A stretch of 64,000 nucleotides of DNA, from assembly GCF_963675165.1 (NCBI RefSeq), contig NC_087381.1, positions 992,001 through 1,056,000 on the forward strand, read 5' to 3'. The notes under the pieces are model-generated. The model had not been told where the DNA came from. It saw only the letters and a list, made by a program, of their open reading frames with translations, and did no database searches. Shown here piece after piece: positions 1 through 64,000 of the stretch. The position numbers and the translations under genes were made by a program. Within the stretch, counting starts at the first letter, position 1. Every line of letters begins with the position of its first letter. This DNA is from Halichondria panicea (taxonomy: Eukaryota > Porifera > Demospongiae > Suberitida > Halichondriidae).

Positions 1-382
1 ATGCATGTCGTAAGACTATATTCGGCTAAAGATCTGGCAATTGCTCCCGTTGAATGAGTTCTCTCCTGTACCTATATATTTGCTGACTCCGGCAATAATC
101 ACAGCACTCTCGAAACCTAGCTCCAGAGCTGTACCATACCTACCTACGTAACCTCCTCTGATTCATGTACTGTGAAGTCATGATCATTACATATCATGGG
201 CACAGATCAATTTTGTTCATTCACCATTCCATAACACTATATATACTTGTTTACGTGAAAAGTGAAAAGTAACGCCAACATGAGTAAACACATTTATATA
301 CTCAGTACAGTTTGGAGTATAATAATTGTTAGATGCTATAGATAGCACTGTTAATTAAAACACTTCTGTACAAGAGAAAAAG
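1..382 (+). promoter_or_regulatory. Upstream module of the first POT-like relic
   Basis: This is a degraded version of the upstream module seen before the other array genes. It contains the recurring CTGTACC(TATATA)..TTTGCTGACT segment near 68-90 and the TGTTTAC-containing block at about 245-263. No gene of its own is visible. Confidence 0.5.
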
Positions 383-919
383 ATTAAGTTCAAGCTGCGA
401 TATTTCTACTCAAAAGGAGCTTTCCTATAGTTCTTGTGTGAATGATGCTTATGACATCAGCTACGACTTTCCTATTTCGTATAATTATGTTCACCAAATC
501 AGGGACCATTATCTCCTATCTTCACTACAATGATCAGAGATTTCTTCTGATACCGATATTTACCTTTATCCCCATAGCGGACTGGCTAGCTGATGTACGG
601 TACATGGAAACTTTAAGATATTTCGGTTCGGTGCATCACTATTATTTTATCAAAACGGTATTGATTTGCATTCTTAGTTCATCATTCATCATTAGTCCTT
701 GGTCAAGTTTTCTTTGATATCACGGTCAAGTTTTGTGACAAATGCTACAACTATATAATATATTCTTCAGTCATGTTAGCGATCACTTTGTTTGGATTCA
801 TCCTGTACTGCCTCCTGGCTCGCTGGTACAAGAGGAGAGTTAGAGGCGAGGAATACAATGCACACAGAGTGGTGGAGGAGGTCTATGATCGATACCTTTC
901 CAACAACTTGTATCACTGA
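383..919 (+). pseudogene. POT/SLC15-like transporter relic (start lost, internal deletion)
   Basis: This is a remnant of the array gene. The usual ATG of the AAG-ATG-AAG context is ATT at 383-385. A TAG follows within the first 20 codons, after the FYSKGAFL-like segment. About 1 kb of the middle of the gene is missing: sequence matching the TM1-TM3 region runs to roughly 690 and then jumps to the last two helices and the C-terminal tail (DEEYNAHRVVEEVYDRYLS-like). The terminal TGA is at 917-919. The C-terminal 200 bases are almost unchanged from the intact copies even though the locus cannot make a protein, which suggests recent decay or gene conversion. Family assignment is by comparison with the intact copies in this window. 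Confidence 0.85.
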
Positions 920-1420
920 ACAATTATTATGCATAATAACTACAAATTGCATGTAACATTTTAGTGCGTATATGCGTTTGCTTCATCTTCTATTTTAGTT
1001 TATTCATCTTCTATTATAATTATGTGCGGTTATGCATTTTCAATTATGCCATGATAATGATTATAATATTATTACACCCACTCAACCAACGTTGCCTTGA
1101 GGCTGCTGCCACGGTTTCGATACATTTACACCCATAAATCCTTAATCCTATAGCTGCATGAATTTTCAACACGTCCGCTTTCTTCACCTCAAAGCCGAGA
1201 GCTCTGATGGCCACCTGCCCGGTCGGTGCACATGAACATGCAAAGTGAATACAGAAACCATTCAAGTTTGTATAGATCTACCCAGGTCATAATTATATAC
1301 CCTCTGTACTGTACTCAAACTATTGAAGTGCATTGACATGCCTACAAATGAATCGAAGGTGTATACATAGTTCAGTATATATACTGCTCTGATGTTTGGT
1401 AAAACAGTAACAAGACTATA
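920..1420. other. Spacer without recognisable gene
   Basis: This is 3' flank of the relic at 383-919. It is AT-rich with stop codons in all frames; short ORFs on the minus strand show no recognisable motif. I see nothing functional here. Confidence 0.4.
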
Positions 1421-1422
1421 TA

Positions 1423-2098
1423 TGTGACAGGCTCTGGGAAAACAGACCAATTGGTCCAGGAGTAGATATTGGTATTGAGCAATAGCCAGATTTATAGACT
1501 ACAGTGTATAATCTCAGATTATAGTTATCTATAGTCTTTCTACTACCTCTCTGCAAAATCTGATGCTCTGAATCCAACTCTTTCCACCAATTGAAAGCGC
1601 TTTGTCTAAGCAGCTACCATTACCTTACTTTTACCATTACCTTACTTTCCCAATTTAGCGTTCTTTGAGTGGGTGTTTCTCAATACTGCTGTTTTCCAAC
1701 TTCGAGTCTCCAACGCGCATAACTCAGGCATAGAACGAGGTATGTGCAAACTAAGCACATCAATACGTAGGCAATTCTTTGCTCTATCATGACATATGGT
1801 ACCGTATAGTGCGAAATGTTCGAGGGGCTTAATTTTCGCGGATTTCGTGGGTTAGAATTCTATACGAAAATTAAGTCCACGAAAATTGTTTTTTAATTAG
1901 AATTAACTGCTATCGTGCAAATATTTAAAGGCGTGGCTTCCGGTAAGCAGTCATTCCGCGAACTTTGTGCAACGAAAATAGGTTTTTAGAGGCCAATCCA
2001 CGAAATATAAGTGCCTCGAAAATTTCGCGCTATACGGTATATAGATCGCAAAAATTATAGCTTGCGCCAATTGGTCTGTTTTCCCAGAGCCTGTCACA
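1423..2098. mobile_element. Non-autonomous DNA transposon with ~32-34 bp inverted ends
   Basis: Perfect inverted ends lie at about 1421-1454 and 2067-2100, reading TATGTGACAGGCTCTGGG inward from the left. A TA dinucleotide flanks each end, which would fit a Tc1/mariner-type TA target duplication. There is no coding capacity. A smaller element (1802-2037) is nested inside it. Confidence 0.65.
1802..2037. mobile_element. MITE of the CCGTATAG family (nested)
   Basis: The termini read CCGTATAG inward from both ends, flanked by TA at 1800-1801 and 2038-2039. Subterminal sequence is rich in TTTCG/CGAAA and TTCGTGG/CCACGAA and is inverted between the two halves. Related copies lie at 5886-6094 and 41211-41421. 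It is non-coding. Confidence 0.7.
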
Positions 2099-2100
2099 TA

Positions 2101-2913
2101 ATTATGCATATAAATAAATGATGGCAAATGATAACTGGGTAAAATGTTGAAATATCAAATATAAATTTTAGAGGCGAATATTAAAGTACAGTTATAAAAT
2201 GAATGCAGCTAAAATTGAACTGTATGCTATGATACGTATCCATTGAGTTAAATTCACAATTGAAGTGACCATTTTCGGAACTTTTATTTCAACCACCTGT
2301 AGGCCCTGGTAAATTAAGCTTTATTCTATTCTTTAATTCTTGAAAAATGTGTCTATTATTCTCACCAAAAATCCGATCATTCTCATAAAAATCCGAAGTT
2401 AAGCCGTAGACATAAGCACAGCACACAACTGACAGACACATAATTAATAATCATGATTCTCATGCTATAGAACTTGAACTGAGCCATAATATAATTCACC
2501 TTCAGCATTTTTGTTATGAAAACGTTATTATGCAAAACTTAATGTAATGATCTTTACCAAAAATGGACATTGATGCCCAATTATTCTTTAGACACCTACT
2601 TATAATTATGCTAAAATTATCCCAAGCATAATTTATCAGGGCCTGACCATCTGTATATAAATACAATATCTCGATTGGACAGAGTGGGATATAAATTATA
2701 TAGTAGCATACAGTTTTTAAAATGAATGGATGTTAATGTATCGAAATCAAGGCCGCAGCCCCGAGGGCAAAGTTAGTTGATTGGGTATAATGTAATGCAC
2801 ACAGTGACTACTAACAGACAAGCTAATACACTGTATGTGAACACATGCGCACTAGGTTGCAAAAACAAAAAATGGATATACACGTTAAGTTATTATATGC
2901 ATTGAGTAAAAGT
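2101..2913. other. Spacer: inverted 3' flank of the next pseudogene and a possible small TIR element
   Basis: The right part is the usual 3' flank of an array gene in reverse orientation (TTGCAAAAACAAAAAATGG near 2858, the CCGCAGCCCCGAGGGCAAAG segment near 2754). Between about 2302 and 2644 the ends AGGCCCTGGTAAATTA and its inverse suggest a small transposon relic. The segment from about 2490 onward recurs at about 37793. Confidence 0.5.
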
Positions 2914-4458
2914 TCAGTGATACGTGTGGTTGGAAAGGTATCGATCATAGACCTCCTCCACCACTCTGTGTGCATTGTATTCCTCGTCTCTAACTCTCCT
3001 CTTGTACCAGCGAGCCAGGAGGCAGTACAGGATGAATCCAAACAATGTAATCACTACCATGACTGAAGAATATATTATATAATAATAGTTGTAGCATTTG
3101 TCGCCCAGCTTTACCGTGATACCAAAGAAAAGTTCACCGAGGCTTAACGATGAGCCATGAAGTAATAATGCAAATCCTGCCAATAGACCACGCATGTTAT
3201 ATGGAGATTGCGCACAAGCAAATAACAGAATACAGTTTGTCAAGAAGGACAAGTAAACAAGACCGCCAATTAGTGAAGTAGCTATTTCAATCCAAGCTTG
3301 TATATCATGGAAATAGCTCACAACTTCTGCACTCAATATCCCTATATTTGCTGTCACAATGATGAAGCAAGCAAATCCAATCTGTTTCAGGATACTTAAT
3401 TGGTGGTTCCATTTTAACTAGAGGATAGACTATAAATTCTGAGATAACTGTTACTAGCATTGCACAAAAAAAAGGGTGATAAGTGAAGAGACTAATAAGT
3501 GAAGCAGTGCATTTGTCGACAGAGGTTAAAGGTCGGTAATTAAGATGTACGTATAATTCCCGGGATGATAATGAGACAAAAAACAATGGTATTTGGATAA
3601 TAATAATTTTGAAGAACGATTTTACATTTTCAACTTGCTCTGTAGTGAATGGACCACCGTATCTCGACTTTCCTAGGTCCATTCTTGAAGGTATGTCTTC
3701 CTCCCAGTATGTAAGAGCACTGCGATTGAGGGGAGCTTTGTGCTTGGCTGCAAACTTGAGAACTTGGTAGATGATTTTGAGGGACTGAGGTGACTTTGGT
3801 TCAATTATTAGCCATTTTGGGGCTAAAAGAAAAATACTACAGCACAAAATGGTCATAGCAAGCACTGGGTAGAGACTAAAAAAAGGATATCATTGTCAGG
3901 ATCTAAGAAAGCACAAGATTCTGTGCTTTTTTGAATAATCTGACTAATCCATACACCAAACAGAGCTGAGATAATGAACCATTTGATAAAACTTATAATG
4001 TTGTCAGACGAAGCATCTGGCATCTGATCCAAGCCTAGTTGAAGAGCTGTTACTGCGTATGCACTAGCTCCAAGATACGCAACTAGCACAGCTGCAGTTG
4101 TAGCAACCATAGTAAGAGTTGAATCAACTCCCTCTTCTTTAATTATCACACCAATGCAGGTCATTACCGCCGGAACAAAAAATAGTAGTGCATCGAACCT
4201 AAACACCTTGAAGTTTCCATACCGTACATCAGCTAACAAGCCGGCTATGGGAGTGAAGGCAATAATCGGTAATAGAAGAAGTCTTTGATCCTTGTAGTGG
4301 AGATAGGTTTGGATACCTCCTGATTTTGTGAACATACGATAAAGGGAAGTCATTACTGATGTAATAAGCAGTGTCCACACAAGAACTAGAAAAGCTCCTT
4401 TTGAGTATACTTCATCTTTTTCTCTTGTATAGAAGTGTTTTAACAGAGCTAAATGCAC
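2914..4458 (-). pseudogene. POT/SLC15-like transporter, frameshifted (inverted unit)
   Basis: This is a nearly full-length minus-strand copy whose closest relative in the window is the intact gene at 38235-39740. The normal start context (ATG at 4415) is followed by an 18-base deletion relative to the intact copies. The deletion removes most of the KLRYFY segment and puts that ATG out of frame; only a farther upstream ATG (4458) reaches the family frame. Further lesions are a frameshift near 3880 in the TM5-TM6 loop, a frameshift near 3400 in the TM8-TM9 loop, and a 3-base insertion near 3086. The stop is at 2914-2916. The cytosolic 6-7 loop (RMDLGKSRYGGPFTTEQVE) is intact. Base changes are few, so inactivation looks recent. 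Sequencing or assembly errors could explain single-base indels but not the 18-base deletion. Confidence 0.85.
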
Positions 4459-4772
4459 TAATTATACTTTCCATGTAAATAAGTATTATGTATAAATGCT
4501 GAATTTATTAAAACTAAATTAATATTGTGACTTGTGCCCATGCATGATAGCGTACAATTATGTATACATGCAGTAACACATGGAAAAAAGTACAGTACAG
4601 TTAATCGCAAACCAGCAGATACGGCTTTGCACTGTGTATATGGTTACATTTTCAACCAATCAACCAACCTTGCTACTAACCCAGTTATGATAGATTTAGA
4701 ACCATAAATCCTTAGAACCACAGTATTATCATCATCCTCCACTCTGTCTAGTTATTGTGTTTATATTTGCAG
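4459..4772. other. Upstream region of the inverted copy
   Basis: This contains the inverted forkhead-like block (ACTTTCCATGTAAATAAGT, 4466-4484) belonging to the minus-strand pseudogene. A spacer follows, leading into a pyrimidine-rich splice-acceptor-like sequence at 4760-4772. Confidence 0.5.
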
Positions 4773-4927
4773 GTGGCTGAAGTTGTGTATAGTGAAGTGC
4801 CCAAAAAGCATCACCTCAATTGTGGATTCAGTGTCGTTTCGTATCATTCCCACACTCAAGAGGAGCAGACCTTCCACCTGCTGGCAGAGACACCTGAGGA
4901 CATGAAATACTGGGTTCATGAATTGAG
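4773..4927 (+). pseudogene. PH-domain exon relic, copy 1
   Basis: A 155-base open segment is bounded by an acceptor-like TTATATTTGCAG and a donor-like GAG/GTGTGTGG. It encodes about 51 residues beginning VAEVVYSEVPKKHH and ending ETPEDMKYWVHELR. The hydrophobic strand followed by LLAET..DM.YWVHEL matches the last strands and C-terminal helix of a pleckstrin-homology domain, with its invariant Trp. No neighbouring exons of a PH gene are visible in the window, and eight related pieces are scattered through the array. I therefore treat it as an exon relic carried along by duplication. An alternative is an exon of a real gene spanning the array in very long introns. Confidence 0.6.
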
Positions 4928-5883
4928 GTGTGTGGATATAGTGTGGGGTGGGCGGGCATGCATGCATGGCCTGAGGTGTGTGGTGGGGGCGTGCATGGAC
5001 TGTGGTGTGTGGATGTGGGGGCGGGTGCACGGATTAGGAGGTGTGTTGGGGGGAGGCGGAAGCTAACTTTGAATTGAATTTGGTACATGCAATATGAAAA
5101 ACTTGCTATAGTGGGAGTAGCAAAGATGCTTTATCTTGTGCTGTGTAAAGGTTAATGTATGGAATAGTGTTTGCTTGCAATTGAAAGCCTGCCCAGTTTC
5201 AGTAGGTGTGTTATCATTCACTAGCTATGTGTCTTTAAATCAGCACTAACATTTTGTTAGTAAGTGTCAAAAACTTTCATTTCACCAAAGAATTTCTTTG
5301 TGTGAAATACTGATTTAAATCACCTTTGTCGATGACCTTGTTCACAAGGCGTACTGGTCCAATTAGACATCGATTTGGCCCATTTTTCCATTGCATGGTA
5401 ACCCAATCAACTAATTTCACCCCCGGGGCTGCGGCCTTGATTTCGATACTTTTACAGCCAAGAACCATGCATGCATGGCTTGTATATTATTTATACTGCC
5501 AATTGTGTGCTCTAAGTTTTACAAAGGTATAGGATGTTTTGACAACATCCATGGACTTGTTAATATAATTATAGTCCCAAACAATTACAGATGATACAGC
5601 ATGCACTGCAGAGATTGGTTTTTACATAATTATACTCTTCAGTTCTTATAAAGTACTTTTCACAATGTCAGCTTTATTCGATTGGCTATCACAATAATTT
5701 TAATTCACCTCTTAATGGCCACATCACAGAATGAACTTCCAGGCCGGTTCTTTCTTTGACGTGCCATTAATAAGAGGGGACTCGAGGCTAGGAAAAGCTT
5801 CAGTAAATCTGTAAGAGTAGTACAAAACCAAACTAACAAGGAGCCATCACCTAGTTTTGAATATCCGCCTCTACACAAAAGGG
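4928..5883. other. 3' spacer module
   Basis: The module begins with G/T-rich sequence after the exon relic (GTGTGTGG.. to about 5060). The recurring GTTTCAGTAGGTGTGTTATC segment follows near 5197, then the TTTGGCCCATTTTTCC segment near 5373 and a ~70-base hairpin at 5707-5779. No gene is seen. Confidence 0.5.
5707..5779. repeat. Recurrent ~70-base hairpin, copy 1
   Basis: The inverted halves pair CTCTTAATGGC with GCCATTAATAAGAGG, plus an inner pairing of AGAATGAA with TTCTTTCTTTGA around a CCAGGCCGG loop. Related copies are at 35368-35438, 41033-41104 and 46320-46388. It is most likely a small foldback element. Confidence 0.6.
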
Positions 5884-5885
5884 TA

Positions 5886-6094
5886 CCGTATATATAGCAG
5901 GTAATTTTCGTGGGGTAAAATATTCGTTATTTTCGTGGGCAGGCTGACCTCTACGAAATGTTATTGTAGGCGTGGCTTATCTGAACGTAGGAATGCCGTG
6001 CAGCCACGAGACTAAACGACATTTTTACTCACAAAAACTACCGTTTCTCGAGTTGAACGAATTTTTTACCCCACGAAACTTACCCGCTATACGG
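5886..6094. mobile_element. MITE of the CCGTATAG family with visible empty site
   Basis: The ends are CCGTATA.. and ..TATACGG, flanked by TA (5884-5885 and 6095-6096). The homologous position near 46480-46490 reads AAAAGGGTATTCGA without the element, which confirms the boundaries and the TA target duplication. Confidence 0.8.
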
Positions 6095-6096
6095 TA

Positions 6097-6936
6097 TTCG
6101 AGAATAGCCATCATCTATATAATTATGTCACATGCAGGTTGGTTAATCGTGCTGTGATGATTGCTGAGTCAGCGAATAATTATGTGTAGCTCTAATTATG
6201 GTACTCTGCACAATTAGTGCATGCATGTCGTAAGACTATAAAATTATTCGGCTAAAGATCTGGCAATTGCTCCCTTCTTTTATCTTGCTATTGTTTTTTC
6301 GACGTTGAATGAGTTCTCTCTCTGTACCTATATATAATATATATTTGCTGACTCGGCAATAACACTGTACTCTCGAGACTTATGTAATTGCTAATCGCTC
6401 CAGCTAGAGCTGTACCACACCTACCTGCCGTACCTCTGCTGATTTGCAATACAATTCATGTACTGTGAAGTTAGTCATTATAATTACGTATCATGGCCAG
6501 CACAGATCAATTTTGTTGATTAACATTCACCATTCCTAACAATACTTGTTTACATAGAAAGTATACTACCAACATGAGTATACATTTACCCCAGTTTACG
6601 TTTAGATGCTAGATAGAGTAAGGCATCTATAATCAGACACAATACATGTTCAGACACTCATTCTAAGGAAACAAGCAGTGATAACAATTTTTCTTTTGCA
6701 TTATCTGATCAAACATGTGTTACTATGCAAAAAAGAATTGATAAATATCAACTACTAAGTCTTCAAGAGCTGAAAATGTGCTAGTGTCTGATAAATGGTA
6801 AGAACAGACAAAAAAATCAATCATCAGACACACCTACCGTTTCTTCTGTAGGGGGATATGCTGAGAGTCACATAGTAATTATGTAAGGGCAATAACTAAA
6901 CAATAAAACTCCCAAAGTTAGAGTTGCAAACGCTTG
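6097..6936 (+). promoter_or_regulatory. Upstream module without an attached gene
   Basis: This holds the distal module with a MARE-like TGCTGAGTCAGC at 6162-6173, the TATATATTTGCTGACTCGGCAATAA-type segment near 6338 and the forkhead-like block ACTTGTTTACATAGAAAGT at 6544-6562. In other copies an ATG follows about 110-130 bases later. Here the sequence runs into a spacer and then a transposon, and a second promoter block near 8487 serves the next gene. It looks like an orphaned promoter. Confidence 0.55.
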
Positions 6937-6943
6937 TATGTCC

Positions 6944-8235
6944 TATATAGCCTCGATTCCAGGCCGTGAAGAGAAAGTCGGCCTGGTATACTTTGTATGC
7001 GCATGCGCGATACAATTGACAACAATTTCATCATACAAATTGTAAAAAAACAGACAAAGTTACAAAAAGGAAGAATACGTATGACAATGTGACCACAATG
7101 GCAGCTTTCAGAGACGCTATAAATGATTAATCAATTATGCTGCAGCAGTGTTGTTTCTTCTAGATCTGTTTATCAAAGAGACAGTTCAAGAAGGCCTCCC
7201 AGACAGTAGAGCTGCTAGGAAGAGTGGTTGACTCTTTAATACATCAGTAGATCTTAGTCTCATGAATCAGCCGCCATTCCTTTCCAAAGGAATGGCGGCT
7301 GATTCATGAAACTAAGTAGATCTTGAGTGAATACTATTAAACTTCCTGAGTGTCGAGTTAAAGCTTATTAAAAGCTTTCAGGAGTAATCATTAGCTTCTT
7401 TATCTTTAGCCTCCTTCACCGCTGTCACAGCAGATACAGTCCGGGCCAAAAATGTGTCCGGCCGGACACTAAACACTAGCGGAAATGATCCGAACTGATT
7501 ACTTTTTAGCAGAAACTGTCTGTCTATCAATAGCAGTAATTCACTGCCAAACCACCCCATTGGCTAACTTCATTTTACAGCAAGGAAGTGAAAAGACAGA
7601 GTCAGAGTAAGATATTAAAGTGTAAACAGCAATAGAAGTTCTCAGTCTGAATAAAATAATATAATAAAAAATCTAGATCTAGCTACAAAATTAATCATGA
7701 AGATTACAGATGCATGAATACTTACTGACAGTAGAGCTGCTAGGAAGAGTGGTTGACTCTTTAATACATCAGTAGATCTTGAGTGAATATTAAACTTCCT
7801 GAATGTCGAGTTAAAGCTTATTAAAAGCTTTCAGGAGTAATCAGTAGCTTCTTTAACTTCAGCAACGACTTCCTGTCGAACATAAAGGCAAGATTTAGTA
7901 GCAGAAGACTTGCCTGGTCCATATTACCACAGCCTCATCAGGGGACCCACAGGAACACATCATCCCTTTCCTATAACATCTGTAGCCTTACAGTGTAGAG
8001 TGTCGTTAAGTCGAGACTTGGCTTGATAACAATAAAGGGCATAAGAACTCAGTCATCTTTGCACAATACTTCTATGTATTAAAGGACTGTAACTTCAGAT
8101 TACAAATAGTATACCGTTTATTTTACTGACAGTATCCACAAATACACGGATTACCCCCTTTTTGGGGTAATGTACGCGCATGCGTACCAGGTATACCAGG
8201 CCGTCTTTCTCTTCGCGGCCTGGAATCGAAACTAG
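6944..8235. mobile_element. Non-autonomous DNA transposon, CTAGCCTCGA family (1.29 kb)
   Basis: The ends carry AGCCTCGATTCCAGGCCG and its inverse, continued by GAAGAGAAAG..CGGCCTGGTATAC on both sides. The flanks are TATGTCC at 6937-6943 and 8236-8242, a 7-base target duplication. There is no transposase ORF. The interior has a partial internal duplication (about 7204-7400 resembles 7730-7870) and a 62-base foldback insertion at 7255-7316. Relatives are at 50142-51175 and, with the right end deleted, 43452-44099. Confidence 0.75.
7255..7316. mobile_element. 62-base foldback insertion with 7-base target duplication
   Basis: A 29-base stem with one mismatch (TCATGAATCAGCCGCCATTC.. against its inverse) and a 2-base loop is flanked by TAGATCT at 7248-7254 and 7317-7323. 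Sister elements near 7775, 43705 and 50440 read CAGTAGATCTTGAGTG without the insertion. Confidence 0.75.
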
Positions 8236-8303
8236 TATGTCCATGCAGCAATTATTTTTATTTCTGCTGAGTCACTCGCGTATCAATAATCAGACAGCAA
8301 ATG

Positions 8304-8408
8304 GGGTCAAAGGTCAAAGGCCATTAACATACACTTGCACGTTTACTAAGAACATTTGACCTTTGATCCCAGTTGCGTAGGGTGCCAAGAACATTTGACC
8401 TTTGACCT
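8304..8408 (+). promoter_or_regulatory. Cluster of DR1-type nuclear-receptor half sites (gene at 8611)
   Basis: Three clusters are visible. At 8304-8323, GGGTCA, AGGTCA and AGGCCA are each separated by one A. An inverted TGACCT-T-TGATCC lies at 8357-8369. A perfect inverted DR1, TGACCT-T-TGACCT, lies at 8396-8408. DR1 elements are classical sites for HNF4, RXR and PPAR/COUP-type receptors. The arrangement recurs before the genes at 44391 and 51537. Confidence 0.55.
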
Positions 8409-8486
8409 TATTCTCTTTCAAGTGGTTAAAATAACAGAATATGTGTAGTTTCAACTTTGGATACATTCATCATTTATATACACAAT

Positions 8487-8505
8487 ACTTGTTTACATGG
8501 AAAGT
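8487..8505 (+). promoter_or_regulatory. Conserved forkhead-like promoter block (ACTTGTTTACATGGAAAGT)
   Basis: This 19-base block, with a TGTTTAC core, lies about 105-125 bases before the ATG at 8611. It recurs at a similar position before almost every array gene, in a context where surrounding sequence varies more. Confidence 0.6.
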
Positions 8506-8610
8506 GAGAATAATGCCACAAAGTAAACAACATAGTACAGTCAAATGTTATAAAGTTTATAATATAGCTAGCTAGATCATTTTGTAAAACACTTCATGGA
8601 ATAGAAAAAG

Positions 8611-10117
8611 ATGAAGTACAAGCTGCGATATTTCTACTCAAAGGGAGCTTTTCTAGTTCTTGTGTGGACAATGCTTATAACATCAGCAGCGACTTTCCTA
8701 TTACGTATGCTCAACAATTCGTGGAGAATCACAAACTATTCTCAGTACAAGAATCAAACACTTCTTTTGATACCGATGATTGCCTTTATCCCCATAGCGG
8801 GCTGGTTAGCTGATGTACGGTATGGAAACTTCAAGGTGTTTAGGTTCGGTGTACTACTATTTTTTGTTTCAACGGTATTGAACTGCATTTGTCTGATAAT
8901 TAAAGAAGAGGGAATTCATCCGACTGTTACTATGGTTGCTACAACTGCAGCTGTGCTAGTTGCATATAATTATTGGAATTAGTGCATGCGCAGTAACAGC
9001 TCTTCAGTTAGGCTTGGATCAGATGCCAGATGCTTCGTCTGACAACATTATAAGTTTTATCAAATGGTTCATTTTCTCAGCTGTCTTTGGTGTATGGATT
9101 AGTGAAATTATCCTAAACAGTACAGTATCTTGTGCTTTCATAGATCCTGATAATGATTTCATTTTCTTTAGTCTCTACCCAGTGCTTGCTATGAGTATTC
9201 TGTGCTGTAGTCTTTTTCTTTTAGCCCCAAAATGGCTAATAATTGAACCAAAATCACCTCAGTCTCTCAAAATCATCTACCAAGTTCTCAAGTTTGCAGC
9301 CAAGCACAAAACTCCCCTCAATCGCAGTGCTCTCACATACTGGGAGGAAGACGTACCTTCAAGAATGGACCTTGGAAAGTCGAGATACGGTGGTCCATTC
9401 ACTACAGAGCAAGTTGAAGATGTGAAAACGTTATTCAAGATTATTGTTATCCAAATACCATTGTTTTTTGTCTCATTATCATCACAATTACATGTACATC
9501 TTCATCACCAACTATTACCGTCTATCGACAAATGCACTGCTTCACTTATTAGACTCACATGTCACTCGTGTGTCTGTGCAATGTTAGTAACGCTTATCTC
9601 AGAATTTATAGTCTATCCTCTAGTTAAAATGGAACCACCAAGTATCCTGAAACAAATTGGATTTGCTTGCTTCATTGTTGTGACAGCAAATATAGGGATA
9701 TTGAGTGCAGAAGTTGTGAGCTATTATCGTGATATTCAAAATTGGATCGAAATAGCTAGTTCAATAATTGGTGGTCTTGTTAACTTTTCCTTTTTGACAA
9801 ACTGTATTCTGCTGTTTGCTTGTGCACAATCTCCATATAACATGCGTGGTCTATTGGCGGGATTTGTATTATTACTTCATATCTCATCATTACTCCTTGG
9901 TGAAGCTTTCTTTACTATCACAGTCAAGTTTTGCGACAAATGCTACAACTATATAATATATTCGTCAGTCATGGTAGCGATTACTTTGTTTGGATTCATC
10001 CTGTACTGCCTCCTGGCTCGCTGGTACAAAAGAAGAGTTAGAGACGAGGAATACAATGCACACAGAGTGGTGGAGGAGGTCTATGATCGATACCTTTCCA
10101 ACGACATGTATCACTAA
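8611..10117 (+). pseudogene. POT/SLC15-like transporter with a single 4-base frameshift
   Basis: This is full length from the standard start (AAAAAGATGAAGTACAAG) to the standard YH-stop (TAA). The only obvious lesion is near 8967. The segment that reads GCATATATTGGAATTAGTGC in the relative at 33318 has four extra bases here, giving a stop at 8980-8982 inside TM4. Downstream coding from about 8985 to 10117 is open and keeps the LQLGLDQMPDASSDN motif, the RMDLGKSRYGGPFTTEQ loop and AQSPYNMRG. The TM1-TM2 loop is of the NNSWRITNYSQYKNQ type, distinct from the KSGxI type of most intact copies. The gene has both the DR1 cluster and the forkhead-like block upstream. It could be a very young pseudogene, a polymorphic null allele or a sequencing error. 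Confidence 0.8.
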
Positions 10118-10559
10118 ACGATACAACTAAGATATAATTATAACAGAGCAACCTAGTATACGTATATGAATGTGTACATAAACTTTTTTCTTCACCTGAT
10201 AATTATGATAGTCATTATTAGCTTTACTTGTCTCAGTCATGTACTGTATGGTTTCATTTTCAATCAAGATTTATTGCAGCCAATCTTTCCCTCCTCACGG
10301 TTGCGCCCTCAGGCTCGATGGGTTTACTGCTACAAGTATACCTATATAATTATAATCTATGTATCAATCTCGTCCTCCACACTGTACAATTGTATATTTA
10401 TACAGGTGTTTGAATAACAGAAGCTGCATGTGTAGTTGTGATAGCTATTCCCCCATGCATCCATATACACTTGTTTACATGGAATTAGAAAGTGATAATG
10501 TCAAAATGAGAAAGTTCAGAGTATAGATAGCTAGATCATTAATTTTACACTTATTCAAG
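10118..10559 (+). promoter_or_regulatory. Short intergenic region between two array genes
   Basis: The 3' flank of the preceding gene (CAACTAAGATATAATTATAACAGAG) is the uninterrupted form of a site that holds a 139-base element at 17689. The recurrent CAATCTTTCCCTCCTC segment follows, and the forkhead-like block is at 10469-10482, about 80 bases before the next start. Confidence 0.5.
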
Positions 10560-12059
10560 ATGAAGTACAAGCTGCGATATTTCTACTCAAAAGAAGCTTT
10601 TCTAGTTCTTGTGTGGATAATGCTTATAACATCAGCAATGAATATCTTATTTCATGTGCTCAGCAATTCATGGAGAATCAAAGCCTATCATCCCTACAGT
10701 GATCAAACTCTTCTTCTGATACCGATGATTGCCTTTATCCCCATAGCGGGCTGGCTAGCTGATGTACAGTATAGAAACTTCAAGTTGTTTATCGGTGTAT
10801 TGCTATTATTTGTCTCAAGGGTATTGACCTGCATTTGTCTGATAATTCAACACGAAGGAGTTAATATGACTGTTGCTAGGGTTGTTGTAACTGCAGCTGT
10901 GTTAGTTGCGTATCTTGGATTTAGTGCATGCGCAGTAACAGCTCTTCAGCTGGGCTTGGACCGGATGCCAGATGCTTTGTCTGACAACATTATAAGTTTT
11001 ATCAAATGGTTGATTTTCTCAACTGATTATCTTTGGTGTATGGATTAGTGAGATTATTTTATATCCTGTGCTTTCATACATCCTTACAATGAGTTTGTTT
11101 TCTTTAGTCTCTATCCAGTGTTTGCTATGAGCATTTTGTGCTGTAGTATTTTTCTTTTAGCCCCAAAATGGCTAATAATTGAACCAAAATCACCTCAGTC
11201 CCTCAAAATCATCTGCCAAGTTCTCAAGTTTGCAGTCAAGCACAAAGCTCCACTCAATCGCAGTGCTCTCACATACTGGGAGGAAGACAAACCTTCAAGA
11301 ATGGACCTTGGAAAGTCCAGATACGGTGGTCCATTCACTACAGAGCAAGTTGAAGATGTGAAAACGTTCTTTAAGATTATTGTTATCCAAATACCACTTT
11401 TCTTTTGTCTCATTATCATCTAGGAAATTACATGAACATCTTGATTCCCCACCATTATCCTCTATCGACAAATGCACTGCTTCACTTATTAGTCTCACAT
11501 ATAATACCCGTGTGTCTGTGTAATGTTAGTAACTCTTATCTCAGAATTTATAGTCTATCCTCTAGTTAAAATGGAACCACCAAGTATCCTTAAACAGATT
11601 GGATTTGCTTGCTTCATTATTGTGATAGCAAATATAGGGATATTGAGTGCAGAAGTTGTGAGGTATTATCGTGATATTCAAAATTGGATCGCAATAGCTA
11701 GTTCAATAATTGGCGGTCTCGTTAACTTCTCCTTTTTGACAAACTGTATTCTGTTGTTTGCTTGTGCGCAATCTCCATATAACATGCGTGGTCTATTGGT
11801 GGGATTTGCATTATTACTTCATGCTTCATCATTAGGCCTTGGTGAACTTTTCTTCGTTATCACGAATAAGTTTTGCGACAAATGCTACAACTATATAATA
11901 TATTCATCAGTCATGGTAGCGATTACATTGTTTGGATTCATCCTGTACTGCCTCCTGGCTCGCTGGTACAAAAGGAGAGTTAGAGACGAAGAATACAATG
12001 CACACAGAGTGGTGGAGGAGGTTTACGATCGATATCTTTCCAACGACATGTATCACTGA
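10560..12059 (+). pseudogene. POT/SLC15-like transporter, multiply frameshifted
   Basis: The normal start is at 10560 and the terminal TGA at 12057-12059. The lesions are as follows. Near 11025 in TM5 there is a four-base insertion (CTGATTATC where relatives have CTATC). Around 11060 in the TM5-TM6 loop about 12 bases are missing. Near 11405 in TM7 one base is inserted, producing TAG at 11421-11423. The TM1-TM2 loop is of the NNSW subtype. The C-terminal third (11523-12059) is open and nearly identical to functional copies. Three independent disabling changes make this a clear pseudogene. Confidence 0.85.
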
Positions 12060-12084
12060 ACGTTTAACTCATGACAATGTATAA

Positions 12085-13023
12085 CCCTTTCCTTGCCATT
12101 TGTGAAATCTGGAACAGGAGCGTCTTTAGGTCGATCAATTAGTGTGGATCCGGCCTCACCACGCCTCCATGTCATTCTAGTCTAGATCCGGCTAGCAATT
12201 CTAGCTGGGACTCCCAGTTCTAGCTCGTTTTGTTTAGCGTGTCAGAGACTGGGAGAAGATGATTGGCACTCCTTGGCTCCTTTGGATGTACAGCTGTCCA
12301 GATCCCTAGAACATACCCTCCATTCTGACGAGTTATCAGTGCATAGGGTGCTTACTAGATTCTTGCCAGCCAGTACAGTTCAAGCTACACACAGCACCGC
12401 TCAACTATTCTCTACCCCATTATCTAGCTAAATCTGGTCCAACTAGACAGCAGACACAGCTAGTTAATTCAGTAAAGCCAGGGGTAGCTGTACTTCTACG
12501 GTTGTTCAGTACCCACGGTAACAATTCCTCTGGGCTGGGCTAACTAGTTGAGCCACGCCTCCCAATTCTCAAGGCTAGGTACATGTCTCTGTCTAGCTGC
12601 TTCTTCAGCTTCTTGCTCAGTTTTGTGGCTTAGAGAAAGGCCAGCTACTCAGGGGGAAGAGTCGAGATGAAAGTCTGGCAGCCAGGTGACGTCCAAACGG
12701 TCAGTTATTCTTTCCACCAACTTTTTAATTTAGTCTAGTCCTGCTTGCACTGCTACTACTACTGCTACTCTTCCTACTACTACTGCTGCTACTCTTCCTA
12801 GCTAGTCAAAGGTTTCTTTTTTTTTTTTTATAACTACATATGCACAAAGAGACATCAAAGCTTACATCAAAGGACACAGATTTTTAGCCTACTTGACTGA
12901 TAAGGCCGTTACCTAGACTACAGTTTGTTTGTCAGGGAGGAGCTCACATACAACTTCATCTAATTCATCATAACGATTCGTTACCGTTGTTGTAATTTCT
13001 ACAACAGATTGCCAAGGAAAGAG
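12085..13023. mobile_element. 939-bp DNA transposon relic inserted in a gene 3' flank
   Basis: The short inverted ends (CCCTTTCCTTGCCA and TGCCAAGGAAAGAG) are flanked by ATAA at 12081-12084 and 13024-13027. The same 3' flank without the insertion reads GACAATGTATAATAACTTAC at about 34336 and 59925, giving exact empty sites. The interior includes a CTACTACTG/CTCTTCCTA microsatellite (12745-12800) and a T-run near 12825. No transposase is recognised. Confidence 0.8.
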
Positions 13024-14087
13024 ATAATAACTTACATGTATATCCATTTTTTGTTTTTGCAACCTTTAGTGAGTGAGTATGTGTTCACATAGTATTAGCT
13101 TCTGTTAGTATAGTCACTGTGTGCATTTCCACTTCATCAAACTAACTTTGCCCTCGGGGCTGCGGCCTCAATATCGATAATCAATACAGCCATACACTTT
13201 TAGAACCATGTATGGTTACAGGTATATAACTATTTAATTTTTGCATGCTACTATGATTTTTATCCCACTCTGTCCAATCGAGCTATTGTATTTATATATC
13301 ATCCCCACACTCAAGAGGAACAGACCTTCCATCTGCTGGCAGAGACGCCAGAGGACATGATATACTGGGTGCATGCCCTGAGGTGTATGGGTATAGTGTG
13401 GGGTGGGTCGTGCATGGACTAATATATGTGGGTGTGGGGGCGGGGCTAGGAGGTGTTTTAAGGGGAGGTAGAAAAGCTAACTTTGATGACTCGTAACTTG
13501 AATTTGGTGCATGCAATCTGAATATGAAAAACTTAGATGCTTTATCTTGGGCTGTGTAAATTTTAATGTATGCATAGCATAGTGTTTGCTTGAAATAGCC
13601 TGCCCTGTTTCAGTAGGTGTGTTATCATTCACTAGATGTGTGTCCTTAAATCAGCACTAACATTTTGTTACAATATTTCACCAAAGAATTTCTTTGTGTG
13701 TGAAATACTGATTTAAATCACCTTGTGTCAATGATCTTGTTTAAAAGGCGTACTTGTCAAATTAGACATCAATTTTGGCCCATTTTTCATATACTATAGC
13801 CATCATCTATATATGTCACATGCAGGTTGGTTAATCATACATTTGCAGCTATGGAGCAGCAATAATCAATCACATAATTATAGTCACTCCCCTCCTGCTG
13901 TGATGATTGCTGAGTCAGCGAATAATTATGTGTAGCTCTAATTATGGTACTCTGCACAATTAGTGCATGCATGTCGTAAGAATATAAAATTATTCGGCTA
14001 AAGATCTGGCAATTGCTCCCTTTTTTAATTATTTTGCTATTGTTTTTTCGACGTTGAATGAGTTCTCTCTCTGTACCTATATATAAT
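13024..14087 (+). other. 3' spacer module and distal upstream module
   Basis: This holds the standard 3' flank (TTTTTGCAACCTTTAGTGAG near 13050), the truncated PH-exon relic at 13297-13382 and the GTTTCAGTAGGTGTGTTATC segment near 13608. The MARE-like TGCTGAGTCAGC is at 13908-13919. Confidence 0.5.
13297..13382 (+). pseudogene. PH-domain exon relic, 5'-truncated (copy 2)
   Basis: Only the 3' part of the exon remains, encoding YHPHTQEEQTFHLLAETPED and then MIYWVHALR, followed by the donor-like AG/GTGTATGG. The acceptor side is replaced by spacer sequence. The conserved Trp of the PH C-terminal helix is present. Confidence 0.6.
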
Positions 14088-14636
14088 CCGACTAGAAAAA
14101 CATTTGCAATGTGAAAAATTGCTAGGATTGGCCAGGGGAACCACAAAAAAGCGTGGAAACAAGAAATCCGACGAGAGCATAACTCCAATCCGTTACAACG
14201 TCAATCACATGTACTTGTAGTTTTCCATTTTTTCCTGGCCAATATAATAATACCACGCAATTTTTACTGGTGGGGTGATGACCAATCCCTATATATATTT
14301 ATTATACATCCATTTTGTGCGGGCATAATTATAATCATGATGATTTGTGATGAATTGATGTTCCTAATACATGCAGTGTTGAGCACAGGTACACACAGTC
14401 CATCCATGCGTAGTAACATGCACGGACCGTACTGGTGACCTGCATGGAATGATGTGGTGGATGAAGCTGGTAGAGATGGATCTGGAACACAGTCTATATA
14501 CTATGTATTGTACATGTTTATGACGTTGTAACGGATTGGAGTTATGCTCTCGTCGGATTTCTTGTTTCCACGCTTTTTTGTGGTTCCCCTGGCCAATCCT
14601 AGCAATTTTTCACATTGCAAATGTTTTTCTAGTCGG
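14088..14636. mobile_element. 549-bp foldback element with perfect 115-bp inverted ends
   Basis: The left arm (14088-14202) and right arm (14522-14636) are exact reverse complements by eye, beginning CCGACTAGAAAAACATTTGC. Between them lie 319 bases with no gene. Small ORFs starting MELCSRRISC on both strands are mirror images caused by the arms. It sits in a larger insertion (14088-15458) that splits the TATATATAAT/ATATATTTGCTGAC segment of the upstream module. Confidence 0.75.
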
Positions 14637-15458
14637 ATTCCCTTTCTTTTTCAATACAAGTGGAACGTCAAGAGGCAGTACAGAAGTTCAAGAAGAGAAG
14701 ACAGGACTAATCAGATATCTTCTCGAATATCTCTGGACTAATAATTATACTGAGTAATATTGCTTGATATGTTGAATTTGTGAATCAGTATTAAAATTAA
14801 TGACAGCCATTTTAAGAGCATGATATATATAGCCAGTGCATATAGCATGCTTGTCAGAGAAAGGGAGCTAGAACTGAACAGTGTGAAGAAAAGCAACACC
14901 TCCAGGTTCTGGAACCGGAAAAGCACTGCACTGATTTTAGGCGCACGGTTTCTTAGCCACGCCTATCTGCAATTGCTGAGTCATTAAAGATGGCGGAATT
15001 GTCTAGGTAAGAGAAATAGAGACTGAGAGGTCATCTGCCTCATGGAAGCAATCGCAAATCTGAAGAAGCGCTTTGTAATCCAGGTTGTAGTCGTTTGGAA
15101 ACCCTGTGCAGAATGTCCTGGAGAGGGCTGTACTTGGAGCAAATGCTGGGCAAGAAACTTACTCACTTACTCACTTACTCACTTACTTACTTAGTCAGTC
15201 AGACAAAGAGCGGTGAAACGTCGAAATAGTGCAATTTTTAAAATGACAATATTCATACATTTAAAATGTTCATGGATTATGAAATGAGAGATACAAAGAG
15301 AGAAAAGGCTAAATAAACTATCTGTCCATTCAGTTTCTTGATGTGGCCTTTCCCTGCAGAGATAGAACAGTTTGAACATGAGTCAAAATAAGTGAAATTT
15401 TGCTAAACACAGGCAAACCCACTGCCAATCCTATGTAAAACCTACTGGTTTTACTAAT
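14637..15458. other. Remainder of the insertion splitting the upstream module
   Basis: This sequence is absent from the homologous upstream modules near 6340 and 49520. It includes a CTTACTCA tandem repeat at about 15160-15195. No protein family is recognised. With 14088-14636 it forms a composite insertion bounded by AAT on both sides (about 14085-14087 and 15456-15458). Confidence 0.45.
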
Positions 15459-16167
15459 ATATATTTGCTGACTTGGCAATAACACTGTACTCTCGAGACT
15501 TATGTAATTGCTAATCGCTCTGTACCACACCTACCTGCCGTACCTCTGCTGATTTGCAATACATGTGATCAATTCATGTACTGTGAAGTTAGTCATTATA
15601 AGTATAGGATATACCACACCTAAGAGGAGGATATGCACCCATATATCCTCCGCTACAACATGTTGACTCCTACAGATGCTCAAGAGTTTCCTTGGTCCAA
15701 GCGTTGACCATTCGACGTCCCTTACTGGAGTTGCAAGCTCTTCTTGGATAAAATGTATCTAAACCGCGCCCATGGACCCATGGAAGCTTAGCCATCTTGT
15801 TGGAGAGCACCTTCCGTGTTTCTGCCGTCGCTTTGAGTCTTAGTACCGTCAGGCATGGCTCTTTTCTCTTTGCTTACTTTCTTGAACAAATGAAAAAACT
15901 AAAAAACAACTTGAAAAACTGTGCATGCCTGGGGCTGTATGCTAATATTCTATATATCCTACAGCTGTTGACCAATGAGATCAATTTGTGGTGACGTAAG
16001 TGTGGTATAATTACGTATCATGGCCATTCATAACAATACTTGTTTACATAGAAAGTATATACTGCCAACATGAGTATACATTTACCCCAGTTTACATAAT
16101 ACAGTTTGGAGTTTAGATGCTAGATAGTACATTTATAGCACAAAAACACTTCTATACAAGAGAAAAG
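15459..16167 (+). promoter_or_regulatory. Upstream region of the intact gene at 16168
   Basis: The distal module resumes here (ATATTTGCTGACTTGGCAATAA) and is interrupted by a 404-base insertion at 15602-16005. It ends with the forkhead-like block ACTTGTTTACATAGAAAGT at 16038-16056, about 112-130 bases before the start codon. The conserved 5' leader CACTTCTATACAAGAGAAAAG abuts the ATG. Confidence 0.55.
15602..16005. mobile_element. 404-bp insertion with TATAA flanks
   Basis: TATAA is present at 15597-15601 and 16006-16010. The uninterrupted site GTCATTATAATTACG occurs at several other upstream modules (for example near 6475 and 49657). The ends show weak inverted similarity (ATACCACACC and GTGTGGTAT). 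A related fragment containing TTTCTGCCGTCGCTT occurs near 20286. Confidence 0.7.
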
Positions 16168-17676
16168 ATGAAGTACAAGCTGCGATATTTCTACTCAAAA
16201 GGAGCTTTCCTAGTTCTTGTTTGGATGATGCTTATAATATCAGCAATGAGTTTCCTATTTCGTATTTTCACCAAATCAGGGACCATTATCTCCTATCCTC
16301 ACTACAAGGATCAGAGATTTCTTCTGATACCGATTATTGCCATTATCCCCATAGCGGGCTGGCTAGCTGATGTACGATATGGAAACTTTAAGGTTTTTAG
16401 GTTCGGTGCAGTACTATTATTTGTTTCAACGATAATGACCGGCATTTGTTTGATCATTAAAGAAGAGGGAGTTCATCCAACTGTTACTATGGTTGCTATA
16501 ACTGCAGCTGTGTTAGTTGCGTATCTTGGAGTTAGTGCATGCGCAGTAACAGCTCTTCAGCTAGGCTTGGATCAGATGCCAGATGCTTCGTCTGACAATA
16601 TTATAAGTTTTATTAAATGGTTCATTTTCTCAGCTCTCTTTGGTGTATGGATTAGTGACATTATCTTTAAAATTACAGTATCCTGTGCTTTCATAGATCC
16701 TGATAATGAGTTCATTATCTTTAGTCTCTACCCAATGCTTGCTATGAGCATTCTGTGCTGTAGTCTTTTTCTTTTAGCCCCAAAATGGCTAATAATTGAA
16801 CCAAATTCCCCTCAGTCCCTCAAAATCATCTACCAAGTTCTCAAGTTTGCAGCCAAGCACAAAGCTCCCCTAAATCGCAGTGCTCTCACATACTGGGAGG
16901 AAGACATACCTTCAAGAATGGACCTGGGAAAGTCGAGATACGGTGGACCATTCACTACAGAGCAAGTTGAAGATGTGAAAACATTCTTTAAGATTATTGT
17001 TATCCAAATACCACTGTTTATTGTCTCATTGTCATCTCGGAAAATATATGTACATCTTGATCGCCCACTATCGTCATCACTCAACAAATGCACTGCTTCA
17101 CTTATTAGTCATTTCACATATCATCCTTTTGTCTGTGCAATGTTTGTAATACTTATCTCCGAATTTGTAGTCTATCCTCTGGTTAAAATGGAACCTCCAA
17201 GTATCCTGAAACAGATTGGATTTGCTTGCTTCATCATTGCGGTAGCAAATATAGGAATATTGAGTGCAGAAGTAGTGAGCTATTTCCATGATATACAAAA
17301 GTGGATTGAAATAGCTACTTCAATAATTGACGGTCTTTTTTATGCGTCCTTTTTGACAAACTCAATCCTGTTGTTTGCTTGTGCACAATCTCCATATAAC
17401 ATGCGTGGTCTATTGGCGGGATTTGCGTTTTTACTTCATTTCTCATCATTACTCCTTGGTGAACTTTTCTTCAGTATCACGATCAAGCTTTGCGACAAAT
17501 GCTACAACTATATAATATATTCGTCAGTCATGGTAGCGATCACATTGTTTGGATTCATCCTGTACTGCCTCCTGGCTCGCTGGTACAAAAAGAGAGTTAG
17601 AGACGAGGAATACAATGCACACAGAGTGGTGGAGGAGGTCTATGATCGATACCTTTCCAACGACATGTATCACTGA
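16168..17676 (+). CDS. POT/SLC15-like 12-helix membrane transporter (intact)
   Basis: This is an intact 502-codon ORF in the POT/PTR branch of the major facilitator superfamily, predicted at a cell or vesicle membrane. Family evidence, in order: LADVRYGNFK (67-75, the GG..aD...g TM2-3 loop), LGLDQMPDASSDN (132-144, the DQ motif before TM5), LNRSAL and GGPFTTEQVEDVK in the long cytosolic 6-7 loop (235-271), PSILKQI before TM9, AQSPYNMRG before TM11 (406-414) and a charged tail. The canonical ExxER glutamates before TM1 and the Asn of FYxxINxG are missing, so substrate and proton coupling are uncertain. An in-frame ATG exists at 16117, but I chose 16168. It matches the conserved leader, and two paralogues have an in-frame TAG just three codons upstream of the equivalent ATG. 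Its repeat at 24324-25832 is probably the same gene. Confidence 0.85.
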   Translation: MKYKLRYFYSKGAFLVLVWMMLIISAMSFLFRIFTKSGTIISYPHYKDQRFLLIPIIAIIPIAGWLADVRYGNFKVFRFGAVLLFVSTIMTGICLIIKEEGVHPTVTMVAITAAVLVAYLGVSACAVTALQLGLDQMPDASSDNIISFIKWFIFSALFGVWISDIIFKITVSCAFIDPDNEFIIFSLYPMLAMSILCCSLFLLAPKWLIIEPNSPQSLKIIYQVLKFAAKHKAPLNRSALTYWEEDIPSRMDLGKSRYGGPFTTEQVEDVKTFFKIIVIQIPLFIVSLSSRKIYVHLDRPLSSSLNKCTASLISHFTYHPFVCAMFVILISEFVVYPLVKMEPPSILKQIGFACFIIAVANIGILSAEVVSYFHDIQKWIEIATSIIDGLFYASFLTNSILLFACAQSPYNMRGLLAGFAFLLHFSSLLLGELFFSITIKLCDKCYNYIIYSSVMVAITLFGFILYCLLARWYKKRVRDEEYNAHRVVEEVYDRYLSNDMYH

Positions 17677-17688
17677 ACAATACAACTA

Positions 17689-17827
17689 CACTGTAAAAAA
17701 TGGTGTGTGGTTTTGACGCAAGTGCGTGACTATTGTGGCAATTATCAGGAAAAAACGCAAGAAAAACGCACGTTTGCCACAATAGCCACGCACTCTGCGT
17801 CAAAACCACACATCATTTTTTACAGTG
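17689..17827. mobile_element. 139-bp hairpin MITE just after the stop codon
   Basis: The inverted ends are CACTGTAAAAAATG.. and ..CATTTTTTACAGTG, continued by GTGTGGTTTTGACGCA on both arms. TA flanks are at 17687-17688 and 17828-17829. Paralogues lack it (CAACTAAGATATAATT at about 10124 and 53050). It begins 12 bases after the TGA, so it is probably transcribed in the 3' UTR and would fold as a long hairpin. Confidence 0.75.
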
Positions 17828-18473
17828 TAAGCATAACAGAGTAACCTAGTATATGAATGTGTTCATAAATGTTTTTCTTCACATAATTTATGATAGTCAT
17901 TATTAGCTTTACTTGTCTCTTAGTACATACAGTCATGCACTGTATGGTTTCATTTTCAATCAAGATTTATTACAGCCAATCTTTCCGTCCTCACGGTTGC
18001 GTCCTCGGGCTCGATGGGTTTACTGCTAAAAGTATACCCATATATAATCTATGTATTGTATCGATCTCATCCTCCACACTGTCCAATCGAGGCTATGATT
18101 AGTTATACAGGTAGTTGAATAACAGAAGTAGTTTTGATAGATTCTACCATTCACATACAATACTTGAAAATACAGGTGGTTGAATAACAGAAGTAGTTTT
18201 GATAGATTCTACCATTCACATACAATACTTGAAAATACAGGTGGTTGAATAACAGAAGTAGTTTTGATAGATTCTACCATTCACATACAATACTTGAAAA
18301 TACAGGTGGTTGAATAACAGAAGCTGTGTAGTTGTGATAGCTATTCCCCCATGCATCCATACATACAATTACTACTTGTTTACATAGAAATATAAAGTGA
18401 TAATGTCAAAATGAGAAAGTTTAGAGTATAGCTAGCTAGATCATTAATTTTACACTTATTCAAAAAGAAAAAG
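17828..18473 (+). other. Spacer with a 65-bp tandem repeat and promoter block
   Basis: This holds the 3' flank of the intact gene, then the CAATCTTTCCGTCCTCACGG segment. The tandem repeat is at 18115-18324 and the forkhead-like ACTTGTTTACATAGAAA at 18374-18388, roughly 90 bases before the next start. Confidence 0.5.
18115..18324 (+). repeat. 65-bp tandem repeat, three copies plus a partial
   Basis: Repeat units begin TTGAATAACAGAAGTAGTTT at 18115, 18180 and 18245, with a partial fourth at 18310. Each ends AATACTTGAAAATACAGGTGG. The copies look identical, so the amplification is recent. Confidence 0.9.
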
Positions 18474-19983
18474 ATGAAGTACAAGCTGCGATATTTCTAC
18501 TCAAAAGGAGCTCTTCTAGTTCTTGTGTGGATAATGCTTATAATTATATAACATCAGCAATGAATTTCTTATTTCGTATGCTCAATAATTCATGGAAAAT
18601 CAAAACCTATCATCCCTACAATGATCAAACACTACTTCTGATACCGATGATTGCCATTATCCCCATAGCGGGCTGGCTAGCTGATGTACGGTATGGAAAC
18701 TTCAAGGTGTTTAGGTTCGGTCCAGTACTATTATTTGTCTCAGCGGTATTGACCTGCATTTGTTTGATTATTGAAGACGAAGGAGTTCATCCGACTGTTG
18801 CTATGATTGCCATAACTGCAGCTGTGTTAGTTGTGTATCTTGGAGCTAGTGCATGCGCAGTAACAGCTCTTCAGCTAGGCTTGGATCAGATGCCAGATGC
18901 TTCGTCTGACAACATTATAAGTTTTATCGAGTGATTCATTTTCTCAGCTATCTTTGGTGTATGGATTAGTGGTATTATTAAACAGTACAGTATCTTGTGC
19001 TTTCGTAGATCCTGATAATGATTTCATTTTCTTTAGTCTCTACCCAGTGCTTGCTATGAGTATTCTGTGCTGTAGTATTTTTCTTTTAGCCCCAAAATGG
19101 CTAATAATTGAACCAAAGCCACCAAACTCCCTCAGAACTATCTACCAAGTTCTCAAGTTTGCAGCCAACAAAGCTCCACTCAATCGCAGTGCTCTCACAT
19201 ACTGGGAGGAAGACATACCTTCAAGAATGGACCTGGGAAAATCTAGATACGGTGGTCCATTCACTACAGAGCAAGTTGAAGATGTGAAAACGTTCTTCAA
19301 GATTATTGTTATCCAAAATACCGTTGTTTTTTGTCTCCTTATCATCTCGGAAATTTCATGTACATCTTGATTCCCAACGATTACCGTCTATCGACAAATG
19401 CACTGCTTCACTTATTAGTCTCACATATCACCCGTGTGTCTGTGCAATGTTAGTAACGTTTATCTCAGAATTTATAGTCAATCCTCTGGTTAAAATGGAA
19501 CCACCAAGTATCCTGAAGCAGATTGGATTTGCTTGCTTCATCATTGTGGTAGCAAATATAGGGATATTGAGTGCAGAAGTTGTGAGCTATTTCCATGATA
19601 TACAAATTTGGATTGAAATAGCTAGTTCAATAATTGGTGGTCTTGTTCACTTTTCGCTCTTGACAAACTCAATTCTGTTGTTTGCTTGTGCGCAATCTCC
19701 ATATAACATGCGTGGTCTATTGGCGGGATTTGCATTTTTACTTCATACTTCATCATTAGGCCTTGGTGAACTCTTATTCAGTGTCGCGATCAAACTTTGT
19801 GACAAAAGCTACAACTATATAATTTATTCGTCAGTCATGGTAGCGATTATTTTGTTTGGATTCATCCTGTACTGCCTCCTGGCTCGCTGGTACAAAAGGA
19901 GAGTTAGAGACGAGGAATACAATGCACACAGAGTGGTGGAGGAGGTCTATGATCGATACCTTTCCAATCACATGTATCACTGA
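18474..19983 (+). pseudogene. POT/SLC15-like transporter, multiply disrupted
   Basis: The normal start at 18474 is followed by an 8-base insertion in TM1 (ATAATTATATAACATC where relatives read ATAACATC). In-frame TGA replaces the TGG of IKWF at about 18932-18934. Indels are present near 18970. Three bases are missing at AANKAPL (AAKHKAPL in relatives), and one extra base near 19315 breaks TM7. The terminal TGA is at 19981-19983. The TM1-TM2 loop is of the NNSW subtype (NNSWKIKTYHPYNDQ). The last 675 bases are open and almost unchanged. Its repeat at 26630-28139 is part of the putative false duplication. Confidence 0.85.
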
Positions 19984-20455
19984 ACAATACAACTATTATA
20001 ACAGAGCAACCTAGTATACGTATATATCATAAACGTTTTTCTTCACATGATTATGATAGTCATTACTAGCTTTATTTGTCTTTTAGTATGTACATACATA
20101 CATATACATGCAGTCATGCACTGTGTGGTTTCAATTTCAATCAAGATTATTACAGCCAATCTTTCCCTCCTCTGGGTTGCGCCCTCAGGCTTGATGGGTT
20201 TACTGCTATAAGTACCTATATAATTATAATCTATGTATCGATCTCGTCCTCCACACTGTCCAATGTTAGAGAGCAGCTTCTGCGTTTCTGCCGTCGCTTG
20301 GAGTCACCTTCAAGCATGACGCCTTTCTGTTTGCTTACTTTCTTGAAAACTGTGCACCTGCATTATGAACTCTTGGTATTATGTATTGTATCATTATACG
20401 GGTGTTTGACAGAAGGTGTGTATATAGTTCTGATAGCTATTCCCCAATTCATCCA
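19984..20455 (+). other. 3' spacer of the pseudogene
   Basis: This contains the usual 3' flank and CAATCTTTCCCTCCTC segment. Near 20264-20360 is a fragment related to the 404-base insertion at 15602-16005 (shared TTTCTGCCGTCGCTT and TTGCTTACTTTCTTGAA). No gene is seen. Confidence 0.5.
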
Positions 20456-20536
20456 TACACACTTGTTTACATGGAAATAGAAAGTGATAATGAGTATAGC
20501 TAGCTAGCTAGATCACACTTAGAAAAAGATGAAGTA
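20456..20536 (+). pseudogene. Promoter and start-codon stub of a lost array gene
   Basis: The forkhead-like block (ACTTGTTTACATGG at about 20458), the AGCTAGCTAGATCA segment and the leader AGAAAAAGATGAAGTA are present. The homology stops abruptly eight bases into the coding sequence, giving ATG-AAG-TAG. The rest of the gene has been replaced by unrelated hairpin-rich sequence. Confidence 0.65.
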
Positions 20537-20899
20537 GGAATGTGCAAAAATGCCTGCAAGCAGGTTGGTATAATTTACCGACAGTTCTATGGCCACTCGT
20601 CACTAGAATGTTTAAGACAACTCTACATCTCACTTGCACTGTAAAAAGAGATGTGCCATTACAGCACGCGTGTAGCGTGTTACACATGTGCCAAACTGCT
20701 TAAAGTGTGTTATTTACCCTCTAGAAAGGTTTATCACAGCTAAAAGTATGTCGTTTTGACCCACTGAATGAAAACGACCCATTACACATGTGTCGTTTCT
20801 TATGTACATTACATATAAACATGATTGTTACAAGTGATAACACAATCACTTGTAAAAATCATACTTCATATGTCCCCCTGGCCCTGGTAACAAAATAAT
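20537..20899. other. Hairpin-rich spacer up to the assembly gap
   Basis: Several short palindromes occur here: GTCGTTTT..AAAACGAC near 20747-20775, ACACATGTGT near 20783, and ACAAGTGAT..ATCACTTGT near 20828-20853. A GCACTGTAAAAAG segment resembles the end of the hairpin MITE at 17689. It is probably transposon-derived, with no gene seen. Confidence 0.4.
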
Positions 20900-21099
20900 N
20901 NNNNNNNNNNNNNNNNNNNNNNNNNNNNNNNNNNNNNNNNNNNNNNNNNNNNNNNNNNNNNNNNNNNNNNNNNNNNNNNNNNNNNNNNNNNNNNNNNNNN
21001 NNNNNNNNNNNNNNNNNNNNNNNNNNNNNNNNNNNNNNNNNNNNNNNNNNNNNNNNNNNNNNNNNNNNNNNNNNNNNNNNNNNNNNNNNNNNNNNNNNN
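20900..21099. other. Assembly gap (200 N)
   Basis: Exactly 200 undetermined bases, a conventional placeholder length and not a measured gap. Confidence 0.99.
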
Positions 21100-21452
21100 T
21101 CACATACAACTTCATCTAATTCATCATAACGATTCGTTACCGTTGTTGTAATTTCTACAACAGATTGCCAAGGAAAGAGATAATAACTTACATGTATATC
21201 CATTTTTTGTTTTTGCAACCTTTAGTGAGTGAGTATGTGTTCACATAGTATTAGCTTCTGTTAGTATAGTCACTGTGTGCATTTCCACTTCATCAAACTA
21301 ACTTTGCCCTCGGGGCTGCGGCCTCAATATCGATAATCAATACAGCCATACACTTTTAGAACCATGTATGGTTACAGGTATATAACTATTTAATTTTTGC
21401 ATGCTACTATGATTTTTATCCCACTCTGTCCAATCGAGCTATTGTATTTATA

Positions 21453-21538
21453 TATCATCCCCACACTCAAGAGGAACAGACCTTCCATCTGCTGGCAGAG
21501 ACGCCAGAGGACATGATATACTGGGTGCATGCCCTGAG
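21453..21538 (+). pseudogene. PH-domain exon relic (repeat of 13297-13382)
   Basis: Identical to the truncated relic at 13297-13382 and inside the putative false duplication. Confidence 0.55.
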
Positions 21539-22243
21539 GTGTATGGGTATAGTGTGGGGTGGGTCGTGCATGGACTAATATATGTGGGTGTGGGGGCGGG
21601 GCTAGGAGGTGTTTTAAGGGGAGGTAGAAAAGCTAACTTTGATGACTCGTAACTTGAATTTGGTGCATGCAATCTGAATATGAAAAACTTAGATGCTTTA
21701 TCTTGGGCTGTGTAAATTTTAATGTATGCATAGCATAGTGTTTGCTTGAAATAGCCTGCCCTGTTTCAGTAGGTGTGTTATCATTCACTAGATGTGTGTC
21801 CTTAAATCAGCACTAACATTTTGTTACAATATTTCACCAAAGAATTTCTTTGTGTGTGAAATACTGATTTAAATCACCTTGTGTCAATGATCTTGTTTAA
21901 AAGGCGTACTTGTCAAATTAGACATCAATTTTGGCCCATTTTTCATATACTATAGCCATCATCTATATATGTCACATGCAGGTTGGTTAATCATACATTT
22001 GCAGCTATGGAGCAGCAATAATCAATCACATAATTATAGTCACTCCCCTCCTGCTGTGATGATTGCTGAGTCAGCGAATAATTATGTGTAGCTCTAATTA
22101 TGGTACTCTGCACAATTAGTGCATGCATGTCGTAAGAATATAAAATTATTCGGCTAAAGATCTGGCAATTGCTCCCTTTTTTAATTATTTTGCTATTGTT
22201 TTTTCGACGTTGAATGAGTTCTCTCTCTGTACCTATATATAAT

Positions 22244-22792
22244 CCGACTAGAAAAACATTTGCAATGTGAAAAATTGCTAGGATTGGCCAGGGGAACCAC
22301 AAAAAAGCGTGGAAACAAGAAATCCGACGAGAGCATAACTCCAATCCGTTACAACGTCAATCACATGTACTTGTAGTTTTCCATTTTTTCCTGGCCAATA
22401 TAATAATACCACGCAATTTTTACTGGTGGGGTGATGACCAATCCCTATATATATTTATTATACATCCATTTTGTGCGGGCATAATTATAATCATGATGAT
22501 TTGTGATGAATTGATGTTCCTAATACATGCAGTGTTGAGCACAGGTACACACAGTCCATCCATGCGTAGTAACATGCACGGACCGTACTGGTGACCTGCA
22601 TGGAATGATGTGGTGGATGAAGCTGGTAGAGATGGATCTGGAACACAGTCTATATACTATGTATTGTACATGTTTATGACGTTGTAACGGATTGGAGTTA
22701 TGCTCTCGTCGGATTTCTTGTTTCCACGCTTTTTTGTGGTTCCCCTGGCCAATCCTAGCAATTTTTCACATTGCAAATGTTTTTCTAGTCGG
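22244..22792. mobile_element. Foldback element (repeat of 14088-14636)
   Basis: Same perfect 115-bp inverted arms as 14088-14636, at +8156. Confidence 0.7.
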
Positions 22793-23757
22793 ATTCCCTT
22801 TCTTTTTCAATACAAGTGGAACGTCAAGAGGCAGTACAGAAGTTCAAGAAGAGAAGACAGGACTAATCAGATATCTTCTCGAATATCTCTGGACTAATAA
22901 TTATACTGAGTAATATTGCTTGATATGTTGAATTTGTGAATCAGTATTAAAATTAATGACAGCCATTTTAAGAGCATGATATATATAGCCAGTGCATATA
23001 GCATGCTTGTCAGAGAAAGGGAGCTAGAACTGAACAGTGTGAAGAAAAGCAACACCTCCAGGTTCTGGAACCGGAAAAGCACTGCACTGATTTTAGGCGC
23101 ACGGTTTCTTAGCCACGCCTATCTGCAATTGCTGAGTCATTAAAGATGGCGGAATTGTCTAGGTAAGAGAAATAGAGACTGAGAGGTCATCTGCCTCATG
23201 GAAGCAATCGCAAATCTGAAGAAGCGCTTTGTAATCCAGGTTGTAGTCGTTTGGAAACCCTGTGCAGAATGTCCTGGAGAGGGCTGTACTTGGAGCAAAT
23301 GCTGGGCAAGAAACTTACTCACTTACTCACTTACTCACTTACTTACTTAGTCAGTCAGACAAAGAGCGGTGAAACGTCGAAATAGTGCAATTTTTAAAAT
23401 GACAATATTCATACATTTAAAATGTTCATGGATTATGAAATGAGAGATACAAAGAGAGAAAAGGCTAAATAAACTATCTGTCCATTCAGTTTCTTGATGT
23501 GGCCTTTCCCTGCAGAGATAGAACAGTTTGAACATGAGTCAAAATAAGTGAAATTTTGCTAAACACAGGCAAACCCACTGCCAATCCTATGTAAAACCTA
23601 CTGGTTTTACTAATATATATTTGCTGACTTGGCAATAACACTGTACTCTCGAGACTTATGTAATTGCTAATCGCTCTGTACCACACCTACCTGCCGTACC
23701 TCTGCTGATTTGCAATACATGTGATCAATTCATGTACTGTGAAGTTAGTCATTATAA

Positions 23758-24161
23758 GTATAGGATATACCACACCTAAGAGGAGGATATGCACCCATAT
23801 ATCCTCCGCTACAACATGTTGACTCCTACAGATGCTCAAGAGTTTCCTTGGTCCAAGCGTTGACCATTCGACGTCCCTTACTGGAGTTGCAAGCTCTTCT
23901 TGGATAAAATGTATCTAAACCGCGCCCATGGACCCATGGAAGCTTAGCCATCTTGTTGGAGAGCACCTTCCGTGTTTCTGCCGTCGCTTTGAGTCTTAGT
24001 ACCGTCAGGCATGGCTCTTTTCTCTTTGCTTACTTTCTTGAACAAATGAAAAAACTAAAAAACAACTTGAAAAACTGTGCATGCCTGGGGCTGTATGCTA
24101 ATATTCTATATATCCTACAGCTGTTGACCAATGAGATCAATTTGTGGTGACGTAAGTGTGG
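23758..24161. mobile_element. 404-bp TATAA-flanked insertion (repeat of 15602-16005)
   Basis: Same element and flanks as at 15602-16005, at +8156. Confidence 0.65.
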
Positions 24162-24323
24162 TATAATTACGTATCATGGCCATTCATAACAATACTTGTT
24201 TACATAGAAAGTATATACTGCCAACATGAGTATACATTTACCCCAGTTTACATAATACAGTTTGGAGTTTAGATGCTAGATAGTACATTTATAGCACAAA
24301 AACACTTCTATACAAGAGAAAAG

Positions 24324-25832
24324 ATGAAGTACAAGCTGCGATATTTCTACTCAAAAGGAGCTTTCCTAGTTCTTGTTTGGATGATGCTTATAATATCAGC
24401 AATGAGTTTCCTATTTCGTATTTTCACCAAATCAGGGACCATTATCTCCTATCCTCACTACAAGGATCAGAGATTTCTTCTGATACCGATTATTGCCATT
24501 ATCCCCATAGCGGGCTGGCTAGCTGATGTACGATATGGAAACTTTAAGGTTTTTAGGTTCGGTGCAGTACTATTATTTGTTTCAACGATAATGACCGGCA
24601 TTTGTTTGATCATTAAAGAAGAGGGAGTTCATCCAACTGTTACTATGGTTGCTATAACTGCAGCTGTGTTAGTTGCGTATCTTGGAGTTAGTGCATGCGC
24701 AGTAACAGCTCTTCAGCTAGGCTTGGATCAGATGCCAGATGCTTCGTCTGACAATATTATAAGTTTTATTAAATGGTTCATTTTCTCAGCTCTCTTTGGT
24801 GTATGGATTAGTGACATTATCTTTAAAATTACAGTATCCTGTGCTTTCATAGATCCTGATAATGAGTTCATTATCTTTAGTCTCTACCCAATGCTTGCTA
24901 TGAGCATTCTGTGCTGTAGTCTTTTTCTTTTAGCCCCAAAATGGCTAATAATTGAACCAAATTCCCCTCAGTCCCTCAAAATCATCTACCAAGTTCTCAA
25001 GTTTGCAGCCAAGCACAAAGCTCCCCTAAATCGCAGTGCTCTCACATACTGGGAGGAAGACATACCTTCAAGAATGGACCTGGGAAAGTCGAGATACGGT
25101 GGACCATTCACTACAGAGCAAGTTGAAGATGTGAAAACATTCTTTAAGATTATTGTTATCCAAATACCACTGTTTATTGTCTCATTGTCATCTCGGAAAA
25201 TATATGTACATCTTGATCGCCCACTATCGTCATCACTCAACAAATGCACTGCTTCACTTATTAGTCATTTCACATATCATCCTTTTGTCTGTGCAATGTT
25301 TGTAATACTTATCTCCGAATTTGTAGTCTATCCTCTGGTTAAAATGGAACCTCCAAGTATCCTGAAACAGATTGGATTTGCTTGCTTCATCATTGCGGTA
25401 GCAAATATAGGAATATTGAGTGCAGAAGTAGTGAGCTATTTCCATGATATACAAAAGTGGATTGAAATAGCTACTTCAATAATTGACGGTCTTTTTTATG
25501 CGTCCTTTTTGACAAACTCAATCCTGTTGTTTGCTTGTGCACAATCTCCATATAACATGCGTGGTCTATTGGCGGGATTTGCGTTTTTACTTCATTTCTC
25601 ATCATTACTCCTTGGTGAACTTTTCTTCAGTATCACGATCAAGCTTTGCGACAAATGCTACAACTATATAATATATTCGTCAGTCATGGTAGCGATCACA
25701 TTGTTTGGATTCATCCTGTACTGCCTCCTGGCTCGCTGGTACAAAAAGAGAGTTAGAGACGAGGAATACAATGCACACAGAGTGGTGGAGGAGGTCTATG
25801 ATCGATACCTTTCCAACGACATGTATCACTGA
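24324..25832 (+). CDS. POT/SLC15-like transporter (duplicate of 16168-17676)
   Basis: The translation is identical to the gene at 16168-17676 over all 502 residues, and the flanks are identical too. It is intact, but because it lies in the block that repeats exactly up to the gap it is probably the same locus counted twice. If the duplication were real it would be extremely recent. Motifs and start choice are as for the first copy, with an in-frame upstream ATG at 24273. Confidence 0.7.
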   Translation: MKYKLRYFYSKGAFLVLVWMMLIISAMSFLFRIFTKSGTIISYPHYKDQRFLLIPIIAIIPIAGWLADVRYGNFKVFRFGAVLLFVSTIMTGICLIIKEEGVHPTVTMVAITAAVLVAYLGVSACAVTALQLGLDQMPDASSDNIISFIKWFIFSALFGVWISDIIFKITVSCAFIDPDNEFIIFSLYPMLAMSILCCSLFLLAPKWLIIEPNSPQSLKIIYQVLKFAAKHKAPLNRSALTYWEEDIPSRMDLGKSRYGGPFTTEQVEDVKTFFKIIVIQIPLFIVSLSSRKIYVHLDRPLSSSLNKCTASLISHFTYHPFVCAMFVILISEFVVYPLVKMEPPSILKQIGFACFIIAVANIGILSAEVVSYFHDIQKWIEIATSIIDGLFYASFLTNSILLFACAQSPYNMRGLLAGFAFLLHFSSLLLGELFFSITIKLCDKCYNYIIYSSVMVAITLFGFILYCLLARWYKKRVRDEEYNAHRVVEEVYDRYLSNDMYH

Positions 25833-25844
25833 ACAATACAACTA

Positions 25845-25983
25845 CACTGTAAAAAATGGTGTGTGGTTTTGACGCAAGTGCGTGACTATTGTGGCAATTA
25901 TCAGGAAAAAACGCAAGAAAAACGCACGTTTGCCACAATAGCCACGCACTCTGCGTCAAAACCACACATCATTTTTTACAGTG
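25845..25983. mobile_element. 139-bp hairpin MITE (repeat of 17689-17827)
   Basis: Same TA-flanked hairpin 12 bases after the stop codon, at +8156. Confidence 0.7.
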
Positions 25984-26270
25984 TAAGCATAACAGAGTAA
26001 CCTAGTATATGAATGTGTTCATAAATGTTTTTCTTCACATAATTTATGATAGTCATTATTAGCTTTACTTGTCTCTTAGTACATACAGTCATGCACTGTA
26101 TGGTTTCATTTTCAATCAAGATTTATTACAGCCAATCTTTCCGTCCTCACGGTTGCGTCCTCGGGCTCGATGGGTTTACTGCTAAAAGTATACCCATATA
26201 TAATCTATGTATTGTATCGATCTCATCCTCCACACTGTCCAATCGAGGCTATGATTAGTTATACAGGTAG

Positions 26271-26480
26271 TTGAATAACAGAAGTAGTTTTGATAGATTC
26301 TACCATTCACATACAATACTTGAAAATACAGGTGGTTGAATAACAGAAGTAGTTTTGATAGATTCTACCATTCACATACAATACTTGAAAATACAGGTGG
26401 TTGAATAACAGAAGTAGTTTTGATAGATTCTACCATTCACATACAATACTTGAAAATACAGGTGGTTGAATAACAGAAGC
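26271..26480 (+). repeat. 65-bp tandem repeat (repeat of 18115-18324)
   Basis: Same three units plus a partial, at +8156. Confidence 0.85.
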
Positions 26481-26629
26481 TGTGTAGTTGTGATAGCTAT
26501 TCCCCCATGCATCCATACATACAATTACTACTTGTTTACATAGAAATATAAAGTGATAATGTCAAAATGAGAAAGTTTAGAGTATAGCTAGCTAGATCAT
26601 TAATTTTACACTTATTCAAAAAGAAAAAG

Positions 26630-28139
26630 ATGAAGTACAAGCTGCGATATTTCTACTCAAAAGGAGCTCTTCTAGTTCTTGTGTGGATAATGCTTATAAT
26701 TATATAACATCAGCAATGAATTTCTTATTTCGTATGCTCAATAATTCATGGAAAATCAAAACCTATCATCCCTACAATGATCAAACACTACTTCTGATAC
26801 CGATGATTGCCATTATCCCCATAGCGGGCTGGCTAGCTGATGTACGGTATGGAAACTTCAAGGTGTTTAGGTTCGGTCCAGTACTATTATTTGTCTCAGC
26901 GGTATTGACCTGCATTTGTTTGATTATTGAAGACGAAGGAGTTCATCCGACTGTTGCTATGATTGCCATAACTGCAGCTGTGTTAGTTGTGTATCTTGGA
27001 GCTAGTGCATGCGCAGTAACAGCTCTTCAGCTAGGCTTGGATCAGATGCCAGATGCTTCGTCTGACAACATTATAAGTTTTATCGAGTGATTCATTTTCT
27101 CAGCTATCTTTGGTGTATGGATTAGTGGTATTATTAAACAGTACAGTATCTTGTGCTTTCGTAGATCCTGATAATGATTTCATTTTCTTTAGTCTCTACC
27201 CAGTGCTTGCTATGAGTATTCTGTGCTGTAGTATTTTTCTTTTAGCCCCAAAATGGCTAATAATTGAACCAAAGCCACCAAACTCCCTCAGAACTATCTA
27301 CCAAGTTCTCAAGTTTGCAGCCAACAAAGCTCCACTCAATCGCAGTGCTCTCACATACTGGGAGGAAGACATACCTTCAAGAATGGACCTGGGAAAATCT
27401 AGATACGGTGGTCCATTCACTACAGAGCAAGTTGAAGATGTGAAAACGTTCTTCAAGATTATTGTTATCCAAAATACCGTTGTTTTTTGTCTCCTTATCA
27501 TCTCGGAAATTTCATGTACATCTTGATTCCCAACGATTACCGTCTATCGACAAATGCACTGCTTCACTTATTAGTCTCACATATCACCCGTGTGTCTGTG
27601 CAATGTTAGTAACGTTTATCTCAGAATTTATAGTCAATCCTCTGGTTAAAATGGAACCACCAAGTATCCTGAAGCAGATTGGATTTGCTTGCTTCATCAT
27701 TGTGGTAGCAAATATAGGGATATTGAGTGCAGAAGTTGTGAGCTATTTCCATGATATACAAATTTGGATTGAAATAGCTAGTTCAATAATTGGTGGTCTT
27801 GTTCACTTTTCGCTCTTGACAAACTCAATTCTGTTGTTTGCTTGTGCGCAATCTCCATATAACATGCGTGGTCTATTGGCGGGATTTGCATTTTTACTTC
27901 ATACTTCATCATTAGGCCTTGGTGAACTCTTATTCAGTGTCGCGATCAAACTTTGTGACAAAAGCTACAACTATATAATTTATTCGTCAGTCATGGTAGC
28001 GATTATTTTGTTTGGATTCATCCTGTACTGCCTCCTGGCTCGCTGGTACAAAAGGAGAGTTAGAGACGAGGAATACAATGCACACAGAGTGGTGGAGGAG
28101 GTCTATGATCGATACCTTTCCAATCACATGTATCACTGA
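26630..28139 (+). pseudogene. POT/SLC15-like pseudogene (duplicate of 18474-19983)
   Basis: This copy carries exactly the same series of lesions as 18474-19983: the 8-base insertion in TM1, the TGA in place of Trp before TM5, the indels and the extra base in TM7. Sharing all of these supports the view that the two are one locus represented twice. Confidence 0.75.
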
Positions 28140-28611
28140 ACAATACAACTATTATAACAGAGCAACCTAGTATACGTATATATCATAAACGTTTTTCTTC
28201 ACATGATTATGATAGTCATTACTAGCTTTATTTGTCTTTTAGTATGTACATACATACATATACATGCAGTCATGCACTGTGTGGTTTCAATTTCAATCAA
28301 GATTATTACAGCCAATCTTTCCCTCCTCTGGGTTGCGCCCTCAGGCTTGATGGGTTTACTGCTATAAGTACCTATATAATTATAATCTATGTATCGATCT
28401 CGTCCTCCACACTGTCCAATGTTAGAGAGCAGCTTCTGCGTTTCTGCCGTCGCTTGGAGTCACCTTCAAGCATGACGCCTTTCTGTTTGCTTACTTTCTT
28501 GAAAACTGTGCACCTGCATTATGAACTCTTGGTATTATGTATTGTATCATTATACGGGTGTTTGACAGAAGGTGTGTATATAGTTCTGATAGCTATTCCC
28601 CAATTCATCCA

Positions 28612-28692
28612 TACACACTTGTTTACATGGAAATAGAAAGTGATAATGAGTATAGCTAGCTAGCTAGATCACACTTAGAAAAAGATGAAGTA
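28612..28692 (+). pseudogene. Promoter/start-codon stub (repeat of 20456-20536)
   Basis: Same ATG-AAG-TAG stub as at 20456-20536, followed by the same hairpin-rich spacer. Confidence 0.55.
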
Positions 28693-29055
28693 GGAATGTG
28701 CAAAAATGCCTGCAAGCAGGTTGGTATAATTTACCGACAGTTCTATGGCCACTCGTCACTAGAATGTTTAAGACAACTCTACATCTCACTTGCACTGTAA
28801 AAAGAGATGTGCCATTACAGCACGCGTGTAGCGTGTTACACATGTGCCAAACTGCTTAAAGTGTGTTATTTACCCTCTAGAAAGGTTTATCACAGCTAAA
28901 AGTATGTCGTTTTGACCCACTGAATGAAAACGACCCATTACACATGTGTCGTTTCTTATGTACATTACATATAAACATGATTGTTACAAGTGATAACACA
29001 ATCACTTGTAAAAATCATACTTCATATGTCCCCCTGGCCCTGGTAACAAAATAAT

Positions 29056-30576
29056 GTGACATAGCAACGAGTGAGACTGTTTTTAAATGGTAGCTAGCTA
29101 GTTAGTTCAACCAAGTATAGTACAGTACAGTCGAGACAACTGTTCACTTCAAAGAATTGATCTGCTGGAATCACCCTCAACTCTGAAACTACCCAGTTTT
29201 TCAGTGGTAGGTTTATATTCTCTATTATAGACTATTAATATGTAATTATTGCAGAATTGATAGACTCTACTTGTTTTTTTGGCTGATGAGTCAGTAATTC
29301 TCCTTTCTCAACAATGGCAGACTCCTTCGATTGTGATAGTGTACGAAACAGAGGTACGTTTCCTATCAATTTAATTTGTTATAGCTATTAATACATACAA
29401 GTTTTACCATGCACCACAACACATACACACATTGGATTTGTATGCTATTATTCTACATGTAGGCCCTCTTAACACTATCCTCAAACTGCTCTAACATTTA
29501 TTTGTGCATCTGATTCTTTTTTCTAGCTGTTGTCAAGGGATTTACACAAATTTGAGTGTACTATTATTGTCATCAGCATATTATTATTCTGAGTTATTAT
29601 TCTGCAGGTAGGCCATCCTAACCACCCTCCAAGTGAGCTAGCTGTCTGAATCTTAATACTGGTCCCTGTCAGGGCACAAATTTGAGGTACATTTCCTATC
29701 AATTTAATTTATAGCACATACAAGTTTTACCACCATGCACAACACATACACACATTGGATTTGTATGCTATTATTCTACATGTAGGCCCTCTTAACTATC
29801 CTCAAACTTCTCTAACATTTATTTTTGCGGTCTGATTCTTTTTTCTAGCCATTGTCAAGGCATTTACACACATTTAAGTACATCAGCATAATTATTCTGA
29901 GTTATTATTCTGCAGGTAGGCCATCCACCCTCCAAGTGAGCTAGCTGTCTGAATCTTAATACTGGTCCCTGTCAGGGCAAATTTGAGGTACGTTTCCTAT
30001 CAATTTAATTTATTAAAACCATACATACAAGTTTTACCACATTTTTTGCCACAACACATACACACATTGGATTTCTATGCTATTATTCTACATGTAGTAC
30101 TATTATTGTAGCTCATCAGCATAATTATTCTTCTGCAGGTAGGCCTTCCTAACCACCCTCCAATGAGCTAGCTTTAATACTGGTCCGAAATAGGTATGTA
30201 ATTTCATACAATGCGTTCACACTTATAATATTCACCATGCATTATTTTAGGTATGAAGTTACACAAGTTCAAAGGACTAAAGGACTGTATAGTAAAGACT
30301 TATAATTAACTGGATGCATGCATGCAAGTTTTGCAAACACTTCTGTTTCATTTTCAGTTACTATAATTATGCTATAGACTCGTCATTATTGTTTATTGTT
30401 TTATGAGATTGAAATGGCGTTAATTGGAATGATTAATAACACGTGCCAAAATGACCCGCTAGAAGTGGGTCAAATCGACACACCTTCAATTTGACATACG
30501 TGTAGCATGTCATTTGGAGGGACAATCAAATGACACGCGTGTCAGTGTTGAAACAACCCACTTGTTTTTACAGTGT
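29056..30576. other. Repeat-rich spacer not belonging to the array unit
   Basis: This is the first unique sequence after the repeated block. It contains a ~300-330-base tandem repeat (29351 to about 30190). From about 30410 follows a palindrome-rich segment (GACCCGCTAGAAGTGGGTC near 30451, TGACATACGTGTAGCATGTCA near 30492, ATGACACGCGTGTCA near 30529) ending TTTTTACAGTG, like a MITE end. No convincing gene is seen; an ATG..AAACAG/AGGTACG at 29314 resembles a short first exon but leads nowhere. Confidence 0.45.
29351..30190. repeat. Tandem repeat of ~333, 301 and ~205 bp units
   Basis: The units start GAGGTACGTTTCCTATCAAT at 29351, 29684 and 29985. Each contains ATTGGATTTSTATGCTATT, ATTCTGCAGGTAGGCC and CTTAATACTGGTCC. 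The third is truncated. Units differ by substitutions and small deletions. No frame is open across them. Confidence 0.8.
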
Positions 30577-30710
30577 GTGAGATCAAAACTGGAATATGCT
30601 GCCCCTGTTTGGGATCCACACCAAAAAACAAATTCTCACAAAATAGAAAAAGTACAAAAGTTTGCCCTTAAAATGTGCACTCCCTATTAGATACTGTGGA
30701 CCTACCTACA
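30577..30710 (+). pseudogene. LINE-type reverse transcriptase C-terminal fragment
   Basis: An open stretch encodes VRSKLEYAAPVWDPHQKTNS and then HKIEKVQKFALKMC. It continues after a one-base frameshift as SLLDTVDLPT. The pattern R.LEYA.PVWDP......IEKVQ......LLD...LPTL is typical of the region just after the catalytic domain of non-LTR retrotransposon reverse transcriptases (Jockey/CR1/L2-like). Only about 45 residues remain, without catalytic motifs. It joins directly to the middle of a POT-like gene. Confidence 0.75.
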
Positions 30711-31709
30711 ATATCTTGTGCTTTCGTACATCCTGACATGAATCATTTCATTTTCTTTAGTCTCTACCCAGTGTTTGCTATGAGCATTCTGTGCTGTAGT
30801 ATTTTTCTTTTAGCCCCAAAATGGCTAATAATTGAACCAAAGTCACCTCAGTCCCTCAAAATCATCTACCAAGTTCTCAAGTTTGCATTCAAGCACAAAG
30901 CTCCCCTCAATCGCAGTGCTCTCACATATTGGGAGAAGACATATATATACCTTCAAGAATGGACCTGGGAAAGTCAAGATACGGTGGTCCATTCACTGCA
31001 GAGCAAGTTGAAGGTGTGAAAACGTTCTTCAAGATTATTGTTATCCAAATACTACTGTTTTTTGTCTCATTATCATCTCGGAAATTTCATGTACACCCCA
31101 ACCATTACCCTCTATCAACAAATGCATTGCTTCACTTATTAGTCTCACATATCACTCGTCTGTCTGTGCAATGTTAGTAACACTTATCTCAGAATTTATA
31201 GTCTATCCTCTGGTTAAAATGGAACCACCAAGTATCCTGAAACAGATTGGATTTGCTTGCTTCATTATTGTGATAGTAAATATAGGGATATTGAGTGCAG
31301 AAGTTGTGAGCTATTATCGTGATATTCAAAATTGGATCGAAATAGCTAGTTCAATAATTGGTGGTCTTGTTAACTTTTCCTTTTTGACAAACTGTATTCT
31401 GTTGTTTGCTTGTGCACAATCTCCATATAACATGCGTGGTCTATTGGCGGGATTTGCATTTTTACTTCATGCCTCATCTTTAGTCTTTGGTGTAGTTTTC
31501 TTTGATATCACGGTAAAGTTTTGTGACAAATGCTACAACTATATAATATATTCGTCAGTTATGGTAGCGATTACTTTGTTTGGATTCATCCTGTACTGCC
31601 TCCTGGCTCACTGGTACAAAAAGAGAGTTAGAGACGAGGAATACAATGCACACAGAGTGGTGGAGGAGGTTTATATGATCGATACCTTTCCAACGACATG
31701 TATCACTGA
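30708..31709 (+). pseudogene. POT/SLC15-like transporter, 5' half missing
   Basis: Homology begins at about codon 171 (SCAFVHPD in the TM5-TM6 loop), immediately after the reverse-transcriptase fragment, with only about 3 bases shared at the junction. Further damage: an indel where WEEDIPSR should be (about 30930-30955), missing bases in the 7-8 loop, and a 2-base insertion near 31673. That insertion changes the tail after EEVY so the family stop at 31707-31709 is bypassed and the frame runs to about 31773. TM8-TM12 are otherwise well preserved. It has no promoter block and is a 3' fragment pseudogene. Confidence 0.85.
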
Positions 31710-32975
31710 ACAACTGCATGCATGCTATTATTTTAAAGCAACTATATACATGTGTTCAATACATTATTTTTAGTTCTAGTATACAGCAATAATGTATGAT
31801 GGCACTGCGTTGTTTTATTTTCCATCCCGATTATTGCAGCCAATCTTTCCCTCCTCTGGGTTGCGCCCTCAAGCTTGATGGGTTTACTGCTATTAATCTC
31901 TAATGCAATAATCTCAACCTCCACACTTGCTCCATTGTGCTATTCTATTCACAAAAGTGGTTAAAATAACAGAATATGTGTATAGTTTGGATATATACAT
32001 TCCTCATTTATATACACAATACTTGTTTACATGGAAAGTGAGAATAATGCCACTTAGTAAACAACATATATAGTACAGTCAAATGTTATAGCTAGCTAAA
32101 CTAGTGTTCAAGCTGGCGCTGTGCTAATGCCTCTCGCCATGTTTTTGCTTTCGCTCTAAAGTATTAGAGTGTTATTAGTTTCTATAATGAATTTTATATT
32201 AAAGTTAGCTTATCTATATAAAGTCACTGAGAAGAAATGACTTATTTACATGCATCTATTGTTGTTATTTATTGTATTATGTAGCTTACCAGGACCTCAA
32301 GAAAGAAGAAAATTGATTCTTCCAGGATCTGTAGTTCAGTGTATATAATATCTAAGAAGAAAAGACCTGTGTACATGCATATTGTTATCTATATTGTTAT
32401 ATGGTAGTGTTTTGTGGTTTACCAGGCCCTCAAGACAAAAATGATTCTGCCAGGAGGATCTGGATCTGGATCTTGGATATTATTTTCTCACACGTGGGGA
32501 ATGAGCGCGCATGCGCATTACATCCATAGGAATAATTAAAGGGTGTGTCCAAAGAGATCAATTTCACAAATGGCTACTGCTAGCTAGCTGTTTTAACAGA
32601 TATTTTCTGAGTATTGTAGCTAACAAAAAGCTAGCGCTTTAGTGCAAGGCTAACTCATATGTTGAATAGAAAGTTTGTGCGAACAGATGATGCTATGAAA
32701 GATTCTGAAGAGACTGCAACAGCCTTCAATGTGAGTCAAACTAGCCATAACTCGAGAAAGAAGCTTTAGTTTGCTAATCCACGAATCAAAATCCAAGAGA
32801 ACGTGGCTAGAAGCCTATAGAAGCTGTTAGTTTTCGTCGCATTGTAACCGTTGAGCAGTTATAGCTGGAATACACACACACACAGACAGACAGACACACA
32901 CACAGTCAGCATTACCGTATCCCTCGTGCGGCTACGCCTCGAGGCATAATAAAACACTTCATGGAATAGAAAAAG
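31710..32975 (+). other. Spacer with promoter block and an ~840-bp insertion
   Basis: The forkhead-like block (ACTTGTTTACATGGAAAGT at about 32022-32040) is followed by the usual CAAATGTTATAGCTAGCTA. From about 32100 to 32945 foreign sequence separates it from the leader AAAACACTTCATGGAATAG. That insertion holds GGACCTCAAGA/GGCCCTCAAGA repeats (32290, 32427) and ends in a CACACA/CAGACAGA microsatellite and CCTCGTGCGGCTACGCCTCG. I see no gene. Confidence 0.5.
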
Positions 32976-34322
32976 ATGAAATACAAGCTGCGATATTTCT
33001 ACTCAGAGGGAGCTTTTCTAGTTCTTGTGTGGTGTATGCTTATAACATCAGCAACCAATTTCCTATTTCGTATGCTCAACAATTCGTGGAGAATCACAAC
33101 CTATTCTCAGTACAAGTATCAAACACTTCTTCTGATACCGATGATTGCCTTTATCCCCATAGCAGGCTGGTTAGCTGATGTACGATATGGAAAATTCAAG
33201 GTGTTTAGGTTTGGTGCACTACTATTTTTTGTTTCAACGGTATTGAACTGCATTTGTCTGATAATTAAAGAAGAGGGAATTCATCCGACTGTTACTATGG
33301 TTGCTACAACTGCAGCTGTGCTAGTTGCATATATTGGAATTAGTGCATGCGCAGTAACAGCTCTTCAGTTAGGCTTGGATCAGATGCCAGATGCTTCTTC
33401 TGACAACATTATAAGTTTTATTAAATGATTCATTTTCTCAGCTCTCTTTGGTGTATGGATTAATGAAATTATCATACACAGTACAGTATCTTGTGCTTTC
33501 GTAGATCCTGATAATGATTTCATTTTCTTCGTCTCTACCCAGTGCTTGCTTATGAGTATTCTGTGATGTAGTATTTTTGTTTTAGCCCCAAAATGGCTGA
33601 TTATTGAGCCAAAATTACCTCAGTCCCTCAAAATCATCTACCAAGTTCTCAAGTTTGCAGCCAAGCACAAAGCTCCCCTAAATCGCAGTGCTCTCACATA
33701 CTGGGAGGAAGACGTACCTTCAAGAATGGACCTTGGAAAGTCGAGATACGGTGGTCCATTCACTACAGAGCCGTGTGTCTGTGCAATGTTAGTAACACTT
33801 ATCTCAGAATTTATAGTCTATCCTCTAGTTAAAATGGAACCACTAAGTATCCTTAAACAGATTGGATTTGCTTGCTTCATAATTGTGACAGCAAATATAG
33901 GGATATTGAGTGCAGAAGTTGCAAGCTATTTCCATGATATACAAATTTGGATTGAAATAACTAGTTCAATAATTGGCGGTCTTGTTCACTTTTCCTTTTT
34001 GACAAACTCAATTCTGTTGTTTGCTTGTGCACAATCTCCATATAACATGCGTGGTCTATTGGCGGGATTTGCGTTTTTACTTCATGTAGCATCATTACTC
34101 CTTGGTGAACTTTTCTTCAGTGTCACGATCAAACTTTGCGACAAATGCTACAACTATATAATTTATTCGTCAGTCATGGTAGCGATTACTTTGTTTGGAT
34201 TCATCCTGTACTGCCTCCTGGCTCGCTGGTACAAAAGGAGAGTTAGAGACGAAGAATACAATGCACACAGAGTGGTGGAGGAGGTTTACGATCGATATCT
34301 TTCCAACGACATGTATCACTGA
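32976..34322 (+). pseudogene. POT/SLC15-like transporter with stops and internal deletion
   Basis: The start and TM1-TM4 are open (32976-33428), closest to the gene at 8611. The Trp of IKWF is TGA at 33426-33428. Near 33530 and 33548 single-base changes shift the frame, and TGC becomes TGA near 33563. At 33770 the coding sequence jumps from GGPFTTE directly to PCVCAMLV, deleting TM7 and the 7-8 loop (about 180 bases). The remainder to the TGA at 34320-34322 is open. The promoter block is displaced about 840 bases upstream by an insertion. It is clearly non-functional. Confidence 0.85.
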
Positions 34323-34625
34323 ACGTTTAACTCATGACAATGTATAATAACTTACATGTATATCCATTTTTTGTTTTTGCAACCTTTAGTGAGTGAGTAT
34401 GTGTTCACATAGTATTAGCTTCATCTTATCTGTTAGTATAGTCACTGTGTGCATTTCCACTTCATCAAACTAACTTTGCCCTCGGGGCTGCGGCCTCAAT
34501 TTCGATAATCAATACAGCCATATTTTTAGAACCATGCATGGTTACAGGTATATAACTATTTAATTTTTGCATGCTACTATGATTTTATCCCACTCTGTCC
34601 AATCGAGCTATTGTATTTATAATTA

Positions 34626-34711
34626 TATCATCCCCACACTCAAGAGGAACAGACCTTCCACCTGCTAGCAGAGACGCCAGAGGACTTGATATACTGGGTG
34701 CATGGCCTGAG
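34626..34711 (+). pseudogene. PH-domain exon relic, 5'-truncated (copy 4)
   Basis: This encodes HPHTQEEQTFHLLASRDARG-like sequence with LLA..ETPEDLIYWVHGLR recognisable, followed by GTGTGTGGG as a donor-like site. It is truncated at the same 5' position as 13297-13382, so these copies share one truncation event. Confidence 0.5.
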
Positions 34712-35367
34712 GTGTGTGGGTATAGTGTGGGGTGGGTCGTGCATGGACTAATATATGTGGGTGTGGGGGCCGGGGCTAGGAGGTGTTTTGAGGGGAGGTA
34801 GAAAGCTAACTTTGATGACTCGTAACTTGAATTTGGTGCATGCAATCTGAATATGAAAAACTTAGATGCTTTATCTTGGGCTGTGTAAATTTTAATGTAT
34901 GCATAGTATAGTGTTTGCTTGAAATAGCCTGCCCTGTTTCAGTAGGTGTGTTATCATTCACTACAGTGGAACCTCCATAAAACGGACACCATTGGGGACC
35001 AGCCTTTTGGCCATTATAGAGAGGTGGTCTCCTTAGTTTGGCCCATTTTTCCATTGCATGCACCCAATCAACTAACTTCCCCCCCGGGCTGCGGCCTTGA
35101 TATCGATACATTTACAGCCAAGAACAATGCATGATCTGAATGGCTTGTATATTGTTTATACTGCTAATTATAATTATGCTCTAAGTTTTACAAAGGTGGG
35201 ATGTTTTGACAACATCCATGGACTTGTTAATAGTCCCAAACGATTACAGATGATACAGCATGCACTGCAGAGATTGGTTTTTACATAATTATACTCACTA
35301 TTCAAGTACTTTTCACAATGTCAGCTTTATTCGATTGGCTATCACATTAATTTTATTGAAAATCAAT

Positions 35368-35438
35368 CCCCTCTTAATGGCGACGTCACAGAAAGAACTT
35401 CCAGGCCGATTCTTTCTTTGATGGGCCATTAAGAGGGG
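35368..35438. repeat. Recurrent ~70-base hairpin, copy 2
   Basis: CCCCTCTTAATGG pairs with CCATTAAGAGGGG, with an inner stem AGAAAGAA/TTCTTTCT around CCAGGCCG. The flanks AATCAAT and ATTGATT extend the symmetry. Confidence 0.65.
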
Positions 35439-35601
35439 ATTTTTATTGATTAACATTCACCATTAATAGTCCCAAACAATACTTGTTTATATGGAAAGTA
35501 TATACTGCGAACATGAGTATACATTTACCCCAGTTTACATAATACAGTTTGGAGTTTAGATGGTAGAATAGCACAAAAACACTTCTATACAAGAGAAAAA
35601 G

Positions 35602-36384
35602 ATGAAGTACAAGCTGCGATATTTCTACTCAAAAGGAGCTCTTCTAGTTCTTGTGTGGATAATGCTTATAACATCAGCAATGAATTTCTTATTTCGTATG
35701 CTCAATAATTCATGGAAAATCCAAATACCGTTGTTTTTTGTCTCATTATCATCTCGAAAATTTCATGTACATCTTGATTCCCAACCATTACCGTCTATCG
35801 ACAAATGCACTGCTTCACTTATTAGTCTCACATATCACCCGTGTGTCTGTGCAATTTTAGTAACGCTTATCTCAGAATTTATAGTCGTTAAAATGGAACC
35901 ACCAAGTATCCTGAAGCAGATTGGATTTGCTTGCTTCATAATTGTGACAGCAAATATAGGGATATTGAGTGCAGAATTAGTTGTGAGCTATTTCCATGAC
36001 ATACAAGCTTGGATTGAAATAGCTAGTTCAATAATTGACGGTCTTGTTAACTTATCCTTTTTGACAAACAGTATTCTGTTGTTTGCTTGTGCGCAATCTC
36101 CATATAACATGCGTGGTCTATTGGCGGGATTTGTATTTTTACTTCATGCTTCATCATTACTCCTTGGTGAACTTTTCTTCCGTATCACGATGAAGTTTTA
36201 CGACAAATGCTACAACTATATAATATATTCGTCAGTCATGGTAGCGATTACATTGTTTGGATTCATCCTGTACTGCCTCCTGGCTCGCTGGTACAAGAGG
36301 AGAGTTAGAGACGAGGAATACAATGCACACAGAGTGGTGGAGGAGGTCTATGATCGATACCTTTCCAACCACATGTATCACTGA
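35602..36384 (+). CDS. Short in-frame-deleted POT/SLC15-like protein (260 aa)
   Basis: The standard leader and start are followed by TM1 (residues 1-38, ending MLNNSWK). The reading frame then joins directly, still open, to IQIPLFFVSLSS in TM7 and continues through TM8-TM12 and the usual tail. About 740 bases (TM2-TM6 and the whole 6-7 loop) are missing. At the junction AAAATCCAAATACC, both donor sequences (AAAATCAAAACC and TTATCCAAATACC) share a few bases, pointing to microhomology-mediated deletion. There is also a 3-base insertion (SAELVVSY). A seven-helix product cannot be a working MFS carrier. It may be a pseudogene that happens to stay open, or could encode a dominant-interfering or novel membrane protein. 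The promoter block is intact. Confidence 0.55.
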   Translation: MKYKLRYFYSKGALLVLVWIMLITSAMNFLFRMLNNSWKIQIPLFFVSLSSRKFHVHLDSQPLPSIDKCTASLISLTYHPCVCAILVTLISEFIVVKMEPPSILKQIGFACFIIVTANIGILSAELVVSYFHDIQAWIEIASSIIDGLVNLSFLTNSILLFACAQSPYNMRGLLAGFVFLLHASSLLLGELFFRITMKFYDKCYNYIIYSSVMVAITLFGFILYCLLARWYKRRVRDEEYNAHRVVEEVYDRYLSNHMYH

Positions 36385-36624
36385 ACTTTTATTTCAATGC
36401 ATAATTATTAGATTACAATTATCTACCTAATTTTATGTGCTCATTTTCTTCAGATGCAGAGATCGTTATATTTGCTTTACTTTACTTTTACTGTTTATGA
36501 GTCGTACGATAATGATCAATCGTCCTTCAGGGTTCGGTGGGTTTAGCTGCTATAAATCCCTAATGCACATATAAAGCTTAGATAATTAATTTAAGTTTTG
36601 TTATAGTGACACAATAGAAAAAAG
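36385..36624 (+). other. Short spacer
   Basis: AT-rich sequence with GGGTTCGGTGGGTTTAGCTG near 36530 (a segment recurring in several spacers). No clear forkhead-like block is found here, in contrast to most copies. Confidence 0.4.
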
Positions 36625-37790
36625 ATGAAGTACAAGCTGTGATATTTCTACTCAAAGGGAGCTTTTCTAGTTCTTGTGTGGATGATGCTAATAACATCAG
36701 CAATGAATTTCCTATATCATATGTTCACCAAATCAGGGACCATTATCTCCTATCCTCACTACAAGGATCAGAGATTTCTTCTGATACCGATTTTTGCCTT
36801 TATCCCCATAGCTGGCTGGCTAGCTGATGTACGGTATGGAAACTTCAAGATGTTCAAGTTCGGTGCACTACTATTTTTTGTCTCAGCGATATTAGCATGT
36901 ATTTGTCTGATAATGAATGTAGAAAAAGCTTATCTGACCGTGACTGGGATTGCTATAACTGCAGCTATAATTATTAAGTATATATATATGTATATTAGTG
37001 CTTGCGCAGTAACAGCTCTTCAGCTAGGCTTGGATCAGATGCCAGATGCTTCGTCTGACAACATTATAAGTTTTATCAAGTGGTTCATTTTTTGAGGTGT
37101 ATTAGGTGTTGTATGGATTAGTGAAATTATCCTACAGTATTCTGTGCTTTCGTAGATCCTGACAATATATTCATTATCTTTAGTCTCTACCCAGTGCTTG
37201 CTAGAGCATTCTGTGCTGTAGTATTTTTCTTTTAGCCCCAAAATGGCTAATAATTGAACCAAAGTCACCTCAGTCCCTTAAAATCATCTACCAAGTTATC
37301 TTGATACATCAACTATCGTCATCTCTCAACAAATGCACTGCTTCACTTATTAGTCTCACTCATCAGTCATCACCCGTGTGTCTGTGTAATGTTAGTAACG
37401 CTTATCTCAGAATTTATAGTCTATCCTCTAGTTAAAATGAAACCGCCAAGTATCCTCAAATAGATTGGATTTGCTTGCTTCATCATTGTGGTAGCAAATA
37501 TAGGATTCTTGAGTGCTGAAGTTGTGAGCTATTTCCATGATATACGTATTTGGATTGAAATAGCTAGTTCAATAATTGGTGGTCTTGTTAACTTCTCCTT
37601 TTGACAAACTCGATTCTTTTGTTTGCTTGTGCGCAATCTCCATATAACATGCGTGGTCTATTGGCGGGATTTGCATTATTACTTCATGCCTCATCATTAG
37701 GCCTTGGGATAATTCTCTTTAACTTCATGATTAAGCTTTGTGACAAATACTACAACTATATAATATATTCATATTCAGCTATAATATAAT
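36625..37790 (+). pseudogene. POT/SLC15-like transporter, heavily degraded
   Basis: The start ATG is present, but codon 6 is TGA (KLRYFY reads KL-stop-YFY). TM1-TM5 remain readable from 36676 to about 37095. They include a TA-expansion (TATATATATATG near 36978-36990) in TM4 and a TGA after WFIF. The 6-7 loop and TM7 are deleted (jump near 37296 from YQV to the 7-8 loop), a TAG disrupts LKQI near 37460, and the sequence ends at about 37775 in TM12 where it abuts the segmental duplication. There is no C-terminal tail. A pseudogene beyond doubt. Confidence 0.85.
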
Positions 37791-38234
37791 ATATTCACCT
37801 TCAGCATTTTTGCCATGAAAACGTTATTATGCAAAACTTAATGTAATGATCTTTACCAAAAATGGACATTGATGCCCAATTATTCTTTAGACACCTACTT
37901 ATAATTATGCTAAAATTATCCCAAGCATAATTTATCAGGGCCTAACCATCTGTATATAAATACAATAGCTCGATTGGACAGAGTGGGATATAAATTATAT
38001 TGTAGCATGCAGAAATTAATTCATGCATAGTCTTAAAAATGAATGGATGTTAATGTATCGAAATCAAGGCCGCAGCCCCGAGGGCAAAGTTAGTTGATTG
38101 GGTATAATGTAATGCACACAGTGACTACTAACATGCAGACAAGCTAATACACTGTATGTGAACACATACGCACTAGGTTGCAAAAACAAAAAATGGATAT
38201 ACATGTTAAGTTATTATATGCATTGAGTAAAAGT

Positions 38235-39740
38235 TCAGTGATACATGTGGTTGGAAAGGTATCGATCATAGACCTCCTCCACCACTCTGTGTGCATTGTA
38301 TTCCTCGTCTCTAACTCTCCTCTTGTACCAGCGAGCCAGGAGGCAGTACAGGATGAATCCAAAGAATGTAGTCACTACCATGACTGAAGAATATATTATA
38401 TAGTTGTAGCATTTGTCGCCCAGCTTTACCGTGATACCAAAGAAAAGTTCACCGAGGCTTAACGATGAGCCATGAAGTAATAATGCAAATCCCGCCAATA
38501 GACCACGCATGTTATATGGAGATTGCGCACAAGCAAACAACAGAATACAGTTTGTCAAGAAGGACAAGTAAACAAGACCGCCAATTACTGAACTAGCTAT
38601 TTCAATCCAAGCTTGTATATCATGGAAATAGCTCACAACTTCAGCACTCAATATTCCTATATTTGCTACCACAATGATGAAGCAAGCAAATCCAATCTGT
38701 TTCAGGATACTTGGTGGCTCCATTTTAAACAGAGGATAGACTATAAATTCTGAGATAATTGTTACTAACATTGCACAAAAAAAAGGGTGATAAGTGAAGA
38801 GACTAATAAGTAAAGCAGTGCATTTGTCGACAGAGGTTAAAGGTCGGTGATTAAGATGTACGTATAATTCCCGGGATGATAATGAGACAAAAAACAATGG
38901 TATTTGGATAATAATAATTTTGAAGAACGATTTTACATTTTCAACTTGCTCTGTAGTGAATGGACCACCGTATCTCGACTTTCCCAGGTCCATTCTTGAA
39001 GGTATGTCTTCCTCCCAGTATGTGAGAGCACTGCGATTGAGGGGAGCTTTGTGCTTGGCTGCAAACTTGAGAACTTGGTAGATGATTTTGAGGGACTGAG
39101 GTGACTTTGGTTCAATTATTAGCCATTTTGGGGCTAAAAGAAAAATACTACAGCACAAAATGGTCATAGCAAACACTGGGTAGAGACTTAAGAAAAGGAT
39201 ATTATCAGGATCTAAGAAAGCACAAGATTCTGTGCTTTTTAGAATAATCTGACTAATCCATACACCAAACAGAGCTGAGAAAATGAACCATTTGATAAAA
39301 CTTATAATGTTGTCAGACGAAGCATCTGGCATCTGATCCAAGCCTAGCTGAAGAGCTGTTACTGCGCATGCACTAGCTCCAAGATACGCAACTAGCACAG
39401 CTGCAGTTGTAGCAATCATAGTAAGAGTTGAATCAACTCCCTCGTCTTTAATTATCACACCAATGCAGGTCATTACCGCCGAAACAAAAAATAGTAGTGC
39501 ACCGAACCTAAACACCTTGAAGTTTCCGTACCGTACATCAGCTAACGAGCCGGCTATGGGAGTGAAGGCAATAATCGGTAATAGAAGAAGCCTTTGATCC
39601 TTGTAGTGGAGATAGGTTTGGATACCTCCTGATTTTGTGAACATACGATAAAGGGAAGTCATTACTGATGTAATAAGCAGTATCCACACAAGAACTAGAA
39701 AAGCTCCTTTTGAGTAGAAATATCGCAGCTTGTACTTCAT
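38235..39740 (-). CDS. POT/SLC15-like 12-helix membrane transporter (intact, inverted)
   Basis: This is an intact 501-codon ORF and the only intact gene on the minus strand. It starts at the standard leader (ATG at 39738-39740 followed by KYKLRYFYSKGAF) and ends YLSNHMYH. All family landmarks are present: LADVRYGNFK, LGLDQMPDASSDN, LNRSAL and GGPFTTEQVENVK in the 6-7 loop, PSILKQI, AQSPYNMRG, DEEYNAHRVVEEVYDRYLS. Outward loops are KSGGIQTYLHYKDQ (1-2) and RELYVHLNHRPLTSVDKC (7-8). The inverted forkhead-like block at 39791-39809 lies only about 50 bases before the start, closer than in the plus-strand copies. Its damaged twin is 2914-4458. A POT-fold transporter role is inferred; substrate is unknown. 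Confidence 0.85.
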   Translation of the reverse strand: MKYKLRYFYSKGAFLVLVWILLITSVMTSLYRMFTKSGGIQTYLHYKDQRLLLLPIIAFTPIAGSLADVRYGNFKVFRFGALLFFVSAVMTCIGVIIKDEGVDSTLTMIATTAAVLVAYLGASACAVTALQLGLDQMPDASSDNIISFIKWFIFSALFGVWISQIILKSTESCAFLDPDNILFLSLYPVFAMTILCCSIFLLAPKWLIIEPKSPQSLKIIYQVLKFAAKHKAPLNRSALTYWEEDIPSRMDLGKSRYGGPFTTEQVENVKSFFKIIIIQIPLFFVSLSSRELYVHLNHRPLTSVDKCTALLISLFTYHPFFCAMLVTIISEFIVYPLFKMEPPSILKQIGFACFIIVVANIGILSAEVVSYFHDIQAWIEIASSVIGGLVYLSFLTNCILLFACAQSPYNMRGLLAGFALLLHGSSLSLGELFFGITVKLGDKCYNYIIYSSVMVVTTFFGFILYCLLARWYKRRVRDEEYNAHRVVEEVYDRYLSNHMYH

Positions 39741-39790
39741 CTTTTTCTCTTGTATAGAAGTGTTTTAACAGAGCTAAATGCACTAATTAT

Positions 39791-39809
39791 ACTTTCCATG
39801 TAAATATGT
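39791..39809 (-). promoter_or_regulatory. Forkhead-like promoter block of the inverted gene
   Basis: ACTTTCCATGTAAATATGT on the plus strand is the inverse of the recurrent block (core ATTTACAT). It lies about 50 bases upstream of the ATG at 39740. Confidence 0.5.
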
Positions 39810-40097
39810 ATTATGTATGAATGCTGAATTTATTAAAACTAAATTAATGTTGTGACTTGTGCCCATGCATGATAGCGTACAATTATGTATACATGCAGTA
39901 ACACATGTAAAAAAGTACAGTACAGTTAATCGCAAACCAGCAGATACGGCTTTGCACTGTGTATATGGTTACATTTTCAACCAATCAACCAACCTTGCTA
40001 CAAACCCAGTTATGATAGATTTAGAACCATATATCCTTAGAACCACAGTATTATCATCATCCTCCACTCTGTCTAGTTATTGTGTTTATATTTGCAG

Positions 40098-40252
40098 GTG
40101 GCTGAAGTTGTGTATAGCGGAGTGCCCAAAAAGCATCACCTCAATTGTGGATTCAGTGTCGTCTCGTATCATTCCCACACTCAAGAGGAGCAGACCTTCC
40201 ACCTGCTGGCAGAGACACCTGAGGACATGAAATACTGGGTTCATGAATTGAG
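40098..40252 (+). pseudogene. PH-domain exon relic, full exon (copy 5)
   Basis: A 155-base open segment matches 4773-4927 with a few substitutions (VAEVVYSGVPKKHH..). The acceptor-like TTATATTTGCAG and donor-like GAG/GTGTGTGG are both preserved. The open frame and intact splice sites in both segmental copies leave open that it is, or recently was, a functional exon. Confidence 0.6.
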
Positions 40253-41032
40253 GTGTGTGGATATAGTGTGGGGTGGGCGGGCATGCATGCATGGCCTGAG
40301 GTGTGTGGTGGGGGCGTGCATGGACTGTGGTGTGTGGATGTGGGGGCGGGTGCACGGATTAGGAGGTGTGTTGGGGGGAGGCGGAAGCTAACTTTGAATT
40401 GAATTTGGTACATGCAATATGAAAAACTTGCTATAGTGGGAGTAGCAAAGATGCTTTATCTTGTGCTGTGTAAAGGTTAATGTATGGAATAGTGTTTGCT
40501 TGCAATTGAAAGCCTGCCCAGTTTCAGTAGGTGTGTTATCATTCACTAGCTATGTGTCTTTAAATCAGCACTAACATTTTGTTAGTAAGTGTCAAAAACT
40601 TTCATTTCACCAAAGAATTTCTTTGTGTGAAATACTGATTTAAATCACCTTTGTCGATGACCTTGTTCACAAGGCGTACTGGTCCAATTAGACATCGATT
40701 TGGCCCATTTTTCCATTGCATGGTAACCCAATCAACTAATTTCACCCCCGGGGCTGCGGCCTTGATTTCGATACTTTTACAGCCAAGAACCATGCATGCA
40801 TGGCTTGTATATTATTTATACTGCCAATCGTGTGCTCTAAGTTTTACAAAGGTATAGGATGTTTTGACAACATCCATGGACTTGTTAATATAATTATAGT
40901 CCCAAACAATTACAGATGATACAGCATGCACTGCAGAGATTGGTTTTTACATAATTATACTCTTCAGTTCTTATAAAGTACTTTTCACAATGTCAGCTTT
41001 ATTCGATTGGCTATCACAATAATTTTAATTCA

Positions 41033-41104
41033 CCTCTTAATGGCCACATCACAGAATGAACTTCCAGGCCGGTTCTTTCTTTGACGTGCCATTAATAAGA
41101 GGGG
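41033..41104. repeat. Recurrent ~70-base hairpin, copy 3
   Basis: Same inverted halves as at 5707-5779, within the segmental duplication. Confidence 0.6.
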
Positions 41105-41210
41105 ACTTGAGGCTAGGAAAAGCTTCAGTAAATCCGTAAGAGTAGTACGAAACCAAACTAACAAGGAGCCATCACCTAGTCTTGAATATCCGCCTCTACA
41201 CAAAAGGGTA

Positions 41211-41421
41211 CCGTATATATATAGCAGGTAATTTTCGTGGGGTAAAATATTCGTTATTTTCGTGGGCAGGTTGACCTCCACGAAATGTTATTGTAGGCGT
41301 GGCTTATCTGAACGTAGGAATGCCGTGCAGCCACAAGACTAAACGAAATTTTTACTCACAAAAACTACCGTTTCTCGAGTTGAACGAATTTTTTACCCCA
41401 CAAAACTTACCCGCTATACGG
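41211..41421. mobile_element. MITE of the CCGTATAG family (segmental copy)
   Basis: TA flanks lie at 41209-41210 and 41422-41423. It is the twin of 5886-6094, so the insertion predates the segmental duplication. Confidence 0.8.
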
Positions 41422-41423
41422 TA

Positions 41424-42294
41424 TTCGAGAATAGCCATCATCTATATAATTATGTCACATGCAGGTTGGTTAATCATGCTGTGATGATTGCTGAGTCAGC
41501 GAATAATTATGTGTAGCTCTAATTATGGTACTCTGCACAATTAGTGCATGCATGTCGTAAGACTATAAAATTATTCGGCTAAAGATCTGGCAATTGCTCC
41601 CTTCTTTTATCTTGCTATTGTTTTTTCGACGTTGAATGAGTTCTCTCTCTGTACCTATATATAATATATATTTGCTGACTCGGCAATAACACTGTACTCT
41701 CGAGACTTATGTAATTGCTAATCGCTCCAGCTAGAGCTGTACCACACCTACCTATCGTACCTCTGCTGATTTGCAATACAATTCATGTACTGTGAAGTTA
41801 GTCATTATAATTACGTATCATGGCCAGCACAGATCAATTTTGTTGATTAATATTCACCATTCATATAACAATACTTGTTTACATAGAAAGTATAATAATA
41901 CTGCCAACATGAGTATACATTTACCCCTGTTTACATAATACAGTTTAGATACTGGATAGAGTAAGGCATCTATAATCAGACACAATGCATGTTCAGACAT
42001 TCATTCTAAGGAAACAAGCAGTGATAAAAATTTTTCTTTTGCATCATCTGATCAAGCATGTGTTACTATGAATGTATGCAAAAAAATTGATAAATATCAA
42101 CTACTAAGTCTTCAAGAGCTGAAAATGTGCTAGTGTCTGATAAACGGTAAGAACAGACAAAAAAATCGATCATCAGACACAACCTACGGTTTCTTCTGTA
42201 GGGGGATATGCTGAGAGTCACATAGTAATTATGTAAAGGCAATAACTAAACAATAAAACTCCCAAAGTTGGAGTAGTTGCAAAACACTTGTATA
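41424..42294 (+). promoter_or_regulatory. Upstream module without attached gene
   Basis: A MARE-like TGCTGAGTCAGC lies at 41489-41500 and the forkhead-like block ACTTGTTTACATAGAAAGT at about 41873-41891. As at 6097-6936, the module leads into transposon sequence and not into a coding start. Confidence 0.5.
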
Positions 42295-42301
42295 TCCTAG
42301 C

Positions 42302-43444
42302 CTAGCCTCGATCCTAGGCCGAGTTTTCGCTTTTTATAACGGTTAGGCGAACAACTAGGCCCGTACTAGTTGTCTGCGCATGCGTCAACCAATTAGCCCA
42401 TTCTGGCTATTAGTATATTCTCATTCACTTTTGTGACATTTATTCGTGTACTATCATGTACGAAGTCAGTTCCCGTTTTATCATTATTGGAATCGATTGG
42501 AATGGTTCTTAGCTGAAGCTTCTCTCTTCTCTGAAGCTTAGAAAACATTATTTTGAAGACTGAACAACAAGGGAAGAGGTATAAAGCTTTGCCAAGCTTG
42601 TTAAGGTCAGATATTTTTGTGTGGGCCCTATGCTATCAAGTCTTGTTCATGTTTGGCAAGATCTAGGTAGACTATAGTTTCATCATTAATATGGTGGATC
42701 AAGTGAAGAGTGTGAGCTAGAGAACTTGGTGCTGCCATCATCAGCTCGTTGACAATGGCACTATAACCTGTTCAATACGAGAAATTTAATATGTATATAG
42801 ATAATTAATTTATATTTACACGTATTTCGAATGTCTACTTCTCTGTACAGGAGCAATGGCTAATACCCAGCTATCCCAACAGTGCTCCTCTTGGCTATAC
42901 TAACGGACGAGACTGGATAGTTTGAGGTAAGGGTTTAACCGTCTTTGTAATAATTATTGGCCTATACTCACAGGACTGGAGTATGACCTGCTCGTTCGAG
43001 CGTTGCTGGGTAGCTCAGAGGCATCAAGAGAATCTACGTTTTCTCAAGCAAGATTTAACTGAGTTACGAGTTGGCTAGAATCAGAGAAGTCCAGCAGCCT
43101 GCTAAACCTTTTTGAAACGTAATTTGTCAATCATCCTGAAGTTGCCCTGGGTCACTGTAATCGTGCTGCAGCACAACTGGCAACTCCCCAGGCCCTTGTG
43201 AAGCAGCTCCCTATGTGCATATAATTATTGTGTGCTCACTCTGTGCATTTTCATTTCTAAATATTTTTGCCGACCACTAATACACAATGAAAATTTGACG
43301 CATGCGCAGACAACTAGTATCAGGCTAGCCTCGATTCAAGGCCGCTTTAGAAGCGTAAAGCGGACTTGAGTCGAGGCTAGTATCAGGCCTAGTGGTTTGC
43401 CTAACCGTTATAAAAGCGAAAACTCGGCCTGGGATCGAGGCTAG
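42302..43444. mobile_element. 1.14-kb DNA transposon, CTAGCCTCGA family, with long inverted ends
   Basis: The ends read CTAGCCTCGATCCTAGGCCG from the left and its near inverse on the right. They continue with GAGTTTTCGCTTTT.ATAACGG and GTTAGGC on both arms, for roughly 90-100 bases. TCCTAGC flanks both sides (42295-42301 and 43445-43451), a 7-base target duplication. It inserted into the tip of a related element. No transposase is recognised. A 56-base element sits in its right arm. Confidence 0.75.
43325..43380. mobile_element. 56-base miniature element nested in a TIR
   Basis: CTAGCCTCGATTCAAGG.. folds against ..CTTGAGTCGAGGCTAG, so almost the whole element is a hairpin. TATCAGG occurs on both sides (43318-43324 and 43381-43387). 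Removing the element and one flank restores the expected inverted end of the host element. Confidence 0.75.
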
Positions 43445-43451
43445 TCCTAGC

Positions 43452-44099
43452 CTCGATTCTAGGCGGTATACTTTGTATGCGCATGCGCGATACAATTGAC
43501 AACAATTTCATCATACAAATTGTAAAAAAACGGACAAAGTTACTGACAATGTGACCACAATGGCAGCTTTCAGAGACACTATAAATGATTAATCAATTAT
43601 GCTGCAGCAGTGTTGTTTCTTCTAGCTCTGTTTATCAAAGAGACAGTTCAAGAAGGCGTCCCAGACAGTAGAGCTGCCAGCTAGGAAGAGTGGTTGACTC
43701 TTTAATACATCAGTAGATCTTGAGTGAATATTAAACTTCCTGAGTGTCGGGTTAAAGCTTATTAAAAGCTTTCAGGAGTAATCATTAGCTTCTTTATCTT
43801 CAGCAATGACTTCCTGTCCAACATAAAGGCAAGATTTAGTAGCAGAAGACTTGCCTGGTCCATATTACCACAGCCTCATCAGGGGACCCACAGGAACACA
43901 TCATGCCTTTCCTATAACATCTGTAGCCTTACAGTGTAGGGTGTCGTTAAGTCGAGACTTGGCTTGATAACAATAAAGGCGTAAGAACTCAGTCATCTTT
44001 GCACAATACTTCTATGTAACGGACTGTAACTTCAGAATACAAATAGTATACGGTTTATTTTACTGACAGTATCCACAAATACACGGATTACCCCCTTTT
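43452..44099. mobile_element. CTAGCCTCGA-family element, right end deleted
   Basis: This is related to 6944-8235 and 50142-51175 (shared GTATGCGCATGCGCGATAC, the AGAGCTGC..AGGAAGAGTGG segment and TGCCTTTCCTATAACATC). It stops at CCCCCTTTT, where a deletion joins it to the DR1 cluster. The inverted right end is missing. Confidence 0.65.
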
Positions 44100-44197
44100 A
44101 GGTCAAAGGTCACTAGCATACACGTACACGTCTACTAAAAACAGTTGACCTTTAACCCCAGTTGCGTGGGATGCCAAGAACATTTGACCTTTGACCT
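44100..44197 (+). promoter_or_regulatory. DR1 cluster upstream of the gene at 44391
   Basis: A perfect direct DR1 (AGGTCA-A-AGGTCA, 44100-44112) is followed by an imperfect inverted one (TGACCT-T-TAACCC, 44146-44158) and a perfect inverted DR1 (TGACCT-T-TGACCT, 44185-44197). They lie about 190-290 bases before the start codon, the same layout as upstream of 8611 and 51537. Confidence 0.6.
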
Positions 44198-44265
44198 CAT
44201 TCTCTTTCAAGTGGTTGAAATAACAGAAATGTGTATTTGGATACATTCTCATTTATATACACAAT

Positions 44266-44284
44266 ACTTGTTTACATGGAAAGT
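44266..44284 (+). promoter_or_regulatory. Forkhead-like promoter block (gene at 44391)
   Basis: ACTTGTTTACATGGAAAGT lies about 107-125 bases before the ATG. It is followed by the shared CAAATGTTATAAAGTTTATA and AGCTAGCTAGATCATTTTG segments. Confidence 0.6.
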
Positions 44285-44390
44285 GAGAATAATGCCAACT
44301 TAGTAAACAACATAGTACAGTCAAATGTTATAAAGTTTATAATATAGCTAGCTAGATCATTTTGTAAAACACTTCATGGAATAGAAAAAG

Positions 44391-45896
44391 ATGAAGTACA
44401 AGCTGCGATATTTCTACTCAAAAGGAGCTTTTCTAGTTCTTGTGTGGATGATGCTTATAGCATCAGCATTGAGTTTCCTTTATCATATGTTCACCAAATC
44501 AGTAGGTATCCAAACCTATCTCCACTACAAGGATCAGAGATTTCTACTACTACCGATTATTGCCTTCATTCCCATAGCCGGCTCGTTAGCTGATGTACGG
44601 TATGGAAACTTCAAGGTATTCAAATTCGGTGCACTGCTATTATTTGTCTCAACGGTATTAACATGCATTTGTGTGATAATTAAAGACAAAAGAGTTCATT
44701 CGACTGTTACTATGGTTGCTATAACTGCAGCTGTATTAATTATGTATCTTGGAGCTAGTACATGCCTAGTAACAGCTCTTCAACTAGGCTTGGATCAGAT
44801 GCCAGATGCTTCGTCTGACAATATTATAAGTTTTATCAAGTGGTTCATTTTCTCAAGTGTATTTGGCTCATGGATTAGTGAGAGTATCTTTACAAGTACA
44901 GTACATTGTACTTTCGTAGATCCTGATAATAACATTTTCTTTAGTCTCTACCCAGTGTTTGCTATAAGCATTCTGTGCTGTAGTATTTTTCTTTTAGCCC
45001 CAAAATGGCTAATAATTGAACCAAAGTCACCTCAGTCCCTCAAAATCATCTACCAAGTTCTCAAGTTTGCAGCCAAGCACAAAGCTCCCCTCAATCGCAG
45101 TGCTCTCACATACTGGGAGGAAGATGTACCTTCAAGAATGGACCTAGGAAAATCAAGATATGGTGGACCATTCACTACAGAGCAAGTTGAAGATGTAAAA
45201 ACGTTCTTTAAGATTATTGTTATTCAAATACCACTGTTTATTATCTCATTATCATATCGGAACTTGTATGTACATCTTGATCACCAACTATTGCCCTCTA
45301 TCAACAAATGCACTGCTTCACTTATTAGTTGTTTCACTTATCACCCTTTTGTTTGCGTAATGTTAGTAACTCTTTTTTCAGAATTTATAGTCTATCCTCT
45401 GGTTAAAATGGAACCACCAAGTATCCTGAAACAGATTGGATTTGCTTGCTTCATCATTGTAATAGCAAATATAGGGATATTGAGTGCAGACGTTGTGAGC
45501 TATTTCCATGACATACAAATTTGGATTGAAATAGCTACTACAATAATTAGCAGTCTTGTTTACTTTTCGCTCTTGACAAACTCAATTCTGTTGTTTGCTT
45601 GTGCACAATCTCCATATAACATGCGTGGTCTATTGGCGGGATTTGTATTTTTACTTCATGCCTCATCATTAGGCCTTGGGACAATTCTCTTTCACTTCAT
45701 GATTAATCTTTGTGACAAATGCTACAACTATATAATATATTCGTCAGTCATGGTAGCGATTACTTTGTTTGGATTCATCCTGTACTGCCTCCTGGCACGC
45801 TGGTACAAAAGGAGAGTTAGAGACGAGGAATACAATGCACACAGAGTGGTGGAGGAGGTCTACGATCGATACCTTTCCAACGACATGTATCACTGA
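44391..45896 (+). CDS. POT/SLC15-like 12-helix membrane transporter (intact)
   Basis: Intact 501-codon ORF. The start is secure: an in-frame TAG lies three codons upstream of the ATG in the leader. Landmarks are LADVRYGNFK, LGLDQMPDASSDN, the cytosolic LNRSAL..RMDLGKSRYGGPFTTEQ segment, PSILKQI, AQSPYNMRG and the acidic-basic tail. Outward loops are KSVGIQTYLHYKDQ (1-2), KDKRVHSTVTM (3-4), RNLYVHLDHQLLPSINKC (7-8) and HFMINLCDKC (11-12). It has both the DR1 cluster and the forkhead-like block, so of the intact copies it belongs with 51537 in a distinct regulatory class. POT fold is known family knowledge; substrate, direction and location are not evident. ExxER glutamates and the FYxxINxG Asn are absent. 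Confidence 0.87.
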   Translation: MKYKLRYFYSKGAFLVLVWMMLIASALSFLYHMFTKSVGIQTYLHYKDQRFLLLPIIAFIPIAGSLADVRYGNFKVFKFGALLLFVSTVLTCICVIIKDKRVHSTVTMVAITAAVLIMYLGASTCLVTALQLGLDQMPDASSDNIISFIKWFIFSSVFGSWISESIFTSTVHCTFVDPDNNIFFSLYPVFAISILCCSIFLLAPKWLIIEPKSPQSLKIIYQVLKFAAKHKAPLNRSALTYWEEDVPSRMDLGKSRYGGPFTTEQVEDVKTFFKIIVIQIPLFIISLSYRNLYVHLDHQLLPSINKCTASLISCFTYHPFVCVMLVTLFSEFIVYPLVKMEPPSILKQIGFACFIIVIANIGILSADVVSYFHDIQIWIEIATTIISSLVYFSLLTNSILLFACAQSPYNMRGLLAGFVFLLHASSLGLGTILFHFMINLCDKCYNYIIYSSVMVAITLFGFILYCLLARWYKRRVRDEEYNAHRVVEEVYDRYLSNDMYH

Positions 45897-47667
45897 ACTT
45901 TAAACTCAATGCATAATAACAAGTATATCTATTTTTTTGCAACCTAGTTCGTATGTGTTGACATAGAGATGTATTAGCTTCATCTTGTCTGTTAGTAGTC
46001 ACTGGTGTGCATTACAAGTACATTATACCCAATCAACTAACTTTTCCCCCGGGACTGCGGCCTTGATTTCAATACATTTACAGCCAAGAACAATGTACAT
46101 TATTTATACTGCTAATCGTGTGCTCTAAGTTTTACAAAGGTATAGTATGTTTTGACAACATCCATGCATGGACTTGTTAATAATTATAGTCCCAAACAAT
46201 TATAGATGATACAACATGCACTGCAGAGATTGGTTTTTACATAATTACTCTTCAGTTCTTATAAAGTACTTTTCACAATGTCAGCTTTATTCGATTGGCT
46301 ATCACAATAATTTTAATTCACTTCTTAATGGCCACGTCACAGAAAGAACTTCCAGGCCGGTTCTTTCTTTGACGTGCCATTAAGAGGTGACTGAGGCTAG
46401 GACAAGCTTCAGTAAATCCATAAGAGTAGTACGAAACCAAACTAACAAGGAGCCATCACCTGTAGTCTCAAATACTCGCCTCTACGCAAAAGGGTATTCG
46501 AAACTAGCCATCATCTATATAATTATGTCACATGCAGGTTGGTTAAATATATATTTGCAGCTCTGGAGCAGCAATCCATTAATAATGGCAATTATCAATC
46601 ACATAACTTTATCAGTCTCCTCCATGTTGTGATGATTGCTGAGTCAGCGAATATGTGTAGCTCTAATTATGGTACTCTGCACAATTAGTGCATGCACATC
46701 GTAAAATTATATTCGGCTAAAGATCTGGCAATTGCTCCCTTCTTTTTATTTTGCTATTGTTTTCGACATTGAAGGGGTTCTCTCTCTGTACCTATATATT
46801 TGCTGACTCGGCAATAATCACAGTACTCTCGAGACTTGTGTAATTGCTAATCGCTCAAGCTAGAGCTGTACCACACCTACCTGCCGTACCTCTGCTGCTT
46901 TGCTATCATGTGATCATGTACTGTGAAGTTCTATCGTATCATGGCTACAGATCAAGACATTACTTTGTTTTGATAAATTCACTTCATAAACACAATGCTT
47001 GTTTACATGGAAAGTGATGATGATATATAATGCAAACATGAGTACATATGCATTAATAACTAGCTTAATTTGTTGTATTATTGTATGTAATAATGACCAG
47101 TGGGTGCTAATTGCTCCAAAGCACGTCGTACCACCTCCGCTAATTTACAATCCATGTAATCAATTGTAGTACTGCATGCATGTGTATAATTATATACAAT
47201 TAAAATTACGTGTCTATATAATTATATCATGGGCACAGATCAATTAGTATTAATAAATTTACACATTTAACATTCCAATGGTGTAGTAATATCCCCCCAT
47301 TTCCTCGAGGGAAAAATGCGGAGGTTTGGTAAACTGCGGGGCCACTCCCTCACTGTGCCAACATTCATGCCACTGCATGCCTGAACAGCAGCTTTTTAAA
47401 GCCTTATACCGATGATTGCTTTGGCCGCTTGGCCACGTCATCTGCTAGGCCGCTTGGCCATACCACATTCATTATAATTTTATTATAATTATGCTTAGTA
47501 ATTACCTATACTATAATCTGGGGGAGTGAAGTTTAAGCTCCCATAAGTGTGAGAGAGTGGTGCAATGCCCCGACAGCGATCACGCCCGAAGGCGGAGATG
47601 TATGGTAAATACGAAATAAGCGTTAATAACAACATTTTCAAACCATGCTATATATAAAAGTGGGATT
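45897..47667 (+). other. Spacer: 3' module, hairpin, upstream module without start
   Basis: This contains the usual 3' flank, the hairpin at 46320-46388 and the empty site of the CCGTATAG MITE near 46484. The MARE-like TGCTGAGTCAGC is at 46637-46648 and a forkhead-like block (GCTTGTTTACATGGAAAGT) at about 46996-47014. From about 47280 to 47660 unrelated sequence includes repeated GGCCGCTTGGCCA (47420, 47449). There is no gene before the fragment at 47668. Confidence 0.5.
46320..46388. repeat. Recurrent ~70-base hairpin, copy 4
   Basis: ACTTCTTAATGGCCACGTCA pairs with TGACGTGCCATTAAGAGGT around an AGAAAGAA/TTCTTTCT inner stem. Confidence 0.6.
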
Positions 47668-48464
47668 AATCGCAGTGCTCTCACATACTGGGAGGAAGAC
47701 ATACCTTCAAGAATGGACCTGGGAAAGTCGAGATACGGTGGTCCATTCACTACAGAGCAAGTCGAAGATGTAAAAACATTCTTCAAGATTATTGTTATTC
47801 AAATACCATTGTTTTTCGTCTCATTTTCATCTCGAGAATTATACCATCATCACCAACCATTACCGCCTATCAACAAATGCACTGCTTCACTTATTAGTCT
47901 CTTTACATATCACCCATGTGTCTGTGCAATGTTAGTAACGCTTATCTTAGAATTTATAGTCTATCCTTTAGTTAAAATTGAACCACAAAATATCTTGAAA
48001 CAGATTGGATTTGCTTGCTTCATCATTGTGGTAGCAAATATAGGGATATTGAGTGCAGAAGTTGTGAGCTACTTCCATGATATACAAATTTGGATTAAAG
48101 TAGCTAGTTCAATAATTGGCGGTCTTGTTATTTTTTCCTTTTTGACAAACTGTATTCTGTTGTTTGCTTGTGCGCAATCTCCATATAACATGCGTGGCTA
48201 TTGGCGGGATTTGCACTATTACTTCATATCTCATCGTTAACCCTTGGTGAACTTGTCTTTAGTATCACAGTCAACCCTTGCGACAAATGCTACAACTATA
48301 TAATTTATTCGTCAGTCATGGTAGCGATTACATTGTTTGGATTCATCCTGTACTGCCTCCTGGCTCGCTGGTACAATAGGAGAGTTAGAGACGAGGAATA
48401 CAATGCACACAGAGTGGTGGAGGAGGTCTATGATAGATACCTTTCCAACCACATGTATCACTGA
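47668..48464 (+). pseudogene. POT/SLC15-like transporter, 5'-truncated and frameshifted
   Basis: Homology starts at NRSALTYWEE in the 6-7 loop (47668). The whole N-terminal half is missing and replaced by unrelated sequence. One base is missing near 48197 (CGTGGCTATTGG where relatives have CGTGGTCTATTGG), so the frame shifts in TM11. The rest, from about 48201 to the TGA at 48462-48464, is open in another frame. Loop changes (RELYHHHQPLPPINKC, KIEPQNILKQ) show it has been diverging for some time. No promoter block is attached. Confidence 0.85.
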
Positions 48465-50136
48465 ACAATTAATTAACTCAATGCACGTGAAAACTATAAT
48501 AATTATTGCATGCATGTATTATACATTATAGTTATAGAGCAACCTTAGCCTATAGTGTGTGTTCATTGGAATCATTTCTCTTCATATAATTATAATAGTT
48601 ATTTTTTATCTCTATTAATTTGTACAGTCATGCACTGTATCCAATCAACCAACTCTGTTCTCGTGGCTGCAAACCCAGTTTTAGAACTATAAATCCTTAT
48701 AAAACCACAGTATAACTATATCAACATCCTCCACTCTGTCCAATCGATTGAGCTATTGTGTTTATATTTGCAGGTGGCTGAAATTGTGTATAGCAGAGTG
48801 CCCAAAAAGCATCACACTCAAGATCGAGCTATAGAGGAGCAGATATTCCACCTGCTGGCAGAGACACAAGAGGACATAAGATACTGGGTGCATGACCTGA
48901 GGTGTGTGGTGTGTGGTGTGGGTGGGCGTGTATGCATGTGTTTTAAGATTGTATGGAAAAGTTTTGTAGTCAGATAACAAATTCGCTAAAATTCGCTAAA
49001 ATTACTACCCGTTTATAATAGTAACAATAAGGTACATTTTTACAATGTCAGCTTTATGATTTGATTGGCTATCACATTGAAAATCAATTCCCAAGCCCCC
49101 AGGTAGGTGGGGAAAAACTTAGCCTCGAGATCAGGCCGTTTGTTGTCTGAAATAACTTTAGACAATGAACCTGGTCTCGAGGCTAGGACAAGCTGATAAA
49201 TACCTCTATGCAAAAGGGCATTCCAGACTATAGCCATCATCTATATATGTCATGCAGGTTCGTTAATCATACATTTGCAGCTCTGGAGCAGCAATAATCA
49301 ATCACATAATTATAGTCACTCCCCTCCTGCTGTGATGATTGCTGAGTCAGCGAATAATTATGTGTAGCTCTAATTATGGTACTCTGCACAATTAGTGCAT
49401 GCATGTCGTAAGACTATAAAATTATTCGGCTAAAGATCTGGCAATTGCTCCCTTCTTTAATTATTTTGCTATTGTTTTTTCGACGTTGAATGAGTTCTCT
49501 CTCTGTACCTATATATAATATATATTTGCTGACTCGGCAATAACACTGTGCTCTCGAGACTTATGTAATTGCTAATCGCTCAAGCTAGAGCTGTACCACA
49601 CCTACCTGCCGTACCTCTGCTGATTTGTAATACAATTCGTGTACTGTGAAGTTAGTCATTATAATTACGTATCATGGCCAGCACAGATCAATTTTGTTGA
49701 TTAACATTCACCATTCATAACAATACTTGTTTACATAGAAAGTATACTGCCAACATGAGTATACATTTACCCCAGTTTACATAATACAGTTTAGATGCTA
49801 GATATAGAGTAAGGCATCTATAATCAGACACAATGCATGTTCAGGCACTCATTCTAAGGAAACAAGCAGTGATAAAAATTTTTCTTTTGCATCATCTGAT
49901 CAAGCATGTGTTACTATGAATGTATGCAAAAAAGAATTGATAAATATCAACTACTAAGTCTTCAAGAGCTGAAAATGTGCTAGTGTCTGATAAACGGTAA
50001 AAACAGACAAAAAAATCGATCATCAGACACACCTACCGTTTCTTCTGTTGGGGGATATGCTGAGAGTCACATAGTAATTATGTAAGGGCAATAACTAAAC
50101 AATAAAACTCCCAAAGTTGGAGTTGTAAAACGCTTG
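48465..50136 (+). other. Spacer with PH-exon relic and distal upstream module
   Basis: The PH-exon relic is at 48774-48901. A small foldback of the CTAGCCTCGA type is at about 49120-49185 (TAGCCTCGAGATCAGG against CCTGGTCTCGAGGCTA). The MARE-like site is at 49340-49351, and a forkhead-like block (ACTTGTTTACATAGAAAGT) at about 49725-49743 has no adjacent start codon. The layout parallels 6097-6936. Confidence 0.5.
48774..48901 (+). pseudogene. PH-domain exon relic, internally shortened (copy 6)
   Basis: Acceptor-like TTATATTTGCAG and donor-like GAG/GTGTGTGG flank a 128-base open segment encoding VAEIVYSRVPKKHHTQ..EEQIFHLLAETQED and IRYWVHDLR. It is 27 bases shorter than the full exon, which keeps the frame. 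In-frame shortening with intact splice sites is mildly suggestive of constraint, but could be chance. Confidence 0.55.
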
Positions 50137-50141
50137 TAGTC

Positions 50142-51175
50142 CTAGCCTCGATTCCAGGCCGTGAAGAGAAAGTCAGCCTGGTATACTTTGTATGCGCATG
50201 CGCGATACAATTGACAACAATTTCATCATACAAATTGTAATAAAACGGACAAAGTTACAAAAAGGAAGAGTATGACAATGTGACCACAATGGCAGCTTTC
50301 AGAGACACTATAAATGATTAATAATCAATTATGCTGCAGCAGTGTTGTTTCTTCTAGCTCTGTTTATCAAAGAGACAGTTCAAGAAGGCCTCCCAGACAG
50401 TAGAGCTGCTAGGAAGAGTGGTTGACTCTTTAATACATCAGTAGATCTTGAGTGAATATTAAACTTCCTGAGTGTCGAGTTAAAGCTTATTAAAAGCTTT
50501 CAGGAGTAATCAGTAGCTTCTTTAACTTCAGCAACGACTTCCTGTCGAACATAAAGGCAAGATTTAGTAGCAGAAGACTTGCCTGATCCATATTACCACA
50601 GCCTCATCAGGGGACCAACAGGAACACATCATGCCTTTCCTATAACATCTGTAGCCTTACAGTGTAGAGTGTCTTTAAGTCGAGACTTGGCTTGATAACA
50701 ATAAAGGGCGTAAGAACTCAGTCATCTTTGCACAATACTTTTATGTAAAGGACTGTAACTTCAGAATACAGATAGTATACGGTTTATTTTACTGACAGTA
50801 TCCACAAATACACGGATTACCCCCTTTTTTGGGGTAATGTATACGTGCATGTGTACCAGGTATACAGTAGAACCTCGATTATCTATATAGCTTGGCAGTT
50901 TTTTATCAGATCAGAAAATGGGCGTGTCCCTAAAATGCGCATGCGCGTTACAGCTGTTACCATGGAGACATACCTGCTTATCTTATGCGCATGCGCAGAC
51001 AACCATGTGGCACTGCTGTTTATCAATAAAGTGGGTGGATCAAGGCGTGGTTTATCTATTCAATTATCCGGCATATTCACTTATCCAGCCTGCTTCTGGA
51101 ACCAAGGTGTCCGGATAATCGAGGTTCTTACTGTACCAGGCCGCCTTTCTCTTTGCGGCCTGGAATCGAGGCTAG
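50142..51175. mobile_element. CTAGCCTCGA-family DNA transposon, ~1.03 kb
   Basis: The left end CTAGCCTCGATTCCAGGCCG and right end CGGCCTGGAATCGAGGCTAG are exact inverse repeats, flanked by TAGTCC (50137-50142) and TATGTCC (51176-51182). It is the sister of 6944-8235 and contains a 269-base TA-flanked insertion at 50865-51133. No transposase is present. Confidence 0.75.
50865..51133. mobile_element. 269-bp pogo/mariner-like MITE with exact empty site
   Basis: The ends CAGTAGAACCTCGATTAT and ATAATCGAGGTTCTTACTG are inverse apart from one base. TA occurs at 50863-50864 and 51134-51135. The sister transposon at 8189-8200 reads CCAGGTATACCAGG with a single TA, which is the exact pre-insertion sequence. 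Non-autonomous. Confidence 0.85.
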
Positions 51176-51232
51176 TATGTCCATGCAGCAATTATTTCTG
51201 CTGAGTCACTCTGTATCAATAATCAGCAAATG

Positions 51233-51336
51233 GAGTCAAAGGTCAAAGATCATCGGCATACACATACACGCCTACTAAAAACATTTGACCTTTGACCCCC
51301 GTTGCGTGGGTGCCAAGAACATTTGACCTTTGACCT
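51233..51336 (+). promoter_or_regulatory. DR1 cluster upstream of the gene at 51537
   Basis: GAGTCA, AGGTCA and AGATCA are spaced by single A bases (51233-51252). An inverted TGACCT-T-TGACCC (51286-51298) and a perfect inverted DR1 (51324-51336) follow. The cluster is about 200-300 bases upstream of the ATG. Confidence 0.6.
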
Positions 51337-51408
51337 CATTCTCTTTCAAGTGGTTGAAATAACAGAAATGTGTATTTTGGATACATTCATCATTTATATA
51401 TACACAAT

Positions 51409-51427
51409 ACTTGTTTACATGGAAAGT
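51409..51427 (+). promoter_or_regulatory. Forkhead-like promoter block (gene at 51537)
   Basis: ACTTGTTTACATGGAAAGT lies about 110-128 bases before the ATG, in the same context as upstream of 8611 and 44391. Confidence 0.6.
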
Positions 51428-51536
51428 GAGAATAATGCCAACTTAGTAAACAACATAGTACAGTCAAATGTTATAAAGTTTATAACTTTTTAGCTAGCTA
51501 GATCATTTTGTAAAACACTTCATGGAATAGAAAAAG

Positions 51537-53045
51537 ATGAAGTATAAGCTGCGATATTTCTACTCAAAGGGAGCTTTTCTAGTTCTTGTATGGATGATGC
51601 TTATAACATCAGCATTGAGTTTCCTTTATCGTATGCTCATCAAATCAGGAGGTATCCAAACCGATCTCTACTACAAGGATCAGAGATCTCTACTACTACC
51701 GATTATTGCCTTCATTCCCATAGCCGGCTCGTTAGCTGATGTACGGTATGGAAACTTCAAGGTATTCAAATTCGGTGCACTGCTATTGTTTGTTTCAACG
51801 GTATTAACATGCATTTGTGTGATAATGAAAGACAAAAGAGTTCATCCGACTGTTACTATGGTTGCTATAACTGCATCTATGTTAGTTGCGTATCTTGGAG
51901 TTAGTGCATGCACAGTAACAGCTCTTCAGCTAGGCTTGGATCAGATGCCAGATGCTTCATCTGACAACATTATAAGTTTTATTAAGTGGTTTATTTTTTC
52001 AGCTCTATTTGGTGAATGGAGCAGTGAAGTAATCATAAAAAGTACAAGAATATGTACTTTTGTAGATCCTGACAATATATTAATTTTCCTTAGTCTCTAC
52101 CCAGTGCTCGCTATGAGCATTTTGTGCTGTAGTCTTTTTCTTTTAGCCCCAAAATGGCTAATAATTGAACCAAAGTCACCTCAGTCCCTCAAAATCATCT
52201 ACCAAGTTCTCAAGTTTGCTGCCAAGCACAAAGCTCCCCTCAATCGCAGTGCTTTCACATACTGGGAGGAATACATACCTTCAAGAATGGACCTGGGAAA
52301 GTTGAGATACGGTGGTCCATTCACTACAGAGCAAGTTGAAGATGTGAAAACATTCTTTAAGATTATTGTTATTCAAATACCACTGTTTATGGTCTCGTTA
52401 TCATCCCGAGAATTATACGTACACCTTGATCACCAACCATTACCCTCTATTGACAAATGCACTGCTTCATTTATTAGTCTCTTCACTTATCACCCTTTTG
52501 TCTGTGCAATGTTAGTAACACTTATCTCAGAATTTATAGTTTATCCTCTAGTTAAAATGGAACCACCAAGTATCCTGAAACAGATTGGATTCGCTTGCTT
52601 CATCATTGTGGTAGCAAATATAGGGATATTGAGTGCAGACGTTGTGAGCTATTTCCATGATATACGTATTTGGATTGAAATAGCTACTTTAATAATTGGC
52701 GGTCTCGTTTACTTGTCCTTTGTGACAAACTCGATTCTTTTGTTTGCTTGTGCACAATCTCCATATAACATGCGTGGTCTGTTGGCGGGATTTGCATTTT
52801 TACTTCATATCTCATCGTTAGTCCTTGGTGAACTCTTATTCAGTGTCACGATCAAACTTTGCGACAAATGCTACAACTATATAATTTATTCGTCAGTCAT
52901 GGTAGCGATTACTTTGTTTGGATTCATCCTGTACTGCCTCCTGGCTCGCTGGTACAAAAGAAGAGTTAGAGACGAGGAATACAATGCACACAGAGTGGTG
53001 GAGGAGGTCTATGATCGATACCTTTCCAACGACATGTATCACTAA
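51537..53045 (+). CDS. POT/SLC15-like 12-helix membrane transporter (intact, mosaic)
   Basis: Intact 502-codon ORF with a secure start (in-frame TAG three codons upstream). It ends YLSNDMYH-TAA. All family landmarks are present, from LADVRYGNFK to the DEEYNAHRVVEEVYDRYLS tail. Its sequence looks mosaic. Residues 1 to about 105 (GIQTDLYYKDQ, AGSLADV, KDKRVHPTVTM) resemble the gene at 44391. From about residue 120 onward (GVSACTVTAL, GEWSSEVII, LFMVSLSSRELYVHL, SADVVSYFHDIRIW) it resembles the gene at 55033. This suggests gene conversion or unequal crossing-over. Promoter elements are of the DR1-plus-forkhead class. Small replacements such as ALTYWEEY for ALTYWEED and GKLRYGG for GKSRYGG fall in the otherwise invariant cytosolic loop. 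Substrate unknown. Confidence 0.87.
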   Translation: MKYKLRYFYSKGAFLVLVWMMLITSALSFLYRMLIKSGGIQTDLYYKDQRSLLLPIIAFIPIAGSLADVRYGNFKVFKFGALLLFVSTVLTCICVIMKDKRVHPTVTMVAITASMLVAYLGVSACTVTALQLGLDQMPDASSDNIISFIKWFIFSALFGEWSSEVIIKSTRICTFVDPDNILIFLSLYPVLAMSILCCSLFLLAPKWLIIEPKSPQSLKIIYQVLKFAAKHKAPLNRSAFTYWEEYIPSRMDLGKLRYGGPFTTEQVEDVKTFFKIIVIQIPLFMVSLSSRELYVHLDHQPLPSIDKCTASFISLFTYHPFVCAMLVTLISEFIVYPLVKMEPPSILKQIGFACFIIVVANIGILSADVVSYFHDIRIWIEIATLIIGGLVYLSFVTNSILLFACAQSPYNMRGLLAGFAFLLHISSLVLGELLFSVTIKLCDKCYNYIIYSSVMVAITLFGFILYCLLARWYKRRVRDEEYNAHRVVEEVYDRYLSNDMYH

Positions 53046-53470
53046 ACGATACAACTAAGATATAATTATAACAGAGCAACCTAGTATATGTATATGAATG
53101 TGTTTATAAACTTTTTTCATCGCATAATTTTATGATAGTCATTATAATATTAGTTTTACTTGTCTCTTAGTATGTACAGTCATGCACTGTATGGTTTCAT
53201 TTTCAATCAAGATTATTACAGCCAATCTTTCCCTCCTCTGCATTGGTTGCGCCCTCAGGCTTGATGGGGTTTACAGCTATTAATCTCTAATACAATAATC
53301 TCATCCTCCACACATGTCCCATTGTGCATTCACACATGGTTGAAATAACAGAAATGTGTATTATGGATACATTCCTCATTTATATACACAATACTTGTTT
53401 ACATGGAAAGTGAGAATAATGCAAACTTGAGTAAACAATAACATTGTACAAATTAATGTTATACATAGCT
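53046..53470 (+). other. Spacer and promoter block before a damaged copy
   Basis: The 3' flank, uninterrupted at the 139-bp MITE site (CAACTAAGATATAATT), is followed by the CAATCTTTCCCTCCTC segment. The forkhead-like ACTTGTTTACATGGAAAGT lies at about 53394-53412. Confidence 0.5.
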
Positions 53471-54012
53471 ATGATGAAGCAAGCAAATCCAATCTGCTTC
53501 AGGATAATTGGTGGTTCCATTTTAACTAGAGGATAGACTATAATTTGAAACAGATTGGATTTGCTTGCTTCATAATTGTGACAGCAAATATAGGGATATT
53601 GAGTACAGAGCTATTTCTATGATATACAAATTTGGATTGAAATAGCTACTTCAATAATTGACGGTCTCGTTAACTTTTCATTTTTGACAAACTGTATTCT
53701 GTTATTTGCTTGTGCGCAATCTCCATATAACATGCGTGGCCTATTGGCGGGATTTGCATTATTACTTCATGCCTCGTCATTGGGCCTTGGGGGAATTCTC
53801 TTTAGTATTACGGCCAAGTTTGGCGACAAATGCTACAACTATATAATATATTCGTCAGTCATGGTAGCAATTACTTTGTTTGGGTTCATCCTGTACTGCC
53901 TCCTGGCTCGCTGCATGGTACAAGAGAAGAGTTAGAGACGAGGAATACAATGCACACAGAGTGGTGGAGGAGGTCTATGATCGATACCTTTCCAACGACA
54001 TGTATCACAGAA
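53471..54012 (+). pseudogene. POT/SLC15-like fragment with head-to-head inverted segment
   Basis: 53471-53542 is the reverse complement of the TM8-TM9 region (encoding SEFIVYPLVK..LKQIGFACFI on the minus strand). From 53545 the same region starts again in forward orientation and continues to the tail. There are further lesions: missing bases near 53608 (the SAEVV segment), a 4-base insertion near 53913 (CGCTGCATGGTAC where relatives have CGCTGGTAC), and loss of the stop (CACAGA for CACTGA, about 54007). The inverted junction has almost no spacer, which fits a fold-back or template-switch event. Confidence 0.85.
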
Positions 54013-55032
54013 CAATTAACTAATTATGTATAATAACTTATATAGAGTAACTTGTAGAATATTTATTTCATTATTGTACATTCATATAGTACATGCACTA
54101 TAGTAGTTTCATTTTCAGTTGTGATTAACCGATCAGCCATGTAATCTTGCGTGCATGGGTTTACTTAGCCTCGATCCCAGGCCGGGATAGGGTTAGGGTT
54201 TACTGCTATAAATGTATATAATTGCATGCATGCAGGAGTTTTGTGATATATATAATAATTAACATGCAGGAAGCAGAGTACTTTTTAACAATGTCAGCTT
54301 TATTCGATTGGCTATCACATTAATTTTATTGAAAATCAATTCCCCTCTTAAATGGAGCCATCACCTGTAGTCTCAAATACTCGCCTCTACGCAAAAGGGC
54401 ATTCGAGAATAGCCATCATCTATATAATTATGTCACATGCAGGTTGGTTAATCATACATTTGCAGCTCTGGAGCAGCAATAGTCAATCACATAATTATAG
54501 TCATCACTCCCCTCCTGCTGTGATGATTGCATAGTCAGCGAATAATTATGTGTAGCTCTAATTATGGTACTCTGCACAATTAGTGCATGCATGTCGTAAG
54601 ACTATATTCGGCTAAAGATCTGGCAATTGCTCCCTTCTTTTATTTTGCTATTATTTTTTCAACATTGAATGAGTTCTCTCTCTGTACCTATATATAATAT
54701 ATATTTGCTGACTCGGCAATAATCACAGTACTCTCGAGACTTATGTAATTGCTAATCGCTCAAGCTAGAGCTGTACCACACCTACCTATCGTACCTCTGC
54801 TGATTTGTAATACAATTCATTTACTGTGAAGTTAGTCATTATAATTACGTATCATGAGCACAGATCAATTTTGTTGATTAACATTCACCATTCATAATAA
54901 TACTTGTTTACATAGAAAGTATATACTGCCAACATGAGTATACATTTATCCCAGTCTACATAATACAGTTTGGAGTTTAGATGCTAGATAGTACATTTAT
55001 AGCACAAAAACACTTCTATACAAGAGAAAAAA
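54013..55032 (+). promoter_or_regulatory. 3' spacer and upstream module of the gene at 55033
   Basis: Sequence with a solo CTTAGCCTCGATCCCAGGCCG tip near 54167 is followed by the distal module. Its MARE is altered (TGCATAGTCAGC, 54528-54539). The forkhead-like ACTTGTTTACATAGAAAGT is at 54902-54920, about 113-131 bases before the start. No DR1 cluster is present. Confidence 0.5.
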
Positions 55033-56541
55033 ATGAAGTACAAGCTGCGATATTTCTACTCAAAAGGAGCTTTCCTAGTTCTTGTGTGGATGATGCTTAT
55101 AATATCAGCAATGACTTTCCTATTTCGTATGTTCATCAAATCAGGGGCCATTATCTCCTATCATCACTACAATGATCAGAGATTTTTTCTGATACCGATT
55201 ATTGCCTTTATCCCCATAGCAGGCTGGCTAGCTGATGTACGGTATGGAAACTTTAAGGTTTTTAGGTTTGGTGCACTACTATTATTTGTTTCAACGATAA
55301 TGACCTGTATTTGTTTCATCATTAAAGAAGAGGGAGTTCCTCCGACTGTTACTATGGTTGCTATAACTGCAGCTGTGTTAGTTGCGTATCTTGGAGTTAG
55401 TGCATGCACAGTAACAGCTCTTCAACTAGGCTTGGATCAGATGCCAGATGCTTCGTCTGACAATATTATAAGTTTTATCAAGTGGTTCATTTTTTCAGCT
55501 TTATTTGGTGAATGGAGCAGTGAAGTAATCATAAGAAGTACAAAAAAATGTGCTTTTGTAGATACTGACAATAAATTCATTTTCTTTAGTCTCTACCCAG
55601 TGTTTGCTATGAGCATTTTGTGCTGTAGTCTTTTTCTTTTAGCCCCAAAATGGCTAATACTTGAACCAAAGTCACCTCAGTCCCTCAAAATCATCTACAA
55701 AGTTCTCAAGTTTGCTGCCAAGCACAAAGCTCCCCTCAATCGCAGTGCTCTCACATACTGGGAGGAAAACATACCTTCAAGAATGGATCTGGGAAAGTCG
55801 AGATACGGTGGTCCATTCACTACAGAGCAAGTTGAAGATGTGAAAACATTCTTTAAGATTATTGTCATTCAAATACCATTGTTTATGGTCTCGTTATCAT
55901 CCCGAGAATTATACGTACATCTTAATCACCAACCATTACTGTCTATCGACAAATGCACTGCTTCACTTATTAGTCTCTTCACTTATCACCCTTTTGTCTG
56001 TGCAATGTTAGTAACACTTATTTCAGAATTTATAGTCTATCCTCTGGTTAAAATGGAACCACCAAGTATCCTGAAACAGATTGGATTCGCTTGCTTCATC
56101 ATTGTGGTAGCAAATATAGGGATATTGAGTGCAGACGTTGTGAGCTATTTCCATGATACACGTATTTGGATTGAAATAGCTACTTCAATAATTGGCGGTC
56201 TCGTTTACTTATCCTTTTTGACAAACTCGATTCTTTTGTTTGCTTGTGCGCAATCTCCATATAACATGCGTGGTCTGTTGGCGGGATTTGCATTATTACT
56301 TCATATCTCATCATTAGCCCTTGGTGGAATTCTTTTTAGTATCACAGTCAAGCTGTGTGACAAATGCTACAACTATATAATTTATTCGTCAGTAATGGTA
56401 GCGATTACTTTGTTTGGATTCATCCTGTACTGCCTCCTGGCTAGCTGGTACAAGAGGAGAGTTAGAGACGAGGAATACAATGCACACAGAGTGGTGGAGG
56501 AGGTCTATGATCGATACCTTTCCAACGACATGTATCACTGA
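55033..56541 (+). CDS. POT/SLC15-like 12-helix membrane transporter (intact)
   Basis: Intact 502-codon ORF starting at the conserved leader (ACTTCTATACAAGAG then ATGAAG). Family landmarks are complete: LADVRYGNFK, LGLDQMPDASSDN, LNRSAL..RMDLGKSRYGGPFTTEQ, PSILKQI, AQSPYNMRG and the tail. Outward loops are KSGAIISYHHYNDQ (1-2), EWSSEVIIRSTKKC (5-6), RELYVHLNHQPLLSIDKC (7-8) and SITVKLCDKC (11-12). Near the C-terminus LLARWYKRR is LLASWYKRR. The promoter is of the forkhead-block class without DR1. The first loop resembles the gene at 16168, while the 5-6 and 9-10 regions resemble 51537, again indicating exchange between paralogues. Function beyond a POT-type membrane carrier fold is not evident. 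Confidence 0.87.
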   Translation: MKYKLRYFYSKGAFLVLVWMMLIISAMTFLFRMFIKSGAIISYHHYNDQRFFLIPIIAFIPIAGWLADVRYGNFKVFRFGALLLFVSTIMTCICFIIKEEGVPPTVTMVAITAAVLVAYLGVSACTVTALQLGLDQMPDASSDNIISFIKWFIFSALFGEWSSEVIIRSTKKCAFVDTDNKFIFFSLYPVFAMSILCCSLFLLAPKWLILEPKSPQSLKIIYKVLKFAAKHKAPLNRSALTYWEENIPSRMDLGKSRYGGPFTTEQVEDVKTFFKIIVIQIPLFMVSLSSRELYVHLNHQPLLSIDKCTASLISLFTYHPFVCAMLVTLISEFIVYPLVKMEPPSILKQIGFACFIIVVANIGILSADVVSYFHDTRIWIEIATSIIGGLVYLSFLTNSILLFACAQSPYNMRGLLAGFALLLHISSLALGGILFSITVKLCDKCYNYIIYSSVMVAITLFGFILYCLLASWYKRRVRDEEYNAHRVVEEVYDRYLSNDMYH

Positions 56542-56766
56542 ACAATTAACTCTATGCACGCGATAACTATAATGATTATTGCATGCATGTAGTATACATT
56601 ATACTTAGCCTATAGTGTGTGTTCATTTGAATTGTTTCTCTTCATATTCATAGATATAGATACTTTAATTTGTACAGTCATGCATGCATTGAGTATGGTT
56701 ACATTTTCAACCAATTAACCAACATTTTATTCAACATCCTCCACCAATTGATAGAGCTATTGTGCA

Positions 56767-56903
56767 GTCGGCGTATAGCAGAGTCCCCAAAAGCATCAGC
56801 TCAGTTGTGAATTCACATCCCATCCCCATATACAAGAGGAACAGATATTCCACCTGCTGGCAGAGACACAAGAGGACTTGAGATACTGGGTGCATGGCCT
56901 GAG
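56767..56903 (+). pseudogene. PH-domain exon relic, frameshifted (copy 7)
   Basis: The region is flanked by an altered acceptor (GTGCAG) and a donor-like GAG/GTGTGTGG. One base is missing in the CCAAAAAGCATC run (GTCCCCAAAAGCATC), which breaks the frame after YSRVPK. The 3' part still encodes EEQIFHLLAETQEDLRYWVH. It is a decayed exon copy. Confidence 0.6.
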
Positions 56904-58052
56904 GTGTGTGGTGTGGGTGGGCGTGCACAGACTAAAGTGTGTGGGTGTGGAGGCGAAAATAAATGTTGAGGACTCGAAATTGAATTTAGTGCATGCAATC
57001 TGAATATGAAAAACTCGCTATAATAGTGAGTTCTTTTTATCTTGTAGTGTGTTCATTTTAATGTATGGTATAGTGTTTGCTTTGATTGAAATAGCCTGCC
57101 CTGTTTCAGTAGGTGTGTTATCATTCACTAGCTGTGTGTCTTTAAATCAGCACTAACATTTTGTCAAAAACTTTCAATATTCACCGAATAATTTTTCTTT
57201 GTGTGAAATCACCTTTGTCGATGACCTTGTTCACAAGGCGTACTGGTCCAAGACATCAATGTTGGCCCATTTTTCCATTGCATGCTAACCCAATCAAACC
57301 ACACACAATACCCTAGTGAAACCCCTCCCCTTTTTCACATAATAGTCGGAATGTGCAGGGGATTCTTGATGTTTTTGTTTTGGCAACTTCACAGTAACTC
57401 TTGTAACTGCAGGGCGACACCTATATTAGGACATGATGAGGTTGGTACCAAACTGTAGAGTACACCCTCGGCTACACTAAAAGATCTTTCGAGGAGTGCT
57501 GACGAAACCTTAAAAGTATCGAACCCCGGTTAGGGGAAATTTTGTGCTAAAGTCAATTACTGCATGTGTGAGCTATATTCGATTGGCTTCTAAATGCAAA
57601 ATTAAAAATAAATTCTCCCCTTAGCCACACCCCCAGATACGTGCAAACAAGCTTCAGTATTTTTGTAAGAAAGAGATGAATACGAAACTAACTAATCACC
57701 TAGCTATGTCAAAATGTCACAGGTTTGTTCATTATGTACATACATTAGCAATCAGAGTGGCAATTTTACGTAGTCACTCCTGTGTGTGCTGTGATGATTG
57801 CTGAGTCAACGAATATGTGTAGTTATGTAGCTCAGCGCAATGACTGTATACCTTAGCCTAGAGGTGATGAGGCAATTGCTTCCTGTTTTTCTGACACTGC
57901 ATGAGTTCTCTGCACATATAATTATATATTTGCTGACACAGCAATAATCACACCTGCGGGCATGCCCTACTTTTGATCCATGTGATCAAGCTAGTGTTGT
58001 ATATACATTATAATCATGGCCATGGATCAAGTTTTAGTTTTGATACATTTAC

Positions 58053-58249
58053 CAGTGGCGGATATAAGCCCTGGAAAATTATGCTGGCATAATTTGGGGC
58101 ATAATAGGTTAATTAGGTTATTCTGCTGGTATAATTGGGGCATAATAGTTATACCGGCTATAAGCACCCATTTGAGGGTTTTAGTACAAATGTAATGGTC
58201 CTCTGCTGCTGCTGAAGTAGTGAAATGTTGGTACCTGGATCCGCCACTG
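58053..58249. mobile_element. 197-bp hAT-like MITE
   Basis: The ends CAGTGGCGGAT and ATCCGCCACTG are inverse; such CAGTGGCGGA termini are common in hAT-derived MITEs of invertebrates. The target duplication is not clear by eye. GGCATAATAG occurs as an internal direct repeat. Confidence 0.6.
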
Positions 58250-58410
58250 TTCAGTATTCATAACAATATTTGTTTACATGGAAAGTATATATAATGCCAA
58301 CATGAGTACACATTTAATGCTATACAGTTTGGAGTATAATTATTGTTAGATGCTATATAGCACATTTAGCGCTAGCACTGTTAATTAAAACACTTCTACA
58401 GGAGAAAAAG

Positions 58411-59910
58411 ATGAAGTACAAGCTGCGATATTTCTACTCAAAAGGAGCTTTTCTAGTTCTTGTGTGGATGATGCTTATAACATCAGCATTGACTTTCCTA
58501 TTTCTTGTGCTCACCAAATCAGGGAGCATTCAAACATATCCTCACTCGAAAGACCAGATATTTCTTTTATTACCGATGATTGCCTTCATTCCCATATCAG
58601 GCTGGCTAGCTGATGTTTGGTATGGAAACTTCAAAGTGTTTAGGTTTGGTGCAGTACTATTATTTGTTTCAGCGGTATTGACCTGCATTTGTTTGATAAT
58701 TAAGGAAGAGGGAGTTTATCCAACTGTGATAAGGATCACTTCAACTGCAGCTGTATTAGTTGCATATATTGGAGTTAGTGCATGCCTAGTAACAGCTTTT
58801 CAGCTAGGCTTGGATCAGATGCCAGATGCTTCGTCTGACAACATCATAAGTTTTATCAAGTGGCTCATTGTCTCAGCTCTCTTTGGTGTATGGATTAGTG
58901 AGATTATCCTAAAAAACACAATATATTGTGCTTTCGTTGATACTGGCAATAAATACATTTTTTTCAGTCTCTACCCAGTGTTTGCTATGAGCATTCTGTG
59001 CTGTAGTATTTTTCTTTTAGCCCAAAAATGGCTGATTATTGAGCCAAAATCACCTCAGTCCCTCAAAATCATCTACCAAATTCTCAAGTTTGCAGCCAAG
59101 CACAAAGCTCCCCTCAATCGCAGTGCTCTCACATACTGGGAAGAAGACGTACCTTCAAGAATGGACCTGGGAAAGTCGAGATACGGTGGTCCATTCACTA
59201 CAGAGCAAGTTGAAGATGTGAAAACGTTCTTTAAGATTATTGTTATCCAAATACCATTGTTTTTTGTCTCATTATCATTTCATATACATCTTAATCACCA
59301 ATCATCATTTCCTCTCAGCAGATGCACTTCTGTACTTATTAATATCTTTACTTATCATCCTTTTGTCTGTGCAATGTTAGTAACGCTTATCTCAGAATTT
59401 ATAGTCTATCCTCTAGTTAAAATGGAACCACCAAGTATCCTGAAACAGATTGGATTTGCTTGCTTCATCATTGTGGTAGCAAATATAGGATTGTTAAGTG
59501 CAGAAGTTGTGAGCTATTTCCATGATATACAAATTTGGATTGAAATAGCTAGTTCAGTAATGGGCGGTCTTGTTTACTTGTCTTTCTTGACAATATTGAT
59601 TCTGTTGTTTGCTTGTGCGCAATCTCCATATAACATGCGTGGTCTTTTGGTAGGAATCGCATTATTACTTCATGCTTCATCATTAGGCCTTGGGGGAGTT
59701 CTCTTTAACATCATGATCAACCTTTGTAACAAATGCTACAACTATATAATATATTCGTTAGTCATGGTAGCGATTACTTTGTTTGGATTCATCCTGTACT
59801 GCCTCCTGGCTCGCTGGTACAAAAGGAGAGTTAGAGACGAGGAATACAATGCACACAGAGTGGTGGAGGAGGTCTATGATAGATACCTTTCCAACGACAT
59901 GTATCACTGA
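58411..59910 (+). CDS. POT/SLC15-like 12-helix membrane transporter (intact, divergent)
   Basis: Intact 499-codon ORF at the conserved leader, ending YLSNDMYH. This is one of the more divergent intact members. The 1-2 loop is KSGSIQTYPHSKDQ, LADVRYGNFK is LADVWYGNFK, and LGLDQMPDASSDN is kept. The 7-8 loop is shortened (FHIHLNHQSSFPLSRC), accounting for the lower length, and the 11-12 loop is NIMINLCNKC. In the cytosolic 6-7 loop LAPKWLII is LAQKWLII, but the RMDLGKSRYGGPFTTEQ segment is unchanged. Divergence is thus strongest in predicted outward loops and weakest in the cytosolic segments. The promoter has the forkhead-like block, not the DR1 cluster. POT/SLC15-like fold; substrate unknown. 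Confidence 0.87.
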   Translation: MKYKLRYFYSKGAFLVLVWMMLITSALTFLFLVLTKSGSIQTYPHSKDQIFLLLPMIAFIPISGWLADVWYGNFKVFRFGAVLLFVSAVLTCICLIIKEEGVYPTVIRITSTAAVLVAYIGVSACLVTAFQLGLDQMPDASSDNIISFIKWLIVSALFGVWISEIILKNTIYCAFVDTGNKYIFFSLYPVFAMSILCCSIFLLAQKWLIIEPKSPQSLKIIYQILKFAAKHKAPLNRSALTYWEEDVPSRMDLGKSRYGGPFTTEQVEDVKTFFKIIVIQIPLFFVSLSFHIHLNHQSSFPLSRCTSVLINIFTYHPFVCAMLVTLISEFIVYPLVKMEPPSILKQIGFACFIIVVANIGLLSAEVVSYFHDIQIWIEIASSVMGGLVYLSFLTILILLFACAQSPYNMRGLLVGIALLLHASSLGLGGVLFNIMINLCNKCYNYIIYSLVMVAITLFGFILYCLLARWYKRRVRDEEYNAHRVVEEVYDRYLSNDMYH

Positions 59911-60565
59911 ACGTTTAACTCATGACAATGTATAATAACTTACATGTATATCTATTTTTTGTTTTTGCAACCTTTAGTGAGTGAGTATGTTTTCACATAG
60001 TATTAGCTTCTGTTAGTATAGTCACAGTGTGCATTTCCACTTCATCAAACTAACTTTGCCCTCGGGGCTGCGGCCTCAATTTCGATAATCAATACAGCCA
60101 TACATTTTTAGAACCATGCATGGTTACAGGTATATAACTATTTAATTTTTGCATGCTACTATGATTTTTATCCCACTCTGTCCATGCAATCGAGCTATTG
60201 TATTTATATCATCCCATCCCCACACTCAAGAGGAACAGACCTTCCACCTGCTGGCAGAGACGCCAGAGGACATGACATACTAGGTGCATGGCCTGAGGTG
60301 TGTGGTGGACTAATTAGATATGTGGGTGTGGGGGGCGGGGTACGGGCTAGGAGGTGTTTTGAGGGGAGGTAGAAAAGCTAACTTTGCATGATGACTCGTA
60401 ACTTGAATTTGGTGCATGCAATCTGAATATGAAAAAACTCAATATTAGTAGAGTAACAAAGATGCTTTATCTTGTGCTGTGTAAATGTTAATGTATGGAA
60501 TAGTGTTTGCTTGAAATAGCCTGCCCTGTTTCAGTAGGTGTGTTATCATTTACTAGCTGTGTGTC
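59911..60565 (+). other. 3' spacer module ending in a recombination breakpoint
   Basis: This holds the standard 3' flank (empty site of the 939-bp element near 59925), the PH-exon relic 60207-60297 and the GTTTCAGTAGGTGTGTTATC segment near 60529. The module stops at about 60565, where it joins directly to the interior of another array gene. Confidence 0.5.
60207..60297 (+). pseudogene. PH-domain exon relic with stop codon (copy 8)
   Basis: A truncated exon encodes HPHTQEEQTFHLLAETPED and MTY, then a TAG (60281-60283) replaces the conserved Trp codon. The donor-like GAG/GTGTGTGG remains. The loss of the invariant Trp shows this copy is not under coding constraint. Confidence 0.65.
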
Positions 60566-61797
60566 ATGCATTTGTGTTATAATTAAAGACAAAAGAGTTT
60601 ATCCAACTGCTACTATGGTTGCTATAACTGTATAGCTGTGTTAATTATGTATCTTGGAGTTAGTGCATGCACAGTAACAGCTCTTCAACTAGGCTTGGAT
60701 CAGATGCCAGATGCTTCGTCTGACAACATTATAGTTTTATTAAGTGGTTCATTTTCTCAGGTCTATTTGGCTCATGGATTAGTGAGATTATCATACACAG
60801 TACAGTATCTTGTGCTTTCGTAGATCCTGATAATAACATCTTTAGTCTCTACCCAGTGTTTGCTATGAGCATTCTGTGCTGTAGTATTTTTCTTTTAGCC
60901 CCAAAATGGCTAATAACTGAACCAAAGTCACCTCAGTCCCTCAAAATCATCTACCAAGTTCTCAAGTTTGCTGCCAAGCACAAAGCTCCCCTCAATCGCA
61001 GTGCTCTCACATACTGGGAGGAAGACATACCTTCAAGAATGGACCTGGGAAAGTCGAGATATGGTGGACCATTCACTACAGAGCAAGTTGAAGATGTGAA
61101 AACTTTCTTTAAGATTATTGTTATCCAAATACCATTGTTCATTGTCTCATTATCACGTGGGAAATTATATGCACAACTTTATCACCAACCATCACTGTCT
61201 ATTATCGAATGCACTGCTTCACTTATTAGTCTCTTCACCTATAATCCGTATGTCTGTGCAATGGTGATGACTCTTATCTCAGAATTTATAGTTCATCCTC
61301 TAGTTAAAATGGAACCTCCAAGTATCCTGAAACAGATTGGATTTGCTTGCTTCATCATTGTGGTAGCAAATATAGGGATATTAAGTGCAGAAGTTGTGAG
61401 CTATTTCCATGATATACAAATTTGGATTGAAATAGCTACTTCAATAATCGGAGGTCTTGTTTACTTGTCTTTCTTGACAAATTTGATTTTGTAGTTTGCT
61501 TGTGCGCAATCTCCGTATAACATGCGTGGTCTATTGGCGGGATTTGCATTATTACTTCATTTCTCATCATTAATCCTTGGTGATTTTTGTTTTTATATCA
61601 CGATTATGCTTTGCGACAAATGCTACAACTATATAATATATTCGTCAGTCAAGGTAGCGATTACATTGTTTGGATTCATCCTGTACTGCCTCCTGGCTTG
61701 CTGGTACAAAAGGAGAGTTAGAGACGAGGAATACAATGCACACAGAGTGGTGGAGGAGGTCTATGATCGATACCTTTCCAACGACTTGTATCACTGA
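60566..61797 (+). pseudogene. POT/SLC15-like transporter, 5'-truncated with several lesions
   Basis: Homology begins abruptly at about codon 93 (ATGCATTTGTGTTATAATTAAAGAC, TM3-4 loop), fused to 3' spacer sequence. Frame-breaking changes occur near 60631 (CTGTATAGCTG for CTGCAGCTG) and 60732 (one base lost in IISFIK). An in-frame TAG lies at 61492-61494 in TM10 (LIL-stop-FACAQSP). The 6-7 loop is intact within a 212-codon open stretch. The tail ends YLSNDLYH with TGA at 61795-61797. Several substitutions in TM12 (SSVKVAI, LLACWYK) also show relaxed constraint. Confidence 0.85.
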
Positions 61798-62433
61798 ACA
61801 GTTAACTCCGTGCATAATTAACATTCATTACAATTATAGAGCAACCTATAAAAATTTAATTACCTATATCGTTAGTACTACATAATTTATGTGCTCATTT
61901 TCTTCACAATAGATGTACTGTATGTCTGTCTATACACATGCATTATAAGGCATGTTTATTATCAGCACATGCAGGTGGCTCCCTCAGGCTCGATACTGCA
62001 AGTTGGGTGAATCTGTTGCTTCGGAAAGTAATAGAGTGTTCTCAGTTCTCTCCCCAACTAACAAATATTCGCAATCAATGTCATGTGTCATGATGTTCCC
62101 TCAGCTCGATAGATCTGCTCTAAATCCCTGGAACCATGGCAGCTATAATTCCCTAATACTGTTACAGTGTATATATATCATATTTATCTTCTTATATAAT
62201 TTACACTGTCCATTAATTTTGAGCTTTTATGTTTGTATCATATACATGCAGGTTAAGTGTTGTGTTGTTTGAAAAAGTTCCCCCATTTTATCACACATCA
62301 TAATTATACTTGTTTACATTGAAAGTAATGATAATACTAACTTGAGTAAACATATTTCTTGGTACAAATGTTCCAAAATTTAGAGTATAGCTATAGATTA
62401 TTTAGCTCTTTTAAAACACTTCAATAAAAGAAG
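61798..62433 (+). promoter_or_regulatory. Intergenic region and promoter of the gene at 62434
   Basis: Mostly distinct sequence without a recognisable gene. The forkhead-like ACTTGTTTACATTGAAAGT lies at 62308-62326, about 108-126 bases before the start, and the leader AAAACACTTCAATAAAAGAAG precedes the ATG. Neither the DR1 cluster nor the MARE-like module is seen. Confidence 0.5.
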
Positions 62434-63942
62434 ATGAAGTACAAGTTGCGATATTTCTACTCAAAGGGAGCTTTTCTAGTCCTTGTGTGGATGATGCTTA
62501 TAACATCAGCATTGACTTTCGTGTTTCGTATGTTTACCAAACCAGGAGGTATCCAATTTTATTCTCCGCACAAGGATCCAAGACTTCTTCTGATACCGGT
62601 GATTGCCTTTGTTCCCATATATGGCTGGCTAGCTGATGTACGGTATGGAAACTTCAAGGTGTTTAGGTTCGGTGCATCTCTATTTTTTGTCTCAACGGTA
62701 TTGACAAGTGTTTGTCTGATAATTAAAGAAGAGGGAGTTAATCCAACTGTTACTATGGTTGCTATAACTGCAGCTGTGTTAGGTGCGTATCTTGGAGTTA
62801 GTGCATGCGCAGTAACAGCTCTTCAGCTAGGCTTGGATCAGATGCCAGATGCTTCGTCTGACAACATTATAAGTTTTATCAAGTGGTTCATGTTCTCAGG
62901 TGTATTTGGTGTATGGATTAGTGAAATTATCCTAAGAAGTACAATATCTTGTGCTTTCGTAGATCGTGACATTAAATTTATTTTCTTTAGTCTCTACCCA
63001 GTGCTTGCTATGAGCATTTTGTGCTGTAGTATTTTTCTTTTAGTCCCAAAATGGCTAATAATTGAACCAAAATCACCTCAGTCCCTCAAAATCATCTACC
63101 AAGTTCTCAAGTTTGCAGCCCAGCACAAAGCTCCCCTCAATCGCAGTGCTCTCACATACTGGGAGGAAGACGTACCTTCAAGAATGGACCTGGGAAAATC
63201 AAGATATGGTGGACCATTCACTACAGAGCAAGTTGAAGATGTGAAAACGTTCTTTAAGGTTATTGTTATCCAAATACCACTGTTTTTTGTCTCATTATCA
63301 TCTCAGAAATTATATGTACATCTTGATCACCAACTATTGCCCTCTATCGACAAATGCACTGCTTCACTTATTAGTCTCTTCACTTATCACCCTTTTGTTT
63401 GCGTAATGTTAGTAACTCTTTTTTCAGAATTTATAGTCTATCCTCTAGTTAAAATGGAACCACCAAGTATCTTGAAACAGATTGGATTTGCTTGCTTCAT
63501 CATTGTGGTAGCAAATATAGGGATATTGAGTGCAGAAGTTGTGAGCTATTTCCATGATATTCAAATTTGGATTGATATAGCTTCTTTAATAATTGTCGGT
63601 GTTGTTAACCTTTCCTTTTTGACAAACTGTATTCTGTTATTTGCTTGTGCGCAATCTCCATATAACATGCGTGGTCTATTGGCGGGATTTGCATTATTAC
63701 TTCATGCTTCATCATTAGGCCTTGGTGAACTTTTATTCAGTATCACGGTCAAGCTTTGCAACAAATGCTACAACTATATAATATCTTCGTCAGTCATGGT
63801 AGCGATTACATTGTTTGGATTCATCCTGTACTGCCTCCTGGCTCGCTGGTACAAAAGGAGAGTTAGAGACGAAGAATACAATGCACACAGAGTGGTGGAG
63901 GAGGTTTACGATCGATACCTTTCCAACGACATGTATCACTGA
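62434..63942 (+). CDS. POT/SLC15-like 12-helix membrane transporter (intact)
   Basis: Intact 502-codon ORF with a secure start: an in-frame TAA lies two codons before the ATG. Approximate helices: TM1 10-31, TM2 50-66, TM3 78-97, TM4 105-128, TM5 149-164, TM6 182-205, TM7 270-290, TM8 319-338, TM9 349-370, TM10 382-405, TM11 414-435, TM12 447-470. The cytosolic 6-7 loop (206-269) holds LNRSAL and GGPFTTEQVEDVK, the equivalent of the LD.A....G...TVEEVK region of POT proteins. Outward loops are KPGGIQFYSPHKDP (1-2), QKLYVHLDHQLLPSIDKC (7-8) and SITVKLCNKC (11-12). Residues 1-12 start directly at the RYFY of TM1, so there is no room for the canonical ExxE. FIKWFMFSGVFG stands where FYxxINxG is expected. 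Membrane transporter fold is well supported; proton coupling and peptide transport are not. Confidence 0.87.
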   Translation: MKYKLRYFYSKGAFLVLVWMMLITSALTFVFRMFTKPGGIQFYSPHKDPRLLLIPVIAFVPIYGWLADVRYGNFKVFRFGASLFFVSTVLTSVCLIIKEEGVNPTVTMVAITAAVLGAYLGVSACAVTALQLGLDQMPDASSDNIISFIKWFMFSGVFGVWISEIILRSTISCAFVDRDIKFIFFSLYPVLAMSILCCSIFLLVPKWLIIEPKSPQSLKIIYQVLKFAAQHKAPLNRSALTYWEEDVPSRMDLGKSRYGGPFTTEQVEDVKTFFKVIVIQIPLFFVSLSSQKLYVHLDHQLLPSIDKCTASLISLFTYHPFVCVMLVTLFSEFIVYPLVKMEPPSILKQIGFACFIIVVANIGILSAEVVSYFHDIQIWIDIASLIIVGVVNLSFLTNCILLFACAQSPYNMRGLLAGFALLLHASSLGLGELLFSITVKLCNKCYNYIISSSVMVAITLFGFILYCLLARWYKRRVRDEEYNAHRVVEEVYDRYLSNDMYH

Positions 63943-64000
63943 ACTTTAAACTCAATGCATAATAACAAATTGCAACCTAGTTCGTATGTATTGACATAGA
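63943..64000. other. 3' flank at window edge
   Basis: Start of the usual 3' flank (CTTTAAACTCAATGCATAATAAC). Nothing else is visible before the window ends. Confidence 0.5.

What the first reader, a model, noticed from the sequence alone, without database searches (positions are those of the whole stretch)
12944..29055. Exact ~8-kb repeat whose boundaries coincide with a 200-N gap: probable false duplication
12944-20899 and 21100-29055 agree at a constant offset of 8156. The first ends at the last base before the gap and the second begins at the first base after it. Both pseudogenes carry the same lesions, and even the 65-bp tandem repeat has the same copy number. A suffix equal to a prefix at a scaffold join is the signature of two overlapping contigs that were not merged. 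Gene counts from this assembly would be inflated by one intact gene, one pseudogene and several relics.
Basis: partly seen in the sequence, partly recalled or inferred. Interest (0 to 1): 0.8.

Follow-up and report, generated by a model that had tools for sequence, protein, structure and literature searches.

The report
Unmerged contig overlap mimicking tandem duplication
An exactly repeated 8-kb stretch on both sides of a sequencing gap is most likely one piece of a genome written twice by the assembly software, an ordinary assembly error that would add one false gene copy to a gene cluster that really is duplicating nearby.

Summary
Window 12944-20899 and 21100-29055 are identical over 7,956 of 7,956 bases, and their inner ends touch the only gap, 200 N at 20900-21099. 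In the surrounding 194 kb there is one gap and one 100% pair. Both block edges fall inside interspersed elements whose other fetched copies run straight through the matching positions. Identity carries on 916 bp past the pseudogene, which speaks against crossing-over between the two nearest gene copies.

The same array holds a gap-free pair 57 kb apart with 4 mismatches in 8,000 bp, and a gap-free tandem pair (8.3-kb offset) with 54 mismatches in 7,942 bp. A real, unresolved recent duplication would leave the same mark (0.17). Only raw reads can decide. The block carries one intact frame and one pseudogene of an SLC15A4-like family. Merging would lower the count of family frames of at least 440 codons in the array from 22 to 21.

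The parts
12944..20899 (+). Block 1: end of the upstream contig, 7,956 bp, identical to block 2
   Evidence: 0 differences; ends at the last base before the gap
20900..21099 (.). Scaffold gap of 200 N, the only N run in C5:962001-1156000
21100..29055 (+). Block 2: start of the downstream contig, the same 7,956 bp
   Evidence: begins at the first base after the gap
12080..13028 (+). Interspersed element with short inverted ends (TE1, about 946 bp). Block 1's left edge, 12944, lies inside it; contig 2 starts with only its last 83 bp or so
   Evidence: six of six fetched copies run through the position corresponding to 12944 at 98.0-98.5% identity
28793..30005 (+). Interspersed element (TE2) crossing block 2's right edge (29055/29056); in block 1 it is cut off at the gap (from 20637)
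   Evidence: of two fetched copies, the C14 copy (L007) is colinear across the edge at 93% and the C3 copy (L008) at 91%
16117..17676 (+). Intact SLC15A4-like open frame, 519 codons (block 1)
24273..25832 (+). The same frame in block 2
18453..19980 (+). Pseudogene of the same family, pieces in shifted frames (block 1)
26609..28136 (+). The same pseudogene in block 2
18105..18323 (+). 65-bp tandem repeat, 3.4 copies (block 1)
26261..26479 (+). 65-bp tandem repeat, 3.4 copies (block 2)

Best explanation
This is a false duplication made by the assembly. The true locus probably holds the 7,956 bp once. Two contigs read from the same DNA ended (20899) and began (21100) at arbitrary read ends, and so shared 7,956 bp. 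The assembler did not join them, probably because its graph branched inside this array of similar genes. A scaffolder then set them side by side, in the right order and orientation, with a fixed 200-N spacer. Shown: exact identity, contact of both inner ends with the gap, edges in mid-element, and no third copy among the scored matches. Inferred: the single true copy, the reason for the break, and the use of a long-read assembler plus a Hi-C scaffolder.
For:: 7,956 of 7,956 bases identical, both inner ends flush with the only gap; 1 gap in 194,000 bp, and the only 100% pair among 1,105 self-alignments of 1.2 kb or more sits on it; the next-longest exact direct repeat is 2,838 bp; the outer edges of both blocks are natural, because other element copies run through 12943/12944 (6 of 6 fetched) and 29055/29056 (2 of 2 fetched), while each inner edge cuts an element in the middle; the 1-kb neighbourhoods of the block's two ends share no repeat that could have mediated a duplication (longest perfect match 11 bp; one of 14 bp with a mismatch); identity continues 916 bp beyond the stop of the pseudogene (19983), so the repeat does not end in the gene homology that crossing-over between the nearest copies would use. 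(passages): homotype false duplications occur at contig boundaries and are about a read long; gaps between the copies are a mark of false duplication.
Against: The array really does duplicate. A gap-free pair 57 kb apart has 4 mismatches and no indel over 8,000 bp, and a gap-free tandem pair with an 8.3-kb offset has 54 mismatches over 7,942 bp. In phased human assemblies gaps cluster at long, highly identical duplications, so a real identical duplication could itself be the cause of this gap; the same paper estimates that 86% of extra contig alignments there are true copy-number variants and only about 1.6 of 15.4 Mb per haplotype are likely false (PMC10234299, abstract and passages; that count is not restricted to copies flush with a gap). 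The natural outer edges would also be seen if a larger real unit were duplicated. No reads, coverage or assembly graph could be examined. A second cluster of the same family had no gap in 60,000 bp, so I could not test whether other gaps of this assembly show the same overlap.
Confidence: 0.78

Rival explanations
1. A real, very recent tandem duplication, on one or both haplotypes, with a unit of at least 7,956 bp. The assembler could not resolve it, so the contigs end inside the repeat. The true copy number is then two or more and the gene count is not inflated.
For: The array duplicates: gap-free pairs with 54 mismatches in 7,942 bp (8.3-kb tandem offset) and with 4 mismatches in 8,000 bp (57 kb away). 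Gaps prefer long, identical duplications, and most extra contig alignments in phased human assemblies were judged true (PMC10234299, passages). An unresolved loop in an assembly graph would also give contigs with identical suffix and prefix (reasoning, not tested).
Against: Zero differences would be unusual even for a pair as young as the 57-kb one: about e^-4, or 0.02, if the same number were expected. A simple duplication whose unit is the block would need both contigs to stop exactly at its junction. Crossing-over between the nearest flanking copies (10557-12056 and 18453-19980, 88% alike) would not carry identity 916 bp past the second copy, nor start it inside TE1. The block ends share no homology. 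A larger unit with ends further out is not excluded.
Confidence: 0.17
2. Two haplotypes placed in tandem (heterotype false duplication): block 1 and block 2 are the two alleles.
For: Such errors were the commoner kind in most of the assemblies studied in PMC9516828 (passages; its older hummingbird assembly is an exception).
Against: Alleles would normally differ, and here there are 0 differences in 7,956 bp. No diverged copy was seen on the small contigs: all listed matches of five block and flank queries are on C1-C17 (only 38-40 candidates were scored per query).
Confidence: 0.04

Closest known systems
Homotype false duplication at a contig boundary (Vertebrate Genomes Project, PMC8081667; PMC9516828; passages)
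   Same: Duplicate pair on one scaffold with a gap between the copies, at contig ends, without allele-specific differences
   Different: Read depth and k-mer multiplicity, which define the class in those papers, could not be measured here. Those papers name read errors or, in one example, an assembler bug as the cause; here no error is visible and an unmerged exact overlap is inferred
Recent segmental duplication in a tandem gene array (the pair at C5:975263-991539)
   Same: Similar unit length, same array and gene family, directly repeated
   Different: That pair has 54 mismatches and 6 indel events and no gap
SLC15A4-type transporters (content of the block)
   Same: A profile of 7 window proteins matches solved chains named solute carrier family 15 member 4, E 1.7e-10, over profile positions 111-424
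   Different: No Pfam family above its cut-off in 9 translated stretches, 5 of them partial frames; function untested

Membership tests
Homotype false duplication | Gap between the two copies on one scaffold | tested here: met
   200 N, flush with both inner ends, the only gap in 194 kb
Homotype false duplication | No allele-specific differences between the copies | tested here: met
   0 of 7,956
Homotype false duplication | Located at contig boundaries | tested here: met
   both copies end on the N run, read here as the contig ends
Homotype false duplication | About as long as a sequence read | tested here: inconclusive
   7,956 bp; the read length of this project is unknown, and that this suits an overlap of usual long reads is recalled
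Homotype false duplication | Read depth below the expected level over the copies; abnormal k-mer copy number | not testable with these tools
   no raw reads available
Real tandem duplication | An assembled junction between copy 1 and copy 2 | tested here: not met
   the 200-N gap stands in its place
Real tandem duplication | Recombination substrate at the ends of the unit (usual, not required) | tested here: inconclusive
   none for a unit equal to the block (longest perfect match 11 bp); a larger unit with ends elsewhere is not excluded
SLC15A4-like transporter family | Significant profile match to the family | tested here: met
   E 1.7e-10 to SLC15A4 chains; no Pfam match above cut-off
SLC15A4-like transporter family | Transporter fold | tested here: inconclusive
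   model mean pLDDT 37.3, too poor for a fold search

The most novel reading that the evidence does not exclude
The 7,956 bp is a real tandem duplication so young that no base has changed, the newest step in an array of SLC15A4-like single-frame genes that is still duplicating (pairs nearby with 0.05% and 0.7% mismatches over about 8 kb), and possibly polymorphic between haplotypes.
Probability: 0.17. Interest if true: 0.3.

Novelty: not a real feature. Interest (0 to 1): 0.12.

Why it matters
It matters mainly as a correction. Anyone counting members of this family, or dating its expansion by the youngest pair, would take an assembly error for the newest gene. The method carries over: in a duplicating array identity alone cannot separate a true copy from a false one. 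Flush contact with the gap and edges in mid-element are more informative, and reads settle it.

Tried and rejected
Coincidence of a block edge with a transposon end, considered because high-copy matches began near 12081: rejected, since 12944 lies inside the element and not at its end. Crossing-over between repeats at the two block ends: no shared homology found. Crossing-over between the two nearest gene copies: disfavoured, because identity runs past both of them. Haplotype pair: disfavoured by zero differences.

Attempts that led nowhere: naming the species or finding its genome note (listings and abstract openings only, 30 of 1,108, 0 and 20 of 22 papers listed; none of the sponge notes listed has a span of 131 Mb; that this is a sponge is my guess, untested). 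Relatives in the prokaryote and viral collections (73 and 9 pattern matches, none confirmed). A structure model was too poor to use (mean pLDDT 37.3). A second gap in this assembly as a control: none in 60,000 bp of a related cluster. An rRNA search meant to lead to other gaps failed twice by machine error. Paper searches for the same overlap pattern or gap size in HiFi assemblies gave none, 1, 26 (12 listed) and 1 papers. Of these PMC10234299 (passages) is used above, PMC12134992 (passages) shows 200-N gaps in a hifiasm plus YaHS assembly, and PMC8952263 (passages) was not informative.

Full report
What is there. The window lies at C5:992001-1056000 of an unnamed assembly of 131,455,214 bases in 39 contigs. 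Bases 12944-20899 and 21100-29055 are identical at 7,956 of 7,956 positions, and the window's only N run, 20900-21099, touches both inner ends. The 65-bp tandem array has 3.4 copies in each block. The intact frame and the broken copy are the same in each.

What the block contains. The array consists of uninterrupted frames of about 500 codons and of broken copies. A profile of seven window proteins matches solved SLC15A4 chains at E 1.7e-10 over profile positions 111-424, while Pfam gave no match above its cut-off for nine translated stretches. A structure model from the shallow alignment was too poor to use (mean pLDDT 37.3). In the 194 kb of C5:962001-1156000 there are 23 frames of at least 440 codons, 22 of which match the family. 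The twins at 1008117 and 1016273 are identical, so the family count would be 21 if the blocks are one.

Rarity of the pair in its neighbourhood. The 194-kb stretch holds one gap and 1,105 self-alignments of at least 1.2 kb. The only one at 100% is this pair. Of 422 exact direct repeats of 100 bp or more found (words with 50 or more copies left out), the longest is this one (7,956 bp), and the next is 2,838 bp. In the whole genome, 16100-20899 has two full-length matches, both here, and no other listed match of 1 kb or more exceeds 92% (38 of 702 candidates scored, so this is a lower bound). In the array self-comparison the closest other relative of the intact gene is 93.5% over 1,535 bp. All matches listed for the block and its flanks lie on C1-C17, none on the smaller contigs (38-40 candidates scored in each), so no spare haplotype copy was seen.

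The edges. Base 12944 lies about 83 bp before the right end of an interspersed element of about 946 bp with short inverted ends. Six of six copies fetched from other places run through that position at 98.0-98.5%. The right edge, 29055, lies inside a second element. Two of two fetched copies run through that position (28793-30005 on L007 at 93%, 28793-29812 on L008 at 91%). So block 1 has a natural left junction and a cut right edge at the gap, and block 2 a cut left edge at the gap and a natural right junction. This is what two overlapping contig ends give. A larger real unit that was left unresolved would show the same outer junctions, so the edges argue only against a duplication whose unit is the block itself.

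Could it be a real duplication? The two ends share no repeat; the longest perfect match between the 1-kb neighbourhoods is 11 bp. The nearest plausible substrates for unequal crossing-over are the copies at 10557-12056 and 18453-19980, which are 88% alike (for identity, for places). A crossing-over there would end the identity inside the second copy, yet identity runs 916 bp past its stop at 19983, up to the gap. A larger unit, with ends further out, is not excluded.

A result against relying on identity. The array really duplicates. A tandem pair with an 8.3-kb offset (975263-983230 and 983591-991539) has 54 mismatches and 6 indel events over 7,942 aligned bases. A pair 57 kb apart has 4 mismatches and no indel over the 8,000 bases from 1048698 to 1056697. 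Both are free of gaps. An exact 8-kb pair is therefore not far beyond what this array does by itself. If four differences were expected, none would be seen about one time in fifty. The weight rests on contact with the gap and on the edges.

Why I still cannot close the case. If a real unit longer than the reads were present twice and identical, the assembler could also stop on both sides inside the repeat and leave contigs that share a suffix and a prefix. In phased human assemblies gaps concentrate at the longest and most identical duplications, and 86% of extra contig alignments were judged true copy-number variants from short-read depth, with about 1.6 of 15.4 Mb per haplotype likely false (PMC10234299, abstract and passages). 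That count covers all extra alignments, not exact suffix-prefix pairs on a gap, so I left the odds as they were, but it warns against certainty. Raw reads decide, and none are available here. I give 0.78 to the false duplication, 0.17 to a real unresolved duplication and 0.04 to a pair of haplotypes.

Comparison with the literature. The Vertebrate Genomes Project describes homotype duplications that often occur at contig boundaries and are about as long as the reads (PMC8081667, passages). PMC9516828 lists gaps between duplicated pairs on one scaffold among the marks of false duplication and separates the homotype class by k-mers and low depth (passages). The marks visible in sequence are met, except read length, which is unknown; the read-based ones could not be tested. 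A 200-N gap is what a published hifiasm plus YaHS assembly carries (PMC12134992, passages). That this assembly was made in the same way is inference.

Verdict. The real biology nearby is a duplicating gene array. Of the four pairs I profiled, the youngest one without a gap is the 57-kb pair.

Noticed in passing
window 56698-64000, continuing at C5:1056001-1056697 (L012), against C5:1105869-1113868 (L016, L017): Gap-free duplicate 57,171 bp away with 4 mismatches and no indel in 8,000 bp, while the left flank drops to about 90% (54 mismatches in the 500-bp bin at 1047198). It looks like a very recent duplication or gene conversion.
   Followed up: partly
L010:3263-10000 with L011:1-1230, against L011:1591-9539 (C5:975263-991539): A gap-free tandem duplication with an 8.3-kb offset in the same array: 54 mismatches, of which 19 fall in one 500-bp bin, and 6 indel events.
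   Followed up: partly
window 12080-13028: High-copy interspersed element with ends CCCTTTCCTTG and CAAGGAAAGAG and an apparent ATAA target duplication here; 38 other copies at 96-99% listed in the genome, a lower bound, so probably recently active.
   Followed up: partly
window 14086-15459 and 22242-23615: Another high-copy element of about 1.37 kb with an internal inverted repeat of about 130 bp; dozens of scored copies at 85-99% on many chromosomes.
   Followed up: no
window 1-64000 and C5:962001-1156000: Array of SLC15A4-like uninterrupted frames (22 of at least 440 codons) mixed with broken copies; no Pfam match above cut-off although a profile finds SLC15A4. Further family members at C5:2.47-2.52 Mb, C5:2.84-2.86 Mb, C14:4.73 Mb and C15:3.77 Mb.
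   Followed up: partly
L009:6389-8959 (C5:968389-970959, minus strand): An 856-codon open frame that does not match the family's reference protein, at the upstream edge of the stretch.
   Followed up: no
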